Assembly (NCBI RefSeq): GCF_900104725.1
Contig: NZ_LT629758.1
Location: 4,354,501 to 4,418,500, forward strand
Source of the DNA: Actinoplanes derwentensis
GTDB taxonomy: Bacteria > Actinomycetota > Actinomycetes > Mycobacteriales > Micromonosporaceae
DNA length: 64,000 bases
Reading direction: 5' to 3'
Positions 1 to 64,000 of the stretch are shown one piece after another; position 1 is the stretch's first letter; each line of letters begins with the position of its first letter. The position numbers were made by a program, and so were the translations under genes. Below the pieces are notes generated by a model, which was not told the DNA's origin, searched no databases, and saw only the letters and a program-made list of their open reading frames with translations.

Positions 1-256
1 CGAGCACACCGGCGGGCCCAGGGTCGGCGGTCGCCGCGACGAGACGGTCCACCATGACGTCGGCACAGCCGGCGAACAGCGCGTACTTGTTCGGGAAGTG
101 CCGGTACAGCGCGGCGGCGCTGATGCCCACCGCGGCGGCGATCTCCTCCATCGAGGCCGCGTGGTAACCACGCTCGCTGAACACCTGGCCGGCCGCCTCG
201 ACGATGAGCTGCTTACGGTTGTGTGGTCGGGTGGCCGCGGTCGGCCCGGCAGTCAT
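1..256 (-). CDS. TetR-family transcriptional regulator, N-terminal part (runs off left edge)
   Basis: Translated from the ATG at 256, the minus strand gives 85 codons of a typical TetR N-terminus. The helix-turn-helix has the order EEIAAAVGISAAALYRHFPNK at about residues 44-64, preceded by the VFSERGYHAAS segment. The ligand-binding domain lies outside the window, so the inducer cannot be guessed. It is divergent from the multicopper oxidase gene at 394 and shares a 137-bp intergenic region with it, so control of that gene is plausible but inferred. Confidence 0.9.
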   Translation of the reverse strand, partial: MTAGPTAATRPHNRKQLIVEAAGQVFSERGYHAASMEEIAAAVGISAAALYRHFPNKYALFAGCADVMVDRLVAATADPGPAGVL

Positions 257-393
257 GCCGCCCAGTCAATCACAAGGTTTCCGGCGACCCGCCGACCGTG
301 ATCGACATCGCTCTCAGCGAATATTCAGATACATAAGCTTTAGATAGCTTTCCCTCAGCGAACTGCCATGGTCCACATTGAATCTCATCGACC
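257..393. promoter_or_regulatory. Divergent promoter region between tetR-like gene and multicopper oxidase
   Basis: This is an AT-rich island in a GC-rich genome, with its core at about 320-352. The 9-mer CTCAGCGAA occurs twice as a direct repeat, at 313-321 and 354-362, bracketing the AT-rich core. These could be regulator half-sites. No convincing Shine-Dalgarno precedes the ATG at 394. The assignment rests on position and composition only. Confidence 0.4.
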
Positions 394-1884
394 ATGACAG
401 CTACCCGCAACAAACGGCTGAGCCGACGGCACGTGCTCGCCGGAGTGTTCGGTGCCGGCGCCATCGCGGCGCTGGCCCGGATCGGCAGCGGCACCTCCTT
501 CGCCGAGGAGACCGCGACACCCCTGGTCGCCGCCACCGGCACCCTGCCGATCCCCGAGCAGTTGGTCGCCACCGAACAGGACGGTGTCTCGGTCTTCACC
601 CTGGCCGCCGGCACCGGCACCAACACCACCCTGATCAGCGGTAAGGAGATCGAGATCGCCGGCTACAACGGCACCTTCCTCGGCCCCACCATGATCGTCA
701 GCGACGGCGAGAAGGTCCGCTGGGACATCACCAACAACCTCGGCGACGAGACCACCGTGCACTGGCACGGCCTGCACATCGCCCCGTCGGCTGACGGCGG
801 CCCGCAGAACATCATCGAGGACGGCGCCACCTGGTCCCCGGAGACCACCATCAACCAGGGTGAGGCCTGCACCCTCTGGTACCACCCGCACGGCCTCGGC
901 ACCACCGCCGAGCAGGTCACCCTCGGCCTCGCCGGGATGCTGATCGTCGACGACGGCTCCGCCGAGAACGCCGCCCTGCCGAACGACTACGGCGCCGACG
1001 ACATCCCGATCATCATGCAGTCGGCCGCGATCACCAGCGCCGGGGCGTTCGCCACCACCAACAACAACTTCACCGCCGCAACGTCCACACTGAAGTTCCT
1101 GGTCAACGGGCACAGTGCGACAGACTCAACCCCCACCCTCACCATTTCGTACGGCCGGGCAAGGCTCCGTCTGCTCAACGCGTCGCTCACCGACAGCATC
1201 ACACTGGCCCGCTCCGACGGCGGCACCCTCACGCAGGTGGCAAGCGACGCCGGCCTGCTATCCGTACCCCTCTCGGTGTCGACCTTGCGGTTGAGCCCCG
1301 GCGAACGAGCCGAGATCGTCGTCGACCTGACCGCCGCCGACACCGCCGTCACCTTGCGGGCCACGGTCCGCAACACCACCAACGGCACCCGCTACACCGT
1401 GTCGATGCTGGAGGTGACCAGCACCGCGACGACCGTGGCCGACACCCTGCCGACCGTCCTGAACACGATCCCCGCCCTCGACACGACGGGCGCGACCACC
1501 CGAACCTTCACCCTCAGCAACAGCGGCGCGTCCATGCTGATCAACGGCATCGCCGGCACCACGATGGACATCATGGACGCCAATGCGGTGATGACCACCC
1601 TTGGCGCCGTCGAACAGTGGACGATCACCAACAGCAGCACGAACATCTACCACAACTTCCACCTGCACGACGTGCCGTTCCAGGTGGTCTCGGTAGCCGG
1701 AGCGGCCCCCACCGGCGCCAACCTGGGCTGGCGCGACACCATCGAGATCGTCCCCGGAACCACGGTGGTGATCAGGATGCAGTTCACCGACTACGCCGAC
1801 AACGAGTACATGTACATGCTGCACTGCCACAACATCATCCACGAGGACGACGGCATGATGCTGGGCCTGATGGTCATGTCCTGA
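394..1884 (+). CDS. Tat-exported multicopper oxidase
   Basis: This 496-residue protein should couple one-electron oxidation of a phenolic, metal or similar substrate to reduction of O2 to water outside the membrane. A twin-arginine signal (SRRHVLAG) followed by an Ala-rich hydrophobic stretch indicates folded export. All four copper motifs are visible: HWHG from residue 123, HPHG from 164, HNFHLH from 420 and HCHNIIHEDDGMM from 477. The type 1, 2 and 3 copper sites therefore look intact. Length and motif spacing fit the three-cupredoxin-domain CotA/CueO/bilirubin oxidase group. The substrate cannot be told from sequence. A TetR gene is divergent upstream. Confidence 0.93.
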   Translation: MTATRNKRLSRRHVLAGVFGAGAIAALARIGSGTSFAEETATPLVAATGTLPIPEQLVATEQDGVSVFTLAAGTGTNTTLISGKEIEIAGYNGTFLGPTMIVSDGEKVRWDITNNLGDETTVHWHGLHIAPSADGGPQNIIEDGATWSPETTINQGEACTLWYHPHGLGTTAEQVTLGLAGMLIVDDGSAENAALPNDYGADDIPIIMQSAAITSAGAFATTNNNFTAATSTLKFLVNGHSATDSTPTLTISYGRARLRLLNASLTDSITLARSDGGTLTQVASDAGLLSVPLSVSTLRLSPGERAEIVVDLTAADTAVTLRATVRNTTNGTRYTVSMLEVTSTATTVADTLPTVLNTIPALDTTGATTRTFTLSNSGASMLINGIAGTTMDIMDANAVMTTLGAVEQWTITNSSTNIYHNFHLHDVPFQVVSVAGAAPTGANLGWRDTIEIVPGTTVVIRMQFTDYADNEYMYMLHCHNIIHEDDGMMLGLMVMS

Positions 1885-1911
1885 CCCCGGACAGACCGGC
1901 GGGGCGGTGCG

Positions 1912-2175
1912 GCGATCTTCCTGCCCCGCCCCGCCGCACTCCTCGTCGAGGCCGGCCCGCCGCCCCGAGACGTCGACGTCCTCGTCGTCGGGGACGCGGA
2001 CGACGACGAACTGGCGGAGATAGCGACGAAGGCCGAGCGGCTGCTGGGCCGCGAAGTCAACATGCACCGTCTCTCCGCGGCGGCGTGGAACTCCACCACC
2101 ACCGAGGATCCGTTCGTCATCTCAGTCCGAAGCCGCCCCCGCTTCCCGCTCGGAAATCCGGCGATCCGGTCATGA
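1912..2175 (+). pseudogene. Remnant of MNT-type nucleotidyltransferase (antitoxin or HTH-NTase regulator)
   Basis: The reading frame ending TGA at 2173-2175 encodes GPPPRDVDVLVVGDADDDEL, then LGREVN and DPFVISVRSRPR. This is the C-terminal part of the actinobacterial minimal nucleotidyltransferase family that pairs with HEPN proteins. The catalytic GSW/GS motif expected just upstream of the DVD aspartates is replaced by LPRPA, and no N-terminal part or start codon is present. The last codons overlap an ATGA junction with the next remnant, which is the usual coupling of MNT-HEPN pairs. The identification is from remembered family motifs. Confidence 0.6.
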
Positions 2176-2559
2176 GGTGGCAACAGGGCCGCGCGACCAT
2201 CGACGCGATGATCGCGCGGCGAGCTGGAACGTATCCCCTCCTCGACCAGTTGAGCCCTCTTCAACGGCGCCCGCCCCGCCAGCGCGCGGTCTCCCCTGCG
2301 GGTCCGCCAACCGGGGCAGCCTGTCGACGAGCCGGGTCAGGAAGTGGGGTTCTCGTACCCCCGCGGCGGCGTCGGTGCTGATCAGTTTCGGCCACTGAAC
2401 CTGCTGGGCCTCGGCCACGACCGACTCCCCCGGTGGCGGGCTCCCGGCCCGCCGGAGGTAGCGCGTGAGCCACTCGGCGGGCAGCAGTGACTCGATCTTG
2501 TCGAGGGCCTCAGTGGCTGACTGTTCGGTCCCGTCGATCAGGCAGCACCCGCGCACCAT
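2170..2559 (-). CDS. Small hypothetical ORF downstream of the Rieske gene
   Basis: A 129-residue ORF starts at ATG 2559, twelve bases after the Rieske oxygenase stop and in the same frame. The first 95 or so codons have a strong G/C preference at third positions, as real genes here do. The rest runs antisense through the HEPN and nucleotidyltransferase remnants and looks non-coding. I recognise no domain and see no Shine-Dalgarno. It may be a gene fragment left at a deletion junction. Confidence 0.25.
   Translation of the reverse strand: MVRGCCLIDGTEQSATEALDKIESLLPAEWLTRYLRRAGSPPPGESVVAEAQQVQWPKLISTDAAAGVREPHFLTRLVDRLPRLADPQGRPRAGGAGAVEEGSTGRGGDTFQLAARSSRRWSRGPVATS
2172..2253 (+). pseudogene. 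Remnant of HEPN-domain toxin N-terminus
   Basis: ATG at 2172 overlaps the stop of the nucleotidyltransferase remnant. It reads MRWQQGRATIDAMIARR and then loses one base near 2217-2221. In the shifted frame the sequence continues ELERIPSS before a stop at 2251. The W-x2-GR-x-TID-x-MI...ELERIP pattern matches the start of HEPN proteins that follow MNT genes. Everything downstream of about 20 codons is gone, so no active toxin can be made. Confidence 0.55.
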
Positions 2560-2571
2560 GGTTGTGGAAGG

Positions 2572-3699
2572 TCAGGGCGGGGTGATGCCGAGGCGGGTGA
2601 GGACCCAGTCGTGGAAGGCGCCGATGTGGTGTTCGGAGGGGACCAGGACTCCGCCTCGGGCGTAGGCGCGGGAGTTCATCGCGGGCTGGCAGCGTTCGCA
2701 CGCGTCGAAGTCCTGCACGTTGACGCGGTGGAACAGTTCGACCGAGCGGGACACGTCGCGGCCCGAGGTGACCACCTCGTTGGTGTAGAGCCAGTCGCAT
2801 TCGACGATGGTGCGGTCGGCGGCGACCGGGTACATCCGGTGCAGGATGATGTGGTCGGGCACCAGGTTGACGAAGACCTGCGGTTTGATGGTGATCGCGT
2901 AATAGCGCCGGTCCTGGTCCTCGCTGAGGCCGGGGAGGGTGTCGAAACCAACGGATCCGTCGACGGTGAAGCCCTGGATCTCGGTGCCGAACTCGGCGCC
3001 GTGGCCGACGTAGTACTGGGCGGCATAACCGTCGGCGAACTCCGGCAGCACCTCGGTCAGCTCGGGATGGATCGTCGCGCAGTGGTAGCACTCCATGAAG
3101 TTCTCGACGATCAACTTCCAGTTCGCCTTCACGTCGTACGTGATCCGCCGGCCCACCTGGAGCGTGTCGATCTCGTACGAGTCGATCGCCGCGAGGGTGC
3201 CGAGTCGTTCGGTGACCGCGCCCATCACGTCGTCCTCGAACGATGGCGGCTCGTCGGCCAGGCACACCCACACGTAGCCGATCCATTCACGCAGATGCAC
3301 ATTGACGAGCCCGTACTCAACACGATCAACATCAGGCATCTTGGTCAAGTTTGGCGCCGCGATGAGCTTGCCGTCCAGACCATAGGTCCAGGCGTGGTAC
3401 GGACATTGGAAAGCCCGTTTGGTCTCGCCGCTCTCCTCGGTGCACAGTTTCGCGCCCCGATGCCGGCAGATGTTCAGGAACGCCCGGAGCGAGCCGCCCT
3501 TGCCGCGGACGATGAGGACGCTCTCCCGGCCGACCTCGACCGACTTGAAGCTTCCGGGGTTCGGCAGCTCTGACGCGCGCACCGCGCAGAACCACATGTT
3601 CTCGAAGATCCGCGACTGTTCGAGGGCGAAGACCGCGGGATCGGTGTAGTAGTGGCCGGGCAGAGTGGGGATGAGGCTCGCGGGGAGGCTGGTGGTCAC
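2572..3699 (-). CDS. Rieske non-heme iron oxygenase, glycine-betaine-demethylase (GbcA)-like
   Basis: This 375-residue alpha subunit probably removes one methyl of glycine betaine as formaldehyde to give dimethylglycine. The Rieske 2Fe-2S ligands are C78-x-H80 and C99-x2-H102. The mononuclear iron motif N200-x2-E203-x2-H206-x4-H211 is intact. The start chosen is GTG 3699, preceded by AGAGGTG at good spacing; longer versions would overlap the upstream gene. It follows the dimethylglycine-dehydrogenase-like gene by 10 bp, so the two are probably one operon. Its electron donors are probably the reductase and ferredoxin at 7228-8726. The substrate is inferred from context; stachydrine or carnitine-type substrates are alternatives. 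Confidence 0.85.
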   Translation of the reverse strand: MTTSLPASLIPTLPGHYYTDPAVFALEQSRIFENMWFCAVRASELPNPGSFKSVEVGRESVLIVRGKGGSLRAFLNICRHRGAKLCTEESGETKRAFQCPYHAWTYGLDGKLIAAPNLTKMPDVDRVEYGLVNVHLREWIGYVWVCLADEPPSFEDDVMGAVTERLGTLAAIDSYEIDTLQVGRRITYDVKANWKLIVENFMECYHCATIHPELTEVLPEFADGYAAQYYVGHGAEFGTEIQGFTVDGSVGFDTLPGLSEDQDRRYYAITIKPQVFVNLVPDHIILHRMYPVAADRTIVECDWLYTNEVVTSGRDVSRSVELFHRVNVQDFDACERCQPAMNSRAYARGGVLVPSEHHIGAFHDWVLTRLGITPP

Positions 3700-3709
3700 G
3701 ACAGCACCT

Positions 3710-6318
<2,609 letters not shown>

Positions 6319-7095
6319 CTAACCGACCCAGCCCATCCGGTTGCTCACCTCGTCGGCGGCGGCCAGAACCTGCTTGGCAACCTCTGGGAAAGCGGCTCTG
6401 ATCAGGCGATACGCCGGGCCGGAGACACTGAGGGCGGCTACCACCGAGCCGTCAGCGCCGCGGATCGGCGCGGCGATCGCGTTGAGGCCCACCTCGTACT
6501 CCTCGGCGGTGAACGCCCAGCCCGTGGACCGGGCCCGGTCCAGTTCGGCGGCCAGTTCGGCCGCGCCGGTGACGGTGGCGACGGTGAAGCGTTCCAGCGG
6601 CTGGCCGAGCACCGACTCGCGGACCGCGGCCGGGGCGAACGCGAGCAGGACCTTGCCGCTGGACGTGGCGTGCAGCGGGGTCTGTTTGCCGATCCAGTCG
6701 TGGCTGGCCACCGAGGCGGCGCCCCGGCTCTGCGAGACGTTGACGGCGCGGTCGCTGTCCAGGATCGCGATGTTGACGGTCTCGCCGAGTTCGGCGGCGA
6801 GTTGTTCGCACGCGGCGTGGCCCTGCCGGCTGACGTCGAGCTGGGCGGCGACCGAGCCGGCGAGCCGGACGATCCCGAGGCCGAGACGGTACGTGCCGCG
6901 GTCCTGCGCCTGTTCGACGAAACCACGGTTCTCCAGGGCTGCGAGCAGGCGAAACGCGGTGGATTTGTGCACACCGAGCTCCTTGCCGATCTCGGTCACT
7001 CCGGCGGCGCGCCGGTGGGCCAGGATCTCCAGGATGCTCAGGGCACGGTCGACGGACTGCACGAGGGCCGGACCGGGCTCGCGTTCGTTGCTCAT
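6319..7095 (-). CDS. IclR-family transcriptional regulator of the betaine locus
   Basis: This 258-residue regulator has an N-terminal winged helix-turn-helix (SVDRALSILEIL, then GVTEIGKELGVHKSTAFRLL) and a C-terminal IclR effector domain (SSGKVLLAFAP and IAAPIRGADGSVVAALSVSGP are family signatures). The start chosen is ATG 7095; an upstream TTG at 7134 is possible. It lies between the two divergent catabolic transcription units, so it is the obvious local regulator. The ligand is unknown, with choline, betaine or dimethylglycine as candidates. A perfect GGAAATTTCC palindrome just upstream suggests autoregulation. Confidence 0.92.
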   Translation of the reverse strand: MSNEREPGPALVQSVDRALSILEILAHRRAAGVTEIGKELGVHKSTAFRLLAALENRGFVEQAQDRGTYRLGLGIVRLAGSVAAQLDVSRQGHAACEQLAAELGETVNIAILDSDRAVNVSQSRGAASVASHDWIGKQTPLHATSSGKVLLAFAPAAVRESVLGQPLERFTVATVTGAAELAAELDRARSTGWAFTAEEYEVGLNAIAAPIRGADGSVVAALSVSGPAYRLIRAAFPEVAKQVLAAADEVSNRMGWVG

Positions 7096-7227
7096 GGCGC
7101 AACGATAGGGCAGGAAATTTCCGGGAGGTTGCAAGACGTGACCGCTCGTTGACGGAGTCTTGACTATCGATCAAATCCCCGGGCAGTCTGTTGCGGATCT
7201 CGGGAGCTGTTTCGTTTTGCACAACGA
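7096..7227. promoter_or_regulatory. Divergent promoter between iclR-like gene and the large catabolic operon
   Basis: Two palindromes stand out. GGAAATTTCC at 7113-7122 is 17 bp from the regulator start and resembles the core of the classical IclR operator. TTCGTT-ttgcac-AACGAA at 7211-7228 abuts the proposed start of the ferredoxin reductase gene. TTGACG and TTGACT hexamers near 7149-7162 could be -35 elements of the plus-strand operon. Assignment is from position and symmetry. Confidence 0.45.
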
Positions 7228-8385
7228 ATGGCGGTTTGCTGCGTGCGGAAAGTCGTGATTGTCGGGGCCGCCCTGGCGGGGCTGAGCGCCGCGCGCGCTC
7301 TGCGCCGGCAGTCCTTCCCCGGCGAGATCGTGGTCGTCGGATCCGAACGGCACCAACCGTACGATCGCCCGCCGCTCTCCAAGGATTTTCTGACCGGCGC
7401 CGTCACGGCCGCCGACATCGCTCTCGGTGGTGACGACGACTTCGGTGCACAGTGGCGGCTCGGCGTCACAGCCGTCCGCCTCGATCCGGCCGACCGCAGT
7501 GTCCACCTCGACGACGGCGACCGGATCCGGGCCGACGCGGTGGTCATCGCCACCGGCGCACGGGCCCGGGAGCTGGGCAATCCCGGCGGCCTGGCGGGAG
7601 TCCACACACTGCGCACACTGGACGACGCGGTCGCCCTGCGCGACGAACTGATGCCCGGCGCCCGGCTGGTAGTGATCGGTGCCGGTTTCATCGGCGCGGA
7701 GGTCGCCTCCAGCGCCCGGTCGCTGGGCCTGGACGTCACCGTCGTCGAGACCCTGCCGACGCCGCTGGCCGGACCGCTCGGCCCGGAGATGGGCGGCATC
7801 TGCGCACAGCTGCACGGCGACCACGGGGTGCGGCTGCTGACCGGGGTGCCGGTGAGCGCGCTGTCCGGAACGGATCGGGTCGAGGCGGTCGAGTTGGCCG
7901 ACGGGACCCGGTTGCCGGCCGACGTGGTGGTGGCCGGGATCGGCGCGCTGCCCAACGTGGAGTGGCTGGCGGGTTCCGGCCTGACCATCGCCGGTGGCGT
8001 CGTGACCGATTCCGCCGGGGCGACGAACCTGCCCGGTGTATTCGCGACCGGCGACTGCGCGGTGGCCGCCGGCGGGCGCCGCTCCGAGCACTGGACCCAC
8101 GCCGTGGAGCATCCCGCCATCGCGGTGGCCACGCTGCTCGGCGGCACCGCGCCGGCTCTGAAGGCGCCGTATTTCTGGTCCGATCAGTACGGCGTACGCC
8201 TCCAGTTCGCCGGGCACCACGAGCCGGGCGACAGTGTCCGGGTCGTCGAGGGTGACCCGGCGGACCGCAGCTTCCTGGCCCTGTACGAGCGGGACGGCCA
8301 CCCGGTCGCCGTGCTCGGCATGAACCAGCCGAAACAGTTCACCCGGTGGCGGCGCCAGTTGCGCGCCGCGCCTCAGGAGGCTTGA
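7228..8385 (+). CDS. FAD/NAD(P)H-dependent ferredoxin reductase of a Rieske oxygenase system
   Basis: This 385-residue protein has the two-Rossmann layout of the BphA4/ThcD group: an FAD motif near the N-terminus (VIVGAALAGLSAARAL), PYDRPPLSK, a second NAD(P) motif (VIGAGFIGAEVASSARSLG) and the FATGDCA FAD-closing motif. It would pass electrons from NAD(P)H to the Rieske ferredoxin encoded next. The start could be ATG 7228 or GTG 7243; neither has a clear Shine-Dalgarno, and the palindrome at 7211-7228 would overlap the first. It is the first gene of the plus-strand operon, overlapping the ferredoxin gene by one base (TGATG). Confidence 0.9.
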   Translation: MAVCCVRKVVIVGAALAGLSAARALRRQSFPGEIVVVGSERHQPYDRPPLSKDFLTGAVTAADIALGGDDDFGAQWRLGVTAVRLDPADRSVHLDDGDRIRADAVVIATGARARELGNPGGLAGVHTLRTLDDAVALRDELMPGARLVVIGAGFIGAEVASSARSLGLDVTVVETLPTPLAGPLGPEMGGICAQLHGDHGVRLLTGVPVSALSGTDRVEAVELADGTRLPADVVVAGIGALPNVEWLAGSGLTIAGGVVTDSAGATNLPGVFATGDCAVAAGGRRSEHWTHAVEHPAIAVATLLGGTAPALKAPYFWSDQYGVRLQFAGHHEPGDSVRVVEGDPADRSFLALYERDGHPVAVLGMNQPKQFTRWRRQLRAAPQEA

Positions 8386-8726
8386 TGTCGCAGCCCGTCT
8401 GCCCACTCAGTTCGATACCGCCCGGTGAGGCGTACCGGTGGGAGGTGGATCCGCCGGTGGCGATCTTCCACACCGAGGACGGTGAGGTCTTCGCGATCGA
8501 CGACACCTGCACCCACCAGGACGCGTCACTGGCCGACGGCTGGCTGGAGGGCTGCGAGGTGGAGTGCCCGTTGCACGCGTCCAAATTCGATCTGCGCACC
8601 GGGCGGGTGGACGCGCCCCCGGCGAAGAGACCGGTCCGGGTCCACCGGGTCGAGGTGACCGGCGGCATGGTGCACGTCGAACTCTCCCGGGAAGCGCCCA
8701 ATCTGCCACCGGGGGTGAAGCCATGA
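8385..8726 (+). CDS. Rieske-type [2Fe-2S] ferredoxin
   Basis: This 113-residue single-domain Rieske ferredoxin has cluster ligands CTHQDASL and [13 protein letters not shown], in the order C-x-H then C-x2-H. Small proteins of this type shuttle single electrons from a flavin reductase to the terminal oxygenase. Its stop overlaps the choline dehydrogenase start (ATGA at 8723). An AGGAGG-like site precedes the ATG. No other terminal Rieske oxygenase is present in the window, so the oxygenase at 2572-3699 is its natural partner (inference). Confidence 0.93.
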
Positions 8727-10381
8727 CTCGGTACGACTTCGTGATCGTCGGTGGCGGATCGGCCGGATCGGCGCTGGCCAACCGGCTGTCGGCCGACCCC
8801 TCGAACAAGGTCCTCGTCCTGGAGGCGGGCCGCCCGGACTATCCGTGGGACGTGTTCGTGCACATGCCGGCGGCGCTGCCGTTCCCGATCGGCAGCCGGT
8901 TCTACGACTGGAAGTACGAGTCGGAACCCGAGCCGCACATGAACGATCGCCGCATCTATCACGCTCGCGGCAAGGTTCTCGGTGGCTCCAGCAGCATCAA
9001 CGGGATGATCTTCCAGCGGGGCAATCCCCTGGACTACGAGCGCTGGGCCGCCGACCCGGGCATGGAGTCGTGGGACTACGCGCACTGCCTGCCGTACTTC
9101 AACAAGATGGAGAACTGCCTGGCCGCCGACCCGGACGACCCGTTCCGCGGGCATGACGGGCCGCTGGTGCTGGAACGCGGGCCGGGCACGAATCCGCTGT
9201 TCGGGGCGATGCTGGAAGCCAGCCGGCAGGCCGGTTACCCGGCCACCGGCGACGTCAACGGGGAACGGCAGGAAGGCTTCGCCCTCTTCGATCGCAACAT
9301 CAGCCGGGGTCGCCGTCTCTCCGCGGCGGGCGCTTACCTGCACCCGGCGATGAGCAGGCCCAACGTGACGGTACGGACCAGGGCGCTGGTGTCCCGCGTG
9401 CTGTTCCAGGGCGATCGCGCGGTCGGGGTCGAATACTTCAAAGGCAACAGCAGGACCCCACTCCGGGCGTACGCCGACGAAGTGATCCTTTGCGGTGGGG
9501 CCGTCAACACGCCGCAACTGTTGCAGTTGTCCGGGGTGGGCAACACCGCCGAACTGGCGGCCCTCGGCATCGACCCGGTGCACCACCTGCCGGGGGTCGG
9601 CGAGAACATGCAGGACCATCTCGAGGTCTACATCCAGTACAAATGCACCCAGCCGGTGTCGGTGCAGCCGTACCTGAAGTGGCGGTACCGGCCGTGGATC
9701 GGCGCGCAGTGGCTGTTCCTGCGCAGTGGGCCGGGCGCGACCAACCACTTCGAAGCAGGTGGTTTCGTCCGCAGCAACGACACCGTCGCCTACCCGAACC
9801 TGATGTTCCACTTCCTGCCGATCGCGGTCCGCTACGACGGTTCGGCACCGGCCGGCGGCCACGGTTATCAGGTGCACGTCGGGCCGATGTACTCCGACGC
9901 CCGTGGCTCGGTGAAGATCGTCAGCCGGGATCCGCGCGAACATCCGGCGCTGCGTTTCAACTATCTCTCCACCGACCAGGACCGCCGCGAGTGGGTGGAG
10001 GCGGTGCGGGTGGCCCGGAACATCCTCAACCAGCAGGCCCTGGAGCCGTTCAACGGTGGGGAGACGTCGCCGGGGGCGGCGGTGCAGTCCGACGAGGAGA
10101 TCCTCGACTGGGTGAGGCGCGAGGGGGAGACCGCCCTGCACCCGTCGTGTACGGCCAGGATGGGGATCGACGAGATGTCGGTGGTCGAGCCGGAGAGCAT
10201 GCGGGTGCACGGGCTACGTGGGCTGCGGGCCGTCGACGCGTCGGTGATGCCGTACGTCACCAACGGCAACATCTACGCCCCGGTGATGATGGTCGCCGAG
10301 AAGGCCGCCGACCTGATCCTCGGCAACACTCCCCTGGATCCGATCAAGATCCCGTTCTTCCGGCAGGACAGTGACGCATGA
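8723..10381 (+). CDS. betA: Choline dehydrogenase (GMC oxidoreductase)
   Basis: This 552-residue protein, close to the usual BetA length, oxidises choline to betaine aldehyde with FAD. The N-terminal FAD motif [15 protein letters not shown], the GMC signature [15 protein letters not shown] and the active-site His473 ([10 protein letters not shown]) with Asn514 (VTNGNIYAP) are all present. The start is ATG 8723, overlapping the ferredoxin stop. It overlaps betB at its 3' end by four bases. The pairing with betB and a betaine importer supports choline over other GMC alcohol substrates. Confidence 0.92.
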
Positions 10382-11784
10382 GGAAAATCCACTGCCCGGC
10401 CGACGGAAGCCTGGTCGCCACGGTTCCCGAACACACTCGCGCGGACACGATCGCCGCGATCGGCGTCGCCCGTCAGGCCTTCGACGACGGCCCGTGGCCG
10501 CGCACTCCGGCGGTCGAACGAGGTGCGCTGTTGCAGCGGGTCGCCGAGTTGATCACACGGGACAAGGATGAGCTGGCCCGCGCCGAGTCGCTGGACACCG
10601 GAAAACGACTCGTCGAAGCTGAATACGACATCGCGGATGTCTCGGCTTGCTTTCGTTACTACGGCGGGCTCGCGGCCACCGACGCCGGGCGGGTGATCGA
10701 CACCGGGCGCACCGACGCGATCAGCCGGGTCGAACACGAGCCGATCGGCGTCTGCGGCCTGATCACCCCATGGAACTATCCGCTGCTCCAGACGTCCTGG
10801 AAGGTCGCTCCGGCCCTGGCCGCCGGCAACACCTTCGTGCTGAAGCCCAGCGAACTGACCCCGTCCACCGCGATCCGGCTGATGGCGCTGCTGGCCGAGG
10901 CCGGACTGCCGGACGGGGTGGCGAACCTGGTGCTGGGCGCCGGCGCCGAGGTCGGCGCGCCGCTGGCCGAGCACCCGGACGTGGACATGGTGTCGTTCAC
11001 CGGCAGCCTGCGCACCGGGCGGCTGCTGATGGCCGCCGCCGCGGCCACGATCAAACGGGTCGCGCTGGAACTCGGTGGCAAGAACCCGAACGTGGTGTTC
11101 GCCGACGCCGACTTCGACACTGCCGTCGACATGGCACTGACCGCGGTGTTCCTGCACTCCGGCCAGGTCTGTTCGGCCGGAGCGCGGCTGATCGTCGAGG
11201 AGTCGATCCACGACCGGTTCGTGGACGCGGTCGTCGAGCGGGCGCAACGGATCCGCCTCGGTGGGCCGTTCGACGAGCAGGCCGAGACCGGGCCGCTGAT
11301 CTCCGCGGAGCATCTGGCCAAGGTCGAGGACTACGTGGCCGCCGGGATCGCCGAGGGGGCGGTGCTGCGCTGCGGGGGGAAGCGACTCGACGGGCCGGGG
11401 TTCTTCTACCCGCCGACGATCCTGGACGGCTGCCGCTCCGGGATGACGGTGGTGCGGGACGAGTCGTTCGGGCCGGTGCTGACCGTGGAGACGTTCAGCG
11501 GCGAGGACGAGGCGGTCCGGATCGCCAACGACACCGAGTACGGGCTGGCCGGGGCGGTGTGGACACGTGACGCCGGGAAGGCCCAGCGGGTCGCGCGGCG
11601 ACTGCGGCACGGCACCGTGTGGATCAACGACTTCCACCCGTACGTCCCGCAGGCCGAATGGGGCGGTTTCAAGCAGTCCGGCAACGGTCGCGAACTGGGT
11701 CCCACCGGCCTGAACGAGTACCGCGAGAGCAAGCACGTCTGGCAGAACATCGACCCCCGCCCCCAGAACTGGTTCCGGTCTTAA
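10378..11784 (+). CDS. betB: Betaine aldehyde dehydrogenase
   Basis: This 468-residue NAD(P)-dependent aldehyde dehydrogenase should convert betaine aldehyde to glycine betaine. Catalytic Cys265 (SGQVCSAGA) and general base Glu231 (LELGGKNPN) are in place, with PWNYPL and KPSELTP cofactor-binding motifs. It is slightly shorter than the 490-residue E. coli BetB. It is coupled to betA by ATGA, and a 24-bp gap with an AAAGGAG site leads to the ABC ATPase. Confidence 0.92.
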
Positions 11785-11808
11785 GAAGTCCCTGACAAAG
11801 GAGTCATC

Positions 11809-12828
11809 GTGACCACCGAGGCAGTCATCTCGGTCCGGGACCTGTGGAAGGTGTTCGGGCACAAAGCGGAGCAGGTTCCACGATCGGCCGAACTGTCCGC
11901 GCTGTCCCGGCGCGAACTGATGGACCGGACCGGCTGCACCGCCGCGGTACGCGACGTGTCGTTCGACGTCGCCCCCGGCGAGGTCTTCGTGGTGATGGGG
12001 CTGTCCGGGTCCGGCAAGTCGACACTGGTCCGCTGCCTGACCCGGCTGATCGAACCGACGTCGGGCCAGGTGGTGTTCGAGGGTGAGGACATCCTCGGCG
12101 CCGACAAGAAGCGGCTGCGGGAGCTGCGGCGGCACAAGTTCTCGATGGTGTTCCAGAACTTCGGGCTGCTGCCGTACCGGCAGGTCCTCGACAACGTCTC
12201 CTACGGTCTGGAGATCCGCGGTGCCGGGCGGGCCGAACGCAACCGGCGGGCCATGGAGGTCATCTCCCTGGTCGGCCTGGACGGCTACGAGCGCAGCTAC
12301 CCCGATCAGCTGTCCGGCGGCATGCAGCAGCGGGTCGGCCTGGCGCGGGCGCTGGCCGGCGATCCGGACGTGCTCTACTTCGACGAGCCGTTCTCGGCGC
12401 TGGACCCGCTGATCCGCCGGGACATGCAGAACGAGGTCATCCGGCTGCACCGCGAGGTCGGCAAGACGATGGTCTTCATCACCCACGACCTGTCCGAGGC
12501 GCTGAAACTCGGCGACCGGATCCTGATCATGCGGGACGGAAGACAGGTCCAGTGCGGCACCGGCGCCGAACTGGTCGGCGCCCCGGCCGACGACTACGTG
12601 CGGGACTTCGTCAGTGACGTACCGAAGGCGAATGTCCTGACCCTGCGCTGGATCATGCGGGACCGGCGCGACGGCGACACCCTGGACGGACCCGAACTGA
12701 GCCCCGACGTCGTCGTCCGGGACGCGGTCCGGCCGGTGCTGGCCGCCGGGAAACCGGTGAAGGTGGTCGAGAACGGCACGCTCGTCGGTGTCGTGACCAC
12801 GGAGGAGATCCTCGGGGTCACCGCGTGA
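11809..12828 (+). CDS. proV: Glycine betaine/proline-type ABC importer ATPase
   Basis: This 339-residue ATPase of the ProV/OpuAA type energises betaine import. It has Walker [11 protein letters not shown]-loop [12 protein letters not shown], signature LSGGMQQR, Walker [13 protein letters not shown] and the switch His in FITHD. The family-specific N-terminal extension (KVFGHKAEQ...) is present. The C-terminal region is shorter than the two CBS domains of E. coli ProV, leaving only about one CBS-like unit. GTG start at 11809 follows AAAGGAG. The stop overlaps the permease start (GTGA). Confidence 0.92.
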
Positions 12829-14735
12829 TCGCCAGAAGACCACTGCTGGTCGCCGCGCTGCTGGCGGTCTGGGTGGTCGCCTGGATCCCGCTGCACGGCC
12901 TGCACACGCTCAGCCTCTCCCCCGCTGACCTGACCCCGCTGCACCGGTGGCTCAACGACGTCAACGACACGGTCGGCGCCAACCGGAACAGCAGCCCGGT
13001 CTTCCTCTACTTCTTCAACGAGATCCGCGCCGCGATCGACACGTTCGTCACGTTCCTGCAGGCGCTGATCGCCCAGCCGGCGTTCGGCCGGCCGGTTCCG
13101 GTACTGGGCTGGCTCGGTGTGGTGGCGATCGTCGCCTTCGTCTCCTGGGTGGTCGCGAACTGGCGGGTGGCGCTGCTGGCCGCCGGTGGTTTCGTCTTCT
13201 TCGGACTGCAGGGCCTGTGGACCGAGGCCATGGACACCCTCGCACTGACCCTGGCGGCGGTGCTGATCGCGCTGGCCGTCGGCATCCCGCTGGGCATCTG
13301 GGCGGGCGTCTCGGACCGCTTTCACCGGCTGATCACTCCGGTACTGGACTTCATGCAGACGATGCCGACCTTCGTCTACCTGGCCCCGCTGACGCTGCTG
13401 TTCCTGATCGGCCCGGCATCGGCGACGATCGCCACGCTGATCTACGCGATGCCACCGGCGATCCGGATCACCGCGCACGGCATCCGCTCGGTGCCCCGCT
13501 CGGCGATCGAGTCGACCGAATCGCTCGGCGCCACGCCACGCCAGGTACTCACCGGTGTGCTGCTGCCGCTGTCGAAACGCACCATCGTGCTGGGTGTCAA
13601 CCAGACCATCATGGCCGCGCTCTCGATGGTCACCATCGCGGCGCTGATCGACGCCCCGGGACTCGGCAAGACCGTCATCAAAGCCTTGCAGACCCTTGAC
13701 GTCGGTACGGCGTTCAACGCCGGTCTCGCGATCGTGGTGCTGGCCATCGTGCTGGACCGGGTCACCACCGCGGCCAGCGAACGCGACAGCCGCTCAGCCC
13801 TCAACAAGCCGCTGCTGGCCGGGTTCGCGATCGTGACCGCCGTCTGCGTCTACCTGTCGCACACCTACTACTGGGCCGCCGAGTTCCCGGATGAGTCCAA
13901 CATCGGGCGGGCCCTGTCCAAAGGTGCCGACGAGGTGACGTTCTGGGCGCAGACCGAGCTGTCCACCGCCACCGAATGGGTCAAGGACCTGGTGACGTAC
14001 GCCCTACTCAATCCCTTGCAGTCGCTGCTCGTCGAATCGCCGTGGTGGCTGGTCGGCGCGGTCGTGGTCACGCTGGCCGCCCTGCTCGGCACCGTGCGGA
14101 CCGCGGTCACCACGGCCGTCTGCGTGGCCGCGCTGATCGGCACCGGACTGTGGCAGGACAGCATGACCACTCTGGCCATGACTCTCGTCGCGACGCTGCT
14201 GGTGATGGTGCTCGGTGTCCTGGTCGGGGTGTGGATGGGCCGTAACCGGCTGGCCGACCGGATCATCCGCCCGATCCTGGACGCCGGGCAGACGATGCCG
14301 TCGTTCGTCTACCTGGTGCCGTTCCTGGCACTCTTCTCCGCCACCCGGTTCACCGCGATCGTCGCGGCGATCGTCTTCGCCGCCCCGGTCGCGATCAAGC
14401 TGGTGGCCGACGGCATCCGGGCCATCCCGGCCGCCACCGTCGAGGCCGCCACCGCCGCCGGGTCCAGTACCTGGCAGTTGATCACCAAGGTCCAGCTGCC
14501 GATGGCCCGGCAGTCGCTGACCCTGGCCGCCAACCAGGGTCTCATCTACGTGCTGGCCATGGTCGTGGTCGGTGGCCTGGTCGGAGCCGGTGCCCTCGGT
14601 TACGACGTGGTCGCCGGGTTCTCCCAGGGCCAGCTCTACGGCAAGGGCCTCGCGGCCGGCGCCGCCATCGTGTTGCTCGGCATCATGCTCGACCGGATCG
14701 CCCGAGCGTCGTCCCCCTCGAAAGGTGAACTCTGA
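12825..14735 (+). CDS. proW: Fused double-domain betaine ABC importer permease
   Basis: This 636-residue membrane protein contains two complete binding-protein-dependent permease domains in tandem. The first is at about residues 130-330 (coupling region [21 protein letters not shown]) and the second at about 435-630 ([19 protein letters not shown]). Extra transmembrane segments precede each. A single polypeptide can thus supply the whole transmembrane pair that ProW normally forms as a homodimer. GTG start overlaps the ATPase stop, and its stop overlaps the binding-protein start (TGATG). Confidence 0.9.
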
Positions 14736-15697
14736 TGAGAATGCTGCGCCTAGCGGCGACCGCTACGATCACGGCTCTGGCCCTGACCGCGTGCGGTGGA
14801 GAGAAGATCGGCGATACCGGGGCCGCGGGCGGGTCCTCGTCCGCCGCGACCGACTGCGGCACGTTCAACCTGGCGATCAACCCCTGGGTCGGGTACGAGG
14901 CGACCGCCGCCGTCATCGCGTACGTCGCCGAGAAGGACCTCGGCTGCAAGGTGACCAAGAAGGATCTCAAGGAGGAGATCGCCTGGCAGGGCTTCGGCAC
15001 CGGCGAGGTGAACGCGGTCGTGGAGAACTGGGGTCACGACGACCTCAAGAAGAAGTACATCGACGAGCAGAAGACCGCGGTGTCCGCCGGATCCACCGGG
15101 AACAAGGGGATCATCGGCTGGTACGTACCGCCGTGGATGGCCGAGAAGTACCCGGACATCACCGACTGGAACAACCTCAACAAGTACGCGGCCGAGTTCA
15201 AGACCTCCGAGTCCGGTGACAAGGGCCAGCTGCTCGACGGCGACCCGTCGTTCGTCACCAACGACGAGGCCCTGGTCAAGAATCTGAAGCTGAACTACAA
15301 GGTGGTGTACGCCGGTAGCGAGACCGCGCTGATCACCGCGTTCCGGCAGGCCGAGGCGAAGAAGACGCCGCTGATCGGCTACTTCTACGAGCCGCAGTGG
15401 TTCCTGGCCGAGGTGCCGCTGAAGAAGATCAGCCTGCCCGCGTACACCGAGGGTTGTGACGCCGACGCCGCGAAGATCGCCTGCGACTACCCGGAGTACG
15501 ACCTCGACAAGATCGTCAGCAAGAAGTTCGCCGACGCCAACGGCCCGGCGTACAAGCTGGTGAAGAACTTCAACTGGACCAACGACGACCAGAACGTGGT
15601 CGCCAAGTACATCTCCGAGGACAAGATGTCCGCCGCCGACGCGGCCAAGAAGTGGGTCGAGGCGAACCCCGACAAGGTCAAGGCGTGGCTGGCGTAA
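14735..15697 (+). CDS. proX: Glycine betaine-type ABC substrate-binding lipoprotein
   Basis: This 320-residue lipoprotein has a signal peptide ending in the lipobox LTAC (Cys20) and a Ser/Gly/Ala linker. The body belongs to the OpuAC/ProX family. Aromatic residues typical of the betaine cage appear in [26 protein letters not shown] and YEPQWF. It would capture betaine or choline for the adjacent ATPase and permease. A close paralogue lies at 24637. The TAATG junction couples it to soxB. Confidence 0.93.
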
Positions 15698-16929
15698 TGA
15701 ACCACCCCGCGCCCGGCGGTGATCTGCCCGAGCACCCGGATCGCCTGTGGCGCAACCCCGAGCCCAAAGCCGCCTACGACGTGATCGTCGTAGGCGGCGG
15801 CGGGCACGGGCTCGCCACCGCCTACTACCTGGCCAAGAACCACGGCATCACCAACGTGGCGGTGCTGGAGAAGGGCTGGCTCGCGGGCGGCAACATGGCC
15901 CGCAACACCACGATCATCCGGTCCAACTACCTGTGGGACGAGAGCGCCGGAATCTACGAGCACTCCCTGAAACTGTGGGAGAACCTCGAACAGGAGCTGG
16001 AGTACCCGCTGTTGTTCAGCCAGCGCGGCGTGCTCAACCTGGCGCACAGTTCTCAGGACGTCCGCGAGGGTGTCCGCCGGGTGCACGCCAACCGGCTCAA
16101 CGGGGTCGATGCCGAATGGCTCGACCCGGCGCAGGTGCGAGAGGTCTGCCCGATCGTGAACATCTCACCGGACGTGCGCTATCCGGTGATGGGCGCGACC
16201 TACCAGCCGCGCGCAGGGATCGCCAAACACGACTACGTCGCCTGGGGGTACGCGCGGGCCGCGGACGCCCTCGGTGTCGACCTGATCCAGCACTGCGAGG
16301 TGACCGGGCTGCAGGTCGTCGGCGGCCGGGTGACCGGGGTGCACACCACCCGCGGCACCATCGGGGCCGGGCGGGTCGCGCTCAGCGCCGCCGGGCACAC
16401 GTCGGTGGTCGCCGCGATGGCCGGGATCCGGCTGCCGTTGCAGAGCCACCCGTTGCAGGCGCTCGTCTCCGAGCTGCTGGAACCGGTCCACCCGACGGTC
16501 GTCATGTCGAACGCCGTGCACGTCTACGTCAGCCAGGCGCACAAGGGTGAGCTGGTGATGGGGGCCGGTATCGACACGTGGAACGGGTACGGGCAGCGCG
16601 GCGCGTTCCACATCATCGAACGTCAGATGTCCGCGGCCCTGGAGCTGTTCCCGGTGTTCGCCCGTGCGCACGTGCTGCGTACCTGGGGCGGCATCGTGGA
16701 CACCACTCCGGACGCGTCCCCGATCGTCGGGGTGTCCGGCGTCGAGAACCTCTACCTCAACTGCGGGTGGGGCACCGGCGGGTTCAAGGCCACCCCCGGG
16801 GTGGGCTGGTGTTACGCCCACACGGTGGCGACCGGCGAGCCGCATCCGCTGAACGCCCCGTTCAGCCTGGACCGGTTCGTCACCGGCGCGCTGGTCGACG
16901 AACACGGCGCCGCCGCCGTAGCCCACTGA
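15697..16929 (+). CDS. soxB: Sarcosine oxidase beta subunit
   Basis: This 410-residue flavoprotein subunit holds the catalytic site oxidising sarcosine to glycine. The FAD motif [20 protein letters not shown] lies at about residues 31-50. His178, in [11 protein letters not shown], corresponds to the histidine that carries covalent FMN in the corynebacterial enzyme. The start is ATG 15697, overlapping the binding-protein stop; an in-frame upstream extension is unsupported. The gene order soxB-D-A-G is the standard heterotetrameric sarcosine oxidase operon. Confidence 0.95.
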
Positions 16930-16950
16930 GTTCTTCGGTAAGGAAACGCC

Positions 16951-17193
16951 ATGATGCTCATCCCCTGCCCCTGGTGCGGGCCCCGCGACGAGTCCGAGTT
17001 CCACTACGGCGGGCAGGCGGGGGTGGCCTATCCGGCCGACCCTGACGCGCTGTCCGATGAACAGTGGGCGCATTACCTGTTCTTCCGGGACAACCCGAAG
17101 GGGCCGTTCCGGGAGCGGTGGAGTCACAGTGCGGGCTGCCGCCGCTGGTTCAACCTGACCCGGGACACCGTGACGAACGAGGTGACCGCATGA
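16951..17193 (+). CDS. soxD: Sarcosine oxidase delta subunit
   Basis: This 80-residue zinc-binding subunit has the ligands Cys6, Cys9, His59 and Cys63 all present (IPCPWCG and SHSAGC), exactly the spacing known for SoxD. It stabilises the alpha/beta interface of the tetramer. An AAGGAAA site precedes the ATG. The stop overlaps soxA (ATGA). Confidence 0.95.
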   Translation: MMLIPCPWCGPRDESEFHYGGQAGVAYPADPDALSDEQWAHYLFFRDNPKGPFRERWSHSAGCRRWFNLTRDTVTNEVTA

Positions 17194-19925
17194 CGCTGCG
17201 GTTCACTTTCGACGGGCGGGAATACCAGGGGAACGAGGGTGACACCCTCGCGTCGGCACTGCTGGCCAACGGGGTGCACGTGGTGTCGTCCGGGATCCGG
17301 ACCGGCCGGCCGCGGGGGATCTTCGCGGCCGGTGTCGAGGAGCCGAACGCGATCGTGCAGATCGAGGAGCCGTTCCCGGAGCCGATGCTGACGGCCACCA
17401 CCGTGGAACTGTTCGACGGCCTGGTGGTGCGCGGGTTGCGGGGGCAGGGGCGGCTCGCCGACCGGCCCGACCCGGCCCGGTACGGGGCGATCCACGCGCA
17501 CTGCGACGTGCTGGTGATCGGGGCCGGCCCGGCCGGGCTGGCCGCCGCCGCGACGGCCGCCACGTCGGGGGCCCGGGTGATCCTGGTGGACGATCAGCCG
17601 CAGCCGGGTGGGAGCCTGCTCGGCACCGGTGAGCTGCTGGACTGGGTGGCGGCCACGGCCGAGAGCCTGCGGGCGGCGACCGAGGTGCGGGTGTTGTCGC
17701 GGACCACCGCGTTCGGCTACTACGACGACAATCACGTGATCGCGGTCGAGCGGTGCACCGCTCATCTCGGGGCGGCGGCACCGGCGGACGAGATCCGGGA
17801 GCGGATCTGGCGGATCCGGGCCGGGCGGGTGGTGCTGGCGACCGGTGCGCACGAGCGGTCGATCGCGTTCGCCGACAACGACCGGCCCGGGGTGATGCTG
17901 GCCGGGGCGGCGCGCACGTACGTCAACCGGTACGGGGTGTCGCCCGGCCGCCGGGCCGTGGTGCTGACCACCAACGACAGCGCGTACGCGGCGGCTCTCG
18001 ATCTGCACGCAGCCGGGGTGGAGATCGCCGCGATCGCCGATCTGCGCGGCGGGACCGGATCGGAGTGGGCGCGGCGCTGCGCCGAGCGCGGTATCGAGGT
18101 GCTGGCCGGCTGGGCGGTGGCCGGGGTGACCGGTGCGGACCGGGTCTCGGCGGTCACGTTGCGTGCTCTCGACGGCGACCAGCCGGCCCGTGAGGAAGAC
18201 GCGGATCTGCTGCTCGTGTCGGGTGGCTGGAATCCGGTCGGGGCACTGTTCTCCCAGGCCGGGGGCCGTCTCGCCTACGATGCGACGCTTGCTGCCTTCC
18301 GTCCGGACGGCGGCTGCCGGCAGGCGGTGGACCTTGCGGGCGCGATAGTCGGAACGTACACGATCAGTGGTTGTCTGCTTGAAGGTGCGCAAGCCGGTGG
18401 CGGTGCCGGGCTGATCCCGCTGCCCGTGGTCGAGGAACCCGAAGCGGCTCCGCCGGTCGCGGTCTGGACTCTGCCGGGGGATGCCGCCGTCAGTTTCGTG
18501 GATCTGCAACGGGACGTCACCGTCGCTGACATCGCCCGCGCCACCGGGACCGGGATGCGGTCCGCCGAGCATGTGAAGCGCTACACCACCGCGGGCACCG
18601 CGCACGATCAGGGCAAGACGTCCGGGACCCTGACCAGCGGTGTCGTCGCCGGGCTGCTCGGGGTGGAGGTCGGCGCGCTGGGTACCACTACGTTCCGTCC
18701 GCCGTACGCCCCGGTGTCGTTCGCGGCTCTGGCCGGCCGGGATCGGGGCATGCGGTTCGATCCGGTGCGGGTGACCGCCCTGCACGGCTGGCACGAGAGC
18801 AACGGTGCGCTGTTCGAGAACGTCGGCCAGTGGAAACGCCCCTGGTACTACCCGCTCGGCGGCGAGGACATGGGCACCGCGGTGCTGCGCGAGTGCCGGG
18901 CCGCTCGCGAGGGCGTGGCGATGATGGACGCCTCCACGCTCGGCAAGATCGACGTCCGGGGGCCGGACGCCGGCGTGTTCCTGGACCGGCTCTACACCAA
19001 CATGATCAGTACGTTGAAACCCGGCGCGATCCGGTACGGGGTGATGTGCCGGCCGGACGGCATGGTCCTCGACGACGGGACCGTCATCCGGCTGACCGAC
19101 GAGAGGTTCCTGGTCACCACGACCACCGGCAACGCCGCGCTGATCCTGGACTGGATGGAGGAGTGGCTGCAGACCGAGTGGCCCTCGTTGCGGGTGCGCT
19201 GCACGTCGGTGACCGAGCAGTGGGCGACGGTCGCGCTGGTCGGGCCGAGGTCGCGGGAGATCCTGGCAGGGCTCGCCCCGGAACTGGACGTCACCAGGGA
19301 CGGATTTCCGTTCATGACGTGGCGCGACACCACGGTCGCCGGGATCGAGGCGCGGGTGTGCCGGATCAGCTTCTCCGGCGAGCTGGCTTACGAGATCAAC
19401 GTGAGCTGGTGGGACGCACTCGCGCTCTGGACACGACTGGCCGGGCTCGGGGTCACGCCGTACGGCACCGAGACGATGCACGTGCTGCGTGCCGAGAAGG
19501 GTTATCCGATCATCGGTCAGGACACCGACGGCACGGTCACCCCGCACGACCTGGGACTGGGCTGGGCGGTCTCGAAGAAGAAAGCCGATTTCATCGGCCG
19601 CAGATCCTTCGCGCGTACGGATAACAACCGCCCGGACCGGAAACAGCTCGTGGGTCTTCTGCCGGACGACGGGGTGCTGCTTCCGGAGGGTTCGCATCTG
19701 CTGCCGGACCCGGAACTTCCGGAACCGCCGGTCACCGCGCTCGGACACGTGACGTCGTCTTACCACAGCGCAGCGTTGGGCCGGACGTTCGCTCTCGCCC
19801 TGATCAGTAACGGTCGTGAGCTGCACGGACAGACGTTGTGGGCCACGCTCGACGACCGTCTGGTGCCGGTGACGGTCACCGGCTCCGTACTCTACGACCC
19901 GGAAGGCGCACGGCGAGATGGCTGA
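17190..19925 (+). CDS. soxA: Sarcosine oxidase alpha subunit
   Basis: This 911-residue subunit has an N-terminal ferredoxin-like fold without cluster cysteines (1-90), an NAD/FAD-type Rossmann domain (VLVIGAGPAGLAAAAT at 107-122) and a C-terminal GcvT/folate domain (from about 520, ending in the GFAD-like core). It binds tetrahydrofolate and converts the iminium intermediate to methylene-THF. The start is ATG 17190, inside the soxD stop. It overlaps soxG by eight bases. Confidence 0.95.
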   Translation: MTLRFTFDGREYQGNEGDTLASALLANGVHVVSSGIRTGRPRGIFAAGVEEPNAIVQIEEPFPEPMLTATTVELFDGLVVRGLRGQGRLADRPDPARYGAIHAHCDVLVIGAGPAGLAAAATAATSGARVILVDDQPQPGGSLLGTGELLDWVAATAESLRAATEVRVLSRTTAFGYYDDNHVIAVERCTAHLGAAAPADEIRERIWRIRAGRVVLATGAHERSIAFADNDRPGVMLAGAARTYVNRYGVSPGRRAVVLTTNDSAYAAALDLHAAGVEIAAIADLRGGTGSEWARRCAERGIEVLAGWAVAGVTGADRVSAVTLRALDGDQPAREEDADLLLVSGGWNPVGALFSQAGGRLAYDATLAAFRPDGGCRQAVDLAGAIVGTYTISGCLLEGAQAGGGAGLIPLPVVEEPEAAPPVAVWTLPGDAAVSFVDLQRDVTVADIARATGTGMRSAEHVKRYTTAGTAHDQGKTSGTLTSGVVAGLLGVEVGALGTTTFRPPYAPVSFAALAGRDRGMRFDPVRVTALHGWHESNGALFENVGQWKRPWYYPLGGEDMGTAVLRECRAAREGVAMMDASTLGKIDVRGPDAGVFLDRLYTNMISTLKPGAIRYGVMCRPDGMVLDDGTVIRLTDERFLVTTTTGNAALILDWMEEWLQTEWPSLRVRCTSVTEQWATVALVGPRSREILAGLAPELDVTRDGFPFMTWRDTTVAGIEARVCRISFSGELAYEINVSWWDALALWTRLAGLGVTPYGTETMHVLRAEKGYPIIGQDTDGTVTPHDLGLGWAVSKKKADFIGRRSFARTDNNRPDRKQLVGLLPDDGVLLPEGSHLLPDPELPEPPVTALGHVTSSYHSAALGRTFALALISNGRELHGQTLWATLDDRLVPVTVTGSVLYDPEGARRDG

Positions 19926-20475
19926 TCAGACCCCCCGCTCCTCCCCTCTGGCCGGCTTCGCGCTCCCGTCGGCCGATGCCGGCGTCACCCTGGCCGAGGT
20001 TCCGTTCCTGACCCAGCTCAGCCTGCGGGCCGACCAGGCCGGCGGCCTTCCGCTACCCACCGCGGCCGGTACCAGCACGGTCGACGGTGAGGCGACGTTC
20101 GTGTGGCTCGGGCCGGACGAATGGCTGGTCATCGGCCCGCCCGGCGCTCAGCGGCGGCTGACCGAACGGCTGGAAACGGTCAGCGGTTGTTCGGTGGTGG
20201 ACGTCTCGGCGCAGCGCACCACTCTGGAACTGAGCGGGCCCGGCGCTCGCGAGTTGCTGGCGCTCGGCTGCTCGCTGGATCTGCATCCCCGGGTCTTCGA
20301 GGTGGGCCGGTGCGCGCAGACGACACTCGCGCACGCGCCGGTGATCCTGCTCCGGCGGGAACCCTCCGTGATCGATACGGATCCGGTGTTCTGGGTTCTG
20401 GTGCGGGCGTCGTTCGCGGCGCACCTTGCATCGTGGGTACTCGATGCTCGAGGCGATCTCACAGGCGGTTACTGA
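19918..20475 (+). CDS. soxG: Sarcosine oxidase gamma subunit
   Basis: This 185-residue protein of the SoxG/GcvT-like fold has the characteristic WLGPDEWLVIGPP motif near residue 62. It is the structural subunit of the sarcosine oxidase heterotetramer. It is the last gene of the long plus-strand catabolic operon and is followed by a 266-bp gap with two hairpins. Confidence 0.93.
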   Translation: MADQTPRSSPLAGFALPSADAGVTLAEVPFLTQLSLRADQAGGLPLPTAAGTSTVDGEATFVWLGPDEWLVIGPPGAQRRLTERLETVSGCSVVDVSAQRTTLELSGPGARELLALGCSLDLHPRVFEVGRCAQTTLAHAPVILLRREPSVIDTDPVFWVLVRASFAAHLASWVLDARGDLTGGY

Positions 20476-20493
20476 GAACGCTCCCAAATAACC

Positions 20494-20507
20494 GCCCGTA
20501 ATCGGGC
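20494..20507 (+). terminator. Short hairpin after soxG
   Basis: GCCCG-taat-CGGGC forms a five-pair stem about 20 bp after the soxG stop. There is no U-tract. It may be a weak terminator or processing signal. Confidence 0.3.
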
Positions 20508-20583
20508 CAATGCATAAAGAGGTTGCACTGCCGTAAATTTCGGCCCCCGGTGTTGACCATCAAGGGCTGAGCGAAGAAGCTGT

Positions 20584-20627
20584 TGCGGCGATCCCGGAAG
20601 ATCAGTTCATTTCCCGGGATCGCCGCA
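20584..20627. terminator. Long hairpin between the sox operon and the conservon
   Basis: Perfect 14-bp arms TGCGGCGATCCCGG (20584-20597) and its complement (20614-20627) enclose a 16-base AT-richer loop. No U-run follows, as is common for actinobacterial terminators. The likely role is to end the catabolic operon, but a regulatory element upstream of cvnA is also possible. I see no other confident element in 20508-20741. Confidence 0.5.
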
Positions 20628-20741
20628 TCGCTTTGCGCCATTCTCCACCTTGTTAATAAGAAACTTGCCGGTTCACCCGTTGTGAATCGACCCACCGGCC
20701 GTGACCATGCCTGGCCGATGGTCGACAGAGGAGCTGATCGC

Positions 20742-23171
20742 TTGTCCGTCCAGGTTCAGGGCGCCGAGCATTCCGAGCAGTCCACGCCGGTCGGCGGGGC
20801 TTTGCCGGTCCCCGGCGCCCCCGGGGGCGGAATGTCGGCACGGACCCGCCGGTCGTCCGGCGGCACGATCCGCCGGCGGGTGGTCCGGACACTCGCCCTC
20901 CCGGTCGCCACCACTCTGGTTCTACTCGCCATCGTCGCGGTCGGCGAGGTGGACAACTACCGGACCGCCTCGGCCACCGCCCGCGCCGTCACCATCGACC
21001 TCGCGGTCGCCGAACTGGTGCAGGACCTGCAGACCGAGCGTGGTCTGACCGCCGGTCTGCTCGGCGGCAACGAGGCCTACCGCACCGAGGTACTGCCCGC
21101 CCGCGACGCCGTCGACCTGCGCCGCGACCAGTTGGAGAACCTGATCACCGACGGCGAGGAGGTCGATGACCGGGTCTCCGCCGCGGTGCAGCAGCTGGAC
21201 GGCCTGGCCGGCGTCCGGGCCGGCACCGACACCGGTTCCGGCCAGCGGGCCGCCACCTTCGCCTTCTACAGCGCCCGCATCGCCGACCTGGGCAACCTCG
21301 ACTTCGAGTTGGACAGTAACGGCGACGAGGAACTGCGCCGTGGCGCGGCCACGCTGGAAGCGCTCGGCGACATGAAGGAGGCCGCCTCCCAGGAGCGGGC
21401 CTTCCTCAACGGTGTCTTCTCCGCCGGCGGTTTCAAGCAGGGCGAATTCCTGCAATTCGTCACCATGCGATCCACCAAGGACGCGGCTCTCACCGCCTAC
21501 TACCGCTACGCCAACGACCTCGAGCGCGGCTCGATGCAATACCTCCTGGACACCGGCGCGGCCCGCGAGGCGGCGTTCTTCGAGAATGTCGCGCTTCAAT
21601 CCGGTGACGGCCGGTCGCTGCAGGTCAACCCGCAGTCCTGGTGGTCCGCGCTGACCACCGTGCTGGACGACACGCTGCAGCTCGAACACCACGTCGGTTC
21701 GGTCATCTCGGCGCGCGCCACGTACCTGGAGGACGAGGCCTCGGTCCGGATGACCGTGCTGCTCGGTGCGGTGCTGATCTGTCTGGTCGGCTCGATCTAT
21801 CTGGCCACCGTCGCGTCGCAGTCGGTGGCCCGGCCGCTGACCGTGCTGGCCAACGAGGCCAACCGGCTGGCCAGCACCCAGCTGCCGGACGCGGTCCAGA
21901 AGGCCAGCACCGGTGACGGCACCACACCGCCGCCCCCGGTGCTCGTGCCCCGCGGCGCGAGTGTCGAGGTCCGTCTGGTGGCCGACGCCTTCGACCGGGT
22001 GCAGGCCACCGCGTACGCCCTGGCCACCGAGCAGGCCACGCTGCGGCGGACCACCGCCGAGTCGATGGCCAACCTCGGCCGCCGCAACCAGAACCTGCTC
22101 CGCCGCCAGCTCGGCTTCATCACCAAGCTGGAGCGCGAGGAGTCCAACCCGACCGGTCTGGCGAACCTCTTCGAACTCGACCACCTGGCCACCCGCATGC
22201 GGCGGAACGCGGAGAGCCTCCTGGTCCTGGTCGGCGCGGCCAGCCCGCGGCAGCTCTCCGAACCGCTGATGGTCTCCGACGTGATCCGCGCGGCCGTCTC
22301 CGAGGTCGAGGAGTACCGCCGGGTCACCCTGCGCCGGGTGGACGAGGCGCTGGTCAACGGCTCCACGGTCAGCGGTATCGCGCACATGCTGGCCGAGCTG
22401 ATCGAGAACGGCCTGTCCTTCTCCCCGCCTGATCAGGACGTGGAGATCCACGGGCGGCGGATCGGCGGCACCTACCTGATCGCCATCACCGACCAGGGTG
22501 TCGGCATGACGGCCGCCGACATGCAGCGGGCCAACGAGCGGCTGCGCGGCGAGGGTGACTTCATCACCGCTCCGGCCCGGTTCCTCGGCCACTACGTGGT
22601 CGGCCGCCTGGCCCAGCAGATGGGCATCGAGGTGCAGCTCACGCCGTCGCCGGTGACCGGTGTGACGGCCCGGATCACGCTGCCCGCGGAGATTTTGACC
22701 GACCAGCAGAGTGTCGGCTCGCGGCCACAGCCCCCGGCGGCCCGCCCGGCTGCGCGGGCGGTCGAACCGGCCGCGCAGGCCGCACCCGCCGCCCCGGCCG
22801 CGCCGTTGCGGATCCCGCCGGCCGAAGTCGGTCAGGCCCAGCCGGTGACCGCCGGTGTCGTCACCGCGGACCGGCCACTACACTCCACCGCCATCGAGTA
22901 CGTGGTGGTCAAGGACGACAACGCGGCGGCCATGACCGCGGTGCTGGACTTCGGGCCGCCCGGTGACGACGCGCCCCGGACCGCGAACGGCCTGAAGAAG
23001 CGGACACCCCGCGCTCAGCGGGCCACGACCCGACCACCGACGGTGTCGAACAACGCGCCGGCCGAGCGGCCGGCGCCGGTCAGTGGCTCGGCGGAGTCGG
23101 TGCGGGACCGGCTCAACGCGCTGCGTGGCGGTATTCAGCGCGGTAGTTCTGAAACAGCGGGGTCCCAGTGA
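20742..23171 (+). CDS. cvnA: CvnA: conservon sensor histidine-kinase-like membrane protein
   Basis: With the TTG at 20742 (preceded by AGAGGAG) it has 809 residues; ATG 20718 is an alternative. It has transmembrane segments at about 50-70 and 335-360, flanking an extracytoplasmic NIT-like (nitrate/nitrite-sensing type) domain beginning DLQTERGLTAGLL. A HAMP-like linker follows (SVARPLTVLANEANRL). The kinase core has an atypical dimerisation helix (FELDHLATRMRRNAE) and an HATPase with ELIENGLSFSPP and DQGVGM. The C-terminus is a long Ala/Pro-rich tail. This is the standard first gene of a conservon, whose partners follow immediately. Confidence 0.9.
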   Translation: MSVQVQGAEHSEQSTPVGGALPVPGAPGGGMSARTRRSSGGTIRRRVVRTLALPVATTLVLLAIVAVGEVDNYRTASATARAVTIDLAVAELVQDLQTERGLTAGLLGGNEAYRTEVLPARDAVDLRRDQLENLITDGEEVDDRVSAAVQQLDGLAGVRAGTDTGSGQRAATFAFYSARIADLGNLDFELDSNGDEELRRGAATLEALGDMKEAASQERAFLNGVFSAGGFKQGEFLQFVTMRSTKDAALTAYYRYANDLERGSMQYLLDTGAAREAAFFENVALQSGDGRSLQVNPQSWWSALTTVLDDTLQLEHHVGSVISARATYLEDEASVRMTVLLGAVLICLVGSIYLATVASQSVARPLTVLANEANRLASTQLPDAVQKASTGDGTTPPPPVLVPRGASVEVRLVADAFDRVQATAYALATEQATLRRTTAESMANLGRRNQNLLRRQLGFITKLEREESNPTGLANLFELDHLATRMRRNAESLLVLVGAASPRQLSEPLMVSDVIRAAVSEVEEYRRVTLRRVDEALVNGSTVSGIAHMLAELIENGLSFSPPDQDVEIHGRRIGGTYLIAITDQGVGMTAADMQRANERLRGEGDFITAPARFLGHYVVGRLAQQMGIEVQLTPSPVTGVTARITLPAEILTDQQSVGSRPQPPAARPAARAVEPAAQAAPAAPAAPLRIPPAEVGQAQPVTAGVVTADRPLHSTAIEYVVVKDDNAAAMTAVLDFGPPGDDAPRTANGLKKRTPRAQRATTRPPTVSNNAPAERPAPVSGSAESVRDRLNALRGGIQRGSSETAGSQ

Positions 23172-23215
23172 CAGCCATCCCGAAGTGGCCCCTTGGCAGC
23201 AACCTGGAAAGAAGA

Positions 23216-23644
23216 ATGATGAGCGTTGACACGTCGTCGGATCGGCACCAATTCAATTGGCTGCTCGGTAACTTCGTCCACCAGACGGACGGCGTGCGTG
23301 ACGCCGTGGCGGTGTCCTCCGACGGGTTGCTGATCGCCAGCTCGGACGGGCTGAACCGGGCCGAGGCGGACCAGTTGGCCGCCATCGTCTCCAGCCTGGC
23401 CAGCCTGGCCCGCAGCGCCTCCCGGCGGTACGACTTCGACGGCCTCAAGCTCATCATGATCGAGATGCACCGGGGGTTCCTGCTGGTCTCGGTGATAGCC
23501 GGCGGCAGCTGCCTCGGCGTGGTGGCCGGCAGCGACTGCGATCTGGGCCTGGTCGGCTACGAGATCTCGCTACTCACCGAGCGCTTCGGTGATCTGCTCA
23601 CTCCGGCCCTGATCGCAGAGTCCCGGCAACACCTCCCGCGATGA
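23216..23644 (+). CDS. cvnB: CvnB: roadblock/LC7-domain protein
   Basis: This 142-residue roadblock/LC7 protein (LLGNFVHQTDGVRDAVAVSSDGLLIASS) is of the kind that binds and regulates the conservon GTPase, as MglB does for MglA. ATG 23216 or 23219 both follow GGAAAG. The gene overlaps cvnC by four bases. Confidence 0.93.
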   Translation: MMSVDTSSDRHQFNWLLGNFVHQTDGVRDAVAVSSDGLLIASSDGLNRAEADQLAAIVSSLASLARSASRRYDFDGLKLIMIEMHRGFLLVSVIAGGSCLGVVAGSDCDLGLVGYEISLLTERFGDLLTPALIAESRQHLPR

Positions 23645-24060
23645 GCAGCCCGTCGTGGGGCGCCGAACCCGGCTCTGTTCCGTACGCCGGGTCACACCGG
23701 CCGTCGGGTGGAGGATTGCACTCCGGTGACATGGACGAGGATCCGGTGATCCGGCCGTTCATGCTCACCAACGGGCGCACGCAGCCACTGCACGACAACC
23801 TGCGGATCGAGACCCTGCTGCACGCGGCTCCGGCCGCGTTGTCGGCACCACTACGCTTCGAGTCCCGGCGCATCGTCGAGCTCGCGCAGTCGCCGATGTC
23901 GGTCGCGGACCTGTCGGTGGCGCTGCGCGCGCCGCTCGGTGTGGTCCGCGTCATCGTGGCCGACCTGATCACCCAGGGCTACCTCAGCGTGCAAGACCAG
24001 CCCGAGGAGCTCTCCACCAGTTTGATCGAAAGGATCAGGGACCGTGTCCGGGCGCTCTAG
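23641..24060 (+). CDS. cvnC: CvnC: DUF742 protein
   Basis: This 139-residue DUF742 protein has the typical core VIRPFMLTNGRTQP and a winged-helix-like C-terminal region (RIVELAQSPMSVADLSVALRAPLGVVRVIVADL). Its biochemical role in conservons is not settled. It is coupled upstream by ATGA and overlaps cvnD by 17 bases. Confidence 0.92.
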   Translation: MSSPSWGAEPGSVPYAGSHRPSGGGLHSGDMDEDPVIRPFMLTNGRTQPLHDNLRIETLLHAAPAALSAPLRFESRRIVELAQSPMSVADLSVALRAPLGVVRVIVADLITQGYLSVQDQPEELSTSLIERIRDRVRAL

Positions 24061-24643
24061 GGAGCCGTCGGCAGCGCACCCCATCGCTGTCAAGATCGTC
24101 ATCAGCGGCGGTTTCGGCGTCGGCAAGACCACCTTCGTGGGTGCCATCTCCGAGATCGAGCCGCTCGTCACCGAGGCCGAGATGACCGAGAGGTCGATCG
24201 GTATCGACGACACCTCCGCGGTGTCCGGCAAGACCACCACGACCGTGGCCCTCGACTTCGGCCGCATCACCCTCGACGAATCGCTGCTGCTGTACCTGTT
24301 CGGCACGCCCGGGCAGGACCGGTTCGCGTTCCTCTGGGACGACCTGGTCACCGGCGCCCTCGGAGCGATCGTGCTGGTCGACACGCGGCGGATCGAGGAT
24401 TCCTTCCCCGCGATCGACTACTTCGAGGAGCACGAGATCCCGTTCATCATCGGCGTCAACCGGTTCAACGGCGCTCAGCGGTTCATCCTCGAGGAGGTCC
24501 GCGACGCGCTCGGGGTCAGCCCCGCGGTGCCGTTGATGGAGTGCGACGCCCGCGACCGCGAGTCGGTCAAGAGTGTCCTGGTGGCGCTCACCGAGGAGGT
24601 CCTCGCCAAGCGGGCGAACCGGGAGCGGGCGGCGGCATGGTGA
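24044..24643 (+). CDS. cvnD: CvnD: conservon small GTPase-like protein
   Basis: This 199-residue P-loop protein has Walker A GGFGVGKTT, switch II FGTPGQDRF and a degenerate base-specificity loop (GVNRF where NKxD is expected), as is usual in CvnD. It is the output GTPase of the conservon. GTG 24044 lies inside cvnC. The last seven bases overlap the start of an extracellular binding-protein gene, which is unusual. Confidence 0.92.
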   Translation: MSGRSREPSAAHPIAVKIVISGGFGVGKTTFVGAISEIEPLVTEAEMTERSIGIDDTSAVSGKTTTTVALDFGRITLDESLLLYLFGTPGQDRFAFLWDDLVTGALGAIVLVDTRRIEDSFPAIDYFEEHEIPFIIGVNRFNGAQRFILEEVRDALGVSPAVPLMECDARDRESVKSVLVALTEEVLAKRANRERAAAW

Positions 24644-25596
24644 TCCGCCGGTTCGCCCAGGCCCTGACCGCGTTCGGTCTGGCCGTGGTGGCCGGCTGCG
24701 CCACCACCCAGGCCGCCGTCACCCCACCGCCGGGGGTGCCCAGCCCGCCCTCCTGCGGGACGGTGAACCTCGCGGTCAACCCGTGGTCCGGGTCGGCCGC
24801 GAACGCCGCCGTCGTCAGCTACCTCCTCAAGGAGGAGCTGCGGTGCAAGGTGAACAGCTACGAGCTGAGCGAGACCGCCTCGTGGGCCGGCTTCGTCGAC
24901 GGCAGCATCGACGTGATCCTGGAGAACTGGGGTCACGACGATCTGAAGAAGAAGTACATCGACGGGCAGAAGGTGGCCGTCGAGCTGGGCCTCACCGGCA
25001 ACAAGGGCGTCATCGGCTGGTACGTGCCGCAGTGGATGGCCGACGAGAACCCGGACATCCTCGACTGGCGCAACCTGAACGAGTACGCCGACACGTTCAA
25101 GACCACGGCGACCGGCGGGAAGGGGCAGTTCCTGGCCGCCGACCCGTCGTTCGTCACCAAGGACGCCCAGCTGATCGAGAACCTCAAGCTCGACTACACC
25201 CTGGTGTACGCGGGCAGCGAGGACAAGCTGATCGCCGCGTTCCGGCGGGCGCAACGGCAGAAGACCCCGCTGCTCGGCTACTTCTACGAGCCGCAGTGGC
25301 TGCTGTCGGACATCAAGCTGGCGCACATCCCGTTGCCCCGGTACAAGCCCGGCTGCGACGCCGACGCGGACGCCGTGACCTGCGACTACCAGCCGTACGA
25401 CCTCGACAAGATCGCCCGTAAGGCGTTCGTCGACTCGGGCAGCCCGGGGGCCGTCTTCCTCAAGAACTGGACCTGGACCAACAACGACCAGAACCAGGTC
25501 GCCCGGGACATGACCCAGGGCAAGATGACCGCCGACGAGGCGGCCAAGAAATGGGCCGACGCCAACCGCGACGTCTGGGAGAAATGGCTGCCCTGA
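24637..25596 (+). CDS. Orphan glycine betaine-type binding lipoprotein coupled to the conservon
   Basis: This 319-residue OpuAC/ProX-family protein is clearly paralogous to the one at 14735. Shared cage-region segments include [26 protein letters not shown] and CDADAD. The signal peptide ends in lipobox VAGC. It has no permease or ATPase of its own. Its ATG overlaps the cvnD stop by seven bases, so it is translated with the conservon. It either lends a second specificity to the ProVW importer or presents ligand to CvnA (inference). Confidence 0.92.
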   Translation: MVIRRFAQALTAFGLAVVAGCATTQAAVTPPPGVPSPPSCGTVNLAVNPWSGSAANAAVVSYLLKEELRCKVNSYELSETASWAGFVDGSIDVILENWGHDDLKKKYIDGQKVAVELGLTGNKGVIGWYVPQWMADENPDILDWRNLNEYADTFKTTATGGKGQFLAADPSFVTKDAQLIENLKLDYTLVYAGSEDKLIAAFRRAQRQKTPLLGYFYEPQWLLSDIKLAHIPLPRYKPGCDADADAVTCDYQPYDLDKIARKAFVDSGSPGAVFLKNWTWTNNDQNQVARDMTQGKMTADEAAKKWADANRDVWEKWLP

Positions 25597-25612
25597 CGCC
25601 CCGCACCGCACG

Positions 25613-25651
25613 ATGAGCAGACCTGGTCAACGGGTCTGCTCATCTGCTTTT
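25613..25651 (+). terminator. Rho-independent terminator of the conservon operon
   Basis: Eleven-base arms ATGAGCAGACC (25613-25623) and GGTCTGCTCAT (25633-25643) form a stem around a short loop. The sequence ctgctttt follows. This is the clearest intrinsic terminator in the window and places the binding-protein gene inside the conservon transcription unit. Confidence 0.8.
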
Positions 25652-25729
25652 CCGGGTGTCCCGGCAGGCTTGTCGTAAGCCTGAATCGCGCCAGAGCCTG
25701 GCTTGAGGTAGCGGCCCGAATGTTTGGGC

Positions 25730-26557
25730 ATGACCGCAGCCCCCGCCCTCCGCCCCCTCGCCGCCGTCGCCCCCACGGCGCCCGCCCGCACCGCCCCGGC
25801 CGCTACGCCGAACCTGTGGGCGCCGGCCACCCCGAGCATCGAGCTCACCGTCGTCATCCCGTTCTACAACTGCGGCCCGGTCATCGCCCGGACCATCCGC
25901 GAGGTCTCCGGAGTGCTGACCGCCGCCGGGATCGGGCACGAGATCATCGCGGTCAACGACGGCAGCACCGACGAGTCCGCGGCCTTCGTGGCGGAACTGC
26001 CCGGCGTCCGGCTGATCGACAACCGCACCAACTCCGGCAAGGGCAACGCCCTGCACCAGGGTTTCGCCGCCGCGCAGGGCGCCTGGGTCGGGTTCATCGA
26101 CTCGGACGGCGACATCGCCGCCCACCACCTCATCACCTACCTGGAGCTGGCCCGCACCGGCGACCACAGCGCCGTCTACGCCGACAAGCGCCACGCCCGG
26201 TCGAGCAGCACCGCCTCGAAGTCCCGCAAGTTCATCTCCATCACCTACTCGTCCCTGGTCACCGGAATGTTCCTGCTCCCGGTCAAGGACACCCAGACCG
26301 GCTGCAAGATCTTCCGCCGGGACGTCATCGCCCAGCTCCTGCCGCACCTGCGCGAGCAGCGTTTCGCCTTCGACCTGGAGTTCTTCGTCGCCGCGAAGGC
26401 CGCCGGCTACCGGGACATGCGGTCCGCGCCGGTGGACGTCGACACCGCCGCCAACGGCAGCACCGTCACCACCAACTCGATCGTCCGGACCCTGCGCGAC
26501 ACCTTCGGGATCCTGCGCCGGCACCGCTCCGGCCACTACCGGCAAGCCGCCGCCTGA
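25730..26557 (+). CDS. GT2 glycosyltransferase (dolichyl/polyprenyl-phosphate sugar synthase type)
   Basis: This 275-residue GT-A fold enzyme has LTVVIPFYNCG, the nucleotide-sugar motif VNDGSTDES and the metal-binding DSDGD. The layout resembles polyprenyl-phosphate mannose/glucose synthases, with no C-terminal membrane anchor. The start is ATG 25730 without a good Shine-Dalgarno. Its last 92 bases overlap the 3' end of the convergent membrane-protein gene. Confidence 0.85.
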   Translation: MTAAPALRPLAAVAPTAPARTAPAATPNLWAPATPSIELTVVIPFYNCGPVIARTIREVSGVLTAAGIGHEIIAVNDGSTDESAAFVAELPGVRLIDNRTNSGKGNALHQGFAAAQGAWVGFIDSDGDIAAHHLITYLELARTGDHSAVYADKRHARSSSTASKSRKFISITYSSLVTGMFLLPVKDTQTGCKIFRRDVIAQLLPHLREQRFAFDLEFFVAAKAAGYRDMRSAPVDVDTAANGSTVTTNSIVRTLRDTFGILRRHRSGHYRQAAA

Positions 26558-28655
26558 GACCCGGATAGAACTCGCGCCGATGCTCCACCAGGCCCGAGAT
26601 CGTCAGCACCGCCAGCGACAGCACCGACACCAGCAGCCCCACACGTAACCACCGCCACGGCGTGTACTGCACCGTGAAGGACCGAGAACCGGCCCGGACC
26701 GCGACAGTCCCGGCGACGGTCGGCCGGGTGACCTGATCCCCCGCCATCCAGTTCGCCGACCACTCCTCCGGCACCACCACCCAACCCGGTGCCCCCGCTT
26801 CCACCCGCCAGCGCGTCGAACTCATCCGCCGCAGGCCACCCGACCCGGCTGAGGGAACCACACCGTCACCCACGCCGGACAGCACCGCCTCCGACCCCAG
26901 CCGCCCGTCGGCGGCCCAGCCCAGCGCGGCGGTGAGATCCCCGGCGCGAGCGCTCACCACCCGGCCGGTCCCCTCCGCGACCACCTGGTAGACGTCGAGT
27001 TCCCCGGTCGTCAGCACCGGGCGCAGATCCCGCTGACGGCTGAGCCAGGCGTACGCGTCGGTCTCCCGCTCCTTGGACAGCGCCACGTACCGCACCCCCA
27101 GCGGCGCGATCAGCTGACCGAAACTGCCTGCGGCGCCGGTCGCGATCACCCGGTCCAGGTAGGCCATCCGCTGCGACACCGAGTTGCTCCGCACCGGGCC
27201 CAGCTCCGCGGCGTCGCTGCTGAGCACCGGGCGGCGGAAGAACGCGCGGGCCGGGGTGGCCACACTCCGGGTCGCGGTGAACGCGAACGGCTGGTACTGA
27301 TGCCACGGCAGGAACAGCACCGACTCGTCGCCGGTACCCATGATCTGGTCGGCGGCGTACCAGGCCCGCGGGTAGTGACTCACCTGGACCGATCCGCCCA
27401 GACCCCAGAGCAGGGAGGCACCGACGGTGACGTACATGCCGATCAGCGCCGGTGCCGACAGCCGGGCCCCGGCCCGCAGCACCGGATGGTGGCTGTCGCG
27501 CAGCGCCCCGGCCAGCGCCTCCGCCGAGACGCCCACCCCCACCGCGTACCCGATCATCGCCAGGGCGACCCATTTCTGCTGTTCCCGCATCGCCTCGAAG
27601 AGCGGGAGATGGTCGAAGGCGGCCCGGTACGCGCTGCCGAGCGGGCCGTGCACACCCATCCCGAGCAGCAGGCCGGACACCGTGACCGCGGTCAGCGGCA
27701 CACCGGCCGCCGGCTCGCGGCGGCACAACCGGCCCAGGCCCCCGAGCACGGCCACCACCAGGATCAGGCCGGGCACCAGGCCCAGGGCCACCGCGGGACT
27801 GCTGTCGGAGGCGCCCCGCCAGAAGCCCCGCAGGGTGGCCACCGAGGTCAGGAGCCCGGCCGATCCGGGATAGGTGGCGTACACCTCCAGGTCCTCCCGG
27901 CTGACGTCGATGGTCAGGATCGCGCTGGACACGACGACCGCGGCGTACGTGTAGACGCCGCCGGTCGCCACGATCACGATGGCGGTGCGTACCAGGTCCC
28001 GGAGCCGGGGCCGGGGCAGCAGCATGATCAGGACCAGGATCGTCGCGCCGAGCCAGGCCGCGTGCGCGGCGGACGAGACGGCCAGCGCGTACCAGCCGGC
28101 CGGTCGTGCGGCGAACCAGTGGCCCCGGGTCCGGGCGTGCCGGGCCGAGGCCGCCATCGCGCAGAGCAGGGCCACCGACAGCAGGAACGGCACATGCCCC
28201 GCCTGGATCCGCTCGACGACGAACGGGTTGAGGCAGACGAACAGGGCTGCCGGATGACGCCGCCACCGGCCACCGCCGGCGAGCGCCGACACGCCGCCGG
28301 CCGCGATCGGGAAGAACGCCAGGATCATCAGCCAACTGGTGGCACCGGCCCCGGCGAGCTGCCGGATCGCGTGGGTGAACAGCCGGTACGGCAGGGCGTC
28401 CAGGGCTGCCGGGTCGAGTCCGTACAGGCCGGGGCTGAGCGCCTGATGTGGCCCGGCCACCCAGTCCAGCAGCAGCAGATAGCCGGGGCTGGTCCACGGG
28501 GCGACCACCAGGATCCCGGTGAGCAGACCGAGGAGCACGGACTCCGCCGTCAACCGCGCCGGGCGGACGGTTCCGGCTGGGCGGCGCCGTCGGCCGGTGC
28601 GTGGCCGCCGGTGGTTCGGCTCGTTCCTCCGCTCTTTTGCCATTTGCCCCATCAT
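26466..28655 (-). CDS. Large multi-spanning membrane protein, probable GT-C-type glycosyltransferase
   Basis: This protein of about 729 residues starts at ATG 28655 (ATG 28643 also possible). It has some 11-13 hydrophobic segments in the first 430 residues, a soluble region, then one final membrane helix (LRVGLLVSVLSLAVLTI) and a basic tail. The segment FEAMREQQKW resembles a motif of GT-C and YfhO-like envelope proteins. The function is inferred from topology and neighbouring glycosyltransferases. The 3' end overlaps the GT2 gene by 92 bases; the basic, low-complexity tail is encoded there. Confidence 0.65.
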   Translation of the reverse strand: MMGQMAKERRNEPNHRRPRTGRRRRPAGTVRPARLTAESVLLGLLTGILVVAPWTSPGYLLLLDWVAGPHQALSPGLYGLDPAALDALPYRLFTHAIRQLAGAGATSWLMILAFFPIAAGGVSALAGGGRWRRHPAALFVCLNPFVVERIQAGHVPFLLSVALLCAMAASARHARTRGHWFAARPAGWYALAVSSAAHAAWLGATILVLIMLLPRPRLRDLVRTAIVIVATGGVYTYAAVVVSSAILTIDVSREDLEVYATYPGSAGLLTSVATLRGFWRGASDSSPAVALGLVPGLILVVAVLGGLGRLCRREPAAGVPLTAVTVSGLLLGMGVHGPLGSAYRAAFDHLPLFEAMREQQKWVALAMIGYAVGVGVSAEALAGALRDSHHPVLRAGARLSAPALIGMYVTVGASLLWGLGGSVQVSHYPRAWYAADQIMGTGDESVLFLPWHQYQPFAFTATRSVATPARAFFRRPVLSSDAAELGPVRSNSVSQRMAYLDRVIATGAAGSFGQLIAPLGVRYVALSKERETDAYAWLSRQRDLRPVLTTGELDVYQVVAEGTGRVVSARAGDLTAALGWAADGRLGSEAVLSGVGDGVVPSAGSGGLRRMSSTRWRVEAGAPGWVVVPEEWSANWMAGDQVTRPTVAGTVAVRAGSRSFTVQYTPWRWLRVGLLVSVLSLAVLTISGLVEHRREFYPGLRRRLAGSGRSGAGAGSRRCRAGSGRSSWW

Positions 28656-28782
28656 CGCCAACTAATGCCGTCCGGGGAGCGACCTTCACGAACCCGGCCC
28701 TCACCGCTGCCTCAACCCGGGCCGGGCGCGGCCGATCATCCCGGTCACCGCTGCGTACGACGGCGGCGAACCCGGAGGTCCG

Positions 28783-29883
28783 ATGCGGATTCTGATCTTG
28801 AACTGGCGGGACCTGAGCCACCCCGCGGCCGGCGGAGCCGAGGTCTACACCGAGCAGGTTCTGCGCCGCTGGGCCGCGGCCGGCCACCGGGTGGTGCTGT
28901 TCGCCGCGGCCGTCAACGGAAAGCCAGCGACCGAGATCCGTGACGGTTACCGCGTCATCCGGGCCGGCAGCCGGTTCACCGTCTACCGGGAGGCGCGGCG
29001 CTGGTGGCAGCGCCACGGCCGGGGCAACTTCGACGTCGTCATCGACGAGACCAACACGGTGCCGTTCCAAGCCCACGAGTGGGTGGACGACGGCACCCGG
29101 ACCATCGCCCTGGTCCATCAGACGTGTGAGGAGATCTGGCACGTCAACGCCCCGCCGCTGCTGGCCCACCTAGGCCGGCACCGGCTCGAACCGAACTGGC
29201 TGCGACGACTGGGCCGCAGCCCGATCCTCGCGGTCTCCGAGTCGACCCGGGAGTCCCTGGCCCGGTTCGGGGCACACGACGTGACGGTGGTGCCGGAGGG
29301 CTACGCTCCGCCGGATCCGCTGCCCCGGCCGGCCAAAGAGACGCGGCCGACCGCGGTGTTCTGCGGCCGGATGGTGCCGTACAAGCGGCCGGACGACGTG
29401 ATCCGGGCGGTCGGGCTGGCCCGTCGGCGGATTCCCGGCCTCCGGCTCTGGATGATCGGTGGCGGGCCACTGCTGGACCGCCTGGCCACCCGGGCGCCCG
29501 GCTACACCGATTTCCTCGGCCGGGTTCCAGAGGCCGAGAAACACGAGCTGATGGCGCGGGCGCACGTGCACCTGGCCGCCAGCGTCCGCGAGGGCTGGGG
29601 TCTGGTGGTCACCGAGGCCGCCGCACTCGGCACCCCGACCATCGCGTACGACGTACCGGGCCTGCGCGATTCCACCCGGGCCGCCGCCGGGGCCGTCGTC
29701 GCGCCCCGGCCGGAGGCGATGGCCGGGCTGCTGACCGAGCTGCTGCCCGGCTGGTTGCGGCAACCGCCGGAGCCGCTGCCGTACGGTGGTGCGCTGTCCT
29801 GGGACGAGGTCGCGGCCACGCTGCTGACGGCCGTCGACCGGCATGCCCGGGCGCCTCGTCATCCGGTGCCGGTCGCGGCCTGA
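28783..29883 (+). CDS. GT4 family glycosyltransferase
   Basis: This 366-residue GT-B enzyme has the N-terminal loop HPAAGGAEVYTEQV and donor-site motif FCGRMVPYKRPDDVIRA. The C-terminal EGWGLVVTEAAALGTPTIAY contains the EX7E pattern of retaining GT4 enzymes. GGAGGT sits six bases before the ATG. It is divergent from the membrane protein at 26466 and probably acts on the same envelope glycan. Confidence 0.9.
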   Translation: MRILILNWRDLSHPAAGGAEVYTEQVLRRWAAAGHRVVLFAAAVNGKPATEIRDGYRVIRAGSRFTVYREARRWWQRHGRGNFDVVIDETNTVPFQAHEWVDDGTRTIALVHQTCEEIWHVNAPPLLAHLGRHRLEPNWLRRLGRSPILAVSESTRESLARFGAHDVTVVPEGYAPPDPLPRPAKETRPTAVFCGRMVPYKRPDDVIRAVGLARRRIPGLRLWMIGGGPLLDRLATRAPGYTDFLGRVPEAEKHELMARAHVHLAASVREGWGLVVTEAAALGTPTIAYDVPGLRDSTRAAAGAVVAPRPEAMAGLLTELLPGWLRQPPEPLPYGGALSWDEVAATLLTAVDRHARAPRHPVPVAA

Positions 29884-29889
29884 CCGCGC

Positions 29890-30897
29890 TCAGGTGCAAC
29901 GGGCCGTGCCTTCGTCCAGCACGGCCCGGTTCGATTCCAGGGCGTCGAACTTCCAGCTGTACGAGTCGGTGCGCAACGTCAGCACGAGCACACCGTGGTA
30001 GTCGTACTCGGTGAACTCGGCGGTCGGCTCGCCCTCGGGGACGGGGTCCTCCGGCCGGTAGTGCGCCTGTCCCCCGGTGCCCACCACGAACTGCCGCACC
30101 CCGCGCTCGTCGGCGCGCCCGGCGTCGTTCAGCGGGCCGAACCGTTCGTACTGCGCGTCGTGCCCGGACAGCACCAGGTCCACCCGGTTCGTGTACAGGG
30201 TCCGGTACAGGGCCGCGGTCCGGTCGTCCGCCCCGGCGATCCCGGACGACCAGCGCGGATGGTGCCAGGCCGCGATGACGCACCGGCGGCTGTTGGCGGC
30301 CAGGTCGGCGGCCAGCCAGGTCTGCTGCGGCGACCCGGTCCCGCAGCCGCCGGTCACGATCGAACAGTTGGAGTTCAGCACCACCAGATGCCACTGCCCG
30401 ATCTGCTCGGACCAGTAGCCGCGGGGGTCCCGGACCCGCTCACCGAAGTAGGTGAGGAACGACGACGCCTCCGGCGCCTTGTACTCCTGGTTGCCGAAGA
30501 CCGGGACGGTACGGTCGCGCAGCCGTCCGTAGGAGGGCCCGTAGACCGTCCGGTACGCCTCGACGGTCGGCACCTCGTGCTGCAGGTCACCCAGGGCCAG
30601 CAGGATATCCGGGTCGGCGGCGACGGCGAGATCGGACACCGCCTGCTGGCGGCACCGGTCGCCGGTCTCCCGGGTGGACCGTTTCATGTCCGGATCGGTG
30701 GGATCGCAGGCCATGTCGCCGACGGCCACCACGGTCACCTCGTCGGCACCGGCGAACCGGCGGCTCAGCGGCCACAGCAGAAGCACCGCCAGTGCCACGA
30801 CCAGTGCGAACGCGACCCAGGCGTACCGGTGCCGGCGGGCCCACCGCATCCGCTGCCGGGACGGCGCGCCGAGCAGCAGCCGCAATGCCTTGATCAT
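29890..30897 (-). CDS. Membrane-anchored metallophosphoesterase
   Basis: This 335-residue protein has a basic N-terminus, one transmembrane helix (WVAFALVVALAVLLLWPL) and an extracytoplasmic calcineurin-like domain. Metal motifs are GDMAC, GDLQHE, GNQEY (normally GNHE, so one ligand is substituted), WHHPRW and SGHDAQYERF. It resembles secreted PhoD or purple-acid-phosphatase-like enzymes. Start ATG 30897 overlaps the stop of the upstream large membrane protein (ATGA), so the two are co-expressed. Confidence 0.85.
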   Translation of the reverse strand: MIKALRLLLGAPSRQRMRWARRHRYAWVAFALVVALAVLLLWPLSRRFAGADEVTVVAVGDMACDPTDPDMKRSTRETGDRCRQQAVSDLAVAADPDILLALGDLQHEVPTVEAYRTVYGPSYGRLRDRTVPVFGNQEYKAPEASSFLTYFGERVRDPRGYWSEQIGQWHLVVLNSNCSIVTGGCGTGSPQQTWLAADLAANSRRCVIAAWHHPRWSSGIAGADDRTAALYRTLYTNRVDLVLSGHDAQYERFGPLNDAGRADERGVRQFVVGTGGQAHYRPEDPVPEGEPTAEFTEYDYHGVLVLTLRTDSYSWKFDALESNRAVLDEGTARCT

Positions 30898-33800
30898 CGG
30901 CGCCACCGCCACCGGCGTCGGCGCCGGGCCCTCACCGCGGCCGGCCGGCCCGGCGGGAGTCTCCGCAGGTACATGAACCCGATCGAGATCCCCACGGTGG
31001 CCGGCAGCAGGTAGAACGCGTAGCGCGACAGCTGGGACGGGCCGTAGCGGATCTCGAAGGAGCCACCGGCCGGCACCGTCCAGCCGCTCATCCACCCTTG
31101 CAGGGTCACCTTGGTCCCGCCCTCGACCCCGGTCATCTGCCAGCCCGGAGCGGCGCTCTCGGTCAGGGCCAGGACGGTGGAGCCGGGCGCGGTGATCAGG
31201 CCGGAGTACCAGGCCGGGTTGCGCCGTTCCCAGTCCACCGTGGAGGTGGCGGTCCCGGTGCCCTGGTCCCGGACCAGCACGACGGCCGAGGACGACGCCA
31301 CCGGGCGGATCCGGACGCCCCGGTACTCCACCTGGGACTGCTGTTTACCGGCGAGATCACGCAGCCCGTACAGGTAGAGGCGGGCCTCGACGGTGTCCGG
31401 GTCGGGCGGTATCAGCGCCTCGTACGGCGTCCAGCCCTGGTAGACGGCCACCGCCGGCAGTTTGCGGCACAGGTCGGGGCCCCGCAGGTAGAGACAGAAC
31501 TTCGGGTTCCGGAGCGCGACACTGCGGGCCTCCATCGACAACTCGTACAGCGACGCCGATCCGAAGTCCTCGACCCCGGCGCCGATGCAGGCGAGGTGAC
31601 TCACCGCCTTGAGCGTGTACGTGGTCTCACCGTCCACCCCGATCTGCGACTCCGCCTCCAGCCCGGCCTGTTCGGCACTCTGGTCGTCGTACCGGTAGCA
31701 GTCCTCCAGGGGTTCGAAGGGGGTCAGCACCGAGCCGGACGGCCCACCGGCGACGCTGAGTTCGTGCTGTCCGGCGGTCAGGTCGACGCTGGTCTCCGGT
31801 ACCGCCGGGGGCCACACCTCGTGGTTGCCGACCTCCTCCAGCGCCTGCACCTGGACCGTGCGGTACTCCACCACGGTCTTGGGCGCCAGCCGCCGGCCCA
31901 CGTCGGCGTGCAGGATGATCTCCAGCGATCCGTCGGATTCGATGGTCGTCGCCCCTTCGAACGGGGTCCAGTCGTTGTTGAGCGTCGCCCGGGCCGCGAG
32001 TTCACAGCCCGCGGTCCCGGACTGCCACAGGCAGATCTGCGGGCGGGCCCCGGACACCCGCCGGTACTCCAGGCGGACCCGGAAGGTCTGGCCCGCCTTC
32101 GCGCCGTCGACCACGACCCGGCTGCAGGCGGCGTGATCGGCGGCGCTCAGCCGGATCGTGGAGCCGGTCACCTCGCCGATGAGGCCCAGTTCCTTCCAGG
32201 GCCGGGGTTCGTACTCGTTGCAGTCGAAGACCGGGCTGAACCCGCTCACCTTCGCCGGTTTCGCGGCCGCGGCCAGCAGCGAGACAGTGGTGGCCGCACC
32301 GACCGGCACCGGCGCCGGGTTCGGCACGTCGAGGGACACCATCCGGCGGCTGCCGGTCCGGAGCGCGAGGACCTCCCGCCCGGCCGGCAACGGCACCTCC
32401 AGGTCCGGGCGGCGGGAGACGATACGGCCGTCCACCCGTACCGACGTCGGATCCTCCAGCAGCAGACGGTTCCCGGCGATCCGCGGCATCAGGACCGGCG
32501 CGGCCCGGGCCCGCTGGGCCACCGTGTAGCGCCCGCCCGGCACGTCGATCGTCGTCATCGGCGACCCGGTGTCCACCGCCGGGACCGGCCAGTGCACGAC
32601 ATCGCCGGTCACCGTCGCGGTGTCGTCCACCCGTGGGCTGGTGGTGGCCTCGCTGGTGTCCACGCGTGCGGCTATCGCGGTCCGCGACCCGACCGTGCCG
32701 AGGACCGCCGCGCCTGCCTCCGGCCGGGCCGGGGCGTCGAGCACCCGGTCGTACGTCCGGACGGTCGGGCTGGTGCCGGAACCGACCCGCCACACCTGGA
32801 GCAGGCCGTCGACCTCCAGTTCCGCGCCCGCCACCCGGGCCATCGCCGCCGACAGCACCCGGCCGTCGGCGAAGTTCCGGTTGGGCAGGCCACGCACCAG
32901 GTCGTGCCGGACGATCACCCGGCTCGCCCCGATCGCGTCCAGCAGCCGCGGGACCGGGGCCAGGTCACCGGCCAGCAGCGCGCTCTCGATCAGCCGCAGG
33001 TTGGCGGCGAACCCCGGCACGTCACCGAAGTAGCCATCCGGTTTCGGTTGCACCACCGGATGCTTGATCAGCAGGTTGGCGATGGTGTCCGCGCCGAAGA
33101 ACCCCCAGGTCGTGGGCATCTGGTAGTAGTCGTCCAGAGGCAGCACGAAGACCTTGCCCGGCCGGGGGTCGGCGTCGATGTGCTCGGCCACGTCCCACCA
33201 CTCCTGCGCCACCCGCACGTGCATCGAGGGCTGGGTCGGCCGTTCGTCGGGCATCACCCCGCCGGTGTACAGCGGGTACGGGTAGGCCAGCACCAGCAGC
33301 ACCGGCAGCGCCGCGGCGGCCTTCTGGACCGGCAGCCGGCGAAACCGCAGCAGCAGCCCCTCGACCGACACCGCGAGCATCACGCCGAAGAACGAGATCA
33401 GCAGCTGGCCCAGCTTGCTCATCGGCTCGCGGAACAGCCAGAACCCCGGCGCGTGCAGGTAGAGCAGCAGATTGAGGTCGCCGAAGGGTGGGCGCAGGCC
33501 CTTGGCCAGGAACACGAACAGCAGGATCACCAGCAGCAGCCCCAGGGTGGCCCGCCGCAGCCGTCGGGCCGCCACCAGCGGTGCCAGGAAGACCAGCGCC
33601 GGCAGCAGGTAACGGATCCAGATCCACCACGGCTCGTCCAGATCGGTGGCGAACGGCAGGTACTGCGGCAGGAACCAGGCCCAGTTCGCGACCATGGTGA
33701 GGATGTTCGGCGGCAGGTTGTTCACCTGTGACCAGGACCAGTTCGTCGGATCGGTGAAGGTGGCGTTCGCGGTGGCCCCGCCCCCGCCGGTGAAACTCTG

Positions 33801-34778
33801 CGCCAGCGGCAGCAGCCACCACAGGTTCAGGCAGAGCGCCCAGGGGATGGCCGCGACGAACCATTTGAGCAGGCGCCAGGCGGCGTGCCGGCCCATCAGC
33901 AGGGCGGCCAGCAGCGGAGTGCCGGCCACCGCCCACGCGTAGGCGACGACGAGCATCGGCGGGTTGAAACTGAGGAACGACGTCGGCATCAGGGCGAACC
34001 CGGCGATCGGGGTGGGTACCCGCCGGCCCAGGGCCACCCGCATGGCGACTCCGGTGATCAGCGCGACCGACCCCACCGAGATGACGTTGAGCGGGTTCGG
34101 CAGGCGGGTCAGGAAGAAGCCGTTGAGCATCCCGAACGCCCCGGCGACCACGATCCCGGCCGGGCTGCGGACGAACGCCCCGGCTAGGTACGCCACCCCG
34201 AACCCGACCAGTCCGTAGATGCACGTGTAGTAGAGCCACTGGGCGGAGTACTCGGTGAGCCCGGCGTACCGGCACAGCCGGATCAGCAGGAACTCGAAGG
34301 CCCGGGCCATGGTGTACGCGGCCGAACCGGCACCGGTCGCCTGATGGTTCCACGACCAGGCCATCTCCGGTTCCCACCCCCGGCGGATGAACGCGCCCAT
34401 GTCACCACCGGCGATGAACGTCCCGGTCCGGAACCAGCGGCTGACGATGAACACGTCCAGCGCCAGCACCAGCAGGTAGGGCCGCGCCGCCAGCAGCGCC
34501 GGGCGCACCGGCAGGTCACGTGCCGGCAGCCGCCGGTGAGCGCGCAGCCCCAGCAGGCCGAGCGGCACCGCCAGCGCGGTGAGCGCCAGCCCGGCCAGGA
34601 CCGTGTAGAAGACCAGATCGGTGTAACCGAACGAGTGTGCCGGGCCGCAGGCCGCGAAGAGGACGACGGCCAGCCCGATCACCGGACGCCACAGCCGGTC
34701 CATCGCCGCGATCGGGAACCGGCGCCGGTGGCGGGACACCGGCCGGCTGGGCTGGTCCCCGGCGACTGGGAGCGGCAC
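30894..34778 (-). CDS. Giant membrane protein, AftD/DUF3367-like arabinofuranosyltransferase family candidate
   Basis: This 1294-residue protein has about a dozen membrane segments in the first half. The early loop IAGGDMGAFIRRGWEPE looks like a GT-C acidic active-site loop. The long extracytoplasmic C-terminal half contains repeated carbohydrate-binding-like units, each with paired cysteines (for example FDCNEYEPRPWKE and EDCYRYDDQ). One terminal helix and a basic tail follow. Size and layout match the AftD group of envelope glycosyltransferases, though the substrate here is unknown. GTG start at 34778 follows GGAGGT. Confidence 0.7.
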   Translation of the reverse strand: MPLPVAGDQPSRPVSRHRRRFPIAAMDRLWRPVIGLAVVLFAACGPAHSFGYTDLVFYTVLAGLALTALAVPLGLLGLRAHRRLPARDLPVRPALLAARPYLLVLALDVFIVSRWFRTGTFIAGGDMGAFIRRGWEPEMAWSWNHQATGAGSAAYTMARAFEFLLIRLCRYAGLTEYSAQWLYYTCIYGLVGFGVAYLAGAFVRSPAGIVVAGAFGMLNGFFLTRLPNPLNVISVGSVALITGVAMRVALGRRVPTPIAGFALMPTSFLSFNPPMLVVAYAWAVAGTPLLAALLMGRHAAWRLLKWFVAAIPWALCLNLWWLLPLAQSFTGGGGATANATFTDPTNWSWSQVNNLPPNILTMVANWAWFLPQYLPFATDLDEPWWIWIRYLLPALVFLAPLVAARRLRRATLGLLLVILLFVFLAKGLRPPFGDLNLLLYLHAPGFWLFREPMSKLGQLLISFFGVMLAVSVEGLLLRFRRLPVQKAAAALPVLLVLAYPYPLYTGGVMPDERPTQPSMHVRVAQEWWDVAEHIDADPRPGKVFVLPLDDYYQMPTTWGFFGADTIANLLIKHPVVQPKPDGYFGDVPGFAANLRLIESALLAGDLAPVPRLLDAIGASRVIVRHDLVRGLPNRNFADGRVLSAAMARVAGAELEVDGLLQVWRVGSGTSPTVRTYDRVLDAPARPEAGAAVLGTVGSRTAIAARVDTSEATTSPRVDDTATVTGDVVHWPVPAVDTGSPMTTIDVPGGRYTVAQRARAAPVLMPRIAGNRLLLEDPTSVRVDGRIVSRRPDLEVPLPAGREVLALRTGSRRMVSLDVPNPAPVPVGAATTVSLLAAAAKPAKVSGFSPVFDCNEYEPRPWKELGLIGEVTGSTIRLSAADHAACSRVVVDGAKAGQTFRVRLEYRRVSGARPQICLWQSGTAGCELAARATLNNDWTPFEGATTIESDGSLEIILHADVGRRLAPKTVVEYRTVQVQALEEVGNHEVWPPAVPETSVDLTAGQHELSVAGGPSGSVLTPFEPLEDCYRYDDQSAEQAGLEAESQIGVDGETTYTLKAVSHLACIGAGVEDFGSASLYELSMEARSVALRNPKFCLYLRGPDLCRKLPAVAVYQGWTPYEALIPPDPDTVEARLYLYGLRDLAGKQQSQVEYRGVRIRPVASSSAVVLVRDQGTGTATSTVDWERRNPAWYSGLITAPGSTVLALTESAAPGWQMTGVEGGTKVTLQGWMSGWTVPAGGSFEIRYGPSQLSRYAFYLLPATVGISIGFMYLRRLPPGRPAAVRARRRRRWRWRR

Positions 34779-34945
34779 GGCATACCTCCGACATCTACCT
34801 CGAAACCTCCCATCGGCGGCTCGCCCGATCCGCTGAGCGGCCGAACCCCGAAGGCGAGTTCAAGCAGTTCAAGACCGGCTCAGGACGGGTGCAAGGTTGT
34901 CCGGCAGCCGTTCCCTTCCCCGGCGGGGTACCGCAGTCTCATCTC

Positions 34946-35464
34946 ATGCCGATCGCCACCGTCACCCGCCGCTTCGCCGCCGTTCTTCTGCTGGCCCTGG
35001 GCCTGAGCTGCGCGCTGCTGCTTCCCGCGACGCCCGCCGGCGCGGTGGCCGGGTCCGACCGGCTGGTCCTCAACTGGGAGGCCGACGGTGCCCGGCTCAA
35101 CGTCGTCGGCGCCGGTTACCGCGCCCGGGACCTGGTCGAGGTCCGGCTCGGCAGCAGCCCGATCCAGCAGGCCCGGGGTGACGAGAACGGCCGCATCGAG
35201 GTGACCGTTCCGGAGACCCTTCTCGCCGCCGGTACCTCGGGCAGCAGCATCGTGATCTCCGGCCGCTCGGTCTCCGGCACCTCCCGCATCCTGATCTCGG
35301 CGGTCCCGCCGAAGGCCGCGGCGCACGGCCCGTCCGACGTGCTGCCCTGGACGGTCGGCGCCGGCACCCTCGTCATCCTGCTGGCCGGGTTCTGGCTGCG
35401 CCGCCGCGCCGGGTCGCCGGCCGCCACGGCGCCCCGCGGTTACCGCCGCCGGCACGCCGCCTGA
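34946..35464 (+). CDS. Small secreted membrane-anchored surface protein (copy 1)
   Basis: This 172-residue protein has a Sec signal peptide (RRFAAVLLLALGLSCALLLPATPAGA), a beta-rich domain of about 90 residues, then VLPWTV followed by a hydrophobic helix and an Arg-rich tail. That order mimics a sortase sorting signal, but the motif is not canonical LPXTG. A paralogue with the same layout lies at 48809-49351. Both lie beside PAS-receiver regulators. I know no function for this family. Confidence 0.75.
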   Translation: MPIATVTRRFAAVLLLALGLSCALLLPATPAGAVAGSDRLVLNWEADGARLNVVGAGYRARDLVEVRLGSSPIQQARGDENGRIEVTVPETLLAAGTSGSSIVISGRSVSGTSRILISAVPPKAAAHGPSDVLPWTVGAGTLVILLAGFWLRRRAGSPAATAPRGYRRRHAA

Positions 35465-35569
35465 AACCGGACCGCACCCGAGAACCACACCGTCGCGCTC
35501 TCCGGCCTCGGCACGATCAACATCCGGGCTCCGGCCCGCGGCGTTGTTCCAGCCCGAAAGGTCTCGTAT

Positions 35570-37396
35570 ATGGGTTATGAAGCGCGAACACTCGTCGAGG
35601 CGATCACCGGTCCCGCGGCGATCACCGACCCCGACGGACGTGTACTGATCGCCAACCAGCGGTGGACGGCACCGGGCGGCGATCGTGAGCTGTACCCGCC
35701 CGAAGGCGGATTCCTCGGGGCCTCGCCGGGCCAGTGCGGCGCCCACCGCGGCGTCCTGGAAGCGGTCTGGCACGGCACCCCGGCGACCCCACCGGTCCGG
35801 CTGACCTGCCGGTGCGGCCCGAACGAGCGGGACCTGCAGGTGACCACGCTGACCGACGGCGACGGCACCGAGCACCGGCTGGTCACGGTGACCGCCGACG
35901 ACGCCGGCAACCGGTTCCTGACCCTGCTCAGCCATGAGGCGCGGACCCCGGTGACCACCGTGGTGGCGGCGGTCGAACTGCTCCGGGCACAGCCGATGGA
36001 ACAGGGCCTGCGGGAGATCGTGGACGCGGTCCACCTTTCCGCCCAGGCGATGGAGACGCTCATCGACCGGATGCTCGACCTCGGCAAGCTGGAGGCCGGC
36101 CGGCTTCGGCTGGCCGACGAGCCGGTCGAGGTGGAGAAGCTGCTGGCGGACGTGGTGCAGCGGCTCCAGCGGGACGCCCGCGGTAAGGGAATCCTGTTGC
36201 TGGCGGCTTCCGCGCCGGCGATGTCGCCGTTGATCCAAGGCGATTTCCAGCGGCTGCACCAGGTTCTCGACGCGGTCGTCGGGAACGCCGTCAAGTTCAC
36301 CGCCGACGGCGAGGTGGTGGTGCTGGCCGAGACCACCGGCGACGAGATGTACGCGGTGACCGTGTCGGACACCGGCCCGGGGATCACCGAGTCGCAGCGG
36401 GCCCGGATCTTCGAGCCGTTCACGCAGGCCGACTCTTCACGCAACCGCAGTCACGAGGGCGCCGGGCTGGGTCTGGCCCTGGCTTCCCGGTTGGTCGCCG
36501 AGATGGGCGGCACCATCGGGGTGCAGGAGTCGCCGGGTGGCGGCGCACTGTTCCGGATCCACCTGCCGTTGCGGCCGGTGGCGCACACCGGGCGCGCCGC
36601 CCGGCCGCTGGACCGTCGGCGGATCGCCGTGGTCGCGCCGTCGGACCGGTCCACCCGGGCACTGTCCTGGCTGCTGGCCGGCGCCGGAGCCGACGTCGTC
36701 CCGGCCGACTTCGCCACCGTGACCGCTCCCCTGCCGGGCGTCGACACCGTCGTCTGGTGCGACGACGCGCACGATCCGGAGGCGATACGGCGCACCGACC
36801 TGGTCGTCAAGGCTGTCGGCCCGCAGGGCCGATCCCTGATGATCAGCGCCACCGACCCGCGGACCGGGGTGGTCCGCAAGCCCGGGGTGCTGACCGCGCC
36901 ACTGGTGAGTACCCGGCTGATCGCCGCGCTGAACCAGGAACGGACCGGGGTACGCGGCGCTCCGGTCACGGTTCCGCCGTTGTCCGGTGGCCGGGTGCTG
37001 CTCGCCGAGGACAACGACGTCAACCGGACCGTGTTCCGCCGCATGATCGAGCTGATGGGTGTCACCTGCGACGCCGTCCCGGACGGGACCGCAGCGGTCG
37101 AGGCGGTGCTCAGCGGCACCTGCTACGACGTGGTCCTGATGGACGTCCAGATGCCCCGCACCGACGGGCTGGAGGCGACCCGGCGGATCCGGGCGGCCGG
37201 GTCTCGTACCCCGATCCTGGCTCTGACCGCGACGGTGTCGGCGGACCGGGACGAATGCCTGGCAGCCGGCATGGACGGGCGCCTGAGCAAACCGATCACC
37301 CTGCCCGAGTTGCGGGCGGCACTAGCCCGTTACCTGGAGCACGCCGACCCCGACCTTTTGATCTCTCCAGTCCCCGCAGGGGTGATGGTCCGATGA
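35570..37396 (+). CDS. PAS-histidine kinase-receiver hybrid sensor
   Basis: This 608-residue soluble hybrid kinase has a PAS-like domain (1-110) with C56-x2-H59 and C80-R-C82. HisKA phospho-acceptor His122 lies in LSHEARTPV. The HATPase has NAVKFT, DTGPGI and the G2-box EGAGLGLALASRLV. A degenerate receiver-like spacer follows, then a complete receiver with Asp525 (VVLMDVQMPRTDG). There is no membrane segment, so the signal is cytoplasmic. It is coupled to the next kinase by ATGA. Its PAS domain and receiver are paralogous to the protein at 47494. Confidence 0.92.
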   Translation: MGYEARTLVEAITGPAAITDPDGRVLIANQRWTAPGGDRELYPPEGGFLGASPGQCGAHRGVLEAVWHGTPATPPVRLTCRCGPNERDLQVTTLTDGDGTEHRLVTVTADDAGNRFLTLLSHEARTPVTTVVAAVELLRAQPMEQGLREIVDAVHLSAQAMETLIDRMLDLGKLEAGRLRLADEPVEVEKLLADVVQRLQRDARGKGILLLAASAPAMSPLIQGDFQRLHQVLDAVVGNAVKFTADGEVVVLAETTGDEMYAVTVSDTGPGITESQRARIFEPFTQADSSRNRSHEGAGLGLALASRLVAEMGGTIGVQESPGGGALFRIHLPLRPVAHTGRAARPLDRRRIAVVAPSDRSTRALSWLLAGAGADVVPADFATVTAPLPGVDTVVWCDDAHDPEAIRRTDLVVKAVGPQGRSLMISATDPRTGVVRKPGVLTAPLVSTRLIAALNQERTGVRGAPVTVPPLSGGRVLLAEDNDVNRTVFRRMIELMGVTCDAVPDGTAAVEAVLSGTCYDVVLMDVQMPRTDGLEATRRIRAAGSRTPILALTATVSADRDECLAAGMDGRLSKPITLPELRAALARYLEHADPDLLISPVPAGVMVR

Positions 37397-38271
37397 CCCG
37401 CCACCAGGAAGGCTCCGCGTTGAAACAGGACGTCGTCACCGTCGGAACGGAACTCGCTGCGCTCCGCATCGAACTGGAGCGGGAACGCCAGCACAACGCG
37501 GACCTCCAGCGAACCGTCGAGCGGCTGTATCAGTCGGTGGCCGAGCTGCGCACCTTCGCCCGCGACGTCAGTCACGACCTTAAGGCCCCGCTGGCCGGCG
37601 TCTACGGGTACGCCCAGCTCCTGGAACATCTGGACGTCGGCTACCCCCATCCGCCCGGATACGACGAGTACGTCTCGGAGATCAACCGGAGTGCCGGACG
37701 TATGCGGCAGCTCATCGACGACGTGCTGACCTACGCCAGCACCGAGGACGCCCGGCTGCGGACCGGCCCGATCGACCTGGGAGCCCTCGTCGACGATCTG
37801 GCCACCGACGCGCTCAGCTTGACCACCCCCGTACCCCGGATCACCCGCGACGCGCTGCCCGTCATCCGGGGGGACCACGGCATGGTCCGGCGGCTGATGG
37901 AGAACCTGCTCGGCAACGCGATCAAGTACGTGCCGCTCGGGGAGGCCGCGCAGGTGCACGTAGCCGCGCGGGCCGTCGGGGACGGCACGGTCCGGATCGA
38001 GATCAGCGATCAGGGCATCGGCATCCAGGCCGGCCAGCACGAACTGATCTTCGAGGAGCTGCACCGGTCGCTGCCGGAGGCCTATCCGGGCAACGGGCTC
38101 GGCCTGGCCATCTGCCGCCGGATCGTCCGGCGGCTCGGTGGTGTCATCGCCGCGGACCCGCACTACCAGGACGGGGCACGGATCTGGCTGACGCTGCCGC
38201 TCGAACCGGCGCCGGAGGACGGATTCGCCGTCGCCGGGCCCGAACTTGACCGTACGCATACCCACGTTTGA
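37393..38271 (+). CDS. Soluble histidine kinase
   Basis: This 292-residue kinase has an N-terminal coiled coil (about residues 20-55), His61 in VSHDLKAPLAG, N-box ENLLGNAIKY, G1 DQGIGI and G2 GNGLGLAICRRIV. The layout resembles the kinase core of bacteriophytochromes without a sensory domain. It is translationally coupled to the hybrid kinase at 35570, so they probably form one signalling unit. No response-regulator gene is adjacent. Confidence 0.92.
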   Translation: MTRHQEGSALKQDVVTVGTELAALRIELERERQHNADLQRTVERLYQSVAELRTFARDVSHDLKAPLAGVYGYAQLLEHLDVGYPHPPGYDEYVSEINRSAGRMRQLIDDVLTYASTEDARLRTGPIDLGALVDDLATDALSLTTPVPRITRDALPVIRGDHGMVRRLMENLLGNAIKYVPLGEAAQVHVAARAVGDGTVRIEISDQGIGIQAGQHELIFEELHRSLPEAYPGNGLGLAICRRIVRRLGGVIAADPHYQDGARIWLTLPLEPAPEDGFAVAGPELDRTHTHV

Positions 38272-38335
38272 GCTGTTCTTGAGGTTGCCGCCGATAGTCA
38301 ACCCGGCAAGTGGACGACAGAAGATGAGGGCACCA

Positions 38336-41131
38336 ATGGACATGCGGCGACTACTCGCCTCGGTCGGCACCGGAACGGTCGCGCTAACGATGACGACAGT
38401 CGCCATCCCCACGGCCGCGTACGCCGTACCCGCTGTACCGAAGAACCTGACCGTAGCCAGAACCACCGAGGACGTGCACAAGATCCGCGTCGGCTGGAAG
38501 GCCGTCGAGGGCGCGCAGAGTTACACGCTCGACGTCATCGCCGGTGACGTGGAGAGTGTGCTGGAACTCCCGGCGACGACGACCGAGTACACGATCGACA
38601 ACCCCGACCCGTGCACCGCTTACAAGGTGCGGGTCGGTGCGGTCGACGCGACCGGAGCCGGAGCCAGCACCGGCTACTTCTCGTTGCGGGCGCTGACGCC
38701 GAGCGCCGTGATGGGCATGACCCCCGGCCGGACCGACGAGGGCACCACGGCCACCGCCGTCTGGCGCGCCCCGGCCTGGACCGGGTACACGCCGCTGACC
38801 GGCTACCGGGCCGTCTTCGTCCGGCTGTCCGACGGCGCGGTCCTGGCCGATCAGACCAGCACCGACACGTCGTTCAAGTACTCGGGCATCGACGCGTCAC
38901 GGGCCTACACCCTGGCCGTGACCACGGTCAACGAGTTCGGGGCCTGCACGACGGCCAAGTCGCTGCTGGACCGGTACCGGCCGGCCGACCCGACCGATCT
39001 GGTGGTGAAGCGGCAGGCCAACGCGCCGGAGACGGTGCAGATGTCCTGGAAGGCACCGGCCACCGGGCCGCCGCCGACGTACTACCAGGTCGGTTACGGC
39101 ACCGAGAAGGTCACCAAGACGGTGCGCGTCGAGGCGACGGCCACCTCCACGACGGTGGCTCTGGCGACCGACAAGAAGTGGGTCGTCGAGGTCAAGGCGT
39201 ACAACGACAACGGTGGCAGCAGTGCGGTGACCGGGTCCGTCCCGGTCTGGGAGGCCCCGGCCGTGACGCCGACACCGGAGGTCACCCCGACTCCGACGGC
39301 GTCGCCCGTTCCGGGTGAGGACCGGACTCCGCCGACGATCACCACGACGCTGTCGCAGAAGGCCGTGAACGGCTGGTTCCGCACGCCGGTGACGATCAGC
39401 TTCGTCTGCGCCGACGACAGCGGGGTGGTCGCGTTCTGCCCCGCTCCGGTGCTCGCCGACACCGACGGCGCGGCCCAGCGCTACTCCGGCACCGCCCGGG
39501 ACGGCTCCGGGAACACCGCCACCACCACCCTGACCCTGAAGATCGACCAGAAGGCGCCGACGATCACCGGCACCGTGCTGGGCGACCGGAACGCCGCCGG
39601 CTGGTTCGCGGCGGCCCCGACGGTCCGGTACACCTGTGCCGACGAGACATCGCTGATCTTCACCTGTCCGCCGGAGACGGTGATCAACTCGGAGGGCTCG
39701 GGCCAGCAGATCAGTGGCATCGCCCTGGACAAGGCGGGCAACACCGCCACGTCGACGGCGATCCTGAACGTCGACCGCACGGCCCCGGTCATCACCGCGA
39801 CCGTCACCGGCACCAAGGACGCCTCCGGCTGGTACCGGACCACGCCGACCGTGCACTTCACCTGCACCGACAAGACGTCCGGGATCGCGGTCTGCCCGGC
39901 ACCGACCACCCTGACCAACGACGGGACCGCGCAGACGGTCACCGGGACCACCACCGACAACGCCGGCAACACGGCCACCACCAAAGTCACTCTCGACGTC
40001 GACCACACCGCACCGGTCGTCACCGCGACCGTCACCGGGGACAAGGGCGAATCCGGCTGGTACCGGACCGCACCGGTGGTGACCTTCACCTGCACCGACG
40101 AGGCCTCGGGTATGGCCGTGTGCCCCGCACCCGTCACCCTCACCACCGACGGCGCGGCCCAGACCGTCACCGGGGAAGCCGTCGACAGCGCCGGTAACAC
40201 GGCGACCGCCAAGGTCGTCCTCGACGTCGACCACACCGGCCCGGCCATCATCGCGACCGTGGCCGGCACCAAGGACGCCTCCGGCTGGTATCGCACCGCA
40301 CCCGTGGTGACCTTCACCTGCACCGACGAGGCCTCGGGCGTGGCAGTGTGCCCCGCGCCGAGCACCCTGACCGCCGAAGGCGCGGCCCAGGTCGTCACCG
40401 GAACCGGCACCGACAACGCCGGTAACACCGCCACCACCAAGGTCACCCTCGACATCGACCACACGGCGCCGGTCGTCACCGCCGCGGTGAACACCACCCC
40501 GGACAGCAACGGCTGGTACCGGACCGCACCCACCGTGACCTTCACCTGCACCGACGAGGGCTCCGGCGTGGCAGTGTGCCCCGCACCCACCACCCTGACC
40601 GCCGAAGGCGCGGCCCAGGTCGTCACCGGAACCGGCACCGACAACGCCGGTAACACCGCCACCACCAAGGTCACCCTCAACGTCGACCACACGGCGCCGG
40701 TCGTCACGATCGCCGGAGCCGTTCCGGGAACCGTTTACGGCCCGGACGCCCCGCCCACCGTCTCCTGCCTCACTGCCGACGCGGGGTCCGGGGTGGCCGT
40801 CAGGTCCGCGATCACCCGCACCGAGAAGCGCGGACTGATCACGGTGATCTGCGCCGGGGCGGTGGACAAGGCGGGCAACGCCGCGACCGCCGTTCAGATG
40901 AGCTACAGCGTCCGGCCGACGGTCGAGTGGCTCATGACGCTGACCCGCAAGTACGCCCCCGGAGCTTCGGCCACGGTGCTGCGTCAGCTGGAGAGCGACC
41001 TGAACAACGGCAACACCCTGGCGTACGTCATCCGGGTGTCGTTGTTGACCCTCGGCAACAAGCCGGCGCTGACCTCGGCGCAGGCGTCGACGCTGGCCAA
41101 GTGGGCGACGGAGCTGGCCTCCTACCGCTGA
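38336..41131 (+). CDS. Secreted protein with fibronectin type III and tandem Ig-like repeats
   Basis: This protein of about 931 residues has a signal peptide (MRRLLASVGTGTVAL...AYA). About three Fn3 domains follow (residues 35-310), then a Pro/Thr linker and six tandem 76-residue Ig-like repeats plus a divergent seventh. Most repeats carry two cysteines (FTCTD and AVCPAP) that should form a disulphide. A C-terminal region of about 70 residues (from TVEWLMTLTRKYAPG) resembles no domain I know. It is probably an extracellular adhesive or matrix protein. Start codons 38324, 38336 and 38342 are all possible; 38336 is a compromise. Confidence 0.85.
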   Translation: MDMRRLLASVGTGTVALTMTTVAIPTAAYAVPAVPKNLTVARTTEDVHKIRVGWKAVEGAQSYTLDVIAGDVESVLELPATTTEYTIDNPDPCTAYKVRVGAVDATGAGASTGYFSLRALTPSAVMGMTPGRTDEGTTATAVWRAPAWTGYTPLTGYRAVFVRLSDGAVLADQTSTDTSFKYSGIDASRAYTLAVTTVNEFGACTTAKSLLDRYRPADPTDLVVKRQANAPETVQMSWKAPATGPPPTYYQVGYGTEKVTKTVRVEATATSTTVALATDKKWVVEVKAYNDNGGSSAVTGSVPVWEAPAVTPTPEVTPTPTASPVPGEDRTPPTITTTLSQKAVNGWFRTPVTISFVCADDSGVVAFCPAPVLADTDGAAQRYSGTARDGSGNTATTTLTLKIDQKAPTITGTVLGDRNAAGWFAAAPTVRYTCADETSLIFTCPPETVINSEGSGQQISGIALDKAGNTATSTAILNVDRTAPVITATVTGTKDASGWYRTTPTVHFTCTDKTSGIAVCPAPTTLTNDGTAQTVTGTTTDNAGNTATTKVTLDVDHTAPVVTATVTGDKGESGWYRTAPVVTFTCTDEASGMAVCPAPVTLTTDGAAQTVTGEAVDSAGNTATAKVVLDVDHTGPAIIATVAGTKDASGWYRTAPVVTFTCTDEASGVAVCPAPSTLTAEGAAQVVTGTGTDNAGNTATTKVTLDIDHTAPVVTAAVNTTPDSNGWYRTAPTVTFTCTDEGSGVAVCPAPTTLTAEGAAQVVTGTGTDNAGNTATTKVTLNVDHTAPVVTIAGAVPGTVYGPDAPPTVSCLTADAGSGVAVRSAITRTEKRGLITVICAGAVDKAGNAATAVQMSYSVRPTVEWLMTLTRKYAPGASATVLRQLESDLNNGNTLAYVIRVSLLTLGNKPALTSAQASTLAKWATELASYR
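39323..40706 (+). repeat. Six tandem 228-bp repeats within the Fn3/Ig protein gene
   Basis: Unit starts fall at 39323, 39551, 39779, 40007, 40235 and 40463, a constant 228-bp step (76 codons), with a diverged seventh from 40691. Units 5 and 6 share a stretch of about 80 identical bases (near 40372-40450 and 40600-40678), which indicates recent duplication or gene conversion. Units 1 and 2 are the most diverged. Confidence 0.9.
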
Positions 41132-41150
41132 CCGAACGGCACGACCGAAC

Positions 41151-41185
41151 CGGTGGACCGGGACTTCACAAGTCCCGGTCCACCG
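41151..41185. terminator. Strong hairpin terminator after the Fn3/Ig protein gene
   Basis: Perfect 16-bp arms (41151-41166 and 41170-41185) enclose a three-base loop 20 bp after the stop codon. There is no U-tract, which is typical for actinobacteria. Confidence 0.75.
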
Positions 41186-41264
41186 TCGCATTGACGCCTC
41201 GGGGTGACCGGACCTCCGCCATACTCGGTGTGATCATGTGGCTACTCGCACCGGAGGCACCGTC

Positions 41265-42122
41265 ATGACCCGAGCACCGGCGATCTCGGTCGTCGTCCCG
41301 GCCTACAACAGCGCCCCGCTGCTCCGCGAGTTCCTCGACTCCCTCACCGCCTCGGGCCACCGGGACTTCGAGATCATCGTGAACGACGACGTCCGGTCCT
41401 CCGACGGCACTCCCGCGCTGGTCGGCGAGTTCCAGAGGCGCGGGCTGCGGGTGCGGTACCTCAAGGAGAACCGGTCGATGGCCCAGGGCCGCCGGCGGGG
41501 CGCGGCCGAGGCGACCGGTGACATCCTGCTGCACCTGGACACCGACATGACGGTGACGCCGGGGCTGCTCGGCGAGTGCGCCGCACTGCTGGCCTCACGG
41601 TACGACGCGCTGGTGATCCCGGAGGAGTCGTTCGGCACCACGTTCTGGGCGCGGTGCAAGTGGCTGGAGAAGAAGTGTTACGACGGTGTCACCCAGATCG
41701 AGTCGCTGCGCTGCCTCCGGCGCGACGTCTACGAGAAGCTCGGCGGGCACGACGAGCGGATGGTCTTCTCCGAGGACAAGGACCTGGACCTGCGGGTCCG
41801 CGCGGCCGGGTTCCGGGTCGGCCGGACCCGCGAATTCCTCCGGCACAACGAGGGCGCGCTCCGGCTCACCCAGACGCTGCGCAAGAAACTCGGTTACACG
41901 CATACGGCTGACGTCTTCGCCGAGGTGCACCCCGAGGCGTTCCGCTGGCAGATCAACATCCTGCACCGGTTCGCGCTCTACCTGCGCAACATCCACTACC
42001 TGAGGACCCACCCCCTGTTGTACGTGGGGATGTGGGTGATGAAGGCCGGGGAGTTCGGGTTCGCGGCGATCGGACGGCTGCTGCGGTACCTCCCGGCCGC
42101 CCCGCGCGTGGTGCACCCGTGA
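41265..42122 (+). CDS. GT2 family glycosyltransferase
   Basis: This 285-residue GT-A enzyme has ISVVVPAYNSAPLL, an LHLDTDMTV metal site and a later EDKDLDLRVRAAG acceptor/catalytic region. GGAGG precedes the ATG at 41265. The stop overlaps the next GT4 gene (GTGA), so the two act in one pathway, probably an extracellular polysaccharide. Confidence 0.88.
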   Translation: MTRAPAISVVVPAYNSAPLLREFLDSLTASGHRDFEIIVNDDVRSSDGTPALVGEFQRRGLRVRYLKENRSMAQGRRRGAAEATGDILLHLDTDMTVTPGLLGECAALLASRYDALVIPEESFGTTFWARCKWLEKKCYDGVTQIESLRCLRRDVYEKLGGHDERMVFSEDKDLDLRVRAAGFRVGRTREFLRHNEGALRLTQTLRKKLGYTHTADVFAEVHPEAFRWQINILHRFALYLRNIHYLRTHPLLYVGMWVMKAGEFGFAAIGRLLRYLPAAPRVVHP

Positions 42123-43279
42123 CCCGGATCGCCCACGTCATCGCCGAGTTCTCGGCCCGGGAGGCGATGGGGCGGACCGTCGCCGAGATCACCCGGCGGG
42201 TGCCCGGCGACCATCATCTGATCACCACCGGTGTCGTCGACGGCGGTCAGGCCTTCACCACCACGCACGAGCTGGGCGGTTCCCTGGAGTCGTTCCCCCT
42301 GGGCCGGTCGGCACCGCTGGCCGCCGCGCTGGCCGGGATCCGCCCCGATCTGATCCACGTGCACGCCGGGGCGCTCGGTCCTTTCATGGCCCTGCATCCG
42401 GCGCTGCGGCCCTACCCCAAACTACTGACTGTGTACGCCTGGCCGACGCTGCCCGGACCGGGGGCCTGGCGTCGCGGCACCCCGGCCGAGATGTGGTCCT
42501 CCAACGTCCTGCGCCCGCGAGTCGTGGCCACTACGGCGCTGCCGTCCCGGGCGGCGGTCTCGGCACTGCGCCGGGCCGGTGTCACCACGGTCCTCACGCC
42601 GGATCCGCGGGTGTCCACCCGGCTGACCGGGCCGGGCGGGCCGCACGTGATCCGATACGCGTGCGGCGCCACCGACGACGACCGGCGCGCCCGTTTCGAC
42701 CGGGAGTCCCCGGTCATCGTCTTCGCCGGCCGCGCCGAGTCGGTCCGCGGCCTGGACACGCTGCTCGACGCGTTCCGCACGGTCCGCGGGCGGGTGCCCG
42801 GCGCCCGGCTGCGGCTGCTGCTCATCCCCCGGCCCGAGCTGCCGGCCATCCTCGCCCGAGCCGGAGCGGCCGGGGACGCGATCGAGGTGGTCACCGAGCC
42901 GGTCGCGGATCTGCTCGGCGAGTTCGCCGCGGCGCAGGTGGGCACATGGCCGTTCAAGTTCGACTACACCACCTCACCGCCGGCGATGGCACTGGTGGAG
43001 GCGATGTCGATCGGCCTTCCGGTGGTCGGCACCGACGTGGCCTGCGTCCGCTCGGTGCTGGAACCCGGGGTGAACGGCCTGTCGGTCCGGCCGGCCGACC
43101 CACCGGCACTGGCCCGCGCCCTGAGCACGCTGCTGACCGACGAGAGCGCCTGGCACCGCTACGCGCAGGCCGGCCGCGAATCCGCCCGCGACCGGATGAG
43201 CTGGGCGCGGGCGGCGGAACTGACCGAGGCCGCCTACCGGGCGACGATCGGGGCCCGGACGTCCTTGCCCATGCCTTGA
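42119..43279 (+). CDS. GT4 family glycosyltransferase
   Basis: This 386-residue GT-B enzyme has IVFAGRAESVRGLDTLLDAF as the donor-site strand and ALVEAMSIGLPVVGTDVACVRSVLEPGVNG as the typical C-terminal motif. The N-terminal half is short and acceptor-specific. It starts at GTG 42119, inside the stop of the preceding GT2 gene. Confidence 0.88.
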   Translation: MTRIAHVIAEFSAREAMGRTVAEITRRVPGDHHLITTGVVDGGQAFTTTHELGGSLESFPLGRSAPLAAALAGIRPDLIHVHAGALGPFMALHPALRPYPKLLTVYAWPTLPGPGAWRRGTPAEMWSSNVLRPRVVATTALPSRAAVSALRRAGVTTVLTPDPRVSTRLTGPGGPHVIRYACGATDDDRRARFDRESPVIVFAGRAESVRGLDTLLDAFRTVRGRVPGARLRLLLIPRPELPAILARAGAAGDAIEVVTEPVADLLGEFAAAQVGTWPFKFDYTTSPPAMALVEAMSIGLPVVGTDVACVRSVLEPGVNGLSVRPADPPALARALSTLLTDESAWHRYAQAGRESARDRMSWARAAELTEAAYRATIGARTSLPMP

Positions 43280-43324
43280 CGCCGGCCAGACCTTCCGTTG
43301 AGGTTCGGCCCGCATGCTTCTCCC

Positions 43325-43738
43325 ATGACGATCTCACCGTTCACCGCCACCGCCACCGCCGCCACCACCGCCACCTTCGTCCCCGGCCCGGGCCGCACCG
43401 GAGTCGACCTGACCCTCGTCCTGCCGATGCACGGTTCGGCCACCGCCCTGCGCTACGTCGTCGGCCGGCTGATCGAGGCGCTCTACTCGCAGTGCATCAG
43501 CTTCGAGATGGTGGCGATCGCCGACATCGACGGAGTTCCGGCCGCCGAGCTGAGCGACCTGCCGCTGACCCGCTACATCCGCGCCGACCGGCAGGACCCG
43601 GACTCGTCGATCACGACCGGTCTCGCGATGGCGTCCGGCCAGTGGATCGGTGTCCTGGACTTCGACGACGAGATCGACCCGTACGACTTCATCGAGCTGC
43701 TGCACCAGGCGCGCGAGCGCTCCGTTTCCCAGGTGTGA
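43325..43738 (+). CDS. Short GT2-fold protein (truncated glycosyltransferase-like)
   Basis: This 137-residue protein carries only the nucleotide-binding half of a GT2 domain: VDLTLVLPMHGSATALRYVV, a degenerate middle, and GVLDFDDEIDPYDFIELL in the DxD region. There is no acceptor half, so it may be inactive or a partner subunit. The initiator ATG 43325 follows a Thr/Ala-rich leader and has no obvious Shine-Dalgarno. It lies 45 bp after the GT4 gene. Confidence 0.6.
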   Translation: MTISPFTATATAATTATFVPGPGRTGVDLTLVLPMHGSATALRYVVGRLIEALYSQCISFEMVAIADIDGVPAAELSDLPLTRYIRADRQDPDSSITTGLAMASGQWIGVLDFDDEIDPYDFIELLHQARERSVSQV

Positions 43739-43837
43739 CCGTGCACGGTCAATGTTCCGGGCCCAGGAACCTACGATCTCCGACGGGCCCGCCGATGAGT
43801 CCGCTGCCTTGATCCCCCGACCGGAGGTACCGGGTCC

Positions 43838-44521
43838 ATGCCGCGAGCGCTCGTTGTCGAAGACTCCCCCGAATTCATGATGATCTGCCGTCATCTGCTG
43901 GAGAAGGAGGGCTTCGAGGTGGTCGCCGCCAGTGACGGGCAGGAGGCCATGGAACAGGCCCAGTCCCAGCGACCGGACCTGGCCATTCTCGACCTGGGAT
44001 TGCCGGACGTCGACGGTATCGAGGTGTGCCGGCAGATCCGGCGGTTCACCGACGCGTACATCATCATGGTGACCGGCCGCAGCGACGAGGTCGACAAGGT
44101 GGTCGGCCTGTCGGTCGGCGCCGACGACTACGTCACCAAGCCGTTCTCGCCCCGCGAACTCTCCGCCCGGATCCAGGCGATGCGCCGGCGTCCCCGTTCC
44201 TCGGGCCTGGACCGTCGCCAGGCGACCCGCGAACACGGGAAGCTGCACATCGATCTCGACGTCCGTGAGGTCTCGGTGACCGGCATGGTGGTCGACCTCA
44301 CCAAGATCGAATTCGACATCCTGGACCTGCTGTCCTCCGCGCCCCGGCGCACGTTCACCCGGCACCAGATGCTGGAACACGTCTGGGGCGACAACTTCTT
44401 CGGCGACGACCACATCATCGACGTGCACGTCGGCAACCTGCGCCGCAAGCTGGGCGAGTCAGCGTCGGCCCCCCGCCACATCCGAACCCTGCGCGGCGTC
44501 GGCTACCGTTTCGAACCCTGA
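43838..44521 (+). CDS. OmpR/PhoB-family response regulator
   Basis: This 227-residue protein has a receiver with acidic pocket E8/D9, phospho-acceptor Asp52 (ILDLGLPDVDG) and Lys in VTKPFSP. The C-terminal winged helix has LTKIEFDILDLL, VWGDNFFGDDHIIDVHVGNLRRKLG and RGVGYRFEP. GGAGGT precedes the ATG. No kinase is adjacent; the orphan kinases at 35570 and 37393 are candidate partners only by proximity. Confidence 0.93.
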   Translation: MPRALVVEDSPEFMMICRHLLEKEGFEVVAASDGQEAMEQAQSQRPDLAILDLGLPDVDGIEVCRQIRRFTDAYIIMVTGRSDEVDKVVGLSVGADDYVTKPFSPRELSARIQAMRRRPRSSGLDRRQATREHGKLHIDLDVREVSVTGMVVDLTKIEFDILDLLSSAPRRTFTRHQMLEHVWGDNFFGDDHIIDVHVGNLRRKLGESASAPRHIRTLRGVGYRFEP

Positions 44522-44534
44522 CCCACGGGGCCCC

Positions 44535-44565
44535 GGCCCCCGCGCGGCATCGGCTACCGGCTCGA
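44535..44565 (+). pseudogene. Leftover 3' tail of a second OmpR-type regulator
   Basis: Just after the regulator stop the sequence again encodes RGIGYRLEP, matching the RGVGYRFEP end of the gene before it. About 26 of 30 bases match. It overlaps antisense the end of the kinase fusion gene. This is what remains if a duplicated regulator was removed by recombination. Confidence 0.45.
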
Positions 44566-46128
44566 GCCCCGGCCCGGTGCGGTGTGCGCTGCCCGGATCA
44601 CCGCGGCCACCAGCGCCGCGACTTGGTCGTTCGCCGGCCCGTCCGACGGACTGCTCGCTGACCCACTCGGCGTCTCCGAGGTGTCGACCACCAGTTCCGC
44701 GCAGCGGGCCGGCCGCTCAGCGAGCAACCGGTGGAAGCCCTCCTGCTGCGCACGCTGCTCGGCCTCGCTCCGTTCCGGTTTCCGGCGATGGATCACGTCG
44801 GCCGGGGCATCCGGCAGGACCAGCAGGTCCGGTGCGGGCACGAGCCACTCGGCCAGGCGCGCCGCCGGGGAACCGGGCCACGGCGAGTCCCGCAGGTCAT
44901 AGACCCATCGGTCAGCGATCACCACCCGCCCTCGAGCTAGCGCCGGAAGCACCGTACTGAGATACCGCCAGCCGTACTCGCCCGCGTAGTACCAGGCCGC
45001 CAGCCGCCGCACCCCGGCGTGCTCCAGCGTCGTCTCACGGCCCACCTCGCGGTCACTGCCCACCTCTCGGTCGCCGTCGCGGTCTGAATTGTGTGGTGAC
45101 TTGGGGTGCGAATCGAACCCTAAGTCACCACGCTGATGGGCGCTCCCTGCTTGAGCGGGCCGCTGACCGTTGGTGCGGTCCGGGCCCGGCTCGTCCCGGG
45201 GGCCGACGCCGAGCAGCCGGCGGGCCAGCGCCACGCCCGGCAGGTTGCCGCGGGCCATGCCGAAATACGCTGAGGCGGTCGCCAGCCCCGCACGTCTCAG
45301 CCGGTCGTCCAGGGCGGCGGCCAGCGTGGACTTGCCTGATCCGTCGGTTCCCACGAACGCGACCACCACGCCACGCGCGAGGGGGCCCAGCGGGCGCCGG
45401 GCCGGTCCGGCCGGCATGATCACCCGCCGTTGCGCCCAGGTGCCGCCGATCGCCGCGGGCGCGAGACTTCGGGCGGCCAGCCGTAGCCGGGCCCGGCGAG
45501 GCAGAGCCGGATCCGGGCTCGCCCCCTCCGCGATCGCGATCAGGTCCGCGGTGACCGGGCCACCGAGTTGCCTGGTCAGCCGCCAGGCCAGCCCGGAACG
45601 ATGCTCCGGAACGGCTGTCACCCAGGCGTCCCGTGCTTCCGCGATCCGTTCCGGCGGCGGGATCCGTCCCCGCAGTACCGGCCGTATCAGCAGGTCAGCG
45701 ACCGCGGCCACGCCGGTCAGCCGATGCCGCGCCGGGTCGACGGTCACCTCCGCGACCGGGACCATCAGGATAGGGCCGACGCACAGATCGCCGTGGGTGA
45801 CGTCCACGACCGCGACACTCTCGCCGGTCAGTACCGCGATACCGGTGTGCCGCAACCGGCCCGGATCGGTGGTCTCGGCGATCACCGCACAGGTGTGACG
45901 CGCGGCCAGCCCGGCCACGACCCCGGACTCCGCCGGGCCGGCGGCGCACCAGACGTCCAAGTCGGCCGGGCCCGAGCCGGCCGTCCAGCGGTCGAGCGCG
46001 CCGGTGGCCCCCTGCCACGCCCACGACGATCCCGCGGCGGCCAGTACGGCGACCAGCGAGTCCCGCACCTCGCCGCGGCTGCGAGCCGGGTGGGACAGGA
46101 CCGGGCCGATGACATCGTGTTCAGACAT
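44554..46128 (-). CDS. Nucleotidyltransferase-like/thymidylate-kinase-like fusion protein
   Basis: This 524-residue protein has an N-terminal domain with an NTase-like DLDVWC centre (about residues 1-220). Its C-terminal P-loop kinase domain has VVAFVGTDGSGKST (Walker A near 265), the DR motif VIADRWVYD and a lid-like RRKPER. Proteins of this build occur in polysaccharide loci, where they probably phosphorylate a small molecule rather than dTMP. About 50 residues between the first kinase strand region and LEHAGVRRLAAWYYAG are low-complexity and are encoded partly by a 39-bp palindrome at 45093-45131. The last residues (GRGSSR) come from sequence antisense to the regulator tail remnant. Confidence 0.75.
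   Translation of the reverse strand: MSEHDVIGPVLSHPARSRGEVRDSLVAVLAAAGSSWAWQGATGALDRWTAGSGPADLDVWCAAGPAESGVVAGLAARHTCAVIAETTDPGRLRHTGIAVLTGESVAVVDVTHGDLCVGPILMVPVAEVTVDPARHRLTGVAAVADLLIRPVLRGRIPPPERIAEARDAWVTAVPEHRSGLAWRLTRQLGGPVTADLIAIAEGASPDPALPRRARLRLAARSLAPAAIGGTWAQRRVIMPAGPARRPLGPLARGVVVAFVGTDGSGKSTLAAALDDRLRRAGLATASAYFGMARGNLPGVALARRLLGVGPRDEPGPDRTNGQRPAQAGSAHQRGDLGFDSHPKSPHNSDRDGDREVGSDREVGRETTLEHAGVRRLAAWYYAGEYGWRYLSTVLPALARGRVVIADRWVYDLRDSPWPGSPAARLAEWLVPAPDLLVLPDAPADVIHRRKPERSEAEQRAQQEGFHRLLAERPARCAELVVDTSETPSGSASSPSDGPANDQVAALVAAVIRAAHTAPGRGSSR
45093..45131. repeat. Palindromic element inserted in frame in the kinase-fusion gene
   Basis: Arms at 45093-45107 and 45117-45131 pair at 14 of 15 positions around a nine-base loop. 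The element is read through as about 13 codons (GDLGFDSHPKSPH) of the minus-strand gene, within a longer stretch unlike kinase sequence. A transcription terminator is unlikely in mid-gene. I found no second copy in this window. Confidence 0.7.
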
Positions 46129-46231
46129 GACGCACTGATTATCGGCGGCCGGCCCGGGTCGCGCCCGGCCTTCGCCCGAATCCCGGCGCCGGCGTGATCA
46201 GAGTCGGCGGCAACCGGCCGATACGGATCAT

Positions 46232-47497
46232 GTGCGGTTTGATCACCGGCGCGCGGCCGGAGCGCTAATCCGGGCCGGCGGGCCGATCACGGTGGCGGTG
46301 GCCGTGCAGAGCGCCGGCAACCTGATCTTCCATGCGGTGATCGGCCGGTTCCTGCCCGCCGGGGCGTACGGGGCGCTGGGCACCCTGCTCGCCGCGATGG
46401 TGATGCTCGGCATCCCGCTGGGCGCGCTGCAGACCGCCGCGTCGGCCCATGCGGCAGCTCACGGAGCGAATCGCCCGGCGTCGTTCCGATCACTGCGCGC
46501 GGTCGCCCTCTGGAGTCTGCCGCCCGCTCTCGCCACCCTGCTCTGCGCCCCGCTGATCAGCGCCTACTTCCATCTCGACGGGTCCGGTGAGGCGGCTCAG
46601 CTGGCGCCGTACCTGATCGTCACGGCACTCGTGGCCACCGCGCGCGGGCTGCTGCTCGGTTCCCGGCGAGTGTCGGTGGTGGCTGTCTCCTACGTGGTGG
46701 CCACCGCCGTACGACTGGTCGCCGGTCTTGGTCTGGTCCTGCTCTTCGGGGTCGGCGGAGCGCTGGCCGCCACCCTGTTGAGTGAGGTCGCCGCCCTGCT
46801 GGTGGCGGTTCGGGCCCTGGCTCGGGATCCGGCGGGCGAGTCCGGCGGCACGCTGCGGCCCCGGGCGGTCGGTGGTGCCGCGGTCGCGGTGACCGGCCTG
46901 TTCGTGTTCTCCACCGTCGACCTGTTGCTGGCACGGCACCATCTGCCCACGAACGAGTCCGGTTCCTATGTCGCCGCGGCGACGGTGGCCAAGACCGTGC
47001 TGGCCCTGCCCGCCGGGATCATGGCCGCGGTGTTCCCCCGGCTGGTCGCGGCGCACGGGCGGGCCGGCCGGGGCCGGGTGCTCGGGCAGTCGCTGCTGGC
47101 GGTCACCGGGCCGGCCCTGCTCGGCGCGGCGGTAGTGGTGGCCGTCCCGGCTCTGGTGTTGCGCCTGCTCTACGGCGACCAGTACGCCGGTGCCACCGCG
47201 CTGGTCCAGATCCTCGCCGCGGTCGCCGGGCTCACCTCGGTGGTGACCGTCCTGACGAACGCCGCCCTGGCCCGCCGCTCCTGGGTGACACTGGTCCCGT
47301 GGGCCGGGGCCGCCCTGGAGATCGCCCTGATCGAGTTCCGGCACGGTTCGGCCGATCAGATCGCGGTCTGCTCGGCCGCCGCGCTGCTGCCCACTCTGCT
47401 GGTGATCGCGCTGGCCGAGGGGCGGGCCTGGATCGGCCGGGCCGCTCCACCGCACGCCGGAACGCCGGACCTCACCACTCGAAAGGGCACGACATGA
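46232..47497 (+). CDS. Polysaccharide flippase-like membrane protein (MOP superfamily)
   Basis: This 421-residue protein has about 12 hydrophobic segments. The N-terminal GGPITVAVAVQSAGNLIFHAVIGRFL and central TGLFVFSTVDLLLARHHLP regions are typical of Wzx/PST-type lipid-linked glycan flippases. GTG start at 46232. The stop overlaps the regulator gene that follows (ATGA). It probably serves the glycan made by the glycosyltransferases upstream. Confidence 0.82.
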   Translation: MRFDHRRAAGALIRAGGPITVAVAVQSAGNLIFHAVIGRFLPAGAYGALGTLLAAMVMLGIPLGALQTAASAHAAAHGANRPASFRSLRAVALWSLPPALATLLCAPLISAYFHLDGSGEAAQLAPYLIVTALVATARGLLLGSRRVSVVAVSYVVATAVRLVAGLGLVLLFGVGGALAATLLSEVAALLVAVRALARDPAGESGGTLRPRAVGGAAVAVTGLFVFSTVDLLLARHHLPTNESGSYVAAATVAKTVLALPAGIMAAVFPRLVAAHGRAGRGRVLGQSLLAVTGPALLGAAVVVAVPALVLRLLYGDQYAGATALVQILAAVAGLTSVVTVLTNAALARRSWVTLVPWAGAALEIALIEFRHGSADQIAVCSAAALLPTLLVIALAEGRAWIGRAAPPHAGTPDLTTRKGTT

Positions 47498-48804
47498 GTT
47501 TCGCGGCGCGGAGCCTTGTCGAGGCACTCCCCCATCCGGCCGCCATCACCGACGCGGCCGGGCTGGTGCTGGTGGCCAACGACCGGTGGCGGCCGGCCGG
47601 CACCGCCGAAGGCGACGTGGTGACCGGAACCGGGCAGGACTGCCCGGCACACCACGCGCTGCCGAATCTGATCCGCGATGCCAGGGCCGGGTCGAGCGTC
47701 ACGCGGGAGTGCCGGTGCGCGGCCGGGCCGGGTTCCGCCACGGTCCGCGTCGCGGGACTGGAGAGCACTTGCGGGGCGCAGCGGCGGCTGATCACCGTCG
47801 AAAGCACCGTGGCGGCCCTGGCCATACCCGAACCCGCGCCGGCCCTGACCGCGCCCGGAACCGGGCCGGCCCTGGCGGCGGCTGGGACCGGACCTGCCCT
47901 GGCGGCGGCCGGCACTGTGCCAGCACTGGCCGCGGCCGGGACCGGGCCAGCCCTGGCCGGGACCGGAACAGCGCTGCTCGGCAACCCGGCCGGGGCCGGA
48001 AGCCCGACCGGTGCGGCGTCCGCCGGACCCGGACCGGCGTTGCGGCCGCTTCCGCCGGGCCGGGTGCTGCTGGCCGAGGACGACGACGTGAACCGCACCG
48101 TGCTGCAACGGATGATCGCCGTCCTCGGGGTGGACTGTGACGTCGTCCGCGACGGGGCCGCCGCGATCGCGGCGATGCTCGGCCCAGACCGCTACGACCT
48201 CGTGCTGATGGACATGCAGATGCCCGGAGTCGACGGCCCGGAGGCGGCCCGCCGGGTGCGGGCGGCCGGGTACCGCAATCCGATCCTCGCCCTGACCGCG
48301 ACCACCCTGCCGGAGGACCGGGAGGAGTGCCTGGCCGCGGGCATGGACGGCTACCTCGGCAAACCGGTCACATTGCCGGAGCTGCGCCAGGCGCTGGAGC
48401 CGTACCTGAGTGCGGCGCCGCAACAACCACCGGCGCCGACGCCCTCGCCCGGCGCCGCTGACGTGCTCTCCCTCCAGCAGTTGTATGACCTGGAGGACCA
48501 GTTGGAGGGCCGCGAGCTGGTGGCGATGACCGTCGGCACCTTCCTGGCCGAACTCGACGGGCGACGCAAGGCCATGGCGGACGCGCTGGCCACCGGGGAC
48601 AACCACCGGCTGGGCGCGATCGCGCACACCCTCAAGTCGTCCAGCGCCCTGCTCGGCGGTCAGCCGCTGGCCGACGCGTGCGCGCGGGTGGAGCGGATGG
48701 CCGCGGCCTCGGCCGATCCCGGCATCCTGGACGTCGCGGTGTCCGAGGTCGACCGGGCGGCCACCGCGACAGCGAGCGCCATGGCCGAATACCTGAACGC
48801 TTGA
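47494..48804 (+). CDS. PAS-receiver-Hpt phosphorelay protein without kinase domain
   Basis: This 436-residue protein has a PAS-like domain (1-110) paralogous to that of the hybrid kinase at 35570, with C50-x2-H53 and C73-R-C75. An Ala/Gly/Thr/Pro repeat linker (units like AGTGPALAA, residues 120-185) stands where that protein has HisKA/HATPase. A receiver follows with Asp240 (LVLMDMQMPGVDG). An Hpt domain carries His378 in AIAHTLKSSSALLGG. It cannot autophosphorylate, so it must receive phosphate from another kinase. It is coupled to the flippase gene. Confidence 0.9.
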   Translation: MSFAARSLVEALPHPAAITDAAGLVLVANDRWRPAGTAEGDVVTGTGQDCPAHHALPNLIRDARAGSSVTRECRCAAGPGSATVRVAGLESTCGAQRRLITVESTVAALAIPEPAPALTAPGTGPALAAAGTGPALAAAGTVPALAAAGTGPALAGTGTALLGNPAGAGSPTGAASAGPGPALRPLPPGRVLLAEDDDVNRTVLQRMIAVLGVDCDVVRDGAAAIAAMLGPDRYDLVLMDMQMPGVDGPEAARRVRAAGYRNPILALTATTLPEDREECLAAGMDGYLGKPVTLPELRQALEPYLSAAPQQPPAPTPSPGAADVLSLQQLYDLEDQLEGRELVAMTVGTFLAELDGRRKAMADALATGDNHRLGAIAHTLKSSSALLGGQPLADACARVERMAAASADPGILDVAVSEVDRAATATASAMAEYLNA

Positions 48805-48808
48805 ATCG

Positions 48809-49351
48809 TCAGGCTCGGTGGCGGGCGAAGTGCCGGTGCCGGCCCATCTCCAGCCGGGTCTTGCGGCGCAGCCACAGTCCGGCCAGCAGCGATCCGGCCA
48901 GGGCGACGGTCCAGGGCACGAGTTCGGTGACGCCGGTGCCGGTCACCTGCGGCGGGACGGCGCCGACCAGCGTCCGGGTCACACCGGCCGGGGACCGCCC
49001 GGTGACCAGCACACTCGTACCGGTCACCGCGTTGCTCGGTGCGGCGGTGGTGGCGGCCGAGGCGAGCACCAGGTCGACCGATCCGTAGGAGTCCGCGGTG
49101 ACGACCTTCTCGTTCTCCGACCCGACCAGGACCCGGACGGCGGAGCCGCTGCGGAACCCGACGGCGTACATCGACAGCGTGCGGTCCTGAACGCCGGACT
49201 GCCACATCACGGTGAGCGCGTCGGCGGTCCCGCCGTAGCCCGGCCCGTCGGCCCCGGCCGGCAGCGGCGCGACACCGGCGCCGATCACCACGGCGGCCAG
49301 CATCGCACCTGTTCGCCGCAGGTACGGCAGGTGGGCACGGGAACCGGTCAT
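48809..49351 (-). CDS. Small secreted membrane-anchored surface protein (copy 2)
   Basis: This 180-residue protein has a signal peptide (LRRTGAMLAAVVIGAGVAPLPAGA), a beta-rich core, then LVPWTV, a hydrophobic helix and WLRRKTRLEMGRHRHF. It matches the protein at 34946 in order, length and the segments VLVTGRSPAGVTRTLVGAVPP (copy 1: IVISGRSVSGTSRILISAVPP). It is convergent with the PAS-receiver-Hpt gene, four bases away. Start ATG 49351. Confidence 0.75.
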   Translation of the reverse strand: MTGSRAHLPYLRRTGAMLAAVVIGAGVAPLPAGADGPGYGGTADALTVMWQSGVQDRTLSMYAVGFRSGSAVRVLVGSENEKVVTADSYGSVDLVLASAATTAAPSNAVTGTSVLVTGRSPAGVTRTLVGAVPPQVTGTGVTELVPWTVALAGSLLAGLWLRRKTRLEMGRHRHFARHRA

Positions 49352-49382
49352 GGTCGTGATCGTGACACGTCCCGGTTGCCGT

Positions 49383-49404
49383 GGACCGGGCCGGAAGCCG
49401 GTCC
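49383..49404. terminator. Weak hairpin between the GGDEF/EAL gene and surface protein gene
   Basis: Seven-bp arms GGACCGG and CCGGTCC enclose eight bases. There is no U-tract. It lies 67 bp beyond the stop of the GGDEF/EAL gene and may terminate it; the 49352-49470 gap otherwise shows nothing clear. Confidence 0.3.
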
Positions 49405-49470
49405 GGGGCTGTTCCACCCGCCCGGCCGGGGTGGTCCGGACCCATCAGCCGGACAGCCGTGCCCGTTGGG

Positions 49471-51735
49471 TCACCGGACCGGCGACTCCCGGACCGGTGG
49501 TGCGGCCGGGACGGTGGCGACCAGGATAGGGTCGGGGGACGGCCTGCCGAAGTGGTACCCCTGGGCGTAGTGGTACCCGAGGTCACGCAGGTAGACGGCC
49601 TGTTCCTCGGTCTCCACCCCTTCGGCGACCGCGCGCAGGCCGAGGCCGTTGGAAACGTGGATCAGGGCGTCGACGATGACCGGGTTGCCGCCGGGTTCGG
49701 CGATCTCGTCAACGAAGCTCTTGTCGACTTTCAGGACGTCGACCGGGACGGTCCGCAGCAGGCCCAGGGACGAGTGGCCGGTGCCGAAGTCGTCGAGGGC
49801 GATCCGGATGCCGGAGCGGTGCAGGGACTCCACCGCCTCGATCGCGGTGCCGCCGCCGAAGATGGCCGTCTCGGTCACCTCGACCAGCAGGGCCGCCGGT
49901 TCCAGGCCGGTCTCGGTGAGGATCGTGGTCACCACGGCGGGGAAGCCGGGTTCGCTGAGCTGGCGGGCCGACACGTTGACGCTGATGTAGAGGGGTGCCG
50001 CGGCGCCCAGGACACGACGCCACTCGGAGAGTTTCCGGCAGGCGGTTCGCATGATCCATTCGCCGAGTTCGACGATCAGGCCGTTGTCCTCGGCGACCGG
50101 GATGAAGGCGACCGGGCTGACGAAGCCGCGGACCGGGTGCACCCAGCGGACCAGTGCCTCGACGGCGACCGTGCTGCTGTCGCCGAGGTCGACGATGGGC
50201 TGGTAGACGACGTGGAAGTCGCCGTCGTCGAGGCTGTGCCGCAGGTCGGCGCCGAGGCGTTCGGCGGCTTCGGCCCGCTCGTCCAGGGCGGGCGTGTACT
50301 CGACGAGCTGGCCGCCGGTGGACTTGGCGGCGTAGCGGGCGGTGTCGGCGCGGCGTACCAGTTCGGCGGCGCCGAGGCACGGGTCGTCGGGGGAAGCGGT
50401 GGACGGGACGGAGCTGGAGGCGACACCGAGGCGGGCGTTGAGCAGCAGTTCGTGTTCACCGGCGTGAACCGGGTGACGCAGCAGCTCCTGGAGCCGGCCG
50501 GCCACCACCAGGCCGTCGGCGGGCAGGGTGTCGTGGACGAGGACGGCGAACTCGTCGGCGCCCATCCGGGCGACAACGTCGCCGTCGCGGACGCAGAGGC
50601 GCAACAGTTCGGCGACCGCGATCAGGGCCTGGTCGCCGGCGGCCCGGCCGAGCCGGTCGTTGACGTGTTTGAACCCGGCCAGGTCGATCATGATCATGTG
50701 GCAGGGGGCGGCGGCGACCGCGGTGGCGGCCCGCTGTTCGAAGGCGCGGCGGTTCGGCAGGCCGGTGAGGTCGTCCCGCATGACCAGGTCACGCAGCTGC
50801 CGGGCCTGCGAGTCGACTCGGGAGATGTAACCGCTCATCCGGGTGGCGACCAGGATGAACAGGGCCATCGAGCCGACCGCGACGGCCGCCCAGCTCATCC
50901 CGCTGGCACCGCGTTCGCCCTGGACCAGCAGCACGGCCGGGACCAGCAGGGTGGAGGCGGTGAGCACGAGCAGGCGGCTGCGGCCGAGACTGTCCCGGTC
51001 GCCGGTGATCGGCTGCGCCATCGACGGGTGGCCGGCGGCCCCGGCCCAGAGGGCGTAGGCGACCAGGAAGCTGCCGAACAGGACGGTCGCCGGGATCCTC
51101 TCGAAGAACAGGCTGTAGCCGATGTTCCCGGCGAGGGCGGTCACGCTCCCCGCGGTGATCAGCCACAGACTGGGGGTGCGCGGTCCGCGGCGGAACAGGA
51201 TCGGGGTGATGACCGCGCAGAGCAGCACTCCGGCCGTCGGATAACCGGCGGTGACCAGGCGGGTCAGCAGCGGCATGGCGGTGTCGGCCAGGATCGGCTC
51301 GATCAGGAACGTCCAGTAGACGATGCCCAGCCCGACCGCGATGATCGCCGAGTCGATGATCGTGCTGGAGCGCAGCGGGCCGGGTTCCCGGGTGAGGCGG
51401 AAGAGCGCGACCGACAGCATCGGGTAAGCGCCCAGGTAGAACGCGTCGGCCCAGGACGGGTAGATCATCCCGCCGCCGAGCAGCACCTGCTGGGCGAAGA
51501 CGGCGTCGCCGACGATCCAGGTACCGACCCCGGCGGCGAAGAGGTACCAGGAGCCGATGCCGGCCGGCCGGTACCGGCGGGCCCCGGTGACCATCATCGC
51601 GCACATGCCGATCCCGATGACCGAGGCGAGGGTGACCGACGGCAGGCTGTACGGCAGCACCATGTACAGCACCGATCCGGCCAGCCCGCACCCCGACCAG
51701 GCCAGCCACCAGGGCGTACGCGGAACTCTCGGCAC
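49471..51735 (-). CDS. Membrane GGDEF/EAL cyclic-di-GMP protein with degenerate GGDEF motif
   Basis: This 754-residue protein has eight to nine membrane helices in the first 310 residues, then GGDEF (DLTGLPNRRAFE; signature MGADEF instead of GGDEF) and EAL domains. The EAL domain keeps EALVRW, DDFGTGHSSL, KVDKSFV and VAEGVET, so phosphodiesterase activity is likely, while cyclase activity is doubtful because the first active-site glycine is lost. GTG start at 51735. Confidence 0.92.
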   Translation of the reverse strand: MPRVPRTPWWLAWSGCGLAGSVLYMVLPYSLPSVTLASVIGIGMCAMMVTGARRYRPAGIGSWYLFAAGVGTWIVGDAVFAQQVLLGGGMIYPSWADAFYLGAYPMLSVALFRLTREPGPLRSSTIIDSAIIAVGLGIVYWTFLIEPILADTAMPLLTRLVTAGYPTAGVLLCAVITPILFRRGPRTPSLWLITAGSVTALAGNIGYSLFFERIPATVLFGSFLVAYALWAGAAGHPSMAQPITGDRDSLGRSRLLVLTASTLLVPAVLLVQGERGASGMSWAAVAVGSMALFILVATRMSGYISRVDSQARQLRDLVMRDDLTGLPNRRAFEQRAATAVAAAPCHMIMIDLAGFKHVNDRLGRAAGDQALIAVAELLRLCVRDGDVVARMGADEFAVLVHDTLPADGLVVAGRLQELLRHPVHAGEHELLLNARLGVASSSVPSTASPDDPCLGAAELVRRADTARYAAKSTGGQLVEYTPALDERAEAAERLGADLRHSLDDGDFHVVYQPIVDLGDSSTVAVEALVRWVHPVRGFVSPVAFIPVAEDNGLIVELGEWIMRTACRKLSEWRRVLGAAAPLYISVNVSARQLSEPGFPAVVTTILTETGLEPAALLVEVTETAIFGGGTAIEAVESLHRSGIRIALDDFGTGHSSLGLLRTVPVDVLKVDKSFVDEIAEPGGNPVIVDALIHVSNGLGLRAVAEGVETEEQAVYLRDLGYHYAQGYHFGRPSPDPILVATVPAAPPVRESPVR

Positions 51736-51809
51736 GTCTCCCCAGTTCGGCCGGAATCACCGATTCATGAGTGCGCACACCCCTCTCAGCGCCGGTCAGC
51801 CCCGGAGTG

Positions 51810-52607
51810 TCACACCGGGCGGCGGGTGGCGGCGATCCGCAGGTCGGCTTCGATGGCGGCGGTGGCCACGAGCAGGGGTGGTAGCAGGCGCGCGCGGATC
51901 TCGGCGACGGTGGCCTGGGCGGCGTGCACGGAGATGTTGACGGCCCCGGCGACGGTGCCGGTGCGGTCCCGGATGGGCGCGGCGATGGCCCGCAGGCCCT
52001 CTTCCAGTTCCTGGTCGACGACGGCGTGCCCGTACAGCCGGACGCGGGCCAGTTCGGCGCGCAGTTCTCCCGGGGTCCGGAGGGTGCGGCCGGTGAGGGG
52101 TTCGAGCTTCACCCGGCTGAGGTACGTCTCCAGAAGCTCGTCCGGGAGTGCCGCGAGCATGACCCGGCCCATCGATGTCGCGTATGCCGGGAACCGGGTG
52201 CCGACGGTGATCGCGATCCGCATGATCCGACTTGTCGGTACTCGGGCGACATAAACGATGTCGTCACCGTCGAGCACCGACATCGACGACGACTCGTGCA
52301 CCTCGGCCACCAGCCGTTCCAGGTGCGGTTCGGCCACGTCCGGCAGCGTGCGACTCGACAGGTATGAATACCCGAGTTCGAGGACCCGGGGGGTCAGCGA
52401 GAACAGCCGCCCGTCGGTGCGCACATAGCCGAGGTCACTGAGTGTCAACAGAAACCGTCGGGAAGCCGCCCGAGTCAGACCACAGATCCGCGCAACGTCA
52501 CTGAGAGTGAGTTCAGTGTGCTGTGCATCGAACGCGCGGATCACTGCGAGTCCCCGCTCCAGCGACTGAACGTAGTACGGTTCGCGCGGCATCAGTTGAT
52601 CGAACAT
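51810..52607 (-). CDS. IclR-family regulator, PcaR/PobR-like
   Basis: This 265-residue protein has an N-terminal helix-turn-helix (LTLSDVARICGLTRAASRRFLLTL) and an effector domain with FPAYATSMGRVMLA and AIAAPIRDRTG. Sequence style, including YYVQSLERGLAVI, fits the PcaR/PcaU/PobR group that senses aromatic acids. It is divergent from the importer at 52691, with two operator-like boxes between. Start ATG 52607; ATG 52592 is also possible. Confidence 0.9.
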   Translation of the reverse strand: MFDQLMPREPYYVQSLERGLAVIRAFDAQHTELTLSDVARICGLTRAASRRFLLTLSDLGYVRTDGRLFSLTPRVLELGYSYLSSRTLPDVAEPHLERLVAEVHESSSMSVLDGDDIVYVARVPTSRIMRIAITVGTRFPAYATSMGRVMLAALPDELLETYLSRVKLEPLTGRTLRTPGELRAELARVRLYGHAVVDQELEEGLRAIAAPIRDRTGTVAGAVNISVHAAQATVAEIRARLLPPLLVATAAIEADLRIAATRRPV

Positions 52608-52637
52608 CGTTGACGTGACACAGGGGAAGATCTTAGC

Positions 52638-52671
52638 GTTCTCGATGAGAACTCATGTTCGTAATGCGCAC
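52638..52671. promoter_or_regulatory. Two tandem 15-bp IclR-type operator boxes
   Basis: GTTCTCGATGAGAAC (52638-52652) is a perfect interrupted palindrome. GTTCGTAATGCGCAC (52657-52671) is an imperfect one. Their starts are 19 bp apart, about two helical turns. The second resembles the 15-bp box I recall for Pseudomonas PcaR. They sit 31-64 bp from the regulator start and 20-53 bp before the importer start. Confidence 0.6.
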
Positions 52672-52690
52672 AGATTTCGAAGGAGTAAAT

Positions 52691-53650
52691 ATGCGGCGTC
52701 TTCTCGCGGGGCTCGCGGCAGTCGTGCTCGCGGGTTCCCTGGCGGCCTGCGGTACCGACAGCGACAAGAGCCCGACCGCTGAGGGCGGTGTCGACAAGGT
52801 CAAGGTCGGTGTCATCCCGATCATCGATGTGGCCCCGATCTACCTGGGTCAGAAGAAGGGCTTCTTCGCCAGCCGGAACCTCGAGCTGTCCCTGGAGGCC
52901 GGCCAGGGTGGCGCGGCGATCGTGCCGGGTGTGGTCAGCGATCAGTTCCAGTTCGGGTTCAGCAACATGACCTCGCTGATGATCGCCCAGACGAAGAACG
53001 TACCGATCAAGGCGATCGCAGCGGGTGTCGCATCCACCGGTGAGGCCGGCAAGGACTTCGGCGCCGTGGTGGTCAAGGGCGACAGCCCGATCAAGACCGC
53101 CAAGGACCTGGCCGGCAAGAAGGTCTCGGTGAACACCCTGAAGAACATCGGTGACACCGTGACCCGCGAGTCGGTGCGCAAGGCCGGCGCCGACCCGGCG
53201 GCGCTGCAGTTCGTCGAGATGCCGTTCCCGAACATGCCGGCGGCGCTGGCCGACGGCCAAATCGACGCGGCCTGGGTGGTCGAACCGCAGCTCAGCACGA
53301 TCAAGGCGGCCGGTGGCCGGGAGGTCGCCTCGACCTTCGTGGACGCCGCCCCGAACCTGACCGTCGCCGCGTACTTCACCTCCACGAAGCTCCTGGAGTC
53401 GAACCCGGACGTGGTCAAGCGCTTCACCGAGGCGGTCAACGAGTCGCTGACCTACGCCGACTCGCACCCGGACGAGGTCCGCGCGATCCTGGCCGACTAC
53501 ACCAAGATCGACGAGAAGCTCCGTGCGTCGCTGGTCCTGCCGAAGTGGCCGACCCAGATCAACGAGGCCTCCGTGCAGACCCTGTCCGACCTGGGGTCCA
53601 AGGACGGCATCTTCACCGGCGCCCCGGACCTGGAGAAGCTTCTCCCGTGA
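52691..53650 (+). CDS. SsuA/NMT1-type ABC substrate-binding lipoprotein
   Basis: This 319-residue lipoprotein has signal peptide and lipobox LAAC (MRRLLAGLAAVVLAGSLAAC). The NMT1/SsuA-type body has VGVIPIIDVAPIYLGQKKGFF and a hinge region DGQIDAAWVVEPQL. AAGGAG precedes ATG 52691. Such proteins bind sulfonates, taurine, nitrate, pyrimidine precursors or aromatic acids. With a PcaR-like regulator an aromatic acid is a reasonable guess. Confidence 0.9.
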   Translation: MRRLLAGLAAVVLAGSLAACGTDSDKSPTAEGGVDKVKVGVIPIIDVAPIYLGQKKGFFASRNLELSLEAGQGGAAIVPGVVSDQFQFGFSNMTSLMIAQTKNVPIKAIAAGVASTGEAGKDFGAVVVKGDSPIKTAKDLAGKKVSVNTLKNIGDTVTRESVRKAGADPAALQFVEMPFPNMPAALADGQIDAAWVVEPQLSTIKAAGGREVASTFVDAAPNLTVAAYFTSTKLLESNPDVVKRFTEAVNESLTYADSHPDEVRAILADYTKIDEKLRASLVLPKWPTQINEASVQTLSDLGSKDGIFTGAPDLEKLLP

Positions 53651-54450
53651 CGACGGTTCGCCGTGACGGCCCGGCCCGGCCCGGCGACCCCGTACTGCTG
53701 GGGGTCGCCGGGCTGGCCGGGTTGCTTCTCGTAATGGAACTGGCGCCGCGACTCGGCCTGGTCGACGACCGGTACCTCCCGCCGGCCAGCCGGATCGTCG
53801 CCGCCCTGGTAACCGAGGCCGGCACCGCCGTGTTCTGGGCGGCGCTGTGGGAGACGCTGTTCGCGTGGGCGCTCGGGCTGACGATCGCGGTCGCCGCCGG
53901 GGTGCTCGCCGGCCTGGTGATCGGCTCGGTGCCGGTGCTGCGGGCGCTGACCGCCTCGACCATCGAGTTCCTGCGCCCGATCCCGTCGGTGGCGCTGATC
54001 CCCCTCGCGGTGCTGCTCTACGGCACCGATCTGGGCTCCACGCTGATGCTGGTCTGCTACGCCGCGTTCTGGCAGATCCTGGTGCAGGTGCTGTACGGGG
54101 TGGCGGACGTCGACCCGGTCGCGTTCGAGACCGCGCGCAGTTTCCGGTTCTCGGCGTGGGCCCGGATCCGGTACGTACTCTGGCCGACCGCTCTGCCGTA
54201 CGTCTTCACCGGTGTGCGCCTGGCCGCGTCGGTGGCCCTGGTCCTGGCGATCACCGCCGAACTGGTGATCGGCTCGCCCGGCCTCGGTCAGGAGATCGCG
54301 AACGCGCAGGCGTCCCAGGCGATTCCCACCATGGACGCGCTGATCGTCGTCACCGGCGTGCTCGGCGTGCTGATCAACCTGCTGGCTCGTACCGGCGAGC
54401 GCCGCCTGCTCGCCTGGCACCAGTCAGTCCGTGGTGAGGTGACCCTTTGA
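53647..54450 (+). CDS. SsuC/TauC-type ABC permease 1
   Basis: This 267-residue membrane protein has about six helices and the coupling motif FETARSFRFSAWARIRYVLWP. GTG start is inside the binding-protein stop (GTGA). With the following permease it forms the membrane pair of the importer. Confidence 0.9.
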   Translation: MTTVRRDGPARPGDPVLLGVAGLAGLLLVMELAPRLGLVDDRYLPPASRIVAALVTEAGTAVFWAALWETLFAWALGLTIAVAAGVLAGLVIGSVPVLRALTASTIEFLRPIPSVALIPLAVLLYGTDLGSTLMLVCYAAFWQILVQVLYGVADVDPVAFETARSFRFSAWARIRYVLWPTALPYVFTGVRLAASVALVLAITAELVIGSPGLGQEIANAQASQAIPTMDALIVVTGVLGVLINLLARTGERRLLAWHQSVRGEVTL

Positions 54451-55211
54451 ACGGCGTACTCAAAGCTCTGGCCCTGCCTGTCGTCCTTTTCACCGGCTGG
54501 TGGGTGCTCAGCGCGGACAGCGAGAGCTTCTACGCTCCCCCGCTGTCCCAGATCCTGACCGCGTTCGGTGACACCTGGACCCTCGAACAGCTCAAGGCCG
54601 ACGTGCTGCCCAGTCTGCTGCGCCTGTTCGCCGGTTTCCTGCTGGCCGCCCTCATCGGTGTCGCGGCCGGGGTGGCCATCGGGTCGAGCCGGCGGTTGCG
54701 TGCCGTGACCGAACCGGTTCTGGAGTTCTTCCGGGCCATCCCGCCGCCGGTCCTGGTCCCGGTGATCATGCTGTTCGCCGGGATCGGCGACGCGATGAAG
54801 GTGATCGTGATCGTCTTCGGCTGTGTCTGGCCGATCCTGCTGAACACGGTGGAGGGTGTCCGTGCCGTGGACAGCGTGGTCCTGGAGACGGCCCGCTCCT
54901 ACGGCGTCACCGGCACCGCCCGGATCACCCGGGTGATCCTCCCGTCGGCGAGCCCGCAGATCGCGACCGGACTGCGCCAGGCGCTGTCCATCGCGATCAT
55001 CCTGATGGTGATCAGCGAGATGTTCGCGGCCAGCAACGGCCTCGGCTTCACCATCGTGCAGTTCCAGCGCAGCTTCGCGATCCCTGAGATGTGGAGCGGG
55101 ATCATCCTGCTCGGCCTGCTCGGCTTCGGGTTGTCGCTGCTTTTCCGGCTCGCCGAGCGGCGGGCGTTGCGGTGGTACGAGGGCCTGCGTGCTGCGCAGC
55201 GGTCGAGCTAA
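54447..55211 (+). CDS. SsuC/TauC-type ABC permease 2
   Basis: This 254-residue permease of the same family has coupling motif LETARSYGVTGTARITRVILP. TTG start at 54447 overlaps the stop of permease 1 (TTGA), with GTGAGGTG before it. Two distinct permeases are less usual than the SsuC homodimer and suggest a heterodimeric channel. Confidence 0.9.
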   Translation: MNGVLKALALPVVLFTGWWVLSADSESFYAPPLSQILTAFGDTWTLEQLKADVLPSLLRLFAGFLLAALIGVAAGVAIGSSRRLRAVTEPVLEFFRAIPPPVLVPVIMLFAGIGDAMKVIVIVFGCVWPILLNTVEGVRAVDSVVLETARSYGVTGTARITRVILPSASPQIATGLRQALSIAIILMVISEMFAASNGLGFTIVQFQRSFAIPEMWSGIILLGLLGFGLSLLFRLAERRALRWYEGLRAAQRSS

Positions 55212-55283
55212 GCCGTTGTCGAGTGGTCTTCTCGACAGCGGCCCGGGCTGTAGATCTTTATCGAAGTCAGATGGAAGGCGCCG

Positions 55284-57675
<2,392 letters not shown>

Positions 57676-57693
57676 GTCCCGTTCCCGAGACGT

Positions 57694-57726
57694 CCCGCCC
57701 GCCGGCCTCAGCCCCCGGCGGGCGGG
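57694..57726. terminator. Hairpin terminator after the aminopeptidase gene
   Basis: Twelve-bp GC arms CCCGCCCGCCGG and CCGGCGGGCGGG enclose nine bases, 18 bp after the stop. Only a weak T-containing tail follows. Confidence 0.7.
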
Positions 57727-57864
57727 ATCCTCATTCCCCGCGCCACCCTCACAGCGCTTCACCCTTCGCGGCGCCTCACCTTCCGCGGCGGAAACCCTCA
57801 GCCTCGTGTGCGCCCGGCCGATCAGGGACCTCAGCCCCCCGACCACGGCCAAAGGAGCAGATAG

Positions 57865-58449
57865 ATGACGCAGCCCGCCGGATGGTATGCCGATCCGAGC
57901 GGCCTGCCGGCTCGGCGCTGGTGGGACGGCAGCCAGTGGACCGACCACATCCAGCCGGGTGGCGCCCCGATGCCGCCGCCCAACGGCTACTTCCCACCGG
58001 TCCCACCGAGCGGTCCGGCCACACCCGGCGCGCACACCGACAAACCCGAACAGTTCCCGCTGTACGCGTCCCAACCGGCTGCCTTCCAGCAGAGCGGCCC
58101 TCCGGCCGGGCCGATCGCCCAGCCGGCCGCGCATCCGGACGCCCCAGTCCAGCACCCGGAAACCCCGACGCTGCACCCGGACGCCCCGGCCCCACCGCCC
58201 AAGGCCCCGGCCCCACATCCCGAGGTGCCGACCGAGCCTTACACGATCCCGCCGGTCGACGCGGTCCCACTCCCGATCCCAGCACTCAACCTGACCGCGC
58301 CCGATCCCGGCACGCCCGGCCCCACCGAGCCCGGCCCGGCAGCCGTCGACAGCGGCTTCACCCGGCAGCAGCGGACCGCCGGGTTCATCGGGCTCATCCT
58401 GATCGCCGTCCTGGTCCTGGCGCTGACAGCGGTCATCCTGTTGGCGTGA
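57865..58449 (+). CDS. DUF2510 single-pass membrane protein
   Basis: This 194-residue protein has an N-terminal DUF2510 (GWYADPSGLPARRWWDGSQWT), a Pro/Ala-rich disordered middle (60-160) and a C-terminal helix (GFIGLILIAVLVLALTAVILLA). DUF2510 is common in actinobacterial membrane proteins of unknown role. AAAGGAG precedes the ATG. Confidence 0.85.
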   Translation: MTQPAGWYADPSGLPARRWWDGSQWTDHIQPGGAPMPPPNGYFPPVPPSGPATPGAHTDKPEQFPLYASQPAAFQQSGPPAGPIAQPAAHPDAPVQHPETPTLHPDAPAPPPKAPAPHPEVPTEPYTIPPVDAVPLPIPALNLTAPDPGTPGPTEPGPAAVDSGFTRQQRTAGFIGLILIAVLVLALTAVILLA

Positions 58450-58468
58450 TCGCCGCGCACGGCCGGCC

Positions 58469-59071
58469 TCAGTCGCCGCTCAGGTCGCGGCTGATCGCCC
58501 ACGCCGCGGGCACTGCCGCCGCCGCGGTCCAGCCCAGCAGCACCAGCAGGGCTTTGGTGTTGCCACCGGCCGCGAGCATGAACGACGCGAACGGCAGCCC
58601 GCCGTCCCCCTTGTTGATCAGCAGCTCGGCGAAGAGCACCCAGCCGAACAGGCCCGCGAACAGCCACAACGGCCGACGGACCACGGTCACACAGAGAGTC
58701 CCGAAGATCGACATAACCGGCGACACCAGAACCGTCGACCAGTACTGCCCGGCGTCGGCGTCGATCAGCACGGCCAGCCCGCTGCCGGCCGCAAGCACCA
58801 GCCCGTACAGGGCCGACACCAGACACTGGGCGGCCAGCACTCGCCAACGGTGCGGGCGGCTCAGGAACAGCAGAATCGCGGTCCGGTGCTGATAGTGCTG
58901 CGCGGTCACGATCGCCGCCAGCCCGAACGCCCCGATCCCGGCGAACAGCGACCAGAAGTTCTTGTCGAACCACCCCATCAGCGCGGCCAGCAACGCGAAC
59001 CCGAACAATGCCAGCCACGACGACTGAATGCTCACCCCGCGGTACAGCTCACTACGAACGACGGCGATCAT
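58469..59071 (-). CDS. ABC transporter permease (ABC-2-like)
   Basis: This 200-residue protein has about six hydrophobic segments, beginning VRSELYRGVSIQSSW. That is the usual N-terminus of small ABC-2-type permeases paired with an antibiotic or peptide exporter ATPase. Its ATG overlaps the ATPase stop, so the two form a transporter. The substrate is unknown. Confidence 0.8.
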   Translation of the reverse strand: MIAVVRSELYRGVSIQSSWLALFGFALLAALMGWFDKNFWSLFAGIGAFGLAAIVTAQHYQHRTAILLFLSRPHRWRVLAAQCLVSALYGLVLAAGSGLAVLIDADAGQYWSTVLVSPVMSIFGTLCVTVVRRPLWLFAGLFGWVLFAELLINKGDGGLPFASFMLAAGGNTKALLVLLGWTAAAAVPAAWAISRDLSGD

Positions 59072-59940
59072 CGGCCCTCCGCCACACTCAAGAAGACGTC
59101 CTCCAGGTGCTGGGTCTCGGCCATCAGCTCATAGACCGCGACCTGCACCGCCAGTGCCAGATCACCGGCCTCCTCGGGAGTCAGACCGGAAACGATCAAA
59201 AGATCATTTGCTGGTACGACCGTCGCGCCCGCTTTCTCGTACGCCTCCGCAAGCCGCGTTTGATCTGAGCCCCGCACCCGCAGCCGCGCGGTGCCGGACA
59301 GTTCGGCCAGCGGGGCGGACGCCAGGATCCGGCCCTGGCCGATGATGACCACGTCGTCGACGACCTGCTCCAGTTCGGCCAGCAGGTGGCTGGAGATCAG
59401 CACGGTGCCACCGTTGTCGGCGTGCGCCCGCAGCATCTCCCGCAGCCAGGCCATCCCCGGTGGGTCGAGGCCGTTCGCCGGTTCGTCGAGGACCAGCACG
59501 TTCGGCTCACCGAGCAGCGCCGTCGCGACCGCCAGCCGCTGCCGCATGCCGAGCGAGTAGTCGCCGGTCCGTTTCGTCGCGGCGTCCTCCAGGCCGACGT
59601 ACTCCAGCAACGCCCCGACCCGGTCCCGGCCGACGCCGCCGAGCAGCGACTGGGTGACCAGGTGGGCGTAACCGGACTGGCCGGGATGGCTCAGCCCTTG
59701 TTCCAGTACCGCGCCGACATGGGTCAGCGGCCGGTCCAGGTCCCGGTACCGTTTGCCGTTGATCAGCGCGGAACCGCCGGTGGCCCGAGTCAGACCGAGC
59801 AGAATCCGCAGCGTGGTACTCTTCCCGGACCCGTTCATCCCGAGCAGCCCGGTGACCCGCCCCGGCTCCGCGGTGAACGTGACATCACGCACCGCGTCCA
59901 TCCGGCCGTAGGTCTTCGTCAATTCCTTGATCTCGATCAT
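59068..59940 (-). CDS. ABC exporter ATPase (drug/bacteriocin type)
   Basis: This 290-residue ATPase has Walker A GMNGSGKST, signature YSLGMRQR, Walker B VLVLDEPANGLDP and switch LISSHLLAE. The C-terminal region resembles DrrA/CcmA-type exporters. Start ATG 59940. It pairs with the permease at 58469. Confidence 0.92.
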   Translation of the reverse strand: MIEIKELTKTYGRMDAVRDVTFTAEPGRVTGLLGMNGSGKSTTLRILLGLTRATGGSALINGKRYRDLDRPLTHVGAVLEQGLSHPGQSGYAHLVTQSLLGGVGRDRVGALLEYVGLEDAATKRTGDYSLGMRQRLAVATALLGEPNVLVLDEPANGLDPPGMAWLREMLRAHADNGGTVLISSHLLAELEQVVDDVVIIGQGRILASAPLAELSGTARLRVRGSDQTRLAEAYEKAGATVVPANDLLIVSGLTPEEAGDLALAVQVAVYELMAETQHLEDVFLSVAEGR

Positions 59941-60162
59941 CGCGGCGATTCTCCCGGAACCTGTCAAGCGGCAGCGCCCCATCGCCCACCAGCACCAGCC
60001 CTCCCCGCCACCCGGGACGACCGTCTCCGGACACCCTGGGCAGCCGCCTCCGGCCGTCCAAAGTGACCGATCATGGATAGAGGGCTGTTTCCCGGCTCCC
60101 GGAGCGCTAACGTGGCCCACCACGCTGTTCGGTATGTCCCGGCCACCGCACGGAAGGACCTC

Positions 60163-60792
60163 ATGTCCGGAAACGGTCCACCGGCTCACCGCGCTGCGGG
60201 CCCGGCACAGCGCAACCGGATCATCGCGGTCGGCGCGGGCCTGCTGCTGGCGCTGATCCTGCTCTTCTCGCTGCTCGCCTTCTGCACCGACATCGGCGGC
60301 GACGATCCACCGATCGCGGGACCGGGCAGCAACTCGCCTTACCCGCCCGGCACCAGCCCCGGAAACGGTGGCCCAGGAAGCAGTCCTGGTACCGGCGGCC
60401 CCAGCAACGGCAATCCTGGGACCAGCCCTAGCAACGGCGGTCCGGGCAGCGGCGGCCCAGGCAGCAGTCCGGGCAACGGCGATCCTGGTACCAGCAGTCC
60501 TGGTACCAGCAGTCCTGGTACCAGCAGTCCTGGTACCAGCGATCCTGGCCCCGGCCCCGGCAACGGCGAGCCTGGTACCGGTAGTCCTAGCACCGGCCCG
60601 GGCAACGGCGACAACGGCGAGCCGACCACCGGACCGGGCAAGTCGCCGACGCCGTCCGGCGGAGTTGATGCGGGCGGTGGTGGCGAGATTCCCGGACGGC
60701 GGATGGCATTGCTGGTGACGGGTGTGTTTCTGCTGCTGACAGCGGCCTCTGCCGCCGCGTACGCAATCCGCCGCCCTCTGCACCACCGCTGA
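60163..60792 (+). CDS. Pro/Gly/Ser-rich protein with two membrane segments
   Basis: This 209-residue protein has one helix near the N-terminus (IIAVGAGLLLALILLFSLLAFC), a linker of about 110 residues of PGTSSPGTS/GNGGPGSS type, and a second helix (MALLVTGVFLLLTAASAAAYAI) followed by a basic tail. GGAAGGA precedes ATG 60163. It is followed eight bp later by a sortase. No LPXTG motif is present, so it may be an anchoring partner rather than a substrate. Confidence 0.7.
   Translation: MSGNGPPAHRAAGPAQRNRIIAVGAGLLLALILLFSLLAFCTDIGGDDPPIAGPGSNSPYPPGTSPGNGGPGSSPGTGGPSNGNPGTSPSNGGPGSGGPGSSPGNGDPGTSSPGTSSPGTSSPGTSDPGPGPGNGEPGTGSPSTGPGNGDNGEPTTGPGKSPTPSGGVDAGGGGEIPGRRMALLVTGVFLLLTAASAAAYAIRRPLHHR
60481..60545 (+). 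repeat. 15-bp tandem repeat in the Pro/Gly-rich gene
   Basis: The unit CCTGGTACCAGCAGT (PGTSS) is repeated four times almost identically, with related degenerate units either side. Slippage here would change the linker length in five-residue steps. Confidence 0.85.
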
Positions 60793-60800
60793 ACCGCGAC

Positions 60801-61583
60801 ATGTCCGACAATGATCAACCGGCGGCCCGGGCCGCGGTCTCTGCATCCGCACCCGCTCACCCGGCCCGGGGTGGTTCGTTCCGGATCCGGGATCCCCGGG
60901 CCGCGGCGCTCGCCGTGGTGCTGGCGGTCCTGGGCACGCTGACCACCACGCTCGGGCTGACCACCGAGGACTCCGCACCACTTCCGGTGGCCGTCGCCCC
61001 CACCGAGGGTCCGAAGAGACCGACCGATGGTGCGGAGAGACCGGAAGACCCGGTGCGACGCGCAACCGGTTCAAACTCACCAGCAACCGGTTCAATTCGA
61101 CCACCGGCCCAGGCCGGGACCGGGATGGGACGGTCGGTTCCGGTGCGGCTGCGGATTTCGGCCATCGAGGTGGACACCGAGATCATGACGCTGGGGCTGC
61201 GGGCGGACGGGACGCTTCAGGTGCCGCCGTTGCGAGGGGACGCGCCGGCCGGCTGGTACCGGCATTCGCCGACGCCGGGTGAGGTGGGCGCGTCAGTGCT
61301 GGCCGGGCATGTGGACACGGCGCGGGACGGGCCGGCGGTCTTCTTCCGGTTGCGGGAGCTGGCGGTGGGCGATCCGATCGAGGTACGCCGCAAGGACGGC
61401 ACCGTGGCCCGCTTCGCCGTGGCCCGGGTGGCGGTCTACTCGAAGCAGGACTTCCCGACCGGCGAGGTGTACGCGCCGCTGGATCGTCCGGGGCTGCGGC
61501 TGATCACGTGTGGCGGGGTGTTCGACCGTGGTGCGGGCAGTTACCGGAGCAACGTCGTGGTGTTCGCGGACGCGGTCACGTAA
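60801..61583 (+). CDS. Class F-type sortase
   Basis: This 260-residue protein has an N-terminal membrane helix (RAAALAVVLAVLGTLTTTLGL), a variable Pro/Arg-rich stem and a sortase domain with catalytic His in LAGHVDT, Cys in LITCGG and Arg in GSYRSNVVVF. The class F group is typical of actinobacteria. It attaches secreted proteins to the cell wall or lipid-linked precursors. It lies directly after the Pro/Gly-rich membrane protein. Confidence 0.9.
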   Translation: MSDNDQPAARAAVSASAPAHPARGGSFRIRDPRAAALAVVLAVLGTLTTTLGLTTEDSAPLPVAVAPTEGPKRPTDGAERPEDPVRRATGSNSPATGSIRPPAQAGTGMGRSVPVRLRISAIEVDTEIMTLGLRADGTLQVPPLRGDAPAGWYRHSPTPGEVGASVLAGHVDTARDGPAVFFRLRELAVGDPIEVRRKDGTVARFAVARVAVYSKQDFPTGEVYAPLDRPGLRLITCGGVFDRGAGSYRSNVVVFADAVT

Positions 61584-61609
61584 CCGGTTCCGCCCGCCTT
61601 TTCCGCCGG

Positions 61610-61627
61610 TCGGGTTCCGGAACCCGA
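61610..61627. promoter_or_regulatory. 18-bp perfect palindrome after the sortase gene
   Basis: TCGGGTTCCGGAACCCGA is a loop-free perfect palindrome 27 bp after the sortase stop and 116 bp before the beta-helix gene. It could be an operator or, less well, part of a terminator. The rest of 61584-61742 shows nothing clear. Confidence 0.4.
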
Positions 61628-61742
61628 GGGGTTCGCCCGGATAAGACCGGCTTACCGGATCGGTCTGTTTGACATGGACCGTCGGCGATTGGTTCTGTGA
61701 CGGGCATCATTGCGATCTTGTTACGGAAGGAACGCCAACCGC

Positions 61743-63593
61743 ATGACGAGACTCCGCCGTTCCGCCGCGGTGGCCCTCGCTGCCGGGCTCACGCTCGCGG
61801 TAGCACCGGGCCTGCCGGCCTACGCCCACGGCGCGGCCGGCACTCCGAACCTCGGCCCCAACGTCACGGTCTTCGACCCGAGCCAGCCGGTCGCCGACAT
61901 CCAGGCCACTCTGGACGCGACCTACGCGAAGCAGGTCGACAACGAGATGGGCACGGCCCGGTACGCCTACCTGTTCAAACCCGGCACCTACGGCACCGCC
62001 GAGCAGCCGTTGCAGATCAAGGTCGGGTACTACACCGAGATCACCGGTCTCGGGGCGAACCCGAACGACGTGGTCATCAACGGCAAGGTGGAGGCGTACA
62101 ACCGCTGCCTCGGCTCTGATCCGGCCAACCCGAACTGCATCGCCCTGGTCAACTTCTGGCGCACCCTGTCGAACCTGACCGTGCACGTCAACGGCACCGG
62201 CCAGGACGGCTGCCGGCAGACCGCGAACTTCTGGGCGGTGTCGCAGGCGGTCTCGCTGCGGCGCACCCAGTTCACCGGCGGCACCCTGTCGCTGATGGAC
62301 TACTGCACGGCCGGCCCGCAGTACGCGTCCGGCGGTTTCATCGCGAACTCGAAGCTGCCGGCCACTGTCAACGGCTCACAGCAGCAGTGGCTGACCCGCG
62401 ACAGCGAGGTCGAGAGCTGGTCGAACGCGGTCTGGAACCAGGTGTTCGCCGGGGTGAAGGGCGCGCCGAGCGAGGCGGACTTCCCCACCACGCCGTACAC
62501 CACGCTGGACACCACTCCGGTCAGCCGGGAGAAGCCGTTCCTGTTCGTCGACGGCAAGGGCAAGTACCAGGTGCGGGTGCCCGCGGCGAAGCGGAACACC
62601 AGCGGCACCTCGTGGGACGACAGGTCCGGCCGTACCATCGCGCTGTCGGAATTCTATGTAGCCAAACCCGGTGACTCGGTCGCGAAGATCAACCTGCAGC
62701 TCGCGCTCGGCAAGAACCTGCTGCTCACCCCGGGCGTCTACGACATCGCCCGCAGCATCAAGGTGTTCCGCCCGAACACCGTCGTGCTCGGCCTCGGCCA
62801 CGCCACTCTGACCGCGGTCGACGGTGCGATCCCGCTCGACGTGGCGGACGTACCCGGCGTGATCGTCGCCGGGGTGACCATCGACGCCGGGCTCAAGGAG
62901 TCGCCGGTGCTACTGCGTGTCGGCCGTCAGCACGGTCTCGGGATCAGCAGCTCGTCCAACCCGACGACGCTCAGTGACGTCTACTTCCGGGTCGGCGGCC
63001 CGCACATCGGCAAGACGAACATCGCCCTGGAGGTCAACAGCGACGACGTGCTGATCGACCACACCTGGGTGTGGCGCGGCGACCACGGCGTCGAAGGCTT
63101 CACCACCGGCGTGAACGGCGACACCGACCGCTGGCGCACCAACACCGGCCGCTACGGCGCCGTCATCAACGGTGATGACGTGACCGCGACCGGCCTGTTC
63201 GTCGAGCACTTCCAGAAGTACAACACCATCTGGAACGGCGAACGCGGCACCACGGTCCTCTACCAGAACGAGTTGCCGTACGACCCGCCGACGCAGGCCG
63301 ACTGGGCCAACGGCACGGTCAACGGTTACGCCGGCTACAAGGTCGGGGCCAAGGTCAAGAGCCATCGCTTGTACGGCGGTGGCGTCTACGTCTTCAACCA
63401 GAACAACCCGTCCATCCGTACGGAGAACGGTTTCGAGGTCCCGAAGACCCCCGGCGTGAAGCTGCACCACATCATGACCGTCAACCTGAGCGCCGGAGTG
63501 ATCGACCACGTGGTCAACGGCGTCGGCGCGGCGGCGGACATGACGAAGGTGGGCGCTCCGGTCTACGTGACCGACTACCCCGCGGTCCCGTAG
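61743..63593 (+). CDS. Secreted right-handed beta-helix protein
   Basis: This 616-residue protein has a Sec signal peptide (RRSAAVALAAGLTLAVAPGLPAYA). A family-specific start (LGPNVTVFDPS, LFKPGTYG, VGYYTEITGLG) precedes beta-helix turns with repeated short V/I-x-V strands. The fold suggests a polysaccharide lyase or glycosidase, but no catalytic set could be identified. I recall database entries of this family labelled adenylyl cyclase; nothing here supports that. The gene ends just before a terminator. Confidence 0.75.
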   Translation: MTRLRRSAAVALAAGLTLAVAPGLPAYAHGAAGTPNLGPNVTVFDPSQPVADIQATLDATYAKQVDNEMGTARYAYLFKPGTYGTAEQPLQIKVGYYTEITGLGANPNDVVINGKVEAYNRCLGSDPANPNCIALVNFWRTLSNLTVHVNGTGQDGCRQTANFWAVSQAVSLRRTQFTGGTLSLMDYCTAGPQYASGGFIANSKLPATVNGSQQQWLTRDSEVESWSNAVWNQVFAGVKGAPSEADFPTTPYTTLDTTPVSREKPFLFVDGKGKYQVRVPAAKRNTSGTSWDDRSGRTIALSEFYVAKPGDSVAKINLQLALGKNLLLTPGVYDIARSIKVFRPNTVVLGLGHATLTAVDGAIPLDVADVPGVIVAGVTIDAGLKESPVLLRVGRQHGLGISSSSNPTTLSDVYFRVGGPHIGKTNIALEVNSDDVLIDHTWVWRGDHGVEGFTTGVNGDTDRWRTNTGRYGAVINGDDVTATGLFVEHFQKYNTIWNGERGTTVLYQNELPYDPPTQADWANGTVNGYAGYKVGAKVKSHRLYGGGVYVFNQNNPSIRTENGFEVPKTPGVKLHHIMTVNLSAGVIDHVVNGVGAAADMTKVGAPVYVTDYPAVP

Positions 63594-63598
63594 ACCGG

Positions 63599-63639
63599 CG
63601 CTGGTGGTCACCCGGTTACGGGGCGGGTGACCACCAGCG
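63599..63639. terminator. Strong hairpin terminator after the beta-helix gene
   Basis: Perfect 16-bp arms (63599-63614 and 63624-63639) enclose a nine-base loop, seven bases after the stop, followed by tttc. Confidence 0.78.
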
Positions 63640-63721
63640 TTTCGCCGCCACCCAGCCCGCATGTCACGCAAGGTGCGCGTAACCTCACTGATCCGCAGTG
63701 GACCGATTTCGGGGAGCGGAC

Positions 63722-64000
63722 GTGACGTCTTCTGTTTCTGCTTCGGATTCCGATTCCGATTCCGCCGGGGAACCGGAACTCAACCGGGTCATCGGCCCGG
63801 CGTTGTTGCTGCTGTTCGTGGTCGGCGACATTCTCGGCACCGGCGTGTACGCGCTGACCGGCAAAGTCGCCAACGAGGTCGGCGGCGCGGTGTGGCTGCC
63901 GTTCCTGCTGGCGTTCGCGGTCGCGCTGCTCACCGCGTTCAGCTATCTGGAACTGGTCACCAAATATCCGAAGGCCGCCGGGGCCGCGCTCTACACCCAC
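63722..64000 (+). CDS. APC-family amino acid permease, N-terminal part (runs off right edge)
   Basis: GTG 63722 follows GGGGAG. The 93 visible codons show a Ser/Asp-rich head, then two membrane segments (IGPALLLLFVVGDILGTGVYAL and WLPFLLAFAVALLTAFSYLEL), ending YPKAAGAALYTH. This is the start of an APC-superfamily transporter of the cationic amino acid type. The substrate cannot be judged from this part. Confidence 0.85.
   Translation, partial: MTSSVSASDSDSDSAGEPELNRVIGPALLLLFVVGDILGTGVYALTGKVANEVGGAVWLPFLLAFAVALLTAFSYLELVTKYPKAAGAALYTH

Follow-up and report, generated by a model that had tools for sequence, protein, structure and literature searches.

A conservon of Actinoplanes derwentensis carries, directly behind cvnD, a gene for an OpuAC-family lipoprotein, and comparison with relatives shows that this accessory gene is fixed, as the fifth of the unit, in the conservon lineage concerned. 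We hold it rather probable that the input of this conservon is a dedicated extracytoplasmic binding protein, which would capture a choline/betaine-type compound and present it to the sensor CvnA.

The conservon, its fifth gene and the adjoining betaine locus

Within the window, a stretch of 64,000 nucleotides, five genes follow each other on the forward strand. The sensor kinase-like cvnA (20742..23171, counted from a putative TTG start at 20742 chosen in the original prediction) matches the Pfam families NIT (E 1.2e-42) and HATPase_c (E 1.3e-11). Its NIT domain (residues 91-320, 21012..21701), the proposed docking site, is flanked by two predicted membrane segments. It is followed by cvnB for a roadblock protein (23216..23644; Robl_LC7, E 3.2e-18), for which translation might also begin earlier, at GTG 23168, and whose relatives align from ATG 23216 or the next residue onwards in most loci, by cvnC for a DUF742 protein (23641..24060; DUF742, E 5.9e-21) and by cvnD for a Ras-like small GTPase (24044..24643; ATP_bind_1, E 6e-27; Ras, E 1.2e-5). 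The fifth gene (24640..25596) encodes the lipoprotein (OpuAC, PF04069, E 3.5e-36; 125.6 bits against a cut-off of 21.2). All five products exceed the Pfam cut-offs, which bears out the predicted succession of cvnA-B-C-D and a lipoprotein gene that begins within the end of cvnD. Order, orientation and the kinase, roadblock, DUF742 and GTPase domains identify the locus as a conservon, an actinobacterial G protein system, and the gene order is kept in relatives.

The junction between cvnD and the lipoprotein gene reads gcATGGTGAtcc. An overlap of seven bases had been claimed; this holds from the alternative start ATG 24637, and it amounts to four bases from GTG 24640. Among 39 linked loci (two loci yielded no candidate start), an overlap of four bases is possible at 26 and one of seven at 20. 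GTG 24640 is therefore the likelier start, and the overlap probably comprises four bases rather than seven. The unit is closed by a terminator-like hairpin (25612..25644, forward strand) of 14 pairs with a loop of 5 and the moderately T-rich tail TGCTTTTCCG. It is the longest of four such sites between 19500 and 26500; since shuffled sequences yield 2.4 +/- 1.8 sites, it is exceptional in length only, and the strong terminator originally described at this place is distinctive in this one respect. A glycosyltransferase gene lies 3' of the lipoprotein gene and cvnD 5' of it. Reading of the locus revealed no permease and ATPase linked to the lipoprotein gene as they would be for a subunit of an ABC importer (ProVWX), and the nearest permease (12825-14735) has a proX of its own.

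This proX belongs to a choline/betaine locus which, as predicted, adjoins the conservon. The locus comprises genes for a Rieske oxygenase and a dimethylglycine-dehydrogenase-like protein for betaine breakdown on the reverse strand (2572..6256; Pfam Rieske and Ring_hydroxyl_A; DAO, GCV_T and FAO_M). On the forward strand follow a ferredoxin reductase gene, betA and betB (7228..11784; betA above the TIGR01810 cut-off, betB with TIGR01804 as best match, below cut-off), proV and a fused proW for a choline/betaine importer (11809..14735; TIGR01186 and TIGR03416 above cut-off), proX for the importer binding protein (14735..15697; OpuAC, E 6.4e-39) and the sarcosine oxidase genes soxB, soxA and soxG (15652..20475; TIGR01373 and TIGR01372 above, TIGR01375 below cut-off). 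The proX product, encoded 10 kb upstream, is 54% identical to the lipoprotein, in line with the predicted paralogy. Between the end of soxG and the start of cvnA there are 266 bases; a palindrome in this spacer (20584-20627), considered as a conserved element, was not found in the four relatives tested.

Conservation of the arrangement in relatives

The original prediction had named absence from relatives as the outcome that would speak against it, and this outcome did not occur. A close homologue of the lipoprotein was found in 38 of 120 relatives' genomes, and in all 38 it has cvnD directly upstream; over all 79 named loci the same holds for 38. The linked arrangement is present in members of the Micromonosporaceae and the Kineosporiaceae and in a single unplaced MAG. 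As it is kept down to about 56% protein identity and in two families, it is far beyond chance. The link also persists without any overlap, with gaps of up to about 170 bases and in altered neighbourhoods. In other genera of the family 27 places were read, and the binding protein was beside proW in 20, behind cvnD in seven and in neither position in none. The term "orphan" used for the lipoprotein is correct for the missing permease and ATPase partners at this locus, but needs qualifying for the type, which at these 27 places always has one of these two neighbours.

In a binding-protein tree the 42 linked proteins together with L097, the cvnD linkage of which is not known, constitute one clade apart from the importer proteins (SH-aLRT 99). 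The linked proteins are a single clade with one exception; at L060 the place behind cvnD is taken by a protein that belongs to the importer clade. The CvnA tree likewise unites 37 linked CvnAs with those of L059 and L064 (support 99), and all 19 unlinked CvnA paralogues that were read fall outside. A NIT domain was present in each of the 37 CvnAs scanned, which were 29 of the 39 in the linked clade and 8 of the 19 unlinked ones.

No ProX or lipoprotein homologue was detected near the six other conservons of the same genome (at E 1e-6) or near the 19 unlinked conservons L113-L131 (at E 1e-10), L129 being common to both sets. At ten unlinked loci, six in the same genome and four in relatives, the next ORF encodes a GNAT protein once, a flavin monooxygenase-like protein once and a product without Pfam match in eight cases. 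Because the linked set was collected via the binding protein and 19 of 34 unlinked CvnD places were read, a conservon of this clade without the lipoprotein could be missed. A class-wide search with the NIT domain gave matches at E 1e-45 in two of 394 genomes, the source genome included, although distant cases may be missed here since at most six candidates were scored per genome. In the second of these genomes no lipoprotein or ProX homologue was found behind cvnD (L140).

Choline/betaine genes lie within 2.5 kb at 15 of 42 linked loci, compared to 0 of 19 unlinked conservons; the other 27 linked loci, which lack them, weigh against the explanation we prefer. The linked unit recurs beside such genes in several different layouts, and in one sub-branch the conservon is inside or adjoins a choline/betaine import operon. 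The unit probably originated where a conservon came to lie next to a choline-import operon, one of whose binding proteins was then specialised for signalling. A different reading takes the lipoprotein as an additional binding protein serving ProVW or another OpuA-type importer, merely co-expressed with the conservon. It would fit a clear ProX paralogue with the same cage, the ProX set also encoded in most genomes that have the lipoprotein, and the position of proX just upstream of cvnA in L044, L045, L046, L049 and L056. However, the lipoprotein stays behind cvnD at the 27 of 42 linked loci where choline/betaine genes are absent within 2.5 kb, it is kept in a genome (G066) that has more distant OpuAC proteins but no homologue of the ProX set at E 1e-20, and the linked proteins are a clade of their own. 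We regard this reading as unlikely, even if it survives best among the alternatives.

Binding-protein features and the NIT domain of CvnA

Among 40 clade members the aromatic cage residues are kept almost without exception (W50 in 39; W98, Y215 and Y217 in 40 each), and a lipobox is present in all 40. With its OpuAC domain above cut-off and an aromatic cage of the quaternary-ammonium type, the lipoprotein has the features of an OpuAC binding protein, and its predicted fold, a model of modest quality, matches OpuAC, ChoX and ProX. Conservation of these residues shows that it keeps the predicted cage for quaternary ammonium ligands. Ile126 is at the position of the ligand-contacting Glu in TmoX and DmpX, likewise in the importer ProX of this genome.

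Over 36 loci, binding-protein distances track those of the NIT domain best (partial r 0.525, one-sided permutation p 0.0002). There is correlation with CvnD (partial r 0.31, p 0.0002) and with the cytoplasmic part of CvnA (partial r 0.26, p 0.0036) too; as the NIT domain is the fastest-evolving part among those compared, its higher value may partly reflect better resolution. Of 285 positions in the extracytoplasmic region of CvnA 14 are clade-specific, those in NIT including 179, 187, 207, 272, 280 and some within 296-322, versus 1 of 276 for the kinase portion.

These data also bear on the idea that the binding protein is the output of the conservon, the switch governing osmolyte uptake or retention and carrying a target gene in its operon. 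At several loci of differing layout (L059, L064, L065, L057) genes for import and breakdown surround or flank the conservon, which is consistent with it. Yet a single binding protein without permease cannot import alone, and it is the extracytoplasmic part of CvnA, rather than CvnB or CvnC, that co-varies best with the binding protein. We therefore consider this explanation doubtful, slightly more so than the preceding one. Direct sensing of a small anion via NIT is conceivable because the NIT motifs ERG and QER are retained, and this weighs against ligand presentation. Least probable of all, however, is that CvnA senses in this way with the lipoprotein a neighbour retained by inheritance and of no joint function, since the link outlasts loss of overlap, change of neighbourhood and divergence, and L060 has an importer-clade protein in the same place.

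According to the explanation we prefer, presentation of a ligand to CvnA, the lipoprotein would be anchored on the outer face of the membrane and close around a choline/betaine-type ligand. In its loaded state it would dock onto the NIT domain and alter the kinase activity of CvnA, which via CvnB (GAP-like) and CvnC (GEF-like) would set the GTP state of CvnD. The CvnD switch would then track the supply of osmolytes or methylamines. For the docking step, the co-variation with NIT is indirect evidence. Such presentation would resemble that of TorT to TorS. A TorS-like fold of the NIT domain itself found no support, a point against this explanation: the model is clearly NasR-like, and its TorS match is at background, no better than its matches to unrelated helical bundles.

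Relation to known systems and significance

The NIT-type CvnA conservons Cvn1-6 of Streptomyces coelicolor are alike in cvnA-B-C-D order, domains and a NIT domain between membrane segments, but the descriptions read (PMC8510531) are without the fifth, extracytoplasmic binding-protein gene present here. The sensory input of conservons is largely unexplored according to a 2026 mBio paper on CvnF8, which treats cytosolic accessories (PMC13343842). In that account CvnF, a cytosolic protein with a GAF domain, and CvnE, a P450, overwhelmingly accompany CvnAs without NIT, an accessory protein stimulates CvnA8, and regulation of the CvnD GTP state by CvnB and CvnC is known for the Mfp system. CvnF8/CvnE likewise are encoded directly behind cvnD and proposed there to feed CvnA. 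In contrast, the accessory here is a secreted lipoprotein encoded with a NIT-bearing CvnA (29 of 29 scanned in the linked clade), and the gene behind cvnD matches OpuAC only, with neither P450 nor GAF domain. From the importer proteins OpuAC, ProX and ChoX, with which it shares fold and aromatic cage, the lipoprotein differs in following cvnD and in having no adjoining permease or ATPase. Binding-protein-fed sensor kinases are known in TorT-TorS, LuxP-LuxQ and XylFII-LytS, where the kinase's extracytoplasmic domain is the proposed target of the binding protein (PMC6321045). Unlike these, the system described here has a roadblock/GTPase output instead of a response regulator and a NIT sensor of the NasR fold, and docking is proposed.

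No description of a cvnABCD-binding-protein operon was found in the open-licence literature searched, where conservon and betaine are co-mentioned in one paper, in unrelated table entries; within these searchable papers the presumed novelty of the operon stands. An extracytoplasmic binding protein would be a third kind of conservon accessory, not found in the open-licence literature searched. Chances appear about even that the system is the bacterial equivalent of a ligand-gated G-protein receptor, in which a lipid-anchored choline/betaine-binding protein is the separate receptor head of CvnA and switches a Ras-like GTPase. If true, a conservon would for the first time have a defined ligand from outside the cell, conservon accessories would include a third, extracytoplasmic class, and a NIT domain would be fed by a binding protein rather than sense directly. 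In the present case, the protein family of the accessory predicts a class of ligand. In Actinoplanes and some of its relatives, the lipoprotein may inform the conservon switch of osmolytes or nutrients outside the cell.

Architecture of the conservon locus

In the window, the Pfam matches, all above curated cut-offs, give the order NIT plus HATPase_c, Robl_LC7, DUF742, small GTPase and finally OpuAC (20742–25596, + strand), the last being the lipoprotein gene. The 10.65 Mb genome holds seven DUF742 and five OpuAC places. A terminator-like hairpin lies 3' of the OpuAC gene (25612–25644), the longest of four such sites in 7 kb, where 2.4 are expected in shuffled sequence. The original prediction had the lipoprotein start overlapping the cvnD stop by seven bases. 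The overlap itself was confirmed, but at the junction gcATGGTGAtcc two candidate starts exist, ATG 24637 (7-base overlap) and GTG 24640 (4-base overlap). Among 39 linked loci, i.e. those with the binding protein directly behind cvnD, a 4-base overlap is possible in 26 and a 7-base one in 20, while two have no candidate start. By this comparison 24640 is the preferred putative start, with ATG 24637 as the alternative.

As had also been proposed, a betaine locus adjoins: the genes flanking the conservon make up a choline-to-glycine route with importer. Its ProW (12825–14735) is a tandem permease of 636 residues with two matching BPD_transp_1 stretches, and the same size recurs in relatives. Between soxG and cvnA lies a 19-base inverted repeat (20584–20627, 89% complementary) without a T run, which was not found in the four relatives compared.

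Conservation of the link between cvnD and the lipoprotein gene

The search for further OpuAC genes behind cvnD, as the prediction had suggested, bore out the arrangement. In 120 relatives the matches to the lipoprotein fall into two sets, which we separated at a score gap (434 / 392 bits): a close set from 38 genomes with 58–87% identity and a ProX set, named after the importer paralogue, with about 53–59%. All 38 genomes of the close set have cvnD immediately before the lipoprotein gene (29 loci read, L004–L032; eight by coordinate comparison; one, L112). In a scan of named species, yielding 79 loci from the best 80 of 351 matches, cvnD was within about 175 bases in 38. The named genomes closest to the window at this locus belong to Actinoplanes. 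Actinoplanes and allied genera account for 26 of these, the rest being three Micromonospora, Salinispora, a Dactylosporangium MAG, five Kineosporia, a Kineosporiaceae MAG and an unplaced Actinomycetota MAG. The CvnA open frames of Kineosporia L063, L069, L078, L082 and L087 are 1015–1174 residues long, compared to 809 in the window. Among the other 41 named loci, a conservon begins or lies 2 to 5 kb ahead of the gene in two (L059, L064), and L101 has a different one nearby; for the remaining 38 none was found within the fetched stretches, some of which end near the gene. In further genera of the family all 27 listed places were fetched, 11 of them also counted among the named loci: seven are behind cvnD, 20 beside proW, and none lacks both.

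Phylogeny and gene neighbourhoods

The binding-protein phylogenies are quick trees with SH-aLRT support and without bootstraps. The first comprises 101 binding proteins; in it a single clade (support 99) unites 39 of the 40 linked proteins with L097, which may or may not be linked and whose contig has only 174 bases upstream of the gene. The exception, from Dactylosporangium MAG L060, is placed next to Planosporangium L059 within the importer clade. When 16 rows were added, the clade grew to 42 linked proteins together with L097, and its support was again 99. Of 71 CvnD places in relatives, 37 are linked, and the sample covers 19 of the 34 unlinked ones. In the CvnA tree the 37 linked rows, including L060, form one clade with L059 and L064 (99), and all 19 unlinked rows are outside; the CvnA of L101 has a very long branch.

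One clade member, the lipoprotein of Actinoplanes cyaneus (L039), may have changed its ligand, because Arg replaces W50 of the quaternary-ammonium aromatic cage, uniquely in the clade, and no ProX-set homologue was found in this species at E 1e-20.

Of the 42 linked conservons, 15 have choline/betaine genes within 2.5 kb (at least 45% identity; disregarding the binding protein that follows cvnD, and with L101 omitted), versus 0 of 19 unlinked ones; L059 and L064 entered the sample via their ProX, and without both the linked count is 13 of 40. Therefore, the cvnD link also survives in 27 loci without such a gene nearby. A count at 6 kb (16 of 42 linked) was set aside because the unlinked stretches are shorter. 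Rugosimonospora L064 shows betA-cvnABCD-betB-proV-proW-proX, then sarcosine oxidase genes; Planosporangium mesophilum L059 (3929–10942) shows cvnABCD-proW-proX with a fused permease and no proV match in its 21-kb stretch; L060 shows cvnABCD-proX. The three resemble stages of a process that leaves a conservon inside an import operon with the binding protein alone, a direction of reduction which we infer. MAG L065 has cvnBCD-lipoprotein-betA-proV-proW-proX. In Mangrovihabitans endophyticus L044 (about 280–10900) the conservon sits between two binding proteins, ProX directly 5' of cvnA and the lipoprotein 3' of cvnD, with proV and proW on the opposite strand. In Sinosporangium album L101 (about 1950–12020) a different conservon (CvnD 61% identical) stands head to head with proVWX, and a second ProX-like gene comes in tandem after the latter; this is perhaps another conservon-betaine pairing.

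Published conservons and a possible mechanism

The prediction had regarded a cvnABCD-binding-protein operon as undescribed, and we found no account in the open-licence conservon papers searched, where betaine appears only in unrelated table entries; one may exist outside open-licence papers. The main text of the mBio 2026 paper PMC13343842 contains none of the terms lipoprotein, substrate-binding, betaine, ABC transporter, solute or OpuAC; there, the accessories CvnE (P450) and CvnF (GAF) occur overwhelmingly with CvnAs without NIT. Cvn1-6 have NIT domains, according to PMC8510531. Kinases fed by binding proteins are already known (PMC6321045).

The lipoprotein and its conservon combine a fixed gene linkage, the cage, a lipobox, the NIT domain and co-variation. 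The lipoprotein would bind choline or betaine and dock on the NIT domain of CvnA; docking would alter CvnA and thereby flip CvnD. According to PMC13343842, CvnB of other conservons is a GAP and CvnC a GEF, and an accessory is able to raise CvnA activity; by analogy, CvnB and CvnC may have these roles here. As for the output of the CvnD switch, our guess would be choline/betaine use or osmotic control.
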